From: a virus
DNA length: 40,216 nt
Direction: 5' to 3' (one strand)
Virus record (IMG/VR): IMGVR_UViG_3300025840_000078
Coordinates: 1 to 40,216 of that record
The notes below the pieces were generated by a model. The model searched no databases. It saw nothing but the letters and a program-made list of their open reading frames with translations, and was not told the origin of the DNA. A program made the position numbers and the translations under genes. Every line of letters starts with the position of its first letter. The first letter of the stretch is position 1. This document shows positions 1 to 40,216 of the stretch, in pieces.

Positions 1-641
1 AGGATGTTTTGGTAATCTACAAACTCTGTAGCACTTGCAGCATCATAGACCCTTACTGAAACTGTATCTGCATCTAATGTTGTATCTGGAATAATGTAAA
101 CCGGATTATCGATATATTGGCCCACGACGAACGTTTTCTGCTTTAGCGTACCTTCATAAACCGGGATAGAGGTTGAACCACTTGATGTTTTGAATTCATA
201 GAAGCCCTGGCCATTATCTGTGGCATAATATGGTTCTATAGTTCTAAATGTAAATGATATGTCATCAACCGTTGTATTAAATCCTGTATATGGCGGTAGT
301 TGAATAGTAGCTTGTCTAGGCTGTTGTGACGAAGGAACAGTAATACTTAATCTTAAATTAGCTCTAGATGCTGTATCTGTATCAGGAATGTAACCAATAC
401 CTTCAGCTAGAGACACCATAGAGCTTCGAAGCTGTGCAGTTGGTAGGTAAGATTCGTTTAGTGCAAAGTTAGCAATGAGACCATTCATATGTGTATTATG
501 TGCAAGAACATCTAAGATGTTCGATAAGGCCGAAGCTTCAAAGTTATAGTCAGCAAACTCCTCTTTACTCTGTAGGAAGGTCTTTAGATTATTCTTTATA
601 TTATTAAAGTCTAATGCGGTTGATCTAATTGTAGTTGCCAT
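1..641 (-). CDS. 6: Baseplate wedge protein gp6-like (N-terminal part, cut by window edge)
   Basis: Open frame from an ATG at 641 running off the left edge, so only the first 213 residues are visible. The translation begins MATTIRSTALDF and contains SNILDVLAHNTHMNGL and SLAEGIGYIPD, which resemble the N-terminal region of T4 gp6. In T4, gp6 dimers form the inter-wedge ring of the baseplate, and the C-terminal part is baseplate-J-like. The start lies one base after the gp25 stop, so the two are probably translated together from the late promoter at 1112-1119. The identification rests on recalled family features plus synteny (gp25 directly upstream). The missing C-terminus cannot be assessed. 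Confidence 0.85.
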   Translation of the reverse strand, partial: MATTIRSTALDFNNIKNNLKTFLQSKEEFADYNFEASALSNILDVLAHNTHMNGLIANFALNESYLPTAQLRSSMVSLAEGIGYIPDTDTASRANLRLSITVPSSQQPRQATIQLPPYTGFNTTVDDISFTFRTIEPYYATDNGQGFYEFKTSSGSTSIPVYEGTLKQKTFVVGQYIDNPVYIIPDTTLDADTVSVRVYDAASATEFVDYQNI

Positions 642-642
642 A

Positions 643-1092
643 TTATCTTAGCCTTGATACTGAGGTTGTAAGGGTTACCAACTCTTGGGTGTTAATGACC
701 TGGTATTCTAACGTAACACTTAAACTGTTATAATCTTCTTCTGCCTTTACGTCTAATTTTCTAACAAGAGCTCTTGGTTCATATAACTCAATTTGATATG
801 AAATCTCATCCCTTAGTTCTTCTTCCATATCAGGATCATCGATCAGCTCAAATAACTTAGATGTAATATTTCCACCAAAAAATGGTTGAAATGGTTTTTC
901 AAAATGGTTAGTCAATAGCAAATTTTTAATTGCCTGACTAACAGCAGCCGCATCTTTCTTGATATAGAGTTCACCATTTGGTTTAGCAGTGAACGAAATA
1001 TCAATGTCCCGATAGACCTTTTTTCTACTAGTAATCAGAGTACTAGTATTAAGATCCCCGTCCTGTTTGGATAAGACTTTTGTTACTGCCAT
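643..1092 (-). CDS. 25: Baseplate wedge subunit gp25-like
   Basis: A 149-residue protein of the gp25/IraD-like family; T4 gp25 is about 132 residues. Family features seen are the early DIDISFTAKPNGEL segment, the KNLLLTNHFEKPFQPFFG core (the conserved loop of gp25-like proteins) and a C-terminal strand pair. In contractile tails gp25 forms part of the wedge core bundle next to gp6 and gp53 and links it to the first sheath ring. It sits between an unknown structural gene and gp6, with its own late promoter 20 bases upstream of the start. There are no cysteines and no odd features. Confidence 0.93.
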   Translation of the reverse strand: MAVTKVLSKQDGDLNTSTLITSRKKVYRDIDISFTAKPNGELYIKKDAAAVSQAIKNLLLTNHFEKPFQPFFGGNITSKLFELIDDPDMEEELRDEISYQIELYEPRALVRKLDVKAEEDYNSLSVTLEYQVINTQELVTLTTSVSRLR

Positions 1093-1111
1093 GTTCTACT
1101 CTTTTTACATA

Positions 1112-1119
1112 TATTTATA
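1112..1119 (-). promoter_or_regulatory. T4-type late promoter before gp25
   Basis: The minus strand reads TATAAATA exactly, the T4 late -10 consensus recognised by gp55-RNA polymerase with gp33 and the sliding clamp. The expected start would lie about 10 bases downstream, giving a short leader before the gp25 ATG at 1092. It sits in the only gap between gp25 and the upstream 276-residue gene, so it probably drives gp25-gp6 and further genes. Confidence 0.75.
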
Positions 1120-1123
1120 CGTG

Positions 1124-1954
1124 TTAACCAATCTCAACAATCTCGTTCTCTGAAAACTTAAAGTCGTTAAAGGTAGTTGCTAACTTCCTATTGAATATAC
1201 CAAAATAGTTTTTATCGAATGTCGGGAGCTTTACTATTAATCTGACTGTTAGAGATGCATCTGGGGCCATTGTGTCATAGGCCAAAGTAAGTTCATCAAA
1301 ATAAAAGCTGTCCTTGATCTGAAGTGCTAACTCATAAGTTCTAGAGTTATCGACTCTACCTTTCTGATTGACTACCTTATATACCATTGCCTGACCGGTT
1401 CTTTTGTAGTCGTTAACACCTCCTGCGGTTACCTTTTCATTTGGGCCAACATTATATACACCCTCTGATATTAATATGCTTATTCCAGGCAAAAGATCCA
1501 CTTCATTTACCCTTGATATTAATAAAGAATGCACGTATAGATTAGGAAACAGCACCTCTTTCTCTTTATCACTTAAGGTCTTAAATCTTCTAGATCCATA
1601 TGGTGCAAAGAATGCTGATATGGGCGTCCCAGCAAATTTATCTGTTACCTTTAAAAGGCTAGGTGCTTTCCAAGGCGAATCCAATCCTACAAAGATTCTA
1701 TGTTCCGGATTCTTTTTTAATAGGATAGAGGTCTTTTTTACGTTTGCAGAGTTTATCCTATTGGATGCAAATATGGGATCAGGGTCTTTATCAAATGACC
1801 TTCCGGTTGTAACCTTAGGCTTGGCATCGTTGTAATTAGCACCAATAATGCCTTCTTTAATTAATGTAGTAGTAAACTTTTCATTTGCCCTATTCGTGGG
1901 ATCCCTTAGCTTGGATCTAGCTAATTCTTGTGTTATGGTAAAACGATCTGCCAT
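1124..1954 (-). CDS. Baseplate-region structural protein, function unassigned
   Basis: A 276-residue soluble protein with no signal peptide, membrane segment or recognisable catalytic motif. It is rich in short beta-type segments (HRIFVGLDSPWKAP, LLISRVNEVDLLPG, ASLTVRLIVKLPTFD). Its ATG overlaps the TAA of the beta-helix spike gene by one base (TAATG), so it is translationally coupled to it. Position between the spike and gp25 implies a virion, probably baseplate, component. I do not recognise the family with certainty; comparable unnamed genes occur in this place in marine T4-like phages. It has no clear T4 counterpart. Confidence 0.7.
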   Translation of the reverse strand: MADRFTITQELARSKLRDPTNRANEKFTTTLIKEGIIGANYNDAKPKVTTGRSFDKDPDPIFASNRINSANVKKTSILLKKNPEHRIFVGLDSPWKAPSLLKVTDKFAGTPISAFFAPYGSRRFKTLSDKEKEVLFPNLYVHSLLISRVNEVDLLPGISILISEGVYNVGPNEKVTAGGVNDYKRTGQAMVYKVVNQKGRVDNSRTYELALQIKDSFYFDELTLAYDTMAPDASLTVRLIVKLPTFDKNYFGIFNRKLATTFNDFKFSENEIVEIG

Positions 1955-3027
1955 TAAAATATTCCATCATAGTCTGCGGTTCTATCAATATAGTTTTTAA
2001 TACTAGCCTCATGATCAACTGTTACCTTCTTAATACCACCAGCAGATCTGGTGAGATATGTTGTAACCTTTTCTGCAGTTGGTTTAGCAATTGTAGGAGT
2101 GGGTGTACCAGTATATGTACCCCCTCCAGAACCGGGACCTAATGGTGCGGATCCTGCTTCATCTGCCTTTTCTGCGAATTTCGATTTGCCATTTAAAGAC
2201 CCATGGAATGTAGGAGCAGTAACACCTTCTTCGAACACTGCACCCTTTCCACTAAACAACATACTAGTTCCGCCAATAGTTCCTGCACCCCCTTGTACAG
2301 TCATATTATTAGCTGATAGAGTTAAGTTATCAGATGCAAGATTCATAATGTCTGCAGAGGTAGCAAAGAAGTTACCCTTTGTTGGCATATTCACATTGCC
2401 CTCGGTGTTCATAGTGTAATCCTTTTTAACAGAATTATAACTAGAACCTAATACTGTGGTTGCGACGTTTTCTGTAACAAAACTAGAAACGGATCCTTTT
2501 ACTGTTTGAGTGATTCCTCCATAGTTAGCTTTTACCTCGTCACCACCTACAGTTTCATTCTTATCGTTTCTTACATTTAGGTTAAAGTCTAAACAATCAA
2601 TATTAAACTCCCCGTCTACCTTGAAATCTAGATTACCTTTATAATGAATGTTACCATTACCTGTGATGATGACTGTTTGATCCCCGCCTGTACATTCTAT
2701 TTTATTCTTTAAGGCTGATATACAAATACTTCCATCTGCACATAGTTCTATGCCTGCACCACTATTATGTTTAATCAGGATTCTTTCATTACCAGGTGTG
2801 TCATCCATTTCAAACGTATGACCGGTCATTGTTTCAGTGATTCTATTTAAACCGTATTCAGGTACAACACCATCGGTCATGGTTAGATCTACATTCTCAT
2901 CATAAACTGCCCAAGTCAGTGAGTTTCTTTTTTCACCAGTATACGACTGGTTCATACTGCTTCGATACATGTACTCTGGTCTAGGAAATTGTCCTGTATC
3001 ATCTTGGGGTAAATTAGTCTTTGCCAT
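1954..3027 (-). CDS. Baseplate spike / beta-helix protein (gp5 C-terminal domain-like)
   Basis: A 357-residue protein. Residues about 70-250 are a run of short alternating strands with Gly, Asn, Asp and Thr at turns (ILIKHNSGAGIEL, TVIITGNGNIHYKGN, DFKVDGEFNID, GGDEVKANYGGITQTVKG, LTLSANNMTVQGGAG), typical of the triple-stranded beta-helix that forms the T4 gp5 needle and VgrG-type spikes. The early IKHNSGAGIELCADG segment is characteristic of gp5/VgrG helix entry. In T4 the OB-fold, lysozyme and beta-helix are one polypeptide; here the helix is its own gene, two genes after the OB-fold/lysozyme gene. A Gly/Pro/Thr-rich linker (about 290-315) precedes a short C-terminal domain. The spike role is inferred from sequence style and position. 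Confidence 0.75.
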   Translation of the reverse strand: MAKTNLPQDDTGQFPRPEYMYRSSMNQSYTGEKRNSLTWAVYDENVDLTMTDGVVPEYGLNRITETMTGHTFEMDDTPGNERILIKHNSGAGIELCADGSICISALKNKIECTGGDQTVIITGNGNIHYKGNLDFKVDGEFNIDCLDFNLNVRNDKNETVGGDEVKANYGGITQTVKGSVSSFVTENVATTVLGSSYNSVKKDYTMNTEGNVNMPTKGNFFATSADIMNLASDNLTLSANNMTVQGGAGTIGGTSMLFSGKGAVFEEGVTAPTFHGSLNGKSKFAEKADEAGSAPLGPGSGGGTYTGTPTPTIAKPTAEKVTTYLTRSAGGIKKVTVDHEASIKNYIDRTADYDGIF

Positions 3028-3029
3028 AT

Positions 3030-4538
3030 TTAACTCCGATATTCATCCATAAGGAAATAATTCAAAGGAAGTGGTCCCTTTGATGGATCGTAATTTGTAT
3101 TAGGGGGTCTTTTAATATACCAGCTGTTTAGCCATTTAGTAGGATCTGAATATGACTTGGCTGGGGTATAATATTCATTACCCTCATCATTTAATACGTA
3201 GAAGTGTCCACCTCCAATTGTCTGATCATTAATAATTACTACTCCAGGTGCTGCATCTAGAATATCTTTTACTAAATTAGTTAAAGCCCTATTCTGAGCA
3301 GGAGATGATGATTGGTCTGCAGGCGCTGCACCGATGCATATACAAATAGAAAGAGGATAATGTTTTTTCATCAATTCGCTTTGGCCCAACACGAATTCTG
3401 TTTCTTTTTCTATCGGTCTTCCTCTTTCGACAAGGCCTTGGCTAGATACAAAGAAATGGAAAGGCGTGCCGAGGGGAAAAACTCGGGCATATTCCCTATG
3501 AATATCCTTATGGGTTTCAAATCTAGGAGGCATACTGAAGAATATAATCTGTGTAATCTCTCTTTCTGCATTCGATAGCTCTGCATAAACTTCTCTCCCA
3601 ACTACTGGGGCAAAGTTTCTGCGATCATTCAAATCAGTATCTGCCTCTCTCCACTGTGAGGTAGTTAAGTCGATATAGTTTACGTCTAGGTCAACGTTTA
3701 CCTCATCATTCTTTTTCTTAATTTGTTTGGTGTAGGTGTTGTCCACAGACTTAACTATATTGATAGCCTGATTTAATGTTAGATCTGATTTATTTTTTAG
3801 GATAACCGCTGCATCTCTTATCTTACCCGATTGAATAAGTTTTACGATCTCAGTGGTTTCCTTTTTATCCAAGACTATCTTTACACCATTTTGAATAGCA
3901 ATAGAGTTTATAATGTTCCGGGTTGGCGCTAGAAACTCTTCAATAGTATTTTCAATAAAGGAATTAAATCCATTGAACACTGATCCAATTATATCATTAG
4001 CTACAGTTTGAAGGTTATTTACTAGACCTTTCAGATTATTAAAAGTATTCTCTGCAGACCCTAACACTTGGCCTAAAACATTGTTCAGGTTCTTAGTATC
4101 CAATTGTATCTTAAACTCTTCAGCAATTTTATCTAGATTCATATCTTTATTGATATTTGCCTCAATGGTTTTAGCTGTCTCATCGCTGAATTTCTCTAAG
4201 GCGCTTGCTACGGTATCTGAAAAGGGTGCTAGAACTACTACGTCTAATCCACCATCCTGGGTTAATCTTGAATCACCTGTTATAGATGTTAAGTCAGTTC
4301 GGTCATCGCCAACTTCTTTAACCATATCCTTAAAACTGGTCTCTAATTCTGCTACGGCTATTCCTACCTGATACTCTAATCCGTCATTCTGTGTAGTAGA
4401 TTTTACTATTGCGTTCTTGGATTCCTTCGGAAAGGTCAAGGATAACTTTCCCTCGGCCACTGCAGCATCAAGGGTTTTTTTAGTTTCGGGGCTTAAGTTG
4501 CCTAGTTCACTTTCAAAATATTCATCCAAATTTGACAT
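3030..4538 (-). CDS. Baseplate hub-region protein with degenerate amidase (PGRP-type) domain
   Basis: A 502-residue protein. Residues 1-275 are mainly helical with repeated short motifs (ENTFNNLKGLVNNLQ, NGFNSFIENTIEEF). Residues about 326-450 follow the Amidase_2/PGRP pattern: ITQIIFF at the first strand, DIHREYARVFPLGTPFHFFV, then SQGLVERGRPIE, then YPLSICICIGAAP and PAQNRALTNLVKDIL. In active amidases the first strand ends in a zinc-binding His pair and a later His precedes the catalytic region. Here the first site is FFSMPP and the later site reads IINDQTIGG, so zinc ligands appear lost. It may bind peptidoglycan or act only structurally. It lies between the OB-fold/lysozyme gene (TAATG coupling) and the spike gene. 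The domain call is by eye. Confidence 0.6.
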   Translation of the reverse strand: MSNLDEYFESELGNLSPETKKTLDAAVAEGKLSLTFPKESKNAIVKSTTQNDGLEYQVGIAVAELETSFKDMVKEVGDDRTDLTSITGDSRLTQDGGLDVVVLAPFSDTVASALEKFSDETAKTIEANINKDMNLDKIAEEFKIQLDTKNLNNVLGQVLGSAENTFNNLKGLVNNLQTVANDIIGSVFNGFNSFIENTIEEFLAPTRNIINSIAIQNGVKIVLDKKETTEIVKLIQSGKIRDAAVILKNKSDLTLNQAINIVKSVDNTYTKQIKKKNDEVNVDLDVNYIDLTTSQWREADTDLNDRRNFAPVVGREVYAELSNAEREITQIIFFSMPPRFETHKDIHREYARVFPLGTPFHFFVSSQGLVERGRPIEKETEFVLGQSELMKKHYPLSICICIGAAPADQSSSPAQNRALTNLVKDILDAAPGVVIINDQTIGGGHFYVLNDEGNEYYTPAKSYSDPTKWLNSWYIKRPPNTNYDPSKGPLPLNYFLMDEYRS

Positions 4539-5497
4539 TATTGTACTCCAGTATTCCTAGCCTTAGCCAAAGAGGCATACCACTGTCTCTCCGCTAAATT
4601 AGCTTGCTGTACTCTCTGAGACCAATGGGTCTCTACCGCCACCTCATACTTTTTCAAGAATCTCCAAGCGGGGTTTGACAGATCTTTATTATTTACTGTA
4701 ATCTCTGTTAGTAGTGCAGGATTAGAAAGTTCATTCCAAACTTGGTGTGAAGGATTAGTTTTCATATCATGAATTAAGAACTTAACTTGGGTAAAGAAAT
4801 CATCCCAATTCTGTGGGGGTTGTTGGGCTTTTGCAAAAGCTTTTAGCTGTTGAAATCTTTGAACGTTTTCCGCGGCATTCCATTGAGCTAGCCCATATGA
4901 ATCCTCACTTCCATTTGCTGGTTTATAATTAGCCTTTGGATTAAACCTAATACCATCCTGGAAAGATTCAATAGCTAAGTTTCCTACAACACCTGCAGCA
5001 CCTCTTACAGGTAGCCCCTCATCGGTTAATATTTTCATTAGGATCATTCTTCTTTGATCTGCGTCAGCTTTTCCGTCATTATATAATGATACCAAATCAT
5101 CAGTTATAATTACTGGAGTAACCTTTCCACTGAAAACGGATTCAGTTTGTTCGTCACCACCATTAAAAAAATTATCGCTGGATCTTGAATTAGCCCTTTG
5201 TACTGTCGATGGGACTTCCGTATGAGGGATAGATCCTAGGATCAAAGGAAGTTGGGATTGTTTACCATCTAGGAATATACCGAAGACAAATGCTGTCGGC
5301 TGTAGCTGTGGGGAAAGGCCAAGACCCGAGGTTCCTGGTTCGGTGGTAGGTATTAGGGCTTGAGCGTAAGGAAGATACTTATCATCTACTTCGTCACCAT
5401 GTAGACCATGGATTCTTACCTTGAATCTACCCTGGCCTTCTGGGTCTTTCCCCTTGACCGTTCCAAGCCACCATCTAACATTATCCCCGTAAAACAT
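4538..5497 (-). CDS. 5: Baseplate hub gp5-like: N-terminal OB-fold plus tail lysozyme domain
   Basis: I place the start at ATG 5497 (319 residues) because GGGGAG lies five bases upstream; an in-frame ATG at 5551 would give 18 extra residues deep inside the upstream gene. Residues 1-95 form the gp5 OB-fold (YGDNVRWWLGTVKG, GRFKVRIHGLHGDE, LPYAQALIPTTEPG, QLPLILGSIPH). Residues about 134-282 resemble the phage tail lysozyme family (Phage_lysozyme2): RGAAGVVGNLAIES, with Glu177 as candidate catalytic residue, then DSYGLAQW. T4 gp5 instead carries a T4-lysozyme-type GH24 domain, so the enzymatic domain has been exchanged. No beta-helix follows; that is a separate gene. Role: hub protein that locally cuts the cell wall as the tube penetrates. 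It overlaps the hub gene upstream by 17 bases. Confidence 0.85.
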   Translation of the reverse strand: MFYGDNVRWWLGTVKGKDPEGQGRFKVRIHGLHGDEVDDKYLPYAQALIPTTEPGTSGLGLSPQLQPTAFVFGIFLDGKQSQLPLILGSIPHTEVPSTVQRANSRSSDNFFNGGDEQTESVFSGKVTPVIITDDLVSLYNDGKADADQRRMILMKILTDEGLPVRGAAGVVGNLAIESFQDGIRFNPKANYKPANGSEDSYGLAQWNAAENVQRFQQLKAFAKAQQPPQNWDDFFTQVKFLIHDMKTNPSHQVWNELSNPALLTEITVNNKDLSNPAWRFLKKYEVAVETHWSQRVQQANLAERQWYASLAKARNTGVQ

Positions 5498-6944
5498 TCT
5501 TACTCCCCGACCCAACTTTTGCCACATCCATTTGAACATTATGAAGACCATCTAATACATTAAATACATGTTTAGTTCTTAATATTAGGAAACTCCCAGA
5601 TCTGTCCGGATTGGATAGTTCTGGTTCTCCGTCATCACTTTTAAGAATATTAATGTCCACTAGGTTTCCCACTGTAGATTTCAAAGATGGAGTAGAAAAT
5701 ATCATTCCTGGCATTTGGATAGTTATATAGTTAGCAAGTAGATACCTAAGAATGCTTGACCTTACTACTTTTAATATATGATCCTCATTTTTAATTTGTC
5801 CGGCAAAGCTAAGAACAGATTTATCATCACCAGTTCTATCTATGGTATCTCCAGTCACCACAAAATTCACCGCCCCGATATATTCAGACAAGGTTTTACC
5901 CCCTTTAGGGAACCCTTCCTCGTTATAGATTGCTGTTAGATTATCAAATATGTTTAACCGCTGTCTCCCAACGGGCTTATAAACCCCTTGCTGAATTTGA
6001 TTAGCTAACTGCTGCTCCATACTAATAAATCGGGAATCAGATTTAGAGGAGTTAACATTCACGCTCTCTAGTCTTGATCCATATGCTCCAAGTCTAGCTA
6101 GTAGATGAGCGTGATTTTTTTCAGTCTCATCAATCGCGCCGATAGTATGAGCTAGATCATCCCCGTCAACACCGTCAGTTGATGTTCGTGCTCTAGAATA
6201 AACAAGAGGTCTATTAGGATTAAAGCTTTCTCTTTCAATGATACTTTCTAAATCTGTAAGGACTAAATTATTTTGGTTCAATGTTGAGTAGCAAAAGTAA
6301 GGCAATCCTTTTTCAGTGGTCATTCTATTTAGGATTGTATTTACAATTTCAAATGGAGTTTGCCAAGGGGCAATATATCTAATGTCACCCTGATAAGATG
6401 GCTTCCAATAATAGAAATCTTCAGCATCATTACTTTTAATAGGAATTTGTGAGGAGCTTTTAGTTCCTGGCGTAATAATAACTTCCTTATTTAGCTCACT
6501 ACGAAGGATTTTTCTAATAATGTTTTCACCATATCCCTGATAGCCTCTATTGATTTTATTCACCTTATCAAAGTATGCTACGTCCTCAATAAGATGTAAC
6601 TTCATCAAGCTCATGTTTGGATTACCAGCCACAGGGATGTTATCTGAGATAGAATCAACCCGAAAAGATTTCTCCATCATAGGCATGTTTGGGGATATGG
6701 AACTTCTATATGTAAGCACAATCTTTTCTGTGCCTTTAAAACTGTTAATGATCCCTTGGTCTTCCATCATAGAGAGTTCAGCAGTCAAATAACTGTTGAA
6801 TATACTTTCGTACACTACAAGCTCTAATACATTTGTATCCTGACCGTCTGAAGCAAGTAAAACTTTCTCAGAGATTCGCTCAGGAATATCTAAGACAATA
6901 CTAGAAATATGGATTTGCTCAGGTGAGAAAGGTCCTATTGTCAT
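5481..6944 (-). CDS. Baseplate hub protein, probably gp27-like
   Basis: A 487-residue protein starting MTIGPFSPEQIHISS. The first 110 residues (VLELVVYESIFNSYLTAEL, then KGTEKIVLTYRS) have the strand order of a tube-like hub domain that bends to start the tail. A later segment (PWQTPFEIVNTILNRM, then GLPYFCYSTLNQNNLVLTD) resembles the gp27/VgrG-type hub region seen in many phage hubs. It lies directly before the OB-fold protein, as gp27 forms the cup that holds gp5 in T4. The assignment to gp27 depends on gene order and this structural style and not on a strong motif. It ends 17 bases inside the next gene. Confidence 0.65.
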   Translation of the reverse strand: MTIGPFSPEQIHISSIVLDIPERISEKVLLASDGQDTNVLELVVYESIFNSYLTAELSMMEDQGIINSFKGTEKIVLTYRSSISPNMPMMEKSFRVDSISDNIPVAGNPNMSLMKLHLIEDVAYFDKVNKINRGYQGYGENIIRKILRSELNKEVIITPGTKSSSQIPIKSNDAEDFYYWKPSYQGDIRYIAPWQTPFEIVNTILNRMTTEKGLPYFCYSTLNQNNLVLTDLESIIERESFNPNRPLVYSRARTSTDGVDGDDLAHTIGAIDETEKNHAHLLARLGAYGSRLESVNVNSSKSDSRFISMEQQLANQIQQGVYKPVGRQRLNIFDNLTAIYNEEGFPKGGKTLSEYIGAVNFVVTGDTIDRTGDDKSVLSFAGQIKNEDHILKVVRSSILRYLLANYITIQMPGMIFSTPSLKSTVGNLVDINILKSDDGEPELSNPDRSGSFLILRTKHVFNVLDGLHNVQMDVAKVGSGSKNVLRG

Positions 6945-6945
6945 T

Positions 6946-7989
6946 TTATGATCTTAAAGCTTTTTGGAATTCTGTGTTTATTTTGTTGGCCATGGCTTGG
7001 GTAAAGACCTTAATTTGACGGAGGTTATCATTTTGTTCCTGTAATCTATTTAGATATGTTGTAGGGGTCTTATCCCTAAGAGCTGGAAAGTCCGGTCTAT
7101 TATCAAGATAAAGCGTATCGGAGTTAAAATCGACTGGGAGATCGTACCACGTACCATCTGAATTAGAATAGTGATGTACAGCATTTTGTTGATCCACCAC
7201 TCTATGGACATCCACTCGTTTTACATTATCAGATGTCCAGGTACTAGGATAAACGCCATTCCTGGATTGTACCTCACCTCCGTTGAATGTATAAGTGGAT
7301 ACAGTTGCCGTTGCAGTTGCTCTATCGCCTGATGTTGCTGTTGCACTATCTGGAAGAGCAATGGTCACTGTAGGGGTAGTAATGTAATCATCACCACCAT
7401 CGTCTACTTCAATTTGAGTTACCACGCCATTAGTTACAAACGCCGTTGCCCGTGCACCTTCTCCGCTTCCACCAGTGATAGTTACCTTTGGTGCAACAGT
7501 ATAACCAGACCCACCATTTGTTATTGTAATGCTTTTAACCTCTTTGAAAGGTTTTACAGTAATTTGACCTAGATCTAAATTCTTTTCAAGGATCTTACCC
7601 TTGAATGTAGGATTGTTTATATCCCCGGCAATAATAATATTATTCACATAAAATTCATTATATAGTTTATAGGTAGTCAAAAAGGTTTTGTTAGGATAAA
7701 ATTCCTTTGCCAAACTCCTAACCTCCTGCTCATCCAATGGCCAACCTTGTTGTCTAAGATTATCGTTCAGCAAGTAAAAAGTCCAGTAGTAATCTATTGT
7801 ACCGTACAACTCATATGATAATGTATCAGGTCTCATCCCATCAGTTATAAAAAAATTTTCATATAAAGCCGCGTCATCAGACACCTGATCTACCAGATCT
7901 ATATATGTAGTGATATTCTGGAAAAGTGCAGTGGTGAGTTCATTACCAAATGTATAATCAACTAATGGATAATTTGAAAAGAAAGTCAT
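6946..7989 (-). CDS. 53: Baseplate wedge subunit gp53-like with inserted beta repeats
   Basis: A 347-residue protein; T4 gp53 is about 196. The N-terminus matches gp53 (FFSNYPLVDYTFG, then MRPDTLSYELYGTIDYYW and TFYLLNDNLRQQGWPL): gp53 proteins carry a LysM-like fold and link wedges around the hub. Between about 160 and 240 lies an insertion with two copies of a strand-rich unit (GGSGYTVAPKVTITGGSGEG and GGDDYITTPTVTI, each followed by an A-T-rich strand), a repeat common in marine phage structural proteins. The C-terminal part (PSTWTSDNVKRVDVHRV, WYDLPVDFNSDTLYL) resumes. It starts 11 bases after the gp48 stop and ends one base before the hub start. Confidence 0.88.
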   Translation of the reverse strand: MTFFSNYPLVDYTFGNELTTALFQNITTYIDLVDQVSDDAALYENFFITDGMRPDTLSYELYGTIDYYWTFYLLNDNLRQQGWPLDEQEVRSLAKEFYPNKTFLTTYKLYNEFYVNNIIIAGDINNPTFKGKILEKNLDLGQITVKPFKEVKSITITNGGSGYTVAPKVTITGGSGEGARATAFVTNGVVTQIEVDDGGDDYITTPTVTIALPDSATATSGDRATATATVSTYTFNGGEVQSRNGVYPSTWTSDNVKRVDVHRVVDQQNAVHHYSNSDGTWYDLPVDFNSDTLYLDNRPDFPALRDKTPTTYLNRLQEQNDNLRQIKVFTQAMANKINTEFQKALRS

Positions 7990-8000
7990 GTTTGGTCCTC

Positions 8001-9029
8001 TTAATAACCCTCAGTAATATCTTGAGCAGTCAGTGCAACTGTTTCAGTAAACGTTAATGTTATATCAGTCTCTTGGAAATTACCATCTGAATGGAAAGCC
8101 ATAGAGGACTGGTTATACTGTACAGCTACGTCAGTTAGATAAGATGGCTTAATATAGGTTGCTACGTCTTTATTTCTATACTTCATTTGAATATCGAAAA
8201 TACTAGGATAACGGAATGCAGCTTGTATTCCGGCTTCTCTCTGTGACTCTGGGTACATTTCTTCACGGAAAAATCTTACAATTCTTTTTACCTCTTCGGC
8301 CTCTTCGTGACTATCAGGAATCATTTTAAACGTAAATCTAAATGTTCTAATTTCTGGTCCAGCTAGGATAGCTCTTTTGTTTGGATTTAAGGCAATACCG
8401 GTTGTACTACTAATAGCACCCGCCACACCAGTATTTAATTTAGAGGCGATTCTCATCGCAGCAACTTGTGCACCAGGACTACCCAGTCCATAGTTAATCG
8501 TGTCTCCAATATTGGCAAATGCATTGCGAAAAGCCGTTCCCAGAGCAGGGAACAGATCAGCACCAGATTGCAATGCTGCTTCCGTTCCGGCACCTAATAT
8601 ACCTAAGTCTACGTTGTTATATGTAACTCTGTCTTGGAATCCCATGGACATTGGTAGATAAAGGGTACACTTTCTCCCGCTGCCAATTCTAAGAGGAAGT
8701 TTACTTTTATATGTACCTTTGTCTTTCGCAACTAAAGCTTCTCTCGCACTCTTCCTTGCCGCTTGTTGAATTATTTGGTTGTCACTTCCTAAATTTGAAG
8801 ATACTGTTTGATCAACATAGGCGCCTATAAGTGCATCTAGTGTTTTATTAAAAATATTTTGCTCTTCGTTTTTCCTGGCTGTGAAAATTACTCGACCCTG
8901 ATATGTCTCTTGGTCTGTAAGAGGATACCTCATTCGTTCTTGGCCTGCTAAGGCTACAGCTTGCTTCTGCTTTGCCGTGCCATATTGCTTATAGGCACTT
9001 CCTCTCCCAGCTTCCCCGAAGTCGTTCAT
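8001..9029 (-). CDS. 48: Baseplate tail-tube cap gp48-like
   Basis: A 342-residue protein resembling T4 gp48, which caps the baseplate hub and with gp54 starts tail-tube polymerisation. Supporting segments are LYLPMSMGFQDRVTYNN, then NPNKRAILAGPEIRTFRFTF and KMIPDSHEEAEEVKRIVRFF, followed by FRYPSIFDIQMKYRN. This tube-fold pattern (antiparallel strands plus one helix) is shared by gp48, gp54 and gp19. The gene begins the minus-strand baseplate block, with an exact late promoter about 35 bases upstream; gp4 diverges from the same gap. ATG 9029 has the purine-rich AAGGATAAAAA upstream as ribosome-binding site. Confidence 0.82.
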   Translation of the reverse strand: MNDFGEAGRGSAYKQYGTAKQKQAVALAGQERMRYPLTDQETYQGRVIFTARKNEEQNIFNKTLDALIGAYVDQTVSSNLGSDNQIIQQAARKSAREALVAKDKGTYKSKLPLRIGSGRKCTLYLPMSMGFQDRVTYNNVDLGILGAGTEAALQSGADLFPALGTAFRNAFANIGDTINYGLGSPGAQVAAMRIASKLNTGVAGAISSTTGIALNPNKRAILAGPEIRTFRFTFKMIPDSHEEAEEVKRIVRFFREEMYPESQREAGIQAAFRYPSIFDIQMKYRNKDVATYIKPSYLTDVAVQYNQSSMAFHSDGNFQETDITLTFTETVALTAQDITEGY

Positions 9030-9040
9030 TTTTTATCCTT

Positions 9041-9048
9041 AATAAATA
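9041..9048 (+). promoter_or_regulatory. Possible late promoter for the gp4-tape measure operon
   Basis: The plus strand reads AATAAATA, one base off the TATAAATA late consensus. A start about 10 bases downstream would give a short leader before gp4 at 9071 or 9080. It is the only candidate upstream of the five-gene plus-strand operon, and it faces away from the exact minus-strand late promoter at 9064-9071. Confidence 0.45.
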
Positions 9049-9063
9049 TTAAAAAGTTAAAAG

Positions 9064-9071
9064 TATTTATA
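9064..9071 (-). promoter_or_regulatory. T4-type late promoter before gp48
   Basis: The minus strand reads TATAAATA exactly. The predicted start is near 9055 and the gp48 ATG is at 9029. It overlaps the start region of the divergent gp4 gene, so two late transcription units probably leave from this 42-base gap in opposite directions. Confidence 0.75.
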
Positions 9072-9571
9072 TGGTAATTATGGCATACTCTGGAAGATAT
9101 AAGGTAAAGAACCGAAGCAAGTATAAAGGGAATCCTGACAATGTAGTCTTTAGATCATTATGGGAACGTAATGCTTTTAAATGGTGCGATGATAATCCAA
9201 ATATAAAGAGTTGGGTATCCGAAGAGGTTGTGATTCCATACTTCTATGATGTGGATAAGAAATATCACCGATACTTCATGGACTTAAAGATTACTTATAA
9301 CGACGGCAAAACCGTACTCGTAGAGATTAAGCCAGCCAAGGAAACAACCCCACCGGAATATAAAGGTAGAAAGACCAAGCGTTATATTACGGAAGGTATG
9401 ACCTATGTCAAAAACCAGAACAAGTGGAAAGCTGCACAGGAGTACGCACTGGATCGTGGCTGGGAGTTTCAGATCTGGACAGAAAATCATTTAAGTGCAT
9501 TAGGCATTCTACCGAACCCTAAAAAGAAACTGAAACCACTTGCTCCAATAAAAGTTAAAAAACGTACATAA
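9071..9571 (+). CDS. 4: Head completion protein gp4-like
   Basis: A 166-residue protein matching T4 gp4 (also called gp50/65), required to finish DNA-filled heads before tail joining. Family features are SRYK/YKGNP near the start, then VVFRSLWERNAFKWCDDN, and a nuclease-type strand pair HRYFMDLKITYNDGKTVLVEIKP with the D...E-x-K pattern of PD-(D/E)XK folds. Whether it cuts DNA is unknown; the acidic and lysine residues of that core are present. ATG 9071 and ATG 9080 are both possible; neither has a clear ribosome-binding site, and the family's usual N-terminus fits 9080. First gene of the plus-strand operon. Confidence 0.88.
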   Translation: MVIMAYSGRYKVKNRSKYKGNPDNVVFRSLWERNAFKWCDDNPNIKSWVSEEVVIPYFYDVDKKYHRYFMDLKITYNDGKTVLVEIKPAKETTPPEYKGRKTKRYITEGMTYVKNQNKWKAAQEYALDRGWEFQIWTENHLSALGILPNPKKKLKPLAPIKVKKRT

Positions 9572-9579
9572 ATAGTACC

Positions 9580-10164
9580 ATGAGCAACTTATTTAACAAA
9601 CTAGAACTACAGGCGTTTAGGGCTGGTATTACACCCAGGACCAAAGAATCAAGAGATTGGTTTAGACGGAAGGCAATGGCACTCCGTAATGTTAGTCGTA
9701 GTGCTTTGATGAAGGAAGAACCAGTGACACTATCAGATCGATCCGTCGTTGGATCGATGTACATGTTCTTCTATGATCCAAAGCATAAGGACACACTACC
9801 ATTCTATGATTCGTTTCCGTTGGTAATTATGATAGATAAAGCTGAAGGTGGATTCTTAGGATTGAATCTGCATTATCTCCCACCAGTTCTTAGAGCTAAG
9901 TTCCTTGATGCTTTGCTGGATATAACCAGTAATGATAAGTACGACGAGACTACAAAGTTTGCTTTGTCCTATTCATTATTGAAAAGATCAGCGAAGTACA
10001 AATACTTTAAACCTTGTGTAAAGCATTACCTAACTAGTCATGTAAGAAGTAGGTTCGCGAAGGTGCACGCGCCCGAGTGGGAGATTGCTACATTCCTACC
10101 TACAGCTGATTGGCAAAAGGCTAGTAAGTCAACGGTTTATTCTAACTCCAGAAGGATGATTTAA
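9580..10164 (+). CDS. Conserved virion-associated protein, function unassigned
   Basis: A 194-residue basic protein with a conserved central block (MYMFFYDPKHKDTLPFYDSF, then PLVIMIDKAEGGFLGLNLHY). Proteins of this type are recurrent in cyanophage-like T4 phages beside structural genes, usually labelled structural or hypothetical. It follows gp4 by eight bases, and its TAA overlaps the next ATG by one base (TAATG), so it is cotranslated with a tail-tube-fold protein. The context supports a role in head-tail completion or tail assembly. No enzymatic motif, signal peptide or membrane segment is visible. Confidence 0.75.
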   Translation: MSNLFNKLELQAFRAGITPRTKESRDWFRRKAMALRNVSRSALMKEEPVTLSDRSVVGSMYMFFYDPKHKDTLPFYDSFPLVIMIDKAEGGFLGLNLHYLPPVLRAKFLDALLDITSNDKYDETTKFALSYSLLKRSAKYKYFKPCVKHYLTSHVRSRFAKVHAPEWEIATFLPTADWQKASKSTVYSNSRRMI

Positions 10165-10898
10165 TGGCAAGCATTGATCAGTTTAAGTCTTTAGTATCTG
10201 CCAAGGATGGCATGGCAAGGGCCAATTTATTCCTGATTGAATTACCTGGGGGATTCCCTGGTGCCTCCGTTCAAGAACTAAATCTGTTATGTAAAGACGT
10301 ACAACTTCCTGGTCGTCAGATTATGACTAACGAACGCCGCATTGGTATGAAAATGGAAAGAATGGCATACGGTTATGCCATCACAGATATATCATTAACC
10401 TTTCATGTAATGAATGACTACGGTGTGAAGGAGTACTTCGAAGCCTGGCAGAACCTTGCTATTGATCAGAATAGATTCGAGGCAGGATATCAGAAGGCTA
10501 GAGACGGAAGTGGATATGCTAAGACGGTAAAAATTAGGCAACTTAAGAAGGGGTTTTCTTTACCTCTTTATAAGAAAGATTTCAATTTCGGATCTAGATT
10601 ACCTTCAGAAATAAAGAATAGATTGCCCAGGATTGGTCCTATTGATTTAGCTCAAGGTCAGTTAGATTTGAGTTATATAACAAACGATGACGTTATCTAT
10701 ACCTGTGAATTACAAGACGCTTTCCCAACCACACTTAATCCTATTCAGCTGAATAACGAATTAGATGGATTGGTTGAACTAAACGTACAGCTATCCTATA
10801 CAAACTGGACTTCGAGTAAGGCAGTCCAACCATCACAACTACAAAACTTTATATCCCGCCAGATTGGCACAGCAATCGGCAGGGTTTTCAATACTTAA
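10164..10898 (+). CDS. 54: Tail-tube-fold protein, probably baseplate tail-tube initiator gp54-like
   Basis: A 244-residue protein with the tube-protein pattern: MARANLFLIELP at the first strand, LLCKDVQLPGRQIMTNE, then YAITDISLTFHVMNDYGVKE and YFEAWQNLAI, and a late ELNVQLSYTNW strand. This arrangement is shared by gp19 (tube), gp48 and gp54. The major tube gp19 is normally shorter and lies near the sheath gene gp18, which is not here, and the neighbours are baseplate genes. gp54 is therefore the better guess, although T4 gp54 is longer (about 320 residues). The operon continues with the gp26-like gene 19 bases later. Confidence 0.65.
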   Translation: MASIDQFKSLVSAKDGMARANLFLIELPGGFPGASVQELNLLCKDVQLPGRQIMTNERRIGMKMERMAYGYAITDISLTFHVMNDYGVKEYFEAWQNLAIDQNRFEAGYQKARDGSGYAKTVKIRQLKKGFSLPLYKKDFNFGSRLPSEIKNRLPRIGPIDLAQGQLDLSYITNDDVIYTCELQDAFPTTLNPIQLNNELDGLVELNVQLSYTNWTSSKAVQPSQLQNFISRQIGTAIGRVFNT

Positions 10899-10917
10899 TT
10901 ATTAAAGGATGAATTGA

Positions 10918-11631
10918 ATGGCACTACCCCAGATTAATACTTTCCCTTGGTATGATATTACTATCCCATCAACAAACCAAACAGTAAGATATAGACCATA
11001 CAATGTAGGAGAACAAAAAACACTTCTTGTAACTTTTGAGGCAGGCGAAGCTAGTAACATTGCTAAAGCACTACTAGACATTGTTATTAATTGTGTTGAA
11101 GAGGATCTAGATAAAAATGCTCTTACCACATTTGATGTCGAGTATTTGTTTTTACAGATTAGATCCAAATCAGTAGGTGAAACAACATCAGTAGGATTAA
11201 GATGCTCTGAATGTGAACATCAAAACAGTGTGGAAGTAACCATTGATCAGATCAAGATTAACCGGGATAAATTTCCTGATAAGATGATACCAATAAATGA
11301 TGATTATACGTTAGAACTAAAATTCCCGACGTACATTGATGTATTAGAAAATAAAGAAGGCCTATCCAAGGAAACTATTAGCGAATTATTATATGAAATG
11401 GTAATACAAAGTTTGGATAAGCTACATACACCTGATGAGTTAATTAGATTTAAGGATGAACCATTACAAGAGATTCTAAAATTCGTGGATAATCTGACTA
11501 CCGAGCAATATGAAAAATTATTAGAATTTGTGAACAATTTGCCCCGGTTAAGACAAGATGTAAAGTATGAGTGCGAAGAATGTAATCACAAGAATAATTA
11601 TACGTTGGAAGGACTATACGATTTTTTTTAA
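10918..11631 (+). CDS. 26: gp26-like baseplate hub assembly protein / tail chaperone (0-frame product)
   Basis: A 237-residue protein of the T4_baseplate (gp26-like) type. The N-terminus (FPWYDITIPS, TVRYRPYNVGEQKTLL) resembles the family. Two CxxC pairs are seen (LRCSECEHQN near 95 and YECEECNHKN near 222), which could bind one zinc. The frame ends GAT TTT TTT TAA within eight consecutive Ts. The -1 frame continues for 64 more residues to 11822, so two products, short and frameshift-extended, are likely. Position directly before the long probable tape measure gene mirrors lambda G/GT and the equivalent genes of many phages, where the pair chaperones the tape measure. The zinc and chaperone roles are inferred. 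Confidence 0.8.
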   Translation: MALPQINTFPWYDITIPSTNQTVRYRPYNVGEQKTLLVTFEAGEASNIAKALLDIVINCVEEDLDKNALTTFDVEYLFLQIRSKSVGETTSVGLRCSECEHQNSVEVTIDQIKINRDKFPDKMIPINDDYTLELKFPTYIDVLENKEGLSKETISELLYEMVIQSLDKLHTPDELIRFKDEPLQEILKFVDNLTTEQYEKLLEFVNNLPRLRQDVKYECEECNHKNNYTLEGLYDFF

Positions 11632-11742
11632 TAGCTCTTTCCCATGATACTTTGGTTAATTTTTACCAAGTTAACTTTCAGTTGTTACAGAATTATAACT
11701 ATTCGTTATTTGATCTAGAGAATATGCTGCCATGGGAAAGAG
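11622..11742 (+). promoter_or_regulatory. Programmed -1 ribosomal frameshift signal
   Basis: Slippery heptamer T TTT TTT at 11622-11628 (0-frame codons GAT TTT TTT TAA), then a 6-base spacer TAATAG. Next comes CTCTTTCCCATG at 11635-11646, perfectly complementary to CATGGGAAAGAG at 11731-11742 (12 bp). A second small hairpin sits inside the loop (TTGGT 11652-11656 with ACCAA 11665-11669). Heptamer, 5-9 base spacer and stable stem are the textbook -1 frameshift layout. The downstream arm lies in -1-frame coding sequence, so it serves both as code and structure. An alternative is a homopolymer error: a ninth T would fuse the frames without frameshifting. Confidence 0.8.
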
Positions 11743-11822
11743 AGATTTACGTACAAATGCTTCTCGATCAGCTGAAGCAGCAAAGGGAAGAACAACAGAA
11801 AAGATCTTTTATTAACAGATAA
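11628..11822 (+). CDS. Frameshift-encoded C-terminal extension of the gp26-like protein (T-type region)
   Basis: Read in the -1 frame from TTA at 11628 to TAA at 11820, this gives 64 residues: LIALSHDTLVNFYQVNFQLL, then NYNYSLFDLENMLPWEREIY, then VQMLLDQLKQQREEQQ. It looks like genuine protein, and LENMLPWEREIY recalls C-terminal segments of gp26/gp51-type hub assembly proteins in marine T4-like phages. No in-frame start codon with a ribosome-binding site exists before the single internal ATG at Met of ENML, so independent translation is unlikely. A fused product would be about 301 residues. Without this extension, 11640-11822 would be an unexplained gap inside a compact operon. Confidence 0.75.
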   Translation, partial: LIALSHDTLVNFYQVNFQLLQNYNYSLFDLENMLPWEREIYVQMLLDQLKQQREEQQKRSFINR

Positions 11823-11832
11823 GGATTAAACA

Positions 11833-13779
11833 ATGTCATCGTTGGAAGTAATTAATAAAACGTTACATGGTATCAGAGAGGATACTGATGAGCTGAATAG
11901 AAACTTCTTGAAGTTTTTCTTGGAGCAACAACGTGGCAAGTTAGATGCAGAAGAAGATCGTCGAGAAAGAGCCAAGATGATGGCGGCTCTTGGTGCTGCT
12001 GCAGCAGGTGCACGTGCAGGCGGCAGTGGCGGACAGGGCCAATCCGATGGGTTAGGACTTAATCCTCTTAAACTTATAACAGACCTGATTAAAAAATACC
12101 CCTGGCTTGCCGCTGCATTAGGCATTCCCGTAATAAAGGCCGGCGTATCTGTAGCAAGGGGCACATATCGCGTTGCCCGTACCACAGCCAAAGTTGCAAC
12201 AGCACCGGCTAGATTAGGAAATTTCCTTGGGGAAAAAACTGTCGAGCGAGCGAGAGTAATGAAAGAAAAAGCCGCTGCTAAAGCTGCTGAAAGAGCCGCT
12301 GCTAAGGCCGCTGCTGATGAATTAGAAAGATTGAAAAAACAAGCTTTTATGAATATGAATGAACCGGATTCGACCGCTGCAGGTGATAAAGAAAGAGCAA
12401 GACGTATAAGAAGAGAGCGTCTAAGGTTACAGATGATAAATGCCTCTCAGGGTTTTGGTGATGTTGAAGCCATGGCTGATGTTGAAGCTGAAAAGGCAAG
12501 AGCAAGAGCGAGAAGTTTACAAGCACAGAGAGGCTTTGTACCAGGAAGCACAGCCCAAAGTGCTGCTAGATATTCCACACTTGAATTAGAGGAAATAAAA
12601 AGATTACAAGGACAGAGAGGCTTTGTACCAGGAAGCACAGCACAGACTGCTAATAAAGCTTTAAAAATGCCGTATCGTCCTTTTATGCCTACTGGTGGAT
12701 TTGGAAATACTCAAGCTGGTAGTATTCCAGGTGCTAAAGATTTCCTGCCCACACCCAGAGGTACAAGCTATACACCCTCAAGCTCGATGGGAGGATCAAC
12801 CGCAGGAGATAGCTTACCTAAGGTTTCAATTGTGGGAAATAAAGTAAGTTATTTAGATCCTGTGTCTAATAAGTTTTTGCCACATAAAATTGCTATTGAA
12901 ACTTTAGAAAGAAATGGTTTTAGTGCTTTAGGCGAAGATCTAAGAGCTGATTTAGAAGAAGTTAGAAGGGCCGAACAGGAAAGAATTAAGCAAGCGAAAG
13001 CTGTAGCAGAAAGAGCAAAAACCCCTAATACTCCAGCTAAAACCTTAGATCAGATAGTAACTGAAGCCAGAGCTGAAAGAGCTAGAGTAGCAGCAAATAT
13101 TGCAAAGAAGGCTGGTGGGACAATTAAGGCGACCGGATTTGGTGCCTTAGCTGCAGCGGGTAAAGCCTCACCGATCCTATGGGGCTTCGATGCAGGACTT
13201 AAGGCAAAAGAGCTACAAGATGAGGGGGTAACAATTGGTGCATCTTCTCCCGTTGCTTTAGCTACATCAGCAACATTAGGCCTTGGTGATTTTGCAAACT
13301 GGATCGCCAATTTCGGATTGCGAGCGGTGGGATCCGATTACCAACTCAGAACTGATATGGCGTCCAGCACTAATAAAGGAATATTTAACTTCCTTAGAAA
13401 TAACATAGAATACGTACCGCCAGAGTTCAGAAAGTTTCTTTTTAAGAAAGAAGAGCTCGATAAGCTCAATAAACCATATGTCCCGAATAAAGTTGTTCCC
13501 ATGGACTCAAGCTTGATGATCCCGCAAGTCTCCGCTGAAGAAGAAGCCAATGCCAAGGCACTTGCAGCTGCTGAGGCCCAATTAGTAGCTGCCCAATTAT
13601 TGGAAAACGCAGCCATTGCAATGGGTAAGAATAGTGATGGTAGAATTGTAACAAAAGGGGGCAGCGCACAAGCGTTGCCGATGGGATCTACAGTTGATCT
13701 TAGGGCTAATAAATTAAATATGATGGTAGGCGGTGGTGGTATGTTTATGATACCAGATATGATTATGCCAACCATTTAA
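11833..13779 (+). CDS. Probable tail tape measure protein (gp29-like by position)
   Basis: A 648-residue protein, the longest of the operon, with AAGGA before the ATG. Residues 1-60 are helical and charged. About 80-110 is a hydrophobic stretch (YPWLAAALGIPVIKAGVSVA). About 135-170 is Ala/Lys/Glu-rich coiled coil (EKAAAKAAERAAAKAAADEL). There are two exact 30-base repeats encoding QRGFVPGSTAQ, then a second hydrophobic patch near 430 and 470 (TLGLGDFANWIANFGL). Tape measures follow the chaperone gene in tailed phages. At about 1.5 angstrom per residue the protein would span near 97 nm, close to the T4 tail, for which T4 gp29 has 590 residues. I see no direct gp29 motif, so the call is by context. 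Confidence 0.6.
   Translation: MSSLEVINKTLHGIREDTDELNRNFLKFFLEQQRGKLDAEEDRRERAKMMAALGAAAAGARAGGSGGQGQSDGLGLNPLKLITDLIKKYPWLAAALGIPVIKAGVSVARGTYRVARTTAKVATAPARLGNFLGEKTVERARVMKEKAAAKAAERAAAKAAADELERLKKQAFMNMNEPDSTAAGDKERARRIRRERLRLQMINASQGFGDVEAMADVEAEKARARARSLQAQRGFVPGSTAQSAARYSTLELEEIKRLQGQRGFVPGSTAQTANKALKMPYRPFMPTGGFGNTQAGSIPGAKDFLPTPRGTSYTPSSSMGGSTAGDSLPKVSIVGNKVSYLDPVSNKFLPHKIAIETLERNGFSALGEDLRADLEEVRRAEQERIKQAKAVAERAKTPNTPAKTLDQIVTEARAERARVAANIAKKAGGTIKATGFGALAAAGKASPILWGFDAGLKAKELQDEGVTIGASSPVALATSATLGLGDFANWIANFGLRAVGSDYQLRTDMASSTNKGIFNFLRNNIEYVPPEFRKFLFKKEELDKLNKPYVPNKVVPMDSSLMIPQVSAEEEANAKALAAAEAQLVAAQLLENAAIAMGKNSDGRIVTKGGSAQALPMGSTVDLRANKLNMMVGGGGMFMIPDMIMPTI
12525..12641 (+). repeat. 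Direct repeat inside the probable tape measure gene
   Basis: Two identical 30-base copies at 12525-12554 and 12612-12641, spaced by exactly 87 bases (29 codons), encode QRGFVPGSTAQ in phase. The codon-level identity suggests a recent in-frame duplication or ongoing homogenisation, a plausible route to change tape-measure length by one unit. Confidence 0.9.
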
Positions 13780-13787
13780 TTAAATCA

Positions 13788-13817
13788 AAAGGGCGCCCTT
13801 CCTAGGTGACGCCCTTT
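13788..13817 (+). terminator. Hairpin terminator between convergent operons
   Basis: AAAGGGCG (13788-13795) pairs perfectly with CGCCCTTT (13810-13817) across a 14-base loop, nine bases after the tape-measure stop. T-rich sequence (CTATCTGTTTGTTT) follows on the plus strand. The stem also carries A/T ends in the other direction, so it could stop the minus-strand gp32 unit as well. The 141 bases from 13818 to 13958 hold no gene I can support. Confidence 0.7.
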
Positions 13818-13958
13818 CTATCTGTTTGTTTCGAAGTACAGCACCCGGCTAGCTTTCCATTCGGTACTAGCGACTCACCGACCACCCATGAGCTGCAGAC
13901 TACATGAATGGATTTATTTGGGTACGTTCGACGAGATTGTCAGGCTTTCCCCATGCGC

Positions 13959-14222
13959 CTATACCTCAATATCTACGACATCCCCTGGATGATATTCCGC
14001 AGCGTCGAGGTATTTCTGTAATCTTTCATCATTAATAGTTTCCGTCATTCTGTCTTTTGCTTCATAATACTTTTTCAAAACATCCATATTAATCGAAGCA
14101 CGGGTAGACGGTTCAATAACCCTTTTGGCTTCTTTAGTAGGATATACAGGGGGCGGAATATTCTCCGAGTTCGGATAGATCGTATTAAACGGCATATTCT
14201 TTGAAGCCCCCTGTAGGTCCAT
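13959..14222 (-). CDS. Hypothetical protein downstream of gp32
   Basis: An 87-residue protein starting MDLQGASKNMPF, with a Pro-rich segment (SENIPPPVYPTKEAKR) followed by two predicted helices (INMDVLKKYYEAKDRMTET, DERLQKYLDAAEY) and ending PGDVVDIEV. No known domain was recognised. The ATG lies three bases after the gp32 stop, so it is probably cotranscribed with gp32 from the promoter at 15176-15204. The position suggests a replication-linked or gp32-adjacent accessory, but nothing in the sequence shows the function. Confidence 0.7.
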   Translation of the reverse strand: MDLQGASKNMPFNTIYPNSENIPPPVYPTKEAKRVIEPSTRASINMDVLKKYYEAKDRMTETINDERLQKYLDAAEYHPGDVVDIEV

Positions 14223-14225
14223 TGA

Positions 14226-15140
14226 TTAGTCCTCCGCAGCTAATTTAGCAAAGTAGCTCATTGTATCATCTTCGTCTACGGCCTCTGCAGTTTGTGGTGC
14301 TGCAGCTGCTGGTTGTGCCGCTGGCTTTTGACGAGCATCGAAGTCAGGAATCTCATCGTCCAATGCAATTGTTTGTTTTACAGTACGTGGTGCTTGTTCA
14401 CCCAGTACCTGATACATTTTAGTCTTTAGCTCATCGTAAGACTTATAGTTCTTTGGATCGATGAACTCGCTAATATCATGTATTTGACTATAGATGCCTT
14501 CAAGCTTTTCATCATTACCATCTAATAGTGGTGTTGGTGATTTAAACTCTGATTTGTCGTAGTTACGATAACCTTCGACATTACGAATCTTCATAACGAA
14601 GTCTGCACCGTCCCAGAAGTCAAATGGGTTGACTGGTTTCTCGTCTGGGAACTGGGGCTGCATCAAGTCCATGATCTTATCGAAGATCTTCTTACCGAAC
14701 TTAAAAATCATAACCTTACCTTCATTCTGTGGGTTAGAAGGATCGGATACGACATACACATTGGTTACATAGTGCAACCGCCGTTTTTGCTTCCGTGCAG
14801 TTTCTTTATCATCGTCATTACCAGAGTTCCACAGTCGAGAGTTTAGCTCACCTACTGGATCGTTCTGACCAATTGATGTGAGGGATTTCTCGATGTACCA
14901 TTGACCTGTTGGGCCTTTGAACCCGTGGTCCCAGTACCGTACCCATGGAATGTCCTGGCCTTCTGCTGCAGGCAAGAAGCGGATAATAGCATATCCATTA
15001 CCAGCCTTATCAACTGTAGGCTTCCACTCACGTTCATCTTTGTATGATTGGTTTTGTGTATCCCCACCGCCGACTGACTGTGCAGCTTGGACGAGTTTAT
15101 TGAAATCTGTGCGATTGCGTTTTAGTGTATCTAGTGACAT
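14226..15140 (-). CDS. 32: Single-stranded DNA-binding protein gp32
   Basis: A 304-residue protein; T4 gp32 is 301. The N-terminus (MSLDTLKRNRTDFNKLV) is the cooperativity domain. The core has GYAIIRFLPAAEGQDIPWVR, KRRLHYVTNVYVVSDP and GKVMIFKFGKKIFDKI, matching the gp32 OB-fold. The Ala/Pro linker and acidic tail (AVDEDDTMSYFAKLAAED) are the protein-interaction tail. It coats ssDNA during replication, recombination and repair. Odd: the protein has no cysteine at all. The T4 zinc site (His plus CPVC region) is replaced by GQNDPVGELNS, so the zinc subdomain is lost. It has its own promoter, with ACAAGGAAATACA before the ATG. Confidence 0.95.
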   Translation of the reverse strand: MSLDTLKRNRTDFNKLVQAAQSVGGGDTQNQSYKDEREWKPTVDKAGNGYAIIRFLPAAEGQDIPWVRYWDHGFKGPTGQWYIEKSLTSIGQNDPVGELNSRLWNSGNDDDKETARKQKRRLHYVTNVYVVSDPSNPQNEGKVMIFKFGKKIFDKIMDLMQPQFPDEKPVNPFDFWDGADFVMKIRNVEGYRNYDKSEFKSPTPLLDGNDEKLEGIYSQIHDISEFIDPKNYKSYDELKTKMYQVLGEQAPRTVKQTIALDDEIPDFDARQKPAAQPAAAAPQTAEAVDEDDTMSYFAKLAAED

Positions 15141-15175
15141 TGTATTTCCTTGTATGACTGAAGTATAACTGTATT

Positions 15176-15204
15176 ATTGTACCATATATTTTCAGATAGG
15201 TAAA
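15176..15204 (-). promoter_or_regulatory. Early/middle-type promoter for gp32
   Basis: The minus strand reads TTTACC (15204-15199), 17 bases, then TACAAT (15181-15176), ending 35 bases before the gp32 ATG. Same layout as the TTTACA-N17-TATATT family found eight more times here, though its upstream G-tract is missing. It overlaps the 3' end of gp33. Confidence 0.65.
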
Positions 15205-15428
15205 CTGTTTTGTCGCGGTAAAAAGTTTAATTTCATCGCTTCAGCCTCTATCTTGTTTTTAATAATAGGGGATATAAATTTACGTATATCCTCTAGTTCA
15301 ACATCATTCTCCTCGCATATATGAATGACCGCATCCATGTACGAAGACTTATGATCTTTTACGGCTTGCTCGATTAGTTTTCCGAACTCGCTTTTTGTTA
15401 GAAACTTTTTCTCGGGTTCCGTCTGCAT
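15192..15428 (-). CDS. 33: Late transcription coactivator gp33-like
   Basis: A 78-residue protein; T4 gp33 is 112. Residues 12-75 align well with T4 gp33: IEQAVKDHKSSYMDAVIHIC against MVEEFGMSYLEATTAFLEEN, then EDIRKFISPIIKNKIEAEAM and NFLPRQNSL. gp33 replaces region 4 of sigma at the beta flap and connects polymerase to the sliding clamp with gp55 at TATAAATA promoters. The C-terminal hydrophobic clamp-binding tail of T4 gp33 is reduced to SLPI here, as I recall for cyanophage forms. The start overlaps the upstream gene by 80 bases and the gene lies beside gp32, as in T4. Confidence 0.8.
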   Translation of the reverse strand: MQTEPEKKFLTKSEFGKLIEQAVKDHKSSYMDAVIHICEENDVELEDIRKFISPIIKNKIEAEAMKLNFLPRQNSLPI

Positions 15429-15963
15429 ATTTATCTAGTTCCATTTCTTGAGTGTACACTGCGCCGATGTCTGGATAGTAAACCCCAATAGTACGTTTTG
15501 GTGTACCATCAGAATAGTATGCCATTTTGACACAGTTCATTTTGATTTTGTTTTGCTTTGCGCTGCCATATCGATGATCCAACCAAAGACCGTCTTGTAG
15601 GTATTTGTTTAGATTAAAGATATAAGTTTCCGTATCCCAATATAGTTGACGAATTTTAGGATCTTTATCCTGACCTGCTTGCTTACCCAGACCGGATAAT
15701 AGTTCTTTCTGTTCTTTCAACCAACCCTTTACCTTTTTAGGGCTCAGAGGATGATCATCAGGTAAATCGCGGATCGATTCATGTAAGGATAAATTTTTGG
15801 ATGGACCACGAGCCTTTCGAGCCTTTTCCATTCTTTTTCTTAGAACTTCCTTTTGCTCTTCAGTTAAGGGTTTACGCTTACGCTTAGGCTTGATAGCCTT
15901 GGTTTCCATTCCAAGCATTTCCTTGGCAGCTTCACGCCGTTTGATAGTTCTTGATGATGCCAT
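15349..15963 (-). CDS. Conserved gp33-neighbour protein, function unknown
   Basis: A 204-residue, very basic protein. Residues 1-55 are Lys/Arg-rich (AIKPKRKRKPLTEEQKEVLR, KRMEKARKARGPSK). The central part (IRQLYWDTETYIFNLNKYLQ, then WLDHRYGSAKQNKIKMNCV and IGVYYPDIGAVY) recalls a conserved hypothetical family placed next to gp33 in cyanophages. The C-terminus is again basic. Nucleic-acid binding is likely from charge, but no domain is known to me. The last 80 bases overlap the gp33 start in another frame, an unusually long overlap that suggests coupled translation with gp33. Confidence 0.75.
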   Translation of the reverse strand: MASSRTIKRREAAKEMLGMETKAIKPKRKRKPLTEEQKEVLRKRMEKARKARGPSKNLSLHESIRDLPDDHPLSPKKVKGWLKEQKELLSGLGKQAGQDKDPKIRQLYWDTETYIFNLNKYLQDGLWLDHRYGSAKQNKIKMNCVKMAYYSDGTPKRTIGVYYPDIGAVYTQEMELDKYADGTREKVSNKKRVRKTNRASRKRS

Positions 15964-15969
15964 AATATA

Positions 15970-16173
15970 TTACTCATCTAGACTTAGTATTTCAATTTCA
16001 CCATTTTCATCCCGTTGCCAGCGGATCATATTGTGCTGTATCAAGTATTTAATTGTACTATCCACTGTTAAATTAACGTCTCTTTCAGAGTATAGTTTAC
16101 CAATCATAAACGTGCATCCACATGCAGCTGCGAATAGGATCCACATAATAATATCGGGTGAAAGTCCAAACAT
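15970..16173 (-). CDS. Small single-pass membrane protein
   Basis: A 67-residue protein. Residues 6-24 (PDIIMWILFAAACGCTFMIG) form one transmembrane helix, followed by a polar C-terminal domain (STIKYLIQHNMIRWQRDENG) that looks like a small winged or helical unit. AAGGAG lies before the ATG with suitable spacing. A late-like CATAAATA motif is 20 bases upstream. The family is recurrent in marine T4-like phages near gp33, but its function is unknown to me. Confidence 0.75.
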   Translation of the reverse strand: MFGLSPDIIMWILFAAACGCTFMIGKLYSERDVNLTVDSTIKYLIQHNMIRWQRDENGEIEILSLDE

Positions 16174-16192
16174 ATATATCTCCTTATCCTGC

Positions 16193-16200
16193 TATTTATG
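16193..16200 (-). promoter_or_regulatory. Possible late promoter (CATAAATA)
   Basis: The minus strand reads CATAAATA, one base from the late consensus; the predicted start is near 16186, with the small membrane-protein ATG at 16173. The motif contains the stop codon of the upstream gene, which adds coding constraint, so chance is possible. Confidence 0.4.
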
Positions 16201-16441
16201 CGCAAGTAAAAGAGATAACATTTTCGACCCTATAGGATCTCCATCCTTCCTTATTAATATCCCATGCAGCAACAATGTCTAGATTAGGCTTGGATTCCTT
16301 CTCGGACTTTGTAGTTGGGATCTTATCAGACATTAAGGTACAGGTCATATCGCGTTCCTCACCATTAGTCTTTTTAAATATGACCCGACAGACGTTTTCA
16401 CGTAGCTGCCCAATCATATATTCACGAGTCAGTTTTTCCAC
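16196..16441 (-). CDS. DUF2693-like SH3-type small protein (GTG start)
   Basis: I choose GTG 16441 (81 residues) because GAGGAGAA sits seven bases upstream; an ATG at 16477 gives 12 extra residues without a ribosome-binding site. The pattern NVCRVIFKKTNGEERDMTCT, then DIVAAWDINKEGWRSYRVEN fits the DUF2693 phage family, thought to be a small beta-barrel. The function is unknown; such proteins are common in early regions of T4-like phages. It overlaps the end of the upstream gene by 20 bases. Confidence 0.7.
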   Translation of the reverse strand: MEKLTREYMIGQLRENVCRVIFKKTNGEERDMTCTLMSDKIPTTKSEKESKPNLDIVAAWDINKEGWRSYRVENVISFTCA

Positions 16442-16655
16442 GAAAGTTCTCCTCACATGTGGTATCGACATCTTCAAGTATCCTTCTTAAGTTATAAACA
16501 TCATATTCAAGCTTTTTGACACGATCCATAAAAGCTGATATTTTCGATGATTGCTCATGCAATCTCATTTCAATTTGGTTGTACTTACTCATAGTAGTGT
16601 CCCTATTAACTGCTTCATAACACGGATAACCCTTCTCATATACAGGTGCTATCAT
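16422..16655 (-). CDS. Small coiled-coil protein
   Basis: A 77-residue protein. From Met22 on (MSKYNQIEMRLHEQSSKISA, then FMDRVKKLEYDVYNLRRILE) it is a heptad-type coiled coil, similar in style to SlyX. The ATG at 16655 overlaps the stop of the small membrane-protein gene (ATGA), which supports that start. Initiation at Met22 (16592) is an alternative. No function is visible. Confidence 0.65.
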   Translation of the reverse strand: MIAPVYEKGYPCYEAVNRDTTMSKYNQIEMRLHEQSSKISAFMDRVKKLEYDVYNLRRILEDVDTTCEENFRGKTDS

Positions 16656-16786
16656 TTACTAAGCACCCTCATACAGGTTAGTATGGAATTCTCTTCAAGA
16701 CAATCCGACCACACATGAACTGTGTACCAACCAAGCAATCCTAAAAGAATTAAGACCCCAAAGATCTTAATCCCAGTCGTTGTCAT
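16652..16786 (-). CDS. Small membrane protein, 44 residues
   Basis: ATG 16786 to TGA 16652. The N-terminal half (TTTGIKIFGVLILLGLLGWY) is a transmembrane helix or signal anchor, followed by a short polar tail with two cysteines. It starts 20 bases inside the upstream gene and ends in an ATGA overlap with the coiled-coil gene, so it fills the only gap in this operon. The ribosome-binding site is weak. It is probably real because of the tiling and the coherent hydrophobic segment. Confidence 0.6.
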   Translation of the reverse strand: MTTTGIKIFGVLILLGLLGWYTVHVWSDCLEENSILTCMRVLSK

Positions 16787-17015
16787 ATCTAGTTGTTTCA
16801 TAGAACGTTTCTCCATAGTATTGTTTAGCGTACTTAGGAGCGTCAGTCCACTGGTAGATATTGGATTCCTTGGGAATCTCGATGTCCTTCTTTTTAGGCT
16901 TGACGGACTTTAGTACACGAGAGGATTTCTTGCGAAGCTTAGCCATTTTGTTTTTACGGTCTGCAATCTCTTTGATAAGAGCAATGCGTTCGTCGTAGGT
17001 AGTAGCAACTTTCAT
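16767..17015 (-). CDS. Small basic hypothetical protein, first gene of an early operon
   Basis: An 82-residue protein: an N-terminal helix (MKVATTYDERIALIKEIADR), then a Lys-rich segment (KNKMAKLRKKSSRVLKSVKP), then an aromatic, acidic end (YGETFYETTRYDNDWD). AAAGGAG precedes the ATG. It lies directly behind one of the best G-tract promoters. The family is unknown; small basic early proteins of lytic phages often act on host machinery, but nothing here shows that. Confidence 0.75.
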   Translation of the reverse strand: MKVATTYDERIALIKEIADRKNKMAKLRKKSSRVLKSVKPKKKDIEIPKESNIYQWTDAPKYAKQYYGETFYETTRYDNDWD

Positions 17016-17038
17016 AATATATCTCCTTTGATACTACT

Positions 17039-17067
17039 AATATAAGGGTTCCAAACTGATTTGTAAA
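17039..17067 (-). promoter_or_regulatory. G-tract promoter (TTTACA-N17-TATATT)
   Basis: The minus strand has GGGGG, then TTTACA (17067-17062), 17 bases, then TATATT (17044-17039). The sequence between and after (AACCCTTATATTAGTAGTAT) is shared almost letter for letter with the promoter of the glycan operon at 32621-32649, which points to a common regulator or recent duplication. Confidence 0.85.
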
Positions 17068-17093
17068 CCCCCGCCCCCCTAACTTTTTTCAAT

Positions 17094-17294
17094 TTATTTT
17101 CTTTTTTCAATATATCTTTTCCAATCCTGGCGTTCAAACCAATAAGGATCTTTATTAAATAATTCAGTTTCAATCTGAGCTTCTTTCTCAGTTCGGCATA
17201 CCGACTGAAGGATTGTACGGCCTACGTAAATGCCCCAGAGAATTTCACCCCTGCGTTCGAAGGGGCGATATGTATAATCTTTGTGCTTCAACAT
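17094..17294 (-). CDS. Hypothetical protein, 66 residues
   Basis: Start placed at ATG 17294, where GTGGAG ends five bases upstream and the preceding gene's TAA is two bases away. A longer frame to 17468 would overlap the upstream gene by 170 bases and code for an implausible Met-rich stretch. The sequence has FERRGEILWGIYVGRTILQS and RQDWKRYIEKRK, with many aromatic and charged residues. No domain is recognised. Confidence 0.65.
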   Translation of the reverse strand: MLKHKDYTYRPFERRGEILWGIYVGRTILQSVCRTEKEAQIETELFNKDPYWFERQDWKRYIEKRK

Positions 17295-17295
17295 T

Positions 17296-17604
17296 TTACT
17301 CCACATCCACATTAACATCATGACGACTATGACCATCAACGATAAAGCCAGGTGAGCAAGGGCAAGAGCAGCCAGCATATTGGCTCCAACGAACCTTGGT
17401 ATCAGCAGGTAAACCCATTGCTTCCAATACACCGGGAATGATCTCTTTCTTGTAAACAGTATGTTCACGCTGTTTCCGGTTCATCAAGTTATCAATGATT
17501 GATTCCCCTTGGGGCCAAACATAGATGCGAGTTTGCTTAGAGTACTCTCTCCAAGAATAAGTATCGCGTTCTTTGATTTCGATGTTTTTTACTTTAATAC
17601 GCAT
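17296..17604 (-). CDS. Cys-rich hypothetical protein (CxCxC motif)
   Basis: A 102-residue protein. The N-terminal half is beta/alpha and basic. The C-terminal part has KVRWSQYAGCSCPCSPGFIV, with Cys-x-Cys-x-Cys in a motif I associate with small conserved phage proteins of unknown function; a metal site is plausible. It ends with His/Asp-rich GHSRHDVNVDVE. Its ATG overlaps the TAA of the upstream gene (TAATG). Redox or metal function is inferred only from the cysteines. Confidence 0.7.
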   Translation of the reverse strand: MRIKVKNIEIKERDTYSWREYSKQTRIYVWPQGESIIDNLMNRKQREHTVYKKEIIPGVLEAMGLPADTKVRWSQYAGCSCPCSPGFIVDGHSRHDVNVDVE

Positions 17605-17921
17605 TATGCTACCTCCTTGAATCCTACCATTGCGACTCTGTATTCTGTTCCGTTGATTTCCATCCGATCACCCATTGAGGTAGAACGAAGGCCTAAACCA
17701 TCTTCACGTTCAATAAGAACCTCTACGTCATCGTTAGCGTCTGCGCCAATCTTCTTAGACCAGCTACCCATTAAATTGTTTGTATAACGGAATGCATACT
17801 CAAGCTGTTCCTCAACAGCGTGGTTAGAAAGGTCAGTTACATCAACCAAAGCTACGGGCGTAAAGCCTTCTACGTCGCCCGTGATTTCATTGCGTTCCAT
17901 ATGCTTGACGATGATTTTCAT
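17604..17921 (-). CDS. Hypothetical early protein, 105 residues
   Basis: Start at ATG 17921, behind AAAAGGAG and the promoter at 17946-17974; the frame stays open to 17999, but that extension contains the promoter. Sequence MKIIVKHMERNEITGDVEGF, then VALVDVTDLSNHAVEEQLEY and GDRMEINGTEYRVAMVGF. It is a compact alpha/beta protein with no cysteine and no known motif. First of a three-gene operon with the Cys-rich protein. Confidence 0.75.
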   Translation of the reverse strand: MKIIVKHMERNEITGDVEGFTPVALVDVTDLSNHAVEEQLEYAFRYTNNLMGSWSKKIGADANDDVEVLIEREDGLGLRSTSMGDRMEINGTEYRVAMVGFKEVA

Positions 17922-17945
17922 AATGTATCTCCTTTTGATAGTACT

Positions 17946-17974
17946 AATATAAGTGCTATTCGCAAGAAAGTAAA
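17946..17974 (-). promoter_or_regulatory. G-tract promoter (TTTACT-N17-TATATT)
   Basis: The minus strand has GGGGGA, then TTTACT (17974-17969), 17 bases, TATATT (17951-17946), with AGTACTATC after it. About 25 bases separate the -10 from the ATG at 17921, with a strong ribosome-binding site between. Confidence 0.8.
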
Positions 17975-18029
17975 TCCCCCTCCCCCCAACTTTTTTCATT
18001 TTTTTCGAATATTATTTCCTATGTGACAT

Positions 18030-18272
18030 TTAAGTCACTTTGGTTACATTCTTTTCTAGCACATAGGTTCCCTCTGGAAGATTAAAAGCTTTCATAAGCT
18101 TATAATACATTTCAGGCTTCATCGTAACCACATCAAACATTTGGGTCTTTTCATTCCACTGTCGAATGTGACAGTAGTCATCATAAAGAAAAGCTTGAAT
18201 ATCTTCAAGCTCTCCTGTGTCGTCGAGTATTGTGATCGCAGTTTCGTCTAGATCAAATTCGATTGTAATCAT
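18030..18272 (-). CDS. Hypothetical protein, 80 residues
   Basis: An acidic, small protein (ITIEFDLDETAITILDDTGE, then AFLYDDYCHIRQWNEKTQMF, then EMYYKLMKAFNLPEGTYVLE). Its ATG overlaps the stop of the 48-residue basic protein (ATGA). No recognised domain. It lies at the end of a unit that begins at or above 19438. Confidence 0.65.
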   Translation of the reverse strand: MITIEFDLDETAITILDDTGELEDIQAFLYDDYCHIRQWNEKTQMFDVVTMKPEMYYKLMKAFNLPEGTYVLEKNVTKVT

Positions 18273-18415
18273 ACTGATTTTTTCTTTCTCATTCGTCGGA
18301 GTTTAGCAAAAAGATTTAAAGTTCGTTCTGTTACAATATTCTTCCTTTGACGTCTACGTTGGCGAGCGGATTCTGATTTTAACATACGTTCTGATCTACT
18401 TTTATCTTTTACCAT
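18269..18415 (-). CDS. Small, very basic protein, 48 residues
   Basis: ATG 18415 with AAGGAGGAATAA upstream, the strongest ribosome-binding site in this block. The protein has about 20 Lys/Arg (SESARQRRRQRKNIVTERTL, then AKLRRMRKKKSV). Nucleic-acid binding or host-directed activity is possible from charge alone. It ends in an ATGA overlap with the next gene and would otherwise leave a 157-base gap. Confidence 0.65.
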   Translation of the reverse strand: MVKDKSRSERMLKSESARQRRRQRKNIVTERTLNLFAKLRRMRKKKSV

Positions 18416-18429
18416 TTATTCCTCCTTTA

Positions 18430-18876
18430 TTATTCCCAAATTTGATTGCGGGATTCTAGTATACCCCATTCCTCCTCTAATCTTTTAGCTAAATCATCCT
18501 CGACAAAATAGTCATCGGGATAATCTGATAGGTCGGACAATTTTTTATTTTCGCCTTCTTCATATATACCCGCAAAGTCTAATCCTTCTTCATAATAAGA
18601 ACCAGTAATAGACCATCCTTTTTCAGTTAGAGTCTCATATAGTTCAATGGGGGGTTCCCACGCGCTTGAGAAAGATACAGATATACCACTTTCAATTGGC
18701 TCCCACCAAACATCATGGGCTTCTCTATACTGCCAGCTTTCGTCGATGCCACGTAAGAATCCAATTGGGCTACCGAAGCTATCTTGCTCGAGCCCTTCTA
18801 ATCTTTCTATTAAATCGTTTGCTACTTCTGAATCATGATGAGTCATGTCTAAATTATTCATACACCAATTAGGCAT
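18430..18876 (-). CDS. Api92/YubB-type ferredoxin-fold protein
   Basis: A 148-residue protein beginning MPNWCMNNLDMTH, the typical start of the Api92-like/YubB family found in phages and plasmids. It is followed by the expected ISVSFSSAWEPPIELYETL and GWSITGSYYEEGLDFAGIYE. The fold is ferredoxin-like with a conserved Trp/Cys start; the function of the family is unknown. It overlaps the upstream gene by eight bases. Confidence 0.75.
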   Translation of the reverse strand: MPNWCMNNLDMTHHDSEVANDLIERLEGLEQDSFGSPIGFLRGIDESWQYREAHDVWWEPIESGISVSFSSAWEPPIELYETLTEKGWSITGSYYEEGLDFAGIYEEGENKKLSDLSDYPDDYFVEDDLAKRLEEEWGILESRNQIWE

Positions 18877-19438
18877 AAGCTATCTCCTTCACATTAAACC
18901 ATTCTGGAATAGAACGGCCTTTCCAATCCATAGAGAACCTGTCCTGCTTAGTCTGATAGAAAGCACGATAAGACCCAACAGGATCAGATGGGTTAATACA
19001 TTCTGGTGCTGCACCCATCGCAAGCTTGAATGGGGTAAGCGGACCTTGTGGAATATTTTTAGGCGGCGTCTTTAGAATCTCACCAAGAGCATCGAACGAA
19101 CCGTGGGTCTTACCATAACGATATACAAATTCGTCGTGCAAAGCCACAAAGTGTTCGTAGTGCCAGTTGTAGTTAGCAACCGATTCCATAGACCAAACAG
19201 TGCAAGGGTGTGTATAGTGTACTGCTTTGTATAGGATGGATTCACGTGGTTCGTCTAGTTCCCAGTATTTGACCATGGTCTTGCCGGACTTCGACGGTTT
19301 ACGGGTTTCTGTACCATCCAACATACGGTGAACAGTAGAAAGCATCTGTGCAGATTCTAGCGGCATTTTGACAATGTGCTTGTCGCACTGTAGCTGTGCT
19401 GCACGGATTGGGTTTTCATCAAGTATGAAAATATTCAT
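18869..19438 (-). CDS. Conserved phage protein (CDKHIVKM family), function unknown
   Basis: A 189-residue protein with hallmark segments MNIFILDENPIRAAQLQCDK, KHIVKMPLESAQMLSTVHR, YKAVHYTHPCTVWSMESVAN and HDEFVYRYGKTHGS. The family is widespread in T4-like and other phages. Conserved Cys/Asp/His/Lys suggests an enzyme. Some annotations call relatives pyrimidine-dimer glycosylases, but I see no similarity to T4 DenV and do not support that. Own promoter with TAGAAT at 19459-19464; AGGAG before the ATG. Confidence 0.75.
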   Translation of the reverse strand: MNIFILDENPIRAAQLQCDKHIVKMPLESAQMLSTVHRMLDGTETRKPSKSGKTMVKYWELDEPRESILYKAVHYTHPCTVWSMESVANYNWHYEHFVALHDEFVYRYGKTHGSFDALGEILKTPPKNIPQGPLTPFKLAMGAAPECINPSDPVGSYRAFYQTKQDRFSMDWKGRSIPEWFNVKEIAYA

Positions 19439-19458
19439 AATAATCTCCTATAGAAACT

Positions 19459-19487
19459 ATTCTATTTTATTTTACGTCGATTGTAAA
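19459..19487 (-). promoter_or_regulatory. Promoter TTTACA-N17-TAGAAT
   Basis: The minus strand reads TAGGG then TTTACA (19487-19482), 17 bases, TAGAAT (19464-19459). It lies inside the 3' end of the upstream small gene and about 20 bases before the 189-residue gene. Confidence 0.7.
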
Positions 19488-19677
19488 CCCTAAAATGACG
19501 TTCGCATGCAATTTTTGCTTGCTTGTTATCCCACTTAAATGTATTAGCGATTTCACTTTCAATCTTTTCTTTCGACTGATCCTTTCCGTCCCAAGTCTGT
19601 ACTAGGGACCAGATCAGCTTGTCGATCTGTATCCAGTTCCAATCTTTCTTCTCTGAGCTTCCTAAGGATCCACTCAT
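19462..19677 (-). CDS. Hypothetical protein, 71 residues
   Basis: Start at ATG 19677, with AGGAG seven bases upstream; an earlier in-frame ATG at 19698 lacks a site. Helical, Trp-rich protein (KKDWNWIQIDKLIWSLVQTW, then KEKIESEIANTFKWDNKQAK, ending HFRVYNRRKIK). It resembles a small helical DNA-binding or adaptor fold, but no family is recognised. It carries the next promoter in its 3' end. Confidence 0.6.
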   Translation of the reverse strand: MSGSLGSSEKKDWNWIQIDKLIWSLVQTWDGKDQSKEKIESEIANTFKWDNKQAKIACERHFRVYNRRKIK

Positions 19678-19705
19678 GGTATCTCTCCTGTTTTTCATAT
19701 GTCAT
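19559..19705 (-). CDS. Possible overlapping small gene, 48 residues
   Basis: An ATG at 19705 with GGGAG six bases upstream opens MTYEKQERYHEWILRKLREE, then RLELDTDRQADLVPSTDL, ending at TGA 19559. It shares 119 bases with the 71-residue gene in another frame. The N-terminal helix looks natural and the site is good, but only one of the two frames may be real. Confidence 0.3.
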   Translation of the reverse strand: MTYEKQERYHEWILRKLREERLELDTDRQADLVPSTDLGRKGSVERKD

Positions 19706-19707
19706 CG

Positions 19708-19735
19708 TTTACTCCCGGTTTTTCATAAATATAAT
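19708..19735 (+). promoter_or_regulatory. Promoter for the plus-strand EF-hand gene
   Basis: TTTACT (19708-19713), 16 bases, TATAAT (19730-19735) on the plus strand. An overlapping CATAAATA (19724-19731) resembles the late motif with one mismatch, so the gene may be read early and late. The start would lie just before the ribosome-binding site GGAGG at 19749. Confidence 0.65.
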
Positions 19736-19758
19736 AGCACAAAGGAATGGAGGAATAT

Positions 19759-20127
19759 ATGGCCGCAAAGACACTTCAGCCAGATTCAATCTTTGCCCAT
19801 CTGGATGCAGATGGTGACGGGGTAATTACCGATGAGGAAATGGCCCGCGCAAAGGAAATTGCTGAATTTGAGCATAAGCGTAAAATGCAAGAAAATGAAG
19901 ATAAAAAGGAAGACCAGATTAGAGCAATGGCTTGGTTTGCATTATGGGGGATGCTCCTATACCCTGCGACCATACTGATTACTTCCCTTCTTGGTTTAGA
20001 TCAAGCTGCTGGACTAATTAGTGATATAGCCCCAACTTATTTCGTAGCCATAGCCGGTTTGGTTGCTGCGTTCTTTGGCGCTCAAGCTTACTCTAAGGGT
20101 AAGAACGGAAGCGCCAAAGAAGGTTAA
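19759..20127 (+). CDS. EF-hand membrane protein, two transmembrane helices
   Basis: Start at ATG 19759 (122 residues), with GGAGG five bases upstream; an ATG at 19747 contains that site and is less likely. Residues 16-27 are a complete EF-hand loop (DADGDGVITDEE: Asp16, Asp18, Asp20, Val22, Thr24, Glu27). A charged helix follows (30-53), then TM1 57-80 (WFALWGMLLYPATILITSLL) and TM2 92-111 (PTYFVAIAGLVAAFFGAQAY), and a Lys-rich end. It is alone on the plus strand among minus-strand genes, and its stop overlaps the SNase stop by four bases. The arrangement suggests a calcium-responsive or divalent-cation-stabilised membrane protein, possibly holin-like; this is inference. Confidence 0.8.
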   Translation: MAAKTLQPDSIFAHLDADGDGVITDEEMARAKEIAEFEHKRKMQENEDKKEDQIRAMAWFALWGMLLYPATILITSLLGLDQAAGLISDIAPTYFVAIAGLVAAFFGAQAYSKGKNGSAKEG

Positions 20128-20597
20128 CCTTTCATTTGCTGAACAGCTTCGTCGTAGTCCGCTTGGGCTACGACACCTTCCCTTAGGAGCCTCTCACGAT
20201 TTTTCATATGAGCTTCTTGGGTCTCTTCTTTACTTCCACCAAAGTAAGGAACACAATGACCTTCTTCAATCATAATTTCTGTAACTAAGCGACCGTCAGC
20301 AGCACGGAAGTCGCCAAGGATACGACCAAACTTACCCTTCATATCAATACCATCCTTATCTTCTGACGTGATAAGCTTGGCATCTTTTTCTAGCAAAGAG
20401 TAAAGTCTTTCCTTTGCAGCAAGACCAAATAGTTTTTCTACCTTATCAGATGTACGACTTTCTGGGGTATCAATACCCATAATACGCACTCTTTCATCCT
20501 TTAGTTGGATTTTAAATCCTAGATCAATGTCTACATCTACTGTGTCACCATCAACTACCTTAACAACCGTTACGTCATACTCATTCTGCTGGCTCAT
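20124..20597 (-). CDS. Staphylococcal-nuclease-type thermonuclease (SNase)
   Basis: A 157-residue OB-fold nuclease. Active-site residues are complete: VDGDT (Asp16 and Asp18, calcium), RIMGIDTPE (Arg38, Asp43, Glu46) and KFGRILG (Arg92), matching Arg35/Asp40/Glu43/Arg87 of the S. aureus enzyme. There is no signal peptide, so it would act in the cytoplasm, perhaps on host DNA or RNA. AGGAG precedes the ATG. GATAAATA at 20643-20636, a late-like motif with one mismatch, is upstream. Convergent with the EF-hand gene, which also suggests calcium as a possible shared theme. Confidence 0.9.
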   Translation of the reverse strand: MSQQNEYDVTVVKVVDGDTVDVDIDLGFKIQLKDERVRIMGIDTPESRTSDKVEKLFGLAAKERLYSLLEKDAKLITSEDKDGIDMKGKFGRILGDFRAADGRLVTEIMIEEGHCVPYFGGSKEETQEAHMKNRERLLREGVVAQADYDEAVQQMKG

Positions 20598-20633
20598 GGG
20601 TTTCTCCTCATGTTATTATTATTGCGAGTCGAA

Positions 20634-20855
20634 CTATTTATCGGTTTCCAATGGCCAATCCGATACGGTCAGGAATTCTTGCTTAAGAGTTCTCCATGCT
20701 CTACCATTTATGAACATGGCGGTTCTGACAGGGGTTTCTATCTCATTCAACATCAACCAGACAGCTTTTCTATATTCTTTCTCTAGGTCCTTATCTATGA
20801 ACCTAATAAACATAAGGTTTGTTTGGGCCATAAATTTTAGATACTCGGTTATCAT
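20634..20855 (-). CDS. Hypothetical protein, 73 residues
   Basis: Start at ATG 20855, overlapping the upstream TGA (ATGA); the open frame extends to 20930, but that part lies inside the upstream gene. Helical protein (MITEYLKFMAQTNLMFIRFI, then DLEKEYRKAVWLMLNEIETP, then WRTLKQEFLTVSDWP). It may form a pair with the tail-anchored protein upstream. No family is recognised. Confidence 0.65.
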   Translation of the reverse strand: MITEYLKFMAQTNLMFIRFIDKDLEKEYRKAVWLMLNEIETPVRTAMFINGRAWRTLKQEFLTVSDWPLETDK

Positions 20856-21316
20856 CCTGTTGTAGCTAACCAAATTACAACACCCATTATACCTACACCT
20901 AGTAAAAAGACGAAGATGCCTAAACCCCATTCCATTATACTTTGTTTAAGCTCTTCCTTACGGTATATTTCTTCTTTCTGAGATTTCCGCATTTCTGCTT
21001 CAATAGAGAGTATTTCATCCCAAGCTGAAGGACCGTAGTAAAGAGAAATATACGAACGGAGTTCCTCTCTCATATTCTCGGCTTTTTTCTTATGCATCCA
21101 GACTTCCATAGCACTTGACTGGACACCACCACCTAAGGCTTTATACCATGGGGGCTTATCAGCTTTTTGAGAGGCATAATCAAGATCGCTGATAGCTTTA
21201 GCCCACTGGCCAAGCTGCGATCCCATATCTTGAATATCTTTTCCGGTGGCTATCGCGCTTTTAATTCCATTATATGCAGTAGTAGCCAGCCCTATTGCAG
21301 TGACTGGATCTATCAT
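20852..21316 (-). CDS. Membrane-anchored late protein, function unknown
   Basis: Start at ATG 21316, with AAAGGAG seven bases upstream (154 residues). The N-terminus is helical and Ala/Gly-rich (MIDPVTAIGLATTAYNGIKS), followed by amphipathic helices (EVWMHKKKAENMREELRSYI). A C-terminal transmembrane helix (IMEWGLGIFVFLLGVGIMGV) ends near the terminus, so it would be tail-anchored. An exact TATAAATA promoter lies 23 bases upstream, making it a late gene. Late expression of a tail-anchored protein fits lysis, envelope remodelling or a minor virion protein; none can be chosen. Confidence 0.75.
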   Translation of the reverse strand: MIDPVTAIGLATTAYNGIKSAIATGKDIQDMGSQLGQWAKAISDLDYASQKADKPPWYKALGGGVQSSAMEVWMHKKKAENMREELRSYISLYYGPSAWDEILSIEAEMRKSQKEEIYRKEELKQSIMEWGLGIFVFLLGVGIMGVVIWLATTG

Positions 21317-21338
21317 AATTTCTCCTTTGTTCACTGCA

Positions 21339-21346
21339 TATTTATA
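21339..21346 (-). promoter_or_regulatory. T4-type late promoter
   Basis: The minus strand reads TATAAATA exactly, about 23 bases before ATG 21316 and after the stop of the preceding small gene. Third exact match in the window; it marks the membrane-protein pair 20634-21316 as late. Confidence 0.75.
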
Positions 21347-21372
21347 AAATAAAGCTTATTGATCTACGTAAC

Positions 21373-21570
21373 TTATAATGATTTCTTAGGAAGTTCTATC
21401 CTCATACATATAGCTTGCATATTAACCGGAAAATGTCCATTACCTAATCCAACTTCACTGCTTAACTTTTCCCGTTCAACAAAACAATCTATGTGGGTCT
21501 CAAACACACCATTGCCTACAGTCATAATCTGGCCATCCCAATATGTCATGAACACTAATAACCAAGCCAT
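21373..21570 (-). CDS. Small protein with N-terminal hydrophobic segment
   Basis: A 65-residue protein: MAWLLVFMTYWDGQIMTVGN, then FETHIDCFVEREKLSSEVGL, with two cysteines (Cys29 and one near 55). The start is short and hydrophobic and could be a signal or anchor. The ATG overlaps the upstream TAA (TAATG). Family unknown; small exported Cys proteins of this style are common in marine T4-like phages. Confidence 0.6.
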   Translation of the reverse strand: MAWLLVFMTYWDGQIMTVGNGVFETHIDCFVEREKLSSEVGLGNGHFPVNMQAICMRIELPKKSL

Positions 21571-21782
21571 TATTTAGTTAACTGATGACAAACATATCCT
21601 GGATGTGTATCAGTTTTCCCCTGTGAAATATAATCTTTACCCTCAACGAAACCAGGATATGGTTCACGACAACCACCTTCAATTCGTTCCCACGTATAAC
21701 CTTCAGCTCTTCTAGCTGCTTCCATTTTTAAGAAGTCTGAATTATCGTGCATAAACAATAATAAAATAATACCAAAACCCAT
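21570..21782 (-). CDS. Small protein with N-terminal hydrophobic segment and Cys pair
   Basis: A 70-residue protein: MGFGIILLLFMHDNSDFLKM (short anchor), then RRAEGYTWERIEGGCREPYP, then DTHPGYVCHQLTK. Two cysteines could form a disulfide outside the cytoplasm. Coupled to the following gene by TAATG. AAGGAG before the ATG. Unknown function. Confidence 0.6.
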   Translation of the reverse strand: MGFGIILLLFMHDNSDFLKMEAARRAEGYTWERIEGGCREPYPGFVEGKDYISQGKTDTHPGYVCHQLTK

Positions 21783-21794
21783 ATTATACTCCTT

Positions 21795-22028
21795 TTAATC
21801 ACCATAGATTTTCGTCCAGATTTTGTGCAATATATAAAACCAACAACCATTAATAGCTGGTTCAATTAAGGCAACTGCACCTGCCTCAAAAAAGCTAGCA
21901 CCTGTCATTATACTAACAACAGACATTGCAATGACTATATGCCCTGCCGTGTATATTAGCGCAAGAATTATACTATGATCAAATGCTAGATGTTTGATAA
22001 CACCTTGAATGCTATCTCTAAATTCCAA
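21795..22028 (-). CDS. DUF2061-like membrane protein
   Basis: A 77-residue protein: SIQGVIKHLAFDHSIILALI, then TAGHIVIAMSVVSIMTGASF, then EAGAVALIEPAINGCWFYIL and HKIWTKIYG. Two membrane helices and the final Trp/Tyr-His-x-x-Trp pattern fit the DUF2061 family of small inner-membrane proteins, seen in bacteria and marine phages. Function unknown. Flanked by other envelope proteins. Confidence 0.65.
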   Translation of the reverse strand: MEFRDSIQGVIKHLAFDHSIILALIYTAGHIVIAMSVVSIMTGASFFEAGAVALIEPAINGCWFYILHKIWTKIYGD

Positions 22029-22036
22029 ATCATTAC

Positions 22037-22513
22037 CTATCTGATAAATTCCACTACGTAACGTTTTCCATTTAAGTAGAAGCGGATTGTAGAATGGCTA
22101 TACACTTCTTTTTCCACGTAATCTGTTGTGGTTTTTCTAGCACATTTTTCTACCCATTCGTATCCAACAATCCGGCGTTCAGTTTTAGGCTTAGAGCCTT
22201 TATCCGCACCAATTAATCCGCCGATGACTGCACCAGCTGCAGCACCTTCATCTTTACCAGAAACAGTACCACCAAGTAAACCGCCAATAATCATACCAGC
22301 TAAAGCCCCGCCAGCTGCATCCCCTTGAACCTGAACATCCTGATAGATAGGAACTTTAACGTCCTGACAATCATTGATGGTTACTGGAACAGATTCGTAG
22401 ATAATCTTATTATGATCAAAAACTTTTACGTTTGTGACATTGTCATTAGCAACAGCTGCCGTTGCAATTCCCATTGCAAGTAGCGGGGCTGTTAATACAG
22501 TAGTTTTCAACAT
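22037..22513 (-). CDS. Glycine-zipper envelope protein with signal peptide
   Basis: Start at ATG 22513 (158 residues), with GGAG upstream; a start at 22567 would put 18 polar residues before the signal. Residues 1-22 are a signal peptide (MLKTTVLTAPLLAMGIATAA, cut after AVA). A glycine zipper lies at about 67-105 (GGALAGMIIGGLLGGTVSGK, then GAAAGAVIGGLIGADKGS), as in the Gly-zipper_2TM / 17-kDa surface-antigen family. Two cysteines flank it (Cys50 region NDCQDV and EKCARK). It would insert in or span the outer envelope. Phage use could be superinfection exclusion or lysis; this is inference. Confidence 0.8.
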   Translation of the reverse strand: MLKTTVLTAPLLAMGIATAAVANDNVTNVKVFDHNKIIYESVPVTINDCQDVKVPIYQDVQVQGDAAGGALAGMIIGGLLGGTVSGKDEGAAAGAVIGGLIGADKGSKPKTERRIVGYEWVEKCARKTTTDYVEKEVYSHSTIRFYLNGKRYVVEFIR

Positions 22514-22607
22514 AAGGTTGCTCCTCTTCGCATCCGTTCCAATATTCATATGGCTCACTATCCACATGGTTAAAGTTAATCCACCTGGGTGTCATATCAT
22601 ATTCCAT
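22446..22607 (-). CDS. Possible small Cys-rich gene overlapping the glycine-zipper gene
   Basis: ATG 22607 to TAA 22446, 53 residues: MEYDMTPRWINFNHVDSEPY, then WNGCEEEQPYVENYCINSP, ending NGNCNGSCC. It fills the 83-base gap before the glycine-zipper start and runs 68 bases into its signal-peptide code in another frame. Start overlaps the upstream gene's stop. The natural-looking N-terminal half supports it; the Cys-rich end is partly forced by the overlapping frame. Confidence 0.35.
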   Translation of the reverse strand: MEYDMTPRWINFNHVDSEPYEYWNGCEEEQPYVENYCINSPATCNGNCNGSCC

Positions 22608-22872
22608 TATTTTTTACATCCGTTGTTGTAAATTGACTAATTAAACTAATTAGTGATTTGGATCCAAATTCTTCTATTAACTCATCCACACACGAGATGA
22701 TATTATCTACATCGTCTTGATCACAAGGGGGTATTTCACCTTTATAAAGGTGGAATATAATAGCGTCTTCGATTCTGCCGCGATTTGCCTTTCCGTCTTG
22801 AAATGGCTTGTGCAGATCTTCCTGCAGGATATGAAGGACAATTTGACCTTGCTCTTCGGCGGAAAGTAACAT
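22597..22872 (-). CDS. Hypothetical protein, 91 residues
   Basis: Acidic helical protein (SAEEQGQIVLHILQEDLHKP, then RGRIEDAIIFHLYKGEIPP, then DVDNIISCVDELIEEFGSKS). Coupled to the 61-residue gene upstream by TAATG. No domain recognised; two-helix adaptor folds look possible. Confidence 0.6.
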   Translation of the reverse strand: MLLSAEEQGQIVLHILQEDLHKPFQDGKANRGRIEDAIIFHLYKGEIPPCDQDDVDNIISCVDELIEEFGSKSLISLISQFTTTDVKNNGI

Positions 22873-23057
22873 TAAGCTGCCTCCTTAGTTAGAAATAGGT
22901 CTGTGGTACGAACCATACTCCAAAGAAGTAATCCGTTCTCATCAACTTCGTACCAAAGATCTCTATGGTATTTATCTGCTTGTTTAGCTTCACGGAAGTA
23001 GGCTTCTACTTTGTCACCCTTTGCGTTCGTACCGATAACATGATAACGATGTTCCAT
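22872..23057 (-). CDS. Hypothetical early protein, 61 residues
   Basis: Compact protein (MEHRYHVIGTNAKGDKVEAY, then FREAKQADKYHRDLWYEVDE, then LLLWSMVRTTDLFLTKEA) with beta-alpha style. AAAGGAG before the ATG and a strong G-tract promoter upstream, so it is an early-type leader gene of a unit that runs through the envelope proteins. Confidence 0.7.
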   Translation of the reverse strand: MEHRYHVIGTNAKGDKVEAYFREAKQADKYHRDLWYEVDENGLLLWSMVRTTDLFLTKEAA

Positions 23058-23082
23058 AATATATCTCCTTTGTTACAGAATC

Positions 23083-23111
23083 ACTATATCGTATTCCGTT
23101 TTGGCTGTAAA
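23083..23111 (-). promoter_or_regulatory. G-tract promoter (TTTACA-N17-TATAGT)
   Basis: The minus strand has AGGGGG, TTTACA (23111-23106), 17 bases, TATAGT (23088-23083). It is followed by 25 bases and the 61-residue gene. It may drive the envelope-protein set down to 21373. Confidence 0.8.
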
Positions 23112-23129
23112 CCCCCTTTTTTAAATATT

Positions 23130-23309
23130 TCAATCATTTCCAAGGCGTATCCAAAAGTTCGAACGTCTACGTCCTTGATCCCCTCCCAATTGTTTGTCAT
23201 TATTCTTTGGGCGCATTCTGTCACTGTCATATCGAGTCCATCCTTCTAAATTTTGCAATTCAATTCCATCAATAGGGTCATCAGCCTCATCGATAGGCAT
23301 GTCTAACAC
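23130..23309 (-). CDS. Small hypothetical protein, probable GTG start
   Basis: 59 residues from GTG 23309, nine bases after AAAGGAG; TTG 23315 and ATG 23300 are other options. Acidic start (LDMPIDEADDPIDGIELQNL) and basic end (GGDQGRRRSNFWIRLGND). The start lies 23 bases inside the upstream gene. No domain seen. Confidence 0.5.
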   Translation of the reverse strand: MLDMPIDEADDPIDGIELQNLEGWTRYDSDRMRPKNNDKQLGGDQGRRRSNFWIRLGND

Positions 23310-23580
23310 TTTCAACCGCTCCTTTTATTTGGCTTGGGTAATCACCAATATAGGTTCCTGCCTCTAGCATCTCCTTTGTTAGGTAGGCTTTGTGTCTGTG
23401 TTGTATTTCATCCCAATGTTCTAACATTCTTTTGGCCATTGTATCAAACATACTATCTGGTAAGATAGGATCATCCTGTACATAGTAGGCATATGCTGCC
23501 ATCAAATACCACGGAACATACATATTAATTGAATCATCACATATTTCCATATATGCTTTTTCAATACCTGCGTTGCTCAT
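23287..23580 (-). CDS. Small protein resembling NAD-dependent DNA ligase domain Ia
   Basis: A 97-residue protein with NMYVPWYLMAAYAYYVQDDP followed by ILPDSMFDTMAKRMLEHWDE. This matches the helical domain Ia of bacterial LigA (the YYvlDdPeisDaeYD pattern), which binds the nicotinamide end of NAD. Here it stands alone with no adenylation or OB domain nearby. Cyanophages carry similar stand-alone proteins. Whether it binds NAD or DNA is unknown. It starts 20 bases inside the protease gene. Confidence 0.65.
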   Translation of the reverse strand: MSNAGIEKAYMEICDDSINMYVPWYLMAAYAYYVQDDPILPDSMFDTMAKRMLEHWDEIQHRHKAYLTKEMLEAGTYIGDYPSQIKGAVESVRHAYR

Positions 23581-23995
23581 CGTATTTTTCCTTTAACTGT
23601 TTTTCCAATTTATTCGCCTCTATCTCCCATGGTCTGTCATTGTAGGGCATATCCCATGAGTAGACGTCTTTATTAAACCTCACCTCGTGAACCCATTTGT
23701 ATACCATACGTTTGGTAGTATACTGCCATACATGAACCATTTCATGTAGCATTGTAGAGATTAATTCTTCGAGGGGAAGTGATACATCGATGCGGACCGT
23801 AAACTCTCGGTCACCTTCATCAATTACGTCGCCATAAACTCCTTGTTTTTCTGCTAACTTTCGTATCGTTCTAATATTTATGAAAATGGGCTTTCGGACA
23901 CGGGGCATAAGAGTGTTAAAGGCGAACCATGCTGCTGCAGTGATCGCCTTTTTCTTATACTTTGGACACTTATGCTGAAAATCTATAATGATCAT
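23561..23995 (-). CDS. SprT-like zinc metalloprotease
   Basis: A 144-residue protein with STMLHEMVHVWQYT: His84, Glu85 and His88 of HExxH, and a likely third ligand in PWEIEANKLE (Glu near 125). This is the gluzincin pattern of SprT/M78-type proteins. It has Lys-rich N-terminal residues and no signal peptide. In bacteria and eukaryotes related SprT/Spartan proteins cut DNA-bound proteins; phage forms are uncharacterised as far as I know. The promoter's -10 ends only eight bases before the ATG, so its mRNA may be leaderless. Confidence 0.75.
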   Translation of the reverse strand: MIIIDFQHKCPKYKKKAITAAAWFAFNTLMPRVRKPIFINIRTIRKLAEKQGVYGDVIDEGDREFTVRIDVSLPLEELISTMLHEMVHVWQYTTKRMVYKWVHEVRFNKDVYSWDMPYNDRPWEIEANKLEKQLKEKYDEQRRY

Positions 23996-24002
23996 AGCGA
24001 CT

Positions 24003-24031
24003 ATTATACACCATACAGAATAGGATGTAAA
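24003..24031 (-). promoter_or_regulatory. Promoter TTTACA-N17-TATAAT before the metalloprotease
   Basis: The minus strand reads TTTACA (24031-24026), 17 bases, TATAAT (24008-24003): the best -10 in the window. The G-tract is missing here. ATG 23995 falls at about +1 to +3 of the expected transcript. Confidence 0.75.
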
Positions 24032-24658
24032 CTAGTTTTTTGTTCTAATTTCTATATTCGGTAATTTAGGTATCTTTAATAGATCGTGTTTATGGTAAAG
24101 AACAAACTGAACATCTTTAAACTCATTAAATATCCCGTTCCAAATGGGTCGCCATCTATCATTCAATCGGACATTGTTCATCGCACCACGATCAGAGTTT
24201 AGTACTAGATCGGTATAGCTTCTTAGATTCATATCAAATAGGGAATCAAAGCCGTACATATGTATCTCATTACCCTTCAGGTGATTAGCAGAATAGTGTA
24301 CAGCAAAATGACCACAATTAAAATTAGTGTACATTTGCCCTCTACCCTCATCTGGTTTTAATTTTGTGTATTCTGGCAGATGCGTATAAAAGCCTCTGAT
24401 CTTATGACCGAACTTCATCTTGAAGTTGCCTCTGTTATTGTCATACCAGATTTTAGGCCTAAATCCTAAAGTCCATTGGCCATCAATTTTTACACTACCT
24501 TCTGTTAATGCCATGCACATTTTGAAATCAACAATACAGGATGTGTATATATCCCTGATCGGCATGGGGGCTTGATTACAGGCTACCTTAATACCTTTAG
24601 CATGTTTATACATTTGGGCATTATCGCCATTACCTATAACATGAATTACTCGGGTCAA
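24032..24658 (-). CDS. Glycan-operon protein, possibly GT42/DUF115-like transferase
   Basis: A 208-residue protein: MTRVIHVIGNGDNAQMYKHA at the start resembles the nucleotide-sugar-binding entry of CstII-type sialyltransferases and MptE/DUF115 proteins. NCGHFAVHYSANHLKGNEIH, then MYGFDSLFDMNLRSYTD resembles their second motif. The catalytic His cannot be assigned with confidence. Last gene of the glycan operon, 15 bases after the previous stop. It is probably a glycosyltransferase or related nucleotide-sugar enzyme. Confidence 0.5.
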   Translation of the reverse strand: MTRVIHVIGNGDNAQMYKHAKGIKVACNQAPMPIRDIYTSCIVDFKMCMALTEGSVKIDGQWTLGFRPKIWYDNNRGNFKMKFGHKIRGFYTHLPEYTKLKPDEGRGQMYTNFNCGHFAVHYSANHLKGNEIHMYGFDSLFDMNLRSYTDLVLNSDRGAMNNVRLNDRWRPIWNGIFNEFKDVQFVLYHKHDLLKIPKLPNIEIRTKN

Positions 24659-24673
24659 CGAACTCTCCTATAA

Positions 24674-25306
24674 TTAAATTTTCATAAGATCATAAATGTG
24701 TTTCTTACCCTTCCCACCGGTCCAGTGCATTATACTAATATCTTTCGGAGCGGTTTGATCGATCAGATCCAGTCGTAGGGTGTTATATTTTCTAGGCAGA
24801 TCCTCAATATATATCTCTTTGCTTAGAGGATCGCCTAATATTTCATGTAGAACTTCTTGATCCCCTACCCTAGGGTTAGTTGCAACAGCCGCCTGCCATT
24901 TTTTTAAAATTGGTGGAGATCCTTGAAATGCTACGACTCCAGAATTGTGCCATTTACTCTCTCTTCTACTTGTCCACGGTTTATCAACCGCCATTGTCAA
25001 CTTATTAGGTTTTATATAGTCAAATATCTCATCGATGGGCCCTTTAACGTGGCAATCAGTATCAATCCAGCAAACTTTTTCGGAGACCTTTGATGCAGCA
25101 ATCATTGCATCAGGTTTCTTAAACCATCCAACACTTTTACTTTCTAATGGAGTAGGGGAGAAAGCCCTTATAGCTTCTTCAGACATACCAAAATCATATA
25201 TTAAAATATTGGTTTTAGTATGAGCAGAGAAATTATCCAAAAACCATCCTAGCATCCAATCTGTGTTACTATCACATCCTGTTATAAACGTTCTAGAGTA
25301 TTTCAT
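24674..25306 (-). CDS. GT-A glycosyltransferase (GT8-like)
   Basis: Start at ATG 25306, two codons after a GTG at 25312; 210 residues. Features are KYSRTFITGCDSNTDWMLGW, then KVCWIDTDCHVKGP with a DxD-type Asp-Thr-Asp metal site, then SKWHNSGVVAF, GDQEVLHEIL and IMHWTGGKGKK. This is the order expected for GT8-type transferases (DxD, NxG, HxxGxxK). It transfers a sugar from a nucleotide donor; donor and acceptor are unknown. It overlaps the upstream GT25 gene by 14 bases. Confidence 0.75.
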   Translation of the reverse strand: MKYSRTFITGCDSNTDWMLGWFLDNFSAHTKTNILIYDFGMSEEAIRAFSPTPLESKSVGWFKKPDAMIAASKVSEKVCWIDTDCHVKGPIDEIFDYIKPNKLTMAVDKPWTSRRESKWHNSGVVAFQGSPPILKKWQAAVATNPRVGDQEVLHEILGDPLSKEIYIEDLPRKYNTLRLDLIDQTAPKDISIMHWTGGKGKKHIYDLMKI

Positions 25307-25940
25307 AATCACTATCCCACCCGTGCTTTGCTATACATCCTGCTACCTTCTGAATTGTTGTAAACTTATCTTTTACTTCTACCTTCCAAGGATAATGCTC
25401 TTGGAGATAGGGGAAAGATTTAGTGTTCATAAACACATCTGTTGGTCCGGCCTGTAGCTTGGCCTGTGTTACTAAATCCTTAGCCCCCCACTGATTAATA
25501 CGGTACGCGTGAGCGCCCCCGAAATATCTTTTATGGGTTAGTGGCCCAGTACCTAAATGGGAAGGTATTCTATAATTCCCATATGAAGGCTTACCTAAAT
25601 TCACGATACGATGAAATGGTATTGTAGAATTCAATTGATCAACTACGATTGCATCATGTTCGAATATAGTGATTGGCATCCGCATTTCCATACACTTCTT
25701 CCACAATGAGTAGTGGGAAAGAAATGCTGCCATACAATTATCCATTCGAGAATAACGATCAGTAAATCCAAGAGGGGATAACTCCTCCTCTTTCATTTTT
25801 GCAACAATATCAGTATTCTGTGGGGTAATTGCATCAAACATTTCGATCATTAGACCATGACGGGAACCGGATCTAATACATCTCTCAGCATACTCTACTG
25901 ATTGTGGTAGTTCTTTTATAGTTATGACATAATGTTTCAT
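25293..25940 (-). CDS. Glycosyltransferase family 25-like
   Basis: A 215-residue protein: MKHYVITIKELPQSVEYAER, FDAITPQNTD, NCMAAFLSHYSLWKKCMEM, then PITIFEHDAIVV with Glu-His-Asp. These are the characteristic steps of GT25 (LPS beta-galactosyl- and collagen-galactosyl-type) enzymes: start strand, FDAI-P, SH-x-x-LW, E(H)DA. First of three GT25 copies in this operon. ATGA overlap with the upstream GT25 gene. Sugar specificity is unknown. Confidence 0.8.
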   Translation of the reverse strand: MKHYVITIKELPQSVEYAERCIRSGSRHGLMIEMFDAITPQNTDIVAKMKEEELSPLGFTDRYSRMDNCMAAFLSHYSLWKKCMEMRMPITIFEHDAIVVDQLNSTIPFHRIVNLGKPSYGNYRIPSHLGTGPLTHKRYFGGAHAYRINQWGAKDLVTQAKLQAGPTDVFMNTKSFPYLQEHYPWKVEVKDKFTTIQKVAGCIAKHGWDSDYEIL

Positions 25941-26635
25941 AATGTTGTTGTACTCGCTGTTCTTTGAACTTTAGTGTAGTAGGTTTTAGTAACACCTAAT
26001 AAGGGAAATAATTGATAGCACATCAAAGCATCATTAGGCCATAACCCATATTCGTTTACTAATTCTAGCATTTCCTCTGCAGCCCACGGTTTAATTATAT
26101 AAGCTGAATTTCCTGCTAATCCTTGAGGTACACTTATACTATCTATACGTGGTACATTGGTTACTTCTACTTTCGACGCCTGAACCATCCTATGAAACAC
26201 CAGCGCCTTCCGTGTAGCGTTGAAAGGTTCATTGATGCCGATAATCCCATACCTAGATTCTAATAACTTTTTCCAAGGAAGAGTTTTAGTAAAAATAGCG
26301 TCATGCTCTAAAACTAATATTGGTTCACGTTCATCAAAACATTTCTCCCACAGTGTTAAATGACTAAGAGCACAAGCTATTCTTGCATCTCTGTTTCGGG
26401 TAGGGTAAGCGCGTTTGACTAGGCCAGTAGCAAAATCCGTGACCTCTCCCTCCCATGGATAATTCCATTTAGTCATATATTTGTGGGTCATTATAGCTTG
26501 AGCATCTTGAGGGGTTATTGCATCAAACCTTTCGATTGAAAATTCGTTCTTAACTTTCCAGCTGCTTTCAATACAATGGCGTGAAGCGGTTTCGGATATA
26601 TCGTTACCCTCAATTGTTATAACATAAGCCTTCAT
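25937..26635 (-). CDS. Glycosyltransferase family 25-like
   Basis: A 232-residue protein with the same scheme: MKAYVITIEGNDISETASRH, RFDAITPQDAQ, ARIACALSHLTLWEKCFDE, PILVLEHDAIF, and the C-terminal VPQGLAGNSAYIIKPWAAEE. It is clearly paralogous to its neighbours but diverged, so probably a different linkage. Coupled to both neighbours by 4-base ATGA overlaps. Confidence 0.8.
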   Translation of the reverse strand: MKAYVITIEGNDISETASRHCIESSWKVKNEFSIERFDAITPQDAQAIMTHKYMTKWNYPWEGEVTDFATGLVKRAYPTRNRDARIACALSHLTLWEKCFDEREPILVLEHDAIFTKTLPWKKLLESRYGIIGINEPFNATRKALVFHRMVQASKVEVTNVPRIDSISVPQGLAGNSAYIIKPWAAEEMLELVNEYGLWPNDALMCYQLFPLLGVTKTYYTKVQRTASTTTL

Positions 26636-26991
26636 TTCTGACTATCACCTGGCATAACCCTATAGTTATCCTCTACCGAATCTGGTGTAGAAACTTCTAT
26701 AATAGTTCCTTTCATAATACAATATATTTTATGAGGGAACAAAGGTTTATTACGCCAGGTGTCTCCTTGATTTAATTCTTGTTTATGTTTAGTAGCGTCG
26801 TTCGTATCAATCCATTCTACCATAAATTTGCCGGATAGTACATACCATGTTTCATCTTTTTCACTGTGAAAGTGCATAGAGAATTGTGAGCCCTCGTTAA
26901 ACTTTAAAAGCTTACCGCAATACTTTTCATTCGTAGCAAAGATGAGTTCATGACCCCAACCCTTTTCTACAAAGCCCTTTAATCTAGTCAT
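26632..26991 (-). CDS. Cupin-domain sugar enzyme (phosphomannose-isomerase type II-like)
   Basis: A 119-residue single cupin: LKGFVEKGWGHELIFA, GKLLKFNEGSQFSMHFHSEK, DETWYVLSGKF, then NQGDTWRNKPLFPHKIYCI. Metal ligands His-x-His, Glu and the later His are all present. It resembles the C-terminal cupin of GMP/PMI enzymes or sugar-phosphate isomerases and epimerases. In this operon it could isomerise the sugar phosphate fed to the kinase, or act as a nucleotide-sugar epimerase. Overlaps the kinase by eight bases and the next GT25 gene by four. Confidence 0.75.
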   Translation of the reverse strand: MTRLKGFVEKGWGHELIFATNEKYCGKLLKFNEGSQFSMHFHSEKDETWYVLSGKFMVEWIDTNDATKHKQELNQGDTWRNKPLFPHKIYCIMKGTIIEVSTPDSVEDNYRVMPGDSQK

Positions 26992-27748
26992 TCTCTATCT
27001 CTTCTATGGTTGGTGCATATACGCCATGATTCTGTACCGTAATTGATGCTGCTTTCATAGCAAACGGGATTGCTTTCATCCAATCTTTTGTATCCAGATG
27101 TTTCTTAACCATGGCTGCAAGGAACGTATCTCCTGCCCCGCACACGTCGTGAACATCTATTTTTGGCGGGTGAAATTCTTTACCGTTGAAAACTACTTTC
27201 TGCCCGCCGTATGTAACAATCATGTTGTCAGCATAGGAGGTCGCTTTATTATATTCATCCTCGTTAATCTTTATGTAGGCTCCCTGGAGTCTATATAGCT
27301 CGGGCTTTTTCGTATCAATATAGATTGGAATTTTATTCATCCGAGCAATGGTAATTAGATATTCTATATCTACATACTGCAAATACCCCTTGTCATAGTC
27401 ACTAACGACAATGGCATCGGCATCCAATTTATGAGGGAAATTTAAATCTTCAAAAGGCTCTCCGTTGTCTCTATCCACTCGCATCAGCTGATAGTTTGTT
27501 TTGCAATCTATGTATCGGGTTTTTACACTGATCTTAGAACTGGTCCACAGATCCACTTCACAACCTAGATTCTCTAGGTTCTGTTTTACATTCAAGGCCA
27601 TCCCGCCTTTTCGAGATTTATATTGGGATTTAAATATAGGTACTGGTGCTTCAGGGCTTAGTCTATCCACATTACCGTAAATATAAAGGTCTGTGCAACT
27701 GTCTCCTATCAATGTAATTTTCCAAGGTATTTGTTGTCGACTCATCAT
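26984..27748 (-). CDS. HldE-like heptose kinase (PfkB family), compact form
   Basis: A 254-residue PfkB kinase: KITLIGDSCTDLYIYGNVDR, LSPEAPVPIFK (the HldE-type SPEAPVPV motif), KGGMALNVKQNLENLG, VVSDYDKGYL, and catalytic DVCGAGDTFLAA, with Asp as base. HldE kinase domains phosphorylate D-glycero-D-manno-heptose 7-phosphate at C1. It is shorter than the usual roughly 320 residues; a region after the GG motif is missing. Its start overlaps the nucleotidyltransferase gene by 77 bases, the longest overlap in this operon; no later Met could replace it without losing the first strand. Confidence 0.85.
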   Translation of the reverse strand: MMSRQQIPWKITLIGDSCTDLYIYGNVDRLSPEAPVPIFKSQYKSRKGGMALNVKQNLENLGCEVDLWTSSKISVKTRYIDCKTNYQLMRVDRDNGEPFEDLNFPHKLDADAIVVSDYDKGYLQYVDIEYLITIARMNKIPIYIDTKKPELYRLQGAYIKINEDEYNKATSYADNMIVTYGGQKVVFNGKEFHPPKIDVHDVCGAGDTFLAAMVKKHLDTKDWMKAIPFAMKAASITVQNHGVYAPTIEEIEND

Positions 27749-28100
27749 TCACTCTATCAAAGAACTCTATACTCTTACAGAACTCTTCACCTACTATATT
27801 ACCATTCTTCCAATCCGAACCAATCACCCTGACGTCGGGATTATACTCTTTTATAATTGTAACTAATTCTTCGTCATTTGTAAATACCCTAACCTCATCA
27901 ACAGCTTTTAAATTTTCCAATATACATTTACGAGTCTGGAGATTGTTGACTGGGCGATCCGGACCTTTGGCTTCACTTATTCTGGAATCCGTATCAATGG
28001 CTACCATAAGATAATCACCCAGGGACTTAGCATAATTGAGTAATGCTATGTGCCCTGGGTGTAATATATCATATGCACCATTTGCCATTATGTATCTCAT
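27672..28100 (-). CDS. HldE-like ADP-heptose nucleotidyltransferase
   Basis: A 142-residue protein: MANGAYDILHPGHIALLNYA contains the HxGH nucleotidyltransferase motif, followed by GDYLMVAIDTDSRISEAKGP, RPVNNLQTR, VDEVRVF, NPDVRVIGSDWKNGNIVGEE and ESTTNTLENY. This tracks the C-terminal domain of HldE (RfaE2) step by step; that domain adenylates heptose 1-phosphate to ADP-heptose. Here the order of kinase and transferase is reversed from fused HldE. Cytosolic. Other transferases of the HxGH family (CTP-glycerol type) are less likely because of the GSDWKNG and STT motifs. Confidence 0.85.
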   Translation of the reverse strand: MRYIMANGAYDILHPGHIALLNYAKSLGDYLMVAIDTDSRISEAKGPDRPVNNLQTRKCILENLKAVDEVRVFTNDEELVTIIKEYNPDVRVIGSDWKNGNIVGEEFCKSIEFFDRVNDESTTNTLENYIDRRQLHRPLYLR

Positions 28101-28672
28101 TTTCTTTTGATCAGCATAGCCCCTACGCCCTCAGTAAGCTCTTCTACTAATTCAAACTGACTACCAACAATATCAGATTTCATCCACTCTTTTACTCCAG
28201 GGCCAATAGGAGAAGGTTTACCATGAATCATTGCTGTATCATGAAATACAATCCAATCTCTAACGGATGAGGCATGAAGTTCTAATTCTCTTTGAACCCA
28301 TGGCCAAGTATGAACAGAGTCGATCAGCATTGTATCACAAGGACCCACGCATTGTTTATCATGGGAGCTACAGTTGTAAAGACGGAGTTTGCCGTTATGC
28401 TCTTTTAGATATTCGTCAAAGTATTTTTTATGGGTGTTGAATGGCTTAAAGTCAACGTCTACTAGATGTAGCTCTCGGGCACCGTGTAGAGCTGCATACG
28501 CTGCACTCCATCCATAATATGTACCTAGCTCTTTGTGTACATATCCTTCTTTCATGTTTTCGCGAATAAGATCGTAATGGCATCGATATTTGTAATCCTT
28601 AGTACCGATCGCCTTAAATCTTTCGGTAAGGTCAAACAGATCTTTTGCATCTGTTACTTGTAAGTTCCTCAT
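28097..28672 (-). CDS. SAM-dependent methyltransferase-like protein
   Basis: A 191-residue protein with a Rossmann start (YVHKELGTYYGWSAAYAALH, then ARELHLVDVDFKPFNTH), TMLIDSVHTWPWVQRELEL, and SVRDWIVFHDTAMIHG. This is the Methyltransf_24/cephalosporin-hydroxylase pattern (G-x-x-x-G, D at strand 2, IDxxH, FHD). It could methylate a sugar in the glycan made here. ATGA overlap with the nucleotidyltransferase downstream and two bases after the upstream GT25. Confidence 0.7.
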   Translation of the reverse strand: MRNLQVTDAKDLFDLTERFKAIGTKDYKYRCHYDLIRENMKEGYVHKELGTYYGWSAAYAALHGARELHLVDVDFKPFNTHKKYFDEYLKEHNGKLRLYNCSSHDKQCVGPCDTMLIDSVHTWPWVQRELELHASSVRDWIVFHDTAMIHGKPSPIGPGVKEWMKSDIVGSQFELVEELTEGVGAMLIKRK

Positions 28673-28674
28673 AA

Positions 28675-29367
28675 TTACTCTCCGTGGCTTGTTCTTTGGT
28701 TTCCGAAAACATAATGGGATAGTTCAAAATAATCAGGAAACACGTATTGCATATGTATAGATTTAGTATTAATAATATAGTCAGCTTTATCCCAACCATA
28801 TTCTTTTACATTGTTAATGATTCGCTTAGCACCCTTAGGAGATATAGCATAAGCTGCACTGCCGGGGATCATGCCAGCACCCCTCCAAAGATTATCTGAG
28901 CGATATACTAGAAAGGGATTGACATATGTATGTATACCTTCCGTAAGGGTTGGCTTACTTATCGTATCGAATAGGCTTTGATGTAAACCACTTTGCATAT
29001 TTAAAACCAGCATCTCATCGAACTGTGTGTCACCCCAAGGCTTTTCCGCAAACACATCGTGCTCTAGGATTACAATCGGTTCATCTAGTTCTATACACTT
29101 ATTCCATAGGGTGTAGTGGTTTAAGAAATTAGAGTACTTACACTTATATGTGTAGTTGCTGCCATTCTTTCCGATCTGTCTATCGTACATATGGCTGGGA
29201 TTCATTACAGTTAAATTGTATTTCTTATCGAACTCTTTTACGTTCTTAGGTGTAATCCCTTCGAATAGTTCTGCATCGTAGCCGTGCTCAATACAAGAAT
29301 CATATGCCCAGCCTGCAGTCTTTTCAGAATTAGCATTACCTTTGATATGAATAATGTAAGCCTTCAT
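28675..29367 (-). CDS. Glycosyltransferase family 25-like
   Basis: A 230-residue protein: MKAYIIHIKGNANSEKTAGW, LFEGITPKNVKEFDKKY, KYSNFLNHYTLWNKCIEL, PIVILEHDVFAEKPWG, MIPGSAAYAISPKGAKRIIN. Third GT25-type copy of the operon; the SH of the family is NH here (FLNHYTLW). Coupled to a methyltransferase by ATGA. Confidence 0.8.
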   Translation of the reverse strand: MKAYIIHIKGNANSEKTAGWAYDSCIEHGYDAELFEGITPKNVKEFDKKYNLTVMNPSHMYDRQIGKNGSNYTYKCKYSNFLNHYTLWNKCIELDEPIVILEHDVFAEKPWGDTQFDEMLVLNMQSGLHQSLFDTISKPTLTEGIHTYVNPFLVYRSDNLWRGAGMIPGSAAYAISPKGAKRIINNVKEYGWDKADYIINTKSIHMQYVFPDYFELSHYVFGNQRTSHGE

Positions 29368-29855
29368 TTACAAGCTACTCCATAGAATGCGTTGTAAAGA
29401 TCGGCACCAGAAACTAATATATTATGATATCCTCGGTCCTCGAAATAATCATTAATGAATTCAGGTGTTAATATGTTTACATGCTTTCGATTACTCCATG
29501 GCCGCCAATATGTCTGTGAGTAGTGTGGCAGATATAAGAACATAACACCGCCCGGCTTAAGATGCTCGCCCCAGTAATTGAGTGCACCAACCCAGTCTGG
29601 AATGTGCTCAAGGCAATGCGATGAGAATATATAATTGTATTCCTCATCAGGTAGATTAAAAGCGTGCCACTCATCATCGATCTCTAGATCTATCATCTTA
29701 GCGCCAGGATAAGCCCACTCGGCTCTGTTACATCCAATGTCTAAACCTTTGCCGCTCAGTACTTCTTTTGCAAATGGCATGGCAAAACGGGCAGCATTAC
29801 CATTTGTCTGGAACTTAGGATATATCTTACCAGCGTGTTCTACTACTTCCATCAT
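29364..29855 (-). CDS. Class I SAM-dependent methyltransferase (type 11-like)
   Basis: A 163-residue protein: SGKGLDIGCNRAEWAYPGAK (motif I), MIDLEIDDEW, EYNYIFSSHCLEHIPDWVGA (post-motif with CLEH), LNYWGEHLKPGGVMFLYLPH. Typical Methyltransf_11/23. The short N-terminal part lacks a separate substrate domain. It probably methylates a glycan sugar or nucleotide sugar. Four-base overlaps on both sides. Confidence 0.8.
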   Translation of the reverse strand: MMEVVEHAGKIYPKFQTNGNAARFAMPFAKEVLSGKGLDIGCNRAEWAYPGAKMIDLEIDDEWHAFNLPDEEYNYIFSSHCLEHIPDWVGALNYWGEHLKPGGVMFLYLPHYSQTYWRPWSNRKHVNILTPEFINDYFEDRGYHNILVSGADLYNAFYGVACK

Positions 29856-30544
29856 ATCTTTAAAGCCTTTTTCTGATAGTCAGCGTATGGTGGGACATTC
29901 ACTTCATTCTCTTTTGCATATTGATAGTACTGTTCCTCAGTAGCCACTCTTACACCTTTGCCGGTCTGCTGATATACTGTTACACCTGGCTGTGTCTGGA
30001 GGTATCTCATATAGTGATACGCATCAGCAAAGTAATAGCTATTTTTTGATATAACTGTAGTTGGTATTTTTAGTGCTGCAGCTAACCAGGCAGTGCCCGA
30101 ATCTATAGTTATGTGCCGTTCAGATTTTTTCATTAACTTTAAAAGGCTGTCAATATCCTTGCAATCCAATATATCTTTGGGATTGGTTAGCTTTGATAAA
30201 TTTTCATTGACCTCTTCTGCAGTTAGTGCTCTGTCCGCAGCATTATCACTATTTGTTTTAAATTGAAAAGTAGAATGTTCTGCTTTGGATCGATTCGTGA
30301 TACTAATCAAAGGTGCTTTATCAATCCGCATTTGGTGTAATAGATCAGGCATTGTTTCAGTGATACGCCCATCGATCTGTACAAACTCTGGTACTTCTAC
30401 CTTTGCTATTTCTAGGATTTTTAATAGCGTTTTAAAGTCGCCGCGGTTATAATATACGGTCTTCACAGAGTAATGCTTAAAGTAACTGGCAAGGATAATG
30501 CTATCCCCCAGTGCATCAAATATTCTATACAAGCTTACATTCAT
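29852..30544 (-). CDS. GT9-like (heptosyltransferase-type) glycosyltransferase
   Basis: A 230-residue protein: SLYRIFDALGDSIILASYFK at the start resembles the GALGD motif of GT9 enzymes, and ERHITIDSGTAWLAAALKIP, then TTVISKNSYYF matches the DSGxxHLAAALxxP-T signature of heptosyltransferases. Most of the acceptor domain is short, so it is compact for GT9 (usually over 320). With ADP-heptose enzymes in the same operon, heptose transfer is an attractive but unproven role. Confidence 0.7.
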   Translation of the reverse strand: MNVSLYRIFDALGDSIILASYFKHYSVKTVYYNRGDFKTLLKILEIAKVEVPEFVQIDGRITETMPDLLHQMRIDKAPLISITNRSKAEHSTFQFKTNSDNAADRALTAEEVNENLSKLTNPKDILDCKDIDSLLKLMKKSERHITIDSGTAWLAAALKIPTTVISKNSYYFADAYHYMRYLQTQPGVTVYQQTGKGVRVATEEQYYQYAKENEVNVPPYADYQKKALKI

Positions 30545-31254
30545 GATGCAAATTCTTTCATTCTAGTTTTGGTCTTTGCGAGGAAGTGATTTATCTTACC
30601 ATCTGGTATTCCAAATGTCCACATGTAGTTCATACGATTCCATTGGTTGGATAGCTCCACTACGTGCATGTTATGTTTATTAATCATAAGGTTCAGATAA
30701 GGTTGTTCATTCATTCGAAGTGTATTTCTATATCTTTCGATCTCAGGCATTCCACCAAATAGCTCTCGGGCTTTCAGTCTGCCTTCTTTAGTCCATAGAA
30801 CCACACCACCATTTAAATATCTTTTTTCTGATGGGAATGTGGTGGACCTTTTAAATTGAATATTTCCATACGCTTCTAATTTACTTATAGCACTATTAAT
30901 GAAGCCCTGTGGGCTTCCTGGTCCACCATCTTGAATCATACCCATCTCTTTGATATTATGGTCGAATATATTATCAGTAGTATCTACAAGCGTATCTACA
31001 TCCAACATCAGTACCTTATCAAACTGATCGAAGTATGGATCAAGGAATACCCGACAAGCCTCTAGATTTTGGTTAGGGGCATTAATAGTTACCTCAGTAG
31101 ATAATTCATATTCAACACCGATTGCGGAAGCATACTTTTTAGCGGATTTAATACCTAGATTAGCCCAACGGGGAAATCCGTTGGCTTCTTCTTTGATAAT
31201 ATCTTTATTGTCGCCTGTAAAAGATAGATAGTATTGATAGATTAGATTAGCCAT
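30541..31254 (-). CDS. Glycosyltransferase with DxD motif (GT8-like)
   Basis: A 237-residue protein: LIYQYYLSFTGDNKDIIKEE, NLEACRVFLDPYFDQFDKVL, then VLMLDVDTLVDTTDNIFD with a DVD metal site, RYLNGGVVLWTKEGRLKARE, LFGGMPEIERY and GKINHFLAKTKTRM. Strong paralogy to the next gene. Start overlaps the upstream gene by eight bases; ATGA overlap downstream. Confidence 0.75.
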   Translation of the reverse strand: MANLIYQYYLSFTGDNKDIIKEEANGFPRWANLGIKSAKKYASAIGVEYELSTEVTINAPNQNLEACRVFLDPYFDQFDKVLMLDVDTLVDTTDNIFDHNIKEMGMIQDGGPGSPQGFINSAISKLEAYGNIQFKRSTTFPSEKRYLNGGVVLWTKEGRLKARELFGGMPEIERYRNTLRMNEQPYLNLMINKHNMHVVELSNQWNRMNYMWTFGIPDGKINHFLAKTKTRMKEFAS

Positions 31255-32011
31255 GGGTCTTCATCTTATCTTTCACTATATCATTAAAGTGTGTGATCTT
31301 ACCTCGATCACCGTCTACTGCCCACTGGAAGTTTAGTTTATTCCACTCTATGGGTAGCTCCGTAATATCAAATTTGTGGTGGAATAACATCATGTTTAGA
31401 TATGGCGTTTCCGTACGGCCAGTTTCTTTTCTAAAATGATCATGGCCTTTTCTTTCAAACAGTTCTCTGGCCTTTAGCCTTCCTTGCTTAGACCATAACT
31501 GTAATCCGCCATTATAGATTGCAAATGGTTCATCGGGGTATAGCTTAGACTTCTGCCACTGAAAGTTCTTATCTAAGTGTTCGCGGGCGTACGCGACGAC
31601 ACCTTGTTGGGGATGATGGAAATATCTATTCCAGAAAGCATCATCGAATCTTGCACCAGGAACTGGCGGGCGATTCTTAACGCCTTTCTCATGAACCATA
31701 GCAATGTCACCAACCGGTATATCAAATATGTTTTCTTTGGTGTTAATAATCATATCAACATCAAGCACTAATACATTGTCATACTCGTCAAACTTCTTAT
31801 TAAATATCACACGAAGAGATTCGAATACATTTAATTCTGAGAACATAAACTTCTGATCAGAAAACATGTACTCTGCACCAATAACCTCGGCATATTTTTC
31901 TGCCGAGGTTTTGCCAATATTGACCCAGGATGGAAGACCTATTCCTGATTCATTTAAATGGGTTTGGTGGTCGTTATAAGGTATAAAATATTGAAATATA
32001 AGATTTCTCAT
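31247..32011 (-). CDS. Glycosyltransferase with DxD motif (GT8-like)
   Basis: A 254-residue paralogue of the downstream gene: LIFQYFIPYNDHQTHLNESG, EYDNVLVLDVDMIINTKENI (DVD), FAIYNGGLQLWSKQGRLKAR, NKLNFQWAVDGDRGKITHFN. The shared order YQYY/FQYF, DVD, YLNGG/YNGG, GRLKARELF and IxHF shows a tandem duplication followed by divergence. It starts one base after the HAD gene stop. Confidence 0.75.
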   Translation of the reverse strand: MRNLIFQYFIPYNDHQTHLNESGIGLPSWVNIGKTSAEKYAEVIGAEYMFSDQKFMFSELNVFESLRVIFNKKFDEYDNVLVLDVDMIINTKENIFDIPVGDIAMVHEKGVKNRPPVPGARFDDAFWNRYFHHPQQGVVAYAREHLDKNFQWQKSKLYPDEPFAIYNGGLQLWSKQGRLKARELFERKGHDHFRKETGRTETPYLNMMLFHHKFDITELPIEWNKLNFQWAVDGDRGKITHFNDIVKDKMKTHG

Positions 32012-32012
32012 G

Positions 32013-32597
32013 TTAGTCCAATGTTAATGTATGATAGATCTCTTCCCAATTCTTATAGACCGGAAGTTTGGTATAATGCATATTATGACCATGTTCCATA
32101 ATAATAGAGTTAAGACCAAGACGATCACCAAGTTCAGCATTCTCGATCTTATCTTCGACCCATAATAAACCACTGTCACGATATGGTTCAAGAACCTCAT
32201 CCTTATCTGCACCAGTATCAGCAAAGATAAAACGTTCAAAAGCAGTAGGACCGAAGAGCTTCCGAGTGTTATCAATCCGAAGCTGTTGAGCAGCAGGATC
32301 TAATGATAGGGAAGTGATCATATGAAAAACGTATCCGTGCTTCCGATGGAGAAGATCAATGTAGTACATAGCATCCCGAAGCGGAGGAAGAAATCCAATA
32401 GCAGCAGATTCATTAAAGGTTCTAACGACTAATTTTTTAGTTTGATTGTCCAACCCATAACGGTCACCCATGTCGTATGCATCAGGATCTGCTAAGGTTT
32501 CATACCCTTTAGTTTTCATCCAAACGTTAAAAGCATACTCCCAATTCATAAGTACGCCATCGCAGTCAGTTAGTATTACGTTATTCATATATTTCAT
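32013..32597 (-). CDS. HAD-superfamily phosphatase at the head of the glycan operon
   Basis: A 194-residue protein: VILTDCDGVLMNWEYAFNVW (motif I, Asp-Cys-Asp-Gly), VFHMITSLSLDP (motif II, Thr-Ser), then LLWVEDKIENAELGDRLGLN (motif IV). Similar HAD hydrolases occur in cyanophages. HldE-type pathways need a HAD enzyme (GmhB) between kinase and nucleotidyltransferase, and this gene could fill that step. Its motif I (DCDGVL) is however more like general phage HADs than GmhB. Behind the strong promoter at 32621-32649; AAGGAG before the ATG. Confidence 0.75.
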   Translation of the reverse strand: MKYMNNVILTDCDGVLMNWEYAFNVWMKTKGYETLADPDAYDMGDRYGLDNQTKKLVVRTFNESAAIGFLPPLRDAMYYIDLLHRKHGYVFHMITSLSLDPAAQQLRIDNTRKLFGPTAFERFIFADTGADKDEVLEPYRDSGLLWVEDKIENAELGDRLGLNSIIMEHGHNMHYTKLPVYKNWEEIYHTLTLD

Positions 32598-32620
32598 ATT
32601 GTATATCTCCTTATACTACT

Positions 32621-32649
32621 AATATAAGGGTTCTAACTTCATTTGTAAA
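32621..32649 (-). promoter_or_regulatory. G-tract promoter of the glycan operon
   Basis: The minus strand has GGGGGG, TTTACA (32649-32644), 17 bases, TATATT (32626-32621). It shares the AACCCTTATATTAGTAGTAT block with the promoter at 17039-17067. It is the only promoter I see for the 8.5-kb, 13-gene unit. Confidence 0.85.
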
Positions 32650-32655
32650 CCCCCC

Positions 32656-32874
32656 TTAGGAGATTTTTTTCCAATAATTTGATATTTTTTCTGCTGCTGC
32701 AAGAGCCTCTGGGTACCTTTTCCTGAACCGATTGTTAGTACAACCATGCTTTAAAAAGTACTTTATACTTTCAATATCACTCTCATAGTTAGGAAGGTTA
32801 AATGATTGTCTGTAAGAAACAGCTTCCTCGAACCGGCTTCTTTGGTTCAGGATTTCAAAAAACTGGCTATCCAT
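32656..32874 (-). CDS. Hypothetical protein, 72 residues
   Basis: Start at ATG 32874 (MDSQFFEILNQRSRFEEAVS); a frame to 32931 would run inside the upstream gene and adds a Met-rich tail. Helical and basic end (HGCTNNRFRKRYPEALAAAE). No domain recognised. It overlaps the stop of the preceding gene by eight bases. The glycan-operon promoter follows directly. Confidence 0.6.
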   Translation of the reverse strand: MDSQFFEILNQRSRFEEAVSYRQSFNLPNYESDIESIKYFLKHGCTNNRFRKRYPEALAAAEKISNYWKKIS

Positions 32875-33052
32875 TGAGCTGTTGTTCTTCGTATCCCTCA
32901 TAGTCATATTCATCATCATACATAACCTCATTCAACATTTGTTTGGTATCACCACCTAATACTTCACGGATCCGAAGATCCTTGTCTAGGTGTTCGTACT
33001 TGTGCTTTCCGCGTTTCTTATTGCGGGGATCAAATCTAGAATATTTTGCCAT
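32867..33052 (-). CDS. Conserved small protein next to phoH
   Basis: A 61-residue protein with a basic first half (MAKYSRFDPRNKKRGKHKYE) and an acidic end (NEVMYDDEYDYEGYEEQQLN). A small gene of this type often follows phoH in marine T4-like phages. GAGGAGAAA before the ATG. Function unknown. Confidence 0.7.
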   Translation of the reverse strand: MAKYSRFDPRNKKRGKHKYEHLDKDLRIREVLGGDTKQMLNEVMYDDEYDYEGYEEQQLNG

Positions 33053-33061
33053 TTTCTCCTC

Positions 33062-33757
33062 TTAATATCCTAACATTTCTTTCGTCATAATATAATCCCG
33101 GACGAAGTCAGATCTTACAATATCTTCCCACCCGAAATTAATTATTGTAAAGTTCTTTAGTTGCTCTACAATCTGTAAGAACTTAACAATTCCTTGTTTG
33201 TCGTCATCATATTTAAAATCACTTTGTTTATAATCACCACAAAATATAACTTTACTATTTCTACCAACTCGTGTTATTACTGAATCAAGTTCATGAAAAT
33301 TTAAATTCTGCATCTCATCAACTACTATAATGGAATTATCAAATGTAGCACCTCTGATAAATGAGGTTGACTCGAACCGGATTTGCCCTGCTGTAACCAT
33401 TTTTTGGTATGAGCTTTTATCCCCAAATAGCTCTGTACATATAGATTTATAAGGTGATGTGAACGCTTCTTCTTTCGCTTCTTTGTCGCCTGGTAAGAAT
33501 CCCATTTCTCTAGTAGGTACCATAGATCTAACTATAATAAGTCTATCCCATTCGGTATCTCTTTCTAGAACATCTTCAAGCGCTAAATAAAGCGCCATAA
33601 AAGTTTTACCAGTTCCAGCCGTGCCAGTTAAAACTAAGTTATCTCCTTCATCCCAAGCTTGATATGATTTTTCCTGATTTAAGGTTAATGGGTCAAATTG
33701 GAGAAGATCATCCAGCTTAACCGTCATACTATTATTCTGACTTTTAGTTCTTTTCAT
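33062..33757 (-). CDS. phoH: PhoH-like P-loop ATPase
   Basis: A 231-residue PhoH core: NLVLTGTAGTGKTFMALYLA (Walker A GTAGTGKT near 45), RLIIVRSMVPTREMGFLPGD (the PhoH RP-x-x-G-LPG motif), and NSIIVVDEMQNLNFHEL (Walker B), then SKVIFCGDYKQSDF. PhoH is frequent in marine phages and is an ATPase whose phage role is unsettled (RNA or phosphate-stress functions have been proposed). The start overlaps the stop of the upstream gene by one base. Confidence 0.93.
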   Translation of the reverse strand: MKRTKSQNNSMTVKLDDLLQFDPLTLNQEKSYQAWDEGDNLVLTGTAGTGKTFMALYLALEDVLERDTEWDRLIIVRSMVPTREMGFLPGDKEAKEEAFTSPYKSICTELFGDKSSYQKMVTAGQIRFESTSFIRGATFDNSIIVVDEMQNLNFHELDSVITRVGRNSKVIFCGDYKQSDFKYDDDKQGIVKFLQIVEQLKNFTIINFGWEDIVRSDFVRDYIMTKEMLGY

Positions 33758-33984
33758 TAGTTATTAATCGTACTACCAGGGTGGTCTTTTTTTACTTTAC
33801 TTAAAAAGTTATTCCATTCTCCACCTGCTTTGCGAAGTGTGCTGGTGGTAGAGGACACAAATTTAGCAGTTGAAAGTTTTTGTTTATACTTACCAGCTGC
33901 CAGTAGCTCTTCCCGTTCGGATAGCGAAAGAACCATTTCTTCTTCTTGGTTAGTTTCTAGATTAATCATTGTATATGATGGCAT
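33757..33984 (-). CDS. Hypothetical protein, 75 residues
   Basis: Sequence MPSYTMINLETNQEEEMVLS, then LSEREELLAAGKYKQKLSTA, then GGEWNNFLSKVKKDHPGSTI. Proteins of this type resemble the C-terminal half of small phage zinc-ribbon regulators (MPSYTM-x-N-xET form), but the Cys residues are absent here. Coupled to phoH by TAATG. A hairpin lies just upstream. Confidence 0.65.
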   Translation of the reverse strand: MPSYTMINLETNQEEEMVLSLSEREELLAAGKYKQKLSTAKFVSSTTSTLRKAGGEWNNFLSKVKKDHPGSTINN

Positions 33985-33994
33985 GTTTGTAAGA

Positions 33995-34012
33995 GGCTAG
34001 CTTGCGCTAGCC
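33995..34012 (-). terminator. Strong hairpin between small genes (terminator or processing site)
   Basis: GGCTAGC (33995-34001) pairs perfectly with GCTAGCC (34006-34012) across TTGC. Outer AGAGG/CCTCT can extend the stem with a bulge. On the minus strand it lies eight bases after the 50-residue gene and ten before the next ATG, with few T after it, so partial termination or RNA processing is more likely than a full stop. Confidence 0.6.
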
Positions 34013-34019
34013 CCTCTCC

Positions 34020-34172
34020 CTAGCTTGAAGTTACCAATTTAGATTTTAAAAAATCTCGTTTACGTTTCAACTTTGATAATAGATCTAAATCCCCTCTTGT
34101 CTTAATCTTATCTATATAATTATTAAGTTCAGTTAGGTCTTTAGTCAATCTGTCAAGTTGTACTTTACTCAT
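34020..34172 (-). CDS. Small coiled-coil protein, 50 residues
   Basis: ATG 34172 with AAGGAG seven bases upstream, ending TAG 34020. Sequence MSKVQLDRLTKDLTELNNYI, then DKIKTRGDLDLLSKLKRKRD, then FLKSKLVTSS: heptads of Leu/Ile and many Lys, so an alpha-helical coiled coil. It fits exactly between the flanking genes. Function unknown. Confidence 0.7.
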   Translation of the reverse strand: MSKVQLDRLTKDLTELNNYIDKIKTRGDLDLLSKLKRKRDFLKSKLVTSS

Positions 34173-34188
34173 AAGTTCTCCTTATTTG

Positions 34189-34623
34189 TTAACGTAAAAT
34201 TAAATCGGGAAATGCCTCCTGTACTAGTTTTTTTGTGACACCTTTAATGGGAAGCTTCTTGTTGATCATACCCGCAAGGAGCTCTGCATCTCGAGGGTGC
34301 ACGGTCTCGAGAATGTCTAAAAACATTTTCTCTCTTTTAATTCTATTCATCTTTTCACCTGGTCCGCCTTTAATAAAATATGCCAATTTTTTATTATGCT
34401 GTGACCAGTTAGATGGATGAGAGCTTGGGTCCGCAGGCTCATACGGAACTGTACCTTTGGGTAAGATCCATTGGACCACATCATCGAAAGTACCGCGGAG
34501 GAGATCTTTCAATGCCCAGTTATTATTCTGTGCCTGTAGGAGTTTAATCTTATCAGCCTTTGTTTTGGCTTCTGATACTTTTTCTAATATTTCAAAAGTA
34601 TAATGTGTTGTTTTGTTGACCAT
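34189..34623 (-). CDS. Conserved phage protein (DUF6433-like)
   Basis: A 144-residue protein: FEILEKVSEAKTKADKIKLL, QNNNWALKDLLRGTFDDVVQ, WILPKGTVPYEPADP, then FLDILETVHPRDAELLAGMI and PIKGVTKKLVQEAFPDLI. This arrangement is well conserved beside RNase H in marine T4-like phages and, as I recall, listed as DUF6433. Function unknown; linkage to RNase H suggests replication. Coupled to RNase H by a one-base overlap. Confidence 0.75.
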   Translation of the reverse strand: MVNKTTHYTFEILEKVSEAKTKADKIKLLQAQNNNWALKDLLRGTFDDVVQWILPKGTVPYEPADPSSHPSNWSQHNKKLAYFIKGGPGEKMNRIKREKMFLDILETVHPRDAELLAGMINKKLPIKGVTKKLVQEAFPDLILR

Positions 34624-35477
34624 TAAATAAATTCCTGAATTACATCAATCAAGTTTCTGCAGTTTTTCGCGATCAGATATGGGAAAACCTTACCTTTGTT
34701 TTCATAGGGATCCTGGGTTTCAAAACTATTTATAATAGCTTTACGCACATCTTCAGGTGTTGACGGATTAATTAAGTCAATCATCATTTTGTTACGTTGG
34801 TAGTTACGATACACCGCTTCACCTAAAGCTTTAGGATCTTCTAGTAGTGATTCTTTCTTTTTCTTGGATAGAATGTTTTGACGCTTACCCTCTACTAGGA
34901 ATGTATCGTCATCGGAAAGAACATTTGGTACACCATCACCAGTGTCACCAGTTAGAATATGCTCTGCTAGATATGTCCTTGGGTGTTCCTCCTTTACGAG
35001 CTTTTTAAGCATAGGAGAATACTGTGAAACGTTATCGAATATTTGTAGCTGTCTAAAATCTTTGTCTGCGGATACAATCATTACCTCTTCATAGTTGCCA
35101 AACTTTTGTGTGTGGTGTACTATTTCAGCAATGGCATCATCTGCTTCGCATCCCCATTCGTGTATAACTTTATATGGAAATTCGTCTTTTAGTTCTTGGA
35201 GAACCATATTAATAATACGGAAGGCTTCATCCCAATCGATCTTAGATTCATCACGGCTTGTTTTACGTTTACCTTTGTATTGTGGATAAACATCTTTACG
35301 CCAGTTGCCACCAGCATCTGCTACGATTACTACTTCGCCATATTGCTCTTTGAATTTTTTCCGATACATACGGATGGAGTTAAGGATCATGTGACGGATA
35401 AGGTTTTCGTCTCCATGATGTGCGTGTCCCATAGCAACTGGTGCGATGCTGATCCCACTATAGTCAATTAAAATCAT
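34623..35477 (-). CDS. rnh: RNase H / 5'-3' exonuclease (T4 Rnh-like)
   Basis: A 284-residue protein; T4 RNase H is 305. FEN-type motifs are ILIDYSGISIAPV, EVVIVADAGGNWRKDVYPQY, HEWGCEADDAIAEIVHHT (first metal cluster), VMIVSADKDFRQLQIF (second) and LTGDTGDGVPNVLSDDDTF (the H2TH region GD-x-GD-x-x-PN). It removes RNA primers of Okazaki fragments and flaps, with gp32 as partner. G-tract promoter directly upstream. The C-terminal gp32-interacting end is present but not assigned. Confidence 0.93.
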   Translation of the reverse strand: MILIDYSGISIAPVAMGHAHHGDENLIRHMILNSIRMYRKKFKEQYGEVVIVADAGGNWRKDVYPQYKGKRKTSRDESKIDWDEAFRIINMVLQELKDEFPYKVIHEWGCEADDAIAEIVHHTQKFGNYEEVMIVSADKDFRQLQIFDNVSQYSPMLKKLVKEEHPRTYLAEHILTGDTGDGVPNVLSDDDTFLVEGKRQNILSKKKKESLLEDPKALGEAVYRNYQRNKMMIDLINPSTPEDVRKAIINSFETQDPYENKGKVFPYLIAKNCRNLIDVIQEFI

Positions 35478-35509
35478 TGGTCTTCCATTTTTTAATCATG
35501 TTATATAGT

Positions 35510-35538
35510 ATACTAAACTATTTAGCAGGGTTTGTAAA
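35510..35538 (-). promoter_or_regulatory. G-tract promoter of the RNase H unit
   Basis: The minus strand has GGGGG, TTTACA (35538-35533), 17 bases, TAGTAT (35515-35510). It lies five bases after the stop of the upstream gene and drives rnh, the DUF6433-like gene and probably phoH. Confidence 0.8.
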
Positions 35539-35543
35539 CCCCC

Positions 35544-35792
35544 TTAATCGTAATGCCCCCCGAGAACAGCTACATGTTTAATATCAGCTCGTAGCATTTC
35601 AGCTTCTCTTTTTTTCCATGCTGCTTCAAATCCTACTTCATGGTAAACATTTTCATGATTACCCCATAATCTTTTTATATATGAATGATAGGCTGCTTCG
35701 ACATCTTTGTCAGACCAGGATTTATCAATAAGTTTTCCTTTGATAATCCAATTAAATCTGTTGGCTTCTTTTCGTATAAACGGTGAACACAT
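35544..35792 (-). CDS. Hypothetical protein, 82 residues
   Basis: Start placed at ATG 35792, with AAGGA nine bases upstream; ATG 35816 lies inside the inverted repeat and is less likely. Sequence MCSPFIRKEANRFNWIIKGK, then DVEAAYHSYIKRLWGNHENV, then HVAVLGGHYD: helical and aromatic. No domain recognised. The region upstream holds a 67-base structured repeat. Confidence 0.6.
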   Translation of the reverse strand: MCSPFIRKEANRFNWIIKGKLIDKSWSDKDVEAAYHSYIKRLWGNHENVYHEVGFEAAWKKREAEMLRADIKHVAVLGGHYD

Positions 35793-35803
35793 AAAAAGAT
35801 TCC

Positions 35804-35870
35804 TTATAGATAGCATAACAATGCATATTACACATCTAATGTGGGATTTGCATTGTTATCCTATCTATAA
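35804..35870. repeat. Near-perfect 22-bp inverted repeat with nested palindrome
   Basis: Arms 35804-35825 and 35849-35870 are complementary at 21 of 22 positions (mismatch 35814/35860). The 23-base loop contains CACAT-CTA-ATGTG at 35831-35843, a second perfect 5-bp stem. It lies in the 88-base gap between the GIY-YIG gene and a small gene. No T-run follows either side closely, so a simple terminator is not the obvious reading. Origin, operator for a dimeric regulator, or RNase III-type processing hairpin are options. Confidence 0.85.
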
Positions 35871-35904
35871 TGATTATCGAAAATGGTAACGCATGACAAA
35901 AAAA

Positions 35905-36321
35905 TTATTTTAGACTTTGTATATGTGCTCTATGAATTCTACAATTAATAATACCATTATAGTATTCATCATCCAATAATACATTTCGATCGAACTGCTC
36001 CTTTGCTTCTAGGTAGCCCATTTCGCCCTTGGACTTACAGAAATATAGTATCTCTCTGTAAAAGTTTTCTTCACCATGCTCAACAAGTAGCTGCTTCACA
36101 AGTTCACTGGACCCATAGTACTTACGCCAATCGGATTCAACAATCTTTCTTCTTTTTTGTTTTTTGCCTTTCAGAGGAGGAAGGGTTTTACGTGACCAAA
36201 ATAATTTTTTACCAACGTATTTTTTGTTAGTAGATTGGTCAGTAATAATATAGACAAATCCCTTCCACTCTTTTAGGTCTTCTTCTGTAGGATTATATTC
36301 TTTCCCTTGATAATGCCACAT
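35905..36321 (-). CDS. GIY-YIG-type endonuclease-like protein
   Basis: A 138-residue protein: WKGFVYIITDQSTNKKYVGK gives GIY-YIG (as VYI and YVG), then KLFWSRKTLP, SDWRKYYGSSELVKQLLVEH, REILYFCKSKGEMGYLEAKE with the family's Arg and catalytic Glu region. This is the Seg-like GIY-YIG family common in T4-like phages, usually labelled homing endonuclease. No DNA-binding domain is seen, so mobility is uncertain. Coupled to the zinc-ribbon gene by TAATG. Confidence 0.8.
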   Translation of the reverse strand: MWHYQGKEYNPTEEDLKEWKGFVYIITDQSTNKKYVGKKLFWSRKTLPPLKGKKQKRRKIVESDWRKYYGSSELVKQLLVEHGEENFYREILYFCKSKGEMGYLEAKEQFDRNVLLDDEYYNGIINCRIHRAHIQSLK

Positions 36322-36461
36322 TACTCATCAATTTCTTCGAAGTCTACCGGAGATCCACACAATGGGCAGAACTCCGGTTTTTCCATAACCTCCTCTGAGG
36401 GTAAGAATTCCCCAGAGTTGTCACAGACGTCACATTCGAACCAGTATTTTGTTTCTATCAT
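36321..36461 (-). CDS. Small zinc-ribbon protein, 46 residues
   Basis: ATG 36461 to TAA 36321. Sequence MIETKYWFECDVCDNSGEFL, then PSEEVMEKPEFCPLCGSPVD: two CxxC pairs 24 residues apart, a rubredoxin-type zinc ribbon. It lies between nrdJ (8 bases) and the GIY-YIG gene (TAATG). It may be a small adaptor for the reductase or for transcription; the association with nrdJ is only by position. Confidence 0.75.
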   Translation of the reverse strand: MIETKYWFECDVCDNSGEFLPSEEVMEKPEFCPLCGSPVDFEEIDE

Positions 36462-36469
36462 TTTTTGCC

Positions 36470-38698
36470 TTAGAATGCGATTTCACAGGCACCACCTTGA
36501 CATGCTGTTGCGCCCATCGTATCAATATCAGTAAACCTCTTTTCACTCAGCTGGGTCACAAAATCTACTGCGGCAAAGTTCTGTTGGATCTTAGTCCATT
36601 TATGTAATAGGAATACGTCCTTCAAGCAATACTCCGTTTCTTTCATATCACCCATAAAATAGTTATCAGCGAACTTCTTGAAACGACGAATCCATTCCTT
36701 ATTAATATCAGAAACCTCTCCACGATATTGTTCATCCATTTGAGCAACCGAACAAGCGTCCCATAGATCCCTGAAACCGGATTTACGTGTATCAACAATA
36801 AGACCAGAAGCAAAGAGAGCTGCTTTACCGTATTTATCGACGATTTGGTCTTCAGTCATGATTTCTGTCATAGGTGCTTGAGCAAAGTCCTTATCACCAG
36901 AACCAGCCAAGAAACTAATACCAGCAAAGCTGTGGCGGTTGTCATATACATAATCCTCTACCTGTCCCCACATGTGAGGTTGAACTGTTACAGTATTTGA
37001 AACGTTATGTCGCACGCGCGGGTCCGCGCATCTGTCTGGATTAGTACCTTCCTCGACCCAATTCTGTTGAACCATTTTTACTTTTTCTAATAGAGCTGTA
37101 CCATATAGATCTTCTTTATAAAAAGATCCTTCTGGTGAGATAACTGGGAAAGCTACACAGTAATCTGTATTAGACGCAGACCACACTGATTCCTCGACCA
37201 TATACGGGTTCGAAGTAGCGATTAGTTGTGCAACCTCTGATTCTTTATTTAACTGGACGTGACGTAGATACCGGGCAGAATGCTCAGCATGAATACCACT
37301 AGCTGTTTGAAGTAGTACTGACGCATTGCCAGATGGTTTAACACATGTTGTCCGTGCTGCCGGATTGATACCGATAAGGGCAGAAACTTCTTCATTAACC
37401 GATTTAACAATGCGAGCGCCTTCTCTTTGAACCTGGTCATCTAACAGAATGTCCGGGTTATTCATCCACCCAGTAATTGATACACCTAACAGGGCTTCAC
37501 GGTCAAATATTTTTTTACTGGTGGGACTTAGATATTTAAAGTCTGTATATCCTGCTTGGAGTGTACCCATAATGGATGCTGCCCGGCAGGCTTTAAAGAA
37601 CTCCGAGGTGCTCGTACATTTTCCACCATTGATTTCTGTCAGGTTACAACCTTGCCAACCAGACTCTCCATCGATTTGTGGATACATACCAATCTCAACA
37701 CATGGATTCGTAGTAAAGTCCTTATCGTCAACAAAATAAAATCCAGGCTCACCAAATTCTTTAATTGATTGCATTATAGTTCTAAATTGATCCCGAGAGA
37801 TCTCGTCACGAACAATCACTGCAGAGTTATTACTACGTCCACGTTGTGGGTTATCAACAAACCAATTACCGGTTTTAGCATTAATCATTTCTTCGTCATC
37901 TGCACTAAATAAACAAATGGTTGCAGAACGACGAACACCACCAGCTAGCACGGCATCTGCTGCATGCATTGCAATGTCATACACTTCAATAGGCTTCAAT
38001 CTGTCACGCCCAGATAATACGATTCCTTGAAGCATATGCTCAATTTTATCTAGCGCACGACGAAGTGGTTCTGGACCTGGTGCTTTAAATCCGCCAGAGA
38101 TTTTTGAACCTTTTGGACGGATGTTTTGCAGATCGAAGTAAACCTTGCGACCTTCGAAGTCAGGATGCGTACCGCCGCCCACAAAAAAAGAAGACATAAG
38201 GACTGAAAGAGAATCCGCCCAGCCTTCAATGGAATCTTCAATCACATAACCTTTGGCTTGTTTCTTACGCTCTGCAACATTAGGAAGTTTTGCAACATGA
38301 TGATTTTGTACACTGAAACCGGCACCCGCACCACATAATAAAATATAGAAAAGCTCACCAAAAAAGGCCGCACGGTCCGCGTAGGAGCTCGTACAGTTAT
38401 ACATTCTCATCTGGTGCTTACGTAACTGCTCTCCGCCAAATTGCAGCGCTCTCTGAGCGCCTAGTGCATACTGCAGCTTATACAGAGATTCTGCCTCATC
38501 GATATACTGGGCAAGCTCTGGGGTCATTTTGTCAGCATAATATTCACGGTGCATGTCCATGACACGGGCTACAGATTCTTCCCATGTCTCATATCTGTTC
38601 TTATCCTCACTCCATCTGCTATATCCTTCATAAAATTTAGTTTCTGACATTAACTTCCTAGTATTTTTATCTGGGTTATTAGGAATGAGTTTGAACAT
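36470..38698 (-). CDS. nrdJ: Class II adenosylcobalamin-dependent ribonucleotide reductase
   Basis: Start placed at ATG 38698 (742 residues), with AAAGGA eight bases upstream; ATG 38728 and 38719 lack a site. RTPR of Lactobacillus is 739 residues. Catalytic parts are YNCTSSY (Cys102), NPCVEIG (radical Cys333, Glu335), GWQGCNLTEI (Cys351) and the C-terminal CQGGAC (Cys733, Cys738), like RTPR's CEGGAC re-reducing pair. There is no NrdB-type gene, as expected for a class II enzyme using B12 in place of a radical subunit. It makes deoxynucleotides for phage DNA without oxygen dependence. The host must supply cobalamin. Confidence 0.92.
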   Translation of the reverse strand: MFKLIPNNPDKNTRKLMSETKFYEGYSRWSEDKNRYETWEESVARVMDMHREYYADKMTPELAQYIDEAESLYKLQYALGAQRALQFGGEQLRKHQMRMYNCTSSYADRAAFFGELFYILLCGAGAGFSVQNHHVAKLPNVAERKKQAKGYVIEDSIEGWADSLSVLMSSFFVGGGTHPDFEGRKVYFDLQNIRPKGSKISGGFKAPGPEPLRRALDKIEHMLQGIVLSGRDRLKPIEVYDIAMHAADAVLAGGVRRSATICLFSADDEEMINAKTGNWFVDNPQRGRSNNSAVIVRDEISRDQFRTIMQSIKEFGEPGFYFVDDKDFTTNPCVEIGMYPQIDGESGWQGCNLTEINGGKCTSTSEFFKACRAASIMGTLQAGYTDFKYLSPTSKKIFDREALLGVSITGWMNNPDILLDDQVQREGARIVKSVNEEVSALIGINPAARTTCVKPSGNASVLLQTASGIHAEHSARYLRHVQLNKESEVAQLIATSNPYMVEESVWSASNTDYCVAFPVISPEGSFYKEDLYGTALLEKVKMVQQNWVEEGTNPDRCADPRVRHNVSNTVTVQPHMWGQVEDYVYDNRHSFAGISFLAGSGDKDFAQAPMTEIMTEDQIVDKYGKAALFASGLIVDTRKSGFRDLWDACSVAQMDEQYRGEVSDINKEWIRRFKKFADNYFMGDMKETEYCLKDVFLLHKWTKIQQNFAAVDFVTQLSEKRFTDIDTMGATACQGGACEIAF

Positions 38699-38754
38699 CG
38701 ATAAATCCTTTCTGGCCATAAACGACATATGGCAGTTGTTACTGACTTAAATAC

Positions 38755-38783
38755 ATTATATATGATTATTGTGATTTAGAAAA
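38755..38783 (-). promoter_or_regulatory. Promoter of nrdJ (TTTTCT-N17-TATAAT)
   Basis: The minus strand has AGGGG, TTTTCT (38783-38778), 17 bases, TATAAT (38760-38755). Its G-tract side faces the opposite promoter at 38800-38827; the two G-tracts form a CCCC/GGGG palindrome. Confidence 0.7.
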
Positions 38784-38799
38784 CCCCTAAAAATGGGGG

Positions 38800-38827
38800 T
38801 TTACAGAATTATTTTTTCTGATATAAT
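38800..38827 (+). promoter_or_regulatory. G-tract promoter on the plus strand, antisense to the spanin genes
   Basis: GGGGG directly followed by TTTACA (38800-38805), 16 bases, TATAAT (38822-38827). It has the family's hallmarks but points to the right, where all genes of the window lie on the minus strand. No plus-strand coding region is visible downstream, so it may make an antisense RNA to 38832-39576. Confidence 0.6.
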
Positions 38828-38831
38828 TAAT

Positions 38832-39215
38832 CTACTGATTTTCCGAGGTGGATGGATCATCCTTCGGTTTATCCGGTGTAAGCGCTTCTTCATAGTATGC
38901 AATTATTGCTTGTTGGTCTTTCACATACCGGCGAAGATCTGCTATACCAATGGCTAGATTCTCATAACCCTTAGGGGTAATAGTAAACATAACCACATTT
39001 CCAGTCTTAGATTGGATCTCAGTTAGTTTCTCTTCTAGATTTTCTTCTGTAATTACAAACCAATCGACTGGAGGAAACTCTACAGCTTTAGGCCGTTCCT
39101 GAATAGGAATATTTTGTTCCTGATATTCAGTTGTTACTACTACTTCCGGTTCCGGTGTTCTCCCCAGACACCCCATCAGTAGTATCGGGCTTGTCAGAAG
39201 GAGGAGTAGTTTCAT
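38832..39215 (-). CDS. Outer-membrane spanin-like lipoprotein (Rz1 role)
   Basis: Start at ATG 39215 (127 residues); a longer frame to 39278 adds 21 polar residues before the signal. The signal MKLLLLLTSPILLMGC has a clear lipobox (LMGC), then RTPEPEVVVTTEYQEQNIPI (extended linker) and a folded C-terminal part (DWFVITEENLEEKLTEIQS, FTITPKGYENLAIGIADL, VKDQQAIIAYYEEAL). It overlaps the membrane-anchored coiled-coil gene by 89 bases in another frame, typical of spanin pairs. Together they would fuse inner and outer membranes at lysis. The long C-terminal domain is unusual for Rz1. Confidence 0.7.
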   Translation of the reverse strand: MKLLLLLTSPILLMGCLGRTPEPEVVVTTEYQEQNIPIQERPKAVEFPPVDWFVITEENLEEKLTEIQSKTGNVVMFTITPKGYENLAIGIADLRRYVKDQQAIIAYYEEALTPDKPKDDPSTSENQ

Positions 39216-39576
39216 CTTGGATCCGCCCAATAAGTTTGTTAACGGCGTTGTTAACTCTGTCTTCAAGTCCTTGTGCATTCGTTAATGCCTCCATAGTCAA
39301 ATCGATTTTTGCAAAAACACCTCTTAGCTTATCAAGATGTTCTTGGGATTGTTGTAACCTTTTAGTAAGGTCTTTATTTAATTGTTCGTTCTTTTTCGCA
39401 TCGGCTGCCATTTTCTCTACAGTGTTCTGTAATGTTTCGGCAGCGGATTTTAGCTTAACATTGTTTTCTCTTAAAGTACTTATGGTAGCTTCAGACCAAA
39501 GATAATACTGGTATCCACCGTATCCAACACTGGACAATAAGCCTGCAACAATGATAATTAAATATAGCTTAGCCAT
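39127..39576 (-). CDS. Inner-membrane spanin-like protein (Rz role)
   Basis: A 149-residue protein: N-terminal transmembrane helix (MAKLYLIIIVAGLLSSVGYG), then about 70 residues of coiled coil (TLRENNVKLKSAAETLQNTV, then KKNEQLNKDLTKRLQQSQEH), then a Ser/Thr/Gly-rich end. Single N-terminal anchor plus periplasmic coiled coil is the i-spanin layout. Its 3' end encodes, in another frame, the signal of the lipoprotein. Confidence 0.7.
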   Translation of the reverse strand: MAKLYLIIIVAGLLSSVGYGGYQYYLWSEATISTLRENNVKLKSAAETLQNTVEKMAADAKKNEQLNKDLTKRLQQSQEHLDKLRGVFAKIDLTMEALTNAQGLEDRVNNAVNKLIGRIQDETTPPSDKPDTTDGVSGENTGTGSSSNN

Positions 39577-39973
39577 TGTATTTACTAAACCTTTTCAGCA
39601 AAACTGGCGGACGATTTTTCTTACGTCTGCGATCAGTCATATTTATTGGTATACCTAGACGACGTCTTAGAATGTGTTTCGGTAGCATTGGACCCATATC
39701 TCTAGTGTCATGTGGAATTCCAGCATCAGCTGTGGTCGTCATTTCTTCTTGGACGTCCTCAGGTAATCTGGATTTAGCATTCTCTTTACCGTGGACTGTA
39801 TCATGCCAGTGCCAGTCGTGACCACTGTAGGCATTCTTCTTTTTAACTTCGATTCTATACTCACCTGTGTGACGATCATTGTGGTCGTAGTTTTTACGAA
39901 CTCTCCAAGTCTCACCTTTATGTTGGGTATGGATCTCTCCGTCAGGTCCGCCTCTGGTCCATTTCCGTTTCAT
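39569..39973 (-). CDS. Basic hypothetical protein, 134 residues
   Basis: Very basic and His-rich: RKWTRGGPDGEIHTQHKGET, then WRVRKNYDHNDRHTGEYRIE, then HDWHWHDTVHGKENAKSRLP, ending RRKKNRPPVLLKRFSKY. It looks like a small beta-type domain with nucleic-acid-binding charge. No family recognised. It overlaps the spanin gene by eight bases and the following partial CDS by an ATGA junction, so it belongs to the same unit. Confidence 0.65.
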   Translation of the reverse strand: MKRKWTRGGPDGEIHTQHKGETWRVRKNYDHNDRHTGEYRIEVKKKNAYSGHDWHWHDTVHGKENAKSRLPEDVQEEMTTTADAGIPHDTRDMGPMLPKHILRRRLGIPINMTDRRRKKNRPPVLLKRFSKYNG

Positions 39974-40216
39974 CTAGTAATCTCCGGTATAGAAATATAT
40001 ATGGGTTTATTAGTCCTAATATGTGTGACTTCATATATGTTAATACCAAACATTTCACCGACAGGATAGCAGTCTTCTCCAACCCTGATTTTATCACGAA
40101 CGTTAACTATTTCCTCTAAAGAATCATTTAGAAGTTTTTCATTCATGACCTTATATACACCGGGGGAAAGCCTTTGGTCCTCTAGAACAAACCACTCGGT
40201 CTGCTCTTCTAAAAAG
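39970..40216 (-). CDS. Partial CDS, C-terminal end, product unknown
   Basis: Open frame entering from the right edge and ending TGA 39970. The last 81 residues include QTEWFVLEDQRLSPGVYKVM, KLLNDSLEEIVNVRDKIRVG, EDCYPVGEMFGINIYEVTHI. It looks like a real protein but no domain is recognised. ATGA overlap with the next gene supports the frame. Its start and length lie outside the window. Confidence 0.65.
   Translation of the reverse strand, partial: FLEEQTEWFVLEDQRLSPGVYKVMNEKLLNDSLEEIVNVRDKIRVGEDCYPVGEMFGINIYEVTHIRTNKPIYISIPEITR

Follow-up and report, generated by a model that had tools for sequence, protein, structure and literature searches.

We report that a gp26/gp51-type gene in a 40,216-base viral contig from a marine T4-type phage (the whole stretch of DNA analysed, hereafter the window) very probably gives rise to two tail assembly chaperones by means of a programmed -1 ribosomal frameshift. 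Comparison with related loci further makes it likely, if with less assurance, that in the marine T4-type gp26/gp51 genes the RNA structures stimulating the frameshift were swapped while the slippery site was kept, and that the T4 branch, with its gene duplication, gave up the frameshift. The locus comprises the following features:

10164..10898, + strand: upstream neighbour, a tail-tube-related gene (phrog_45 tail tube, 2.3e-30)
10918..11631, + strand: gp26-like putative short chaperone, 0 frame, 237 aa, equivalent to TAC-N or G (PF12322 'T4 base plate protein', 1.6e-51; phrog_150 'baseplate hub', 4.8e-52)
11622..11628, + strand: slippery heptamer T_TTT_TTT (T6N in this position in 85/85 nr70 genes and in 83/83 of a second set)
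11629..11631, + strand: 0-frame stop codon TAA, abutting the heptamer (stop 0-1 codons past the heptamer in 97/105 loci)
11628..11822, + strand: -1 frame extension, 64 aa plus stop, the C-terminal part of gp51, putative equivalent of TAC-NC or T (phrog_634, phrog_150, alignment with T4 gp51)
11635..11641 (to 11646 in the window), + strand: 5' arm of the core stem, conserved 7 bp, with wobble-wobble covariation with 11736-11742
11736..11742 (window stem 11731-11742), + strand: 3' arm of the core stem, within the PWERE codons; 11738 pairs with 11639 and 11741 with 11636
11833..13779, + strand: next gene, 648 aa, in the tape-measure position, with no family match

The 3' end of the gp26-like ORF reads GAT TTT TTT TAA, i.e. 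a run of eight Ts followed by AA, and the heptamer has the X_XXY_YYZ pattern in the 0 frame at the end of this first ORF. The -1 frame is open for 64 residues from 11628 up to its stop at 11820-11822 and encodes a conserved protein; together with the 237 upstream residues the fused product would thus have 301 amino acids, with a predicted junction of DFF/LIALSH. A 6-nucleotide spacer (11629-11634) separates the heptamer from a stem whose arms, 11635-11646 (CTCTTTCCCATG) and 11731-11742 (CATGGGAAAGAG), are perfect reverse complements. RNA spanning 11629-11756 folds at -30.5 kcal/mol (z -3.58), with 0/200 shuffles equally low, and an inner hairpin is part of the fold. On re-reading the sequence, the ORF end, heptamer, spacer, stem and -1 frame were all found where the preliminary description had placed them.

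The 0-frame product matches phrog_150 up to column 232 and the -1 product matches the final 47 columns of the same profile (235-281), indicating that they are two pieces of one family profile. The -1 product also matches phrog_634 ('baseplate hub assembly catalyst', i.e. gp51; 3.1e-21), and alignment with gp26/gp51 relatives, as the preliminary description had recommended, places the extension on the C-terminus of T4 gp51. The gene is thereby a member of the T4 gp26/gp51 family by PF12322, phrog_150 and phrog_634, and its short and long forms have a common N-terminal domain, as is typical of tail chaperones. We propose that most ribosomes would terminate at the TAA at 11629, releasing the 237-residue gp26 in the role of G or TAC-N. 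A minority would be paused by the core stem (11635-11641/11736-11742), which begins six bases further on, while both tRNA-Phe occupy TTT TTT (11623-11628); these ribosomes would slip back one base and read to 11822, yielding a 301-residue gp26-gp51 fusion in the role of GT or TAC-NC. The frames, the slippery site, the homology of the extension to gp51 and the covarying stem are apparent from sequence and comparison; from these we infer slippage in vivo and its rate, the stimulating role of the stem and an action of the chaperones on the tape measure. The arrangement is reminiscent of G/GT of phage lambda, in which, as Xu, Hendrix and Duda reportedly described in 2004, a -1 slip towards the end of the short form yields a long chaperone with a C-terminal extension. 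However, lambda has a different slippery sequence, and the window's family possesses a conserved downstream stem.

In nearly all of about 190 related loci, drawn from environmental contigs and isolated phages, the gp51 part lies at -1 behind a T6N heptamer, the exceptions being Ackermannviridae and three other phages. Isolates with this organization are cyanophages, pelagiphage HTVC008M, the Methylophilales phage Melnitz, Rhizobium/Sinorhizobium phages, Vibrio phage VH7D, Pseudomonas pf16, Desulfovibrio phage 7757 and the jumbo phage SP27. Among IMG/VR environmental loci chosen by the extension profile alone, the gp26 frame is open upstream with the extension at -1 in 80/80 and fused in 0/80. 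Likewise, in the second set the extension lies at -1 behind gp26 in 83/83, including three contigs filed under bacterial MAGs. These contigs carrying the module (L201-L203) are catalogued with MAGs of Formosa, Porticoccaceae and Flavobacteriales, a weak hint as to hosts. The heptamer tables (105 loci; 85 genes) used a T6 filter, whereas the isolate survey and the 80-locus set did not; in the second set loci without T6 were counted separately and numbered 0. Only three loci dropped out of the 105-locus table: L003, which ends at a contig edge, and L025 and L031, which have the heptamer along with a diverged PWERE motif. The last base of the heptamer in the 105 loci is T (56), C (40), A (7) or G (2), with T6A and T6G occurring where the second residue is Leu. 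Its presence in every one of the 85 genes of less than 70% identity compares with 46% expected from the residues and the codon use of each gene (log10 P -32 if the genes are independent, which they are not fully). Counting against the proposal, relatives commonly have T_TTT_TTC, at which slippage in E. coli is weaker. In the Ackermannviridae (SenALZ1, Ds16CZ) and in Vibrio phages K476 and D509 the gp51-like -1 frame is retained without T6; as the -1 frame of SenALZ1 lacks a usual start codon, an odd slip site is possible there. The loci from these phages (L022 3217-3405, L023 3169-3391, L029 ~3313-3480 and L030 3241-3396) end in NTT TTY/TTT xxx TAA rather than T6N. No extension was seen at the gp26 stop of RHph_TM39.

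The spacing from the heptamer to PWERE is identical in 101/105 loci, allowing a gap-free alignment of those loci. In 90 sequences of less than 90% identity, corrected mutual information is highest for 11639:11738 and second highest for 11636:11741, out of 10,153 column pairs. Both belong to the stem, all four sites are third codon positions, and the pairs switch between C-G and T-A in repeated, independent compensatory changes at two wobble-wobble pairs. Double-change cells amount to 67 versus 27.9 in shuffled data, and slid registers score lower. Mean pairing probability of the 7-bp core is 0.71 versus 0.16 in synonymous recodings, its presence in the minimum-energy fold 69% versus 11%, and full pairing drops from 44/90 sequences to 19/90 under residue-preserving codon shuffles. 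On a gp26 tree built without the stem region each stem column changed 13 to 16 times, with joint pair changes of only 17 and 20; independent contrasts were concordant 4.9:0 and 6.0:0 on average, and crossed control columns were not concordant. The 12-bp stem and inner hairpin noted earlier are both present in the window, but the conserved core is limited to about 7 of the 12 bp (11635-11641/11736-11742): the distal 5 bp show no covariation in the alignment and no inner hairpin is conserved among the relatives. RNAalifold predicted no consensus structure for an 84-row alignment, which we count against the proposal, and the evidence for the stem is instead drawn from counts of named structures and mutual information. 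A search of Rfam yielded nothing real, its one match (E 0.16) being far below gathering. The loop enclosed by the core stem measures about 94 nt, which is long for a bacterial stimulator and also counts against the proposal; the position of the stem 6 nt downstream falls within the 5-9 nt expected for a structure at a programmed -1 site. Both the T6N heptamer and the covarying 7-bp core are thus conserved across relatives, as the preliminary description had suggested should be checked, and they argue for its proposal that a -1 frameshift joins gp26 to a gp51-type extension.

Cyanophage sequences present a different structure: the long stem is found in 3/61 and a local 10-bp hairpin of the GTATGGCTCA..TGAGTCATAC type, starting 6 nt past the heptamer, in 43/61. 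This hairpin has a pairing probability of 0.62, which recoding lowers to 0.07, and in that set no pair covaries more strongly than 31:45, which belongs to the hairpin. Over 151 sequences, the long stem is present in 71, the hairpin in 44, both in 0 and neither in 36; some of the last have other short hairpins, and these 36 too count against the proposal. Both structures, each placed 6 nt past the heptamer and never occurring together, may be read as frameshift stimulators that replaced one another behind a retained slippery site. We found no mention of the two conserved stems in the open-access literature, and the roughly 150 sequences with two alternative structures constitute a natural set for frameshift tests.

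We considered whether the extension might be a separately initiated gp51 gene, translated either from a start codon belonging to it or by ribosomes that reinitiate past the gp26 stop, as it is annotated in public records. An ATG occurs close to where the extension begins in 62/151 sequences, and stop-start overlaps occur in phiM9, RL2RES, K476 and D509. However, the first -1 ATG past the heptamer in the window (11724) lies within the conserved domain, in 80/151 sequences the -1 frame lacks any start codon as far as residue 8, and a start with an SD-like motif is seen in 3/151 only. In several public records the 'gp51' start is indeed placed at a Met within the conserved domain. Separate initiation would furthermore leave both the T6 heptamer and the stems at 6-nt spacing unexplained, the fused form is the one that T4 makes, and no relative was found in which a separately initiated extension is combined with the lack of a conserved slippery site or stem; we therefore hold it to be highly improbable. 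The covarying sites also bear on the reading that the frameshift is real and the stem a by-product of conserved protein sequence. Both arms do encode conserved residues (LSH and PWERE) and the distal half lacks covariation, but the loss of core pairing on synonymous recoding (0.71 to 0.16), the loss of full pairing on codon shuffling (44 to 19 of 90) and the restriction of the covariation to third codon positions render this very unlikely.

The T run itself invites two other explanations. RNA polymerase could slip on the eight Ts of the window and produce mixed mRNAs, some encoding the fusion, but the six Ts are broken by C, A or G in 49/105 loci and in 81/83 of the second set, and a covarying RNA stem 6 nt downstream would be unexpected; we consider such slippage extremely unlikely. 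As homopolymers are error-prone, one might also envisage an assembly error, or an inactive gene, in which the loss of a T has divided what was one continuous fused ORF. Yet eight Ts are also found in L002, which encodes the same protein, and in the independent contigs L004-L008, whose proteins are 68-74% identical, and the frame relation is the same in all loci of two sets. The T count is thereby upheld, and the nine-T single ORF against which the preliminary description had cautioned was not encountered in the contigs compared. We rejected a lost-T or nine-T error as refuted by the relatives, its probability being close to nil. Programmed -1 ribosomal frameshifting hence remains our preferred interpretation for the window.

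T4 and its kin, in contrast to the window with its one gene and probable -1 frameshift, encode separate, divergent genes. In T4 gp51 (249 aa) the extension follows a full PF12322 domain (3.9e-52), and the protein covers phrog_150 from 13 to 280, whereas T4 gp26 ends at 235; the two proteins align with each other (BLASTP 2e-06). The same divergent gp26/gp51 pair is present in RB49, PhT2, Aeromonas 25 and Thanatos, and in all five phages it is without the heptamer. In the tree a 100/100 branch separates all ten T4-type copies from the rest, with the gp51 copies as one group, and the window gp26, which has no T4-style duplicate, falls outside this branch. These relationships indicate that the T4 branch uses gene duplication in place of frameshifting. 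The same chaperone pair would arise through a frameshift in some members of the family and through gene duplication in others, so that regulation of the short-to-long ratio can be compared between them. T4 gp51 is required yet absent from the particle (PMC3004832). In an IMG/VR contig (L212, 2501-3246) a T4-type gp51 is interrupted, its reading frame changing past residue ~120.

Gp26 was modelled with AlphaFold2 (mean pLDDT 92.3), and among the top PDB matches of the model only 2OB9, the tail assembly chaperone of HK97, reached a high probability (0.90; E 0.6, with an rmsd of 2.8 across 62 columns); this is suggestive of a chaperone fold, though not proof of it. The model matches 3FGX, a named tail chaperone (PMC9603447), with a probability of 0.41, and a sequence search of solved structures found no relative. 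The protein (10918-11628) looks internally duplicated in the predicted model, each half having strands, helices and a CxxC-type hairpin (residues 96-103, CSECEHQN, and 219-226, CEECNHKN). The earlier suggestion that T4-type hub proteins follow the same strategy as G/GT agrees with the probable frameshift and the extension in the window and with the weak HK97 fold match, but does not extend to T4 itself, in which gp51 is a full-length paralogue. The gene is preceded by the tail-tube-related gene and followed by the 648-aa gene, which had been taken for the tape measure. This identification is not borne out for the window: the ORF matched no tape measure by PHROGs, Pfam, tblastn or profile comparison, nor, by profile, part of T4 gp29 or the tape-measure-like proteins of vibriophages. 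In Melnitz and VH7D the gene that follows does match tape-measure families (phrog_1535, 7e-08; phrog_58, 1.2e-08), and in the HTVC008M record a tape measure is annotated two genes on.

The frameshift is of a known kind and its principle is not new. The preliminary description knew of no established case for T4-type gp26/gp51, a statement now outdated: T4-like tail chaperone genes were identified by Vladimirov et al. 2022 (as cited in PMC10885494, PMC12846349 and PMC9603447), a work that the PRFect paper cites in connection with a short gene accompanied by a longer, fused copy (PMC10885494) and that is cited elsewhere for poly-T slippery signals in T4-like TAC-N genes (PMC12846349). We accordingly do not claim the frameshift as novel. 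As in those chaperones, to judge from the citing papers, short and long forms with a common N-terminal part are seen here; by homology these chaperones are the gp26/gp51 family (PF12322, phrog_150, phrog_634). A -1 frameshift at a poly-T stretch at the end of TAC-N, with a mis-annotated extension, is also described for Vandenendeviridae and Andersonviridae, but these are other phage families with a GTTTTT motif, and the relevant section of PMC12846349 does not mention a stem. Cyanophage and marine vibriophage gp51 lacking the first ~200 residues was noted by Sullivan et al. 2010 (PMC3037559), in whose Fig. S3 legend 'frameshift' is not mentioned. That 'short gp51' corresponds to the same reading frame, there presented as a reduced gene and here as a -1 extension of gp26, which would supply the missing ~200 residues. 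Many public records list gp51 as a separate, sometimes truncated gene, which the joined product should replace.

Elsewhere in the window, the - strand carries a glycosyltransferase and sugar-kinase cluster at 24674-31254 (Glyco_transf_25 twice, Glyco_transf_8, PfkB) and matches to B12-dependent ribonucleotide reductase (36470-38728), PhoH (33062-33757), T4-type RNase H (34623-35477) and gp32 (14226-15140). The head closure protein at 9071-9571 (phrog_218) matches the Pfam TnsA-like endonuclease N domain (1.8e-19).
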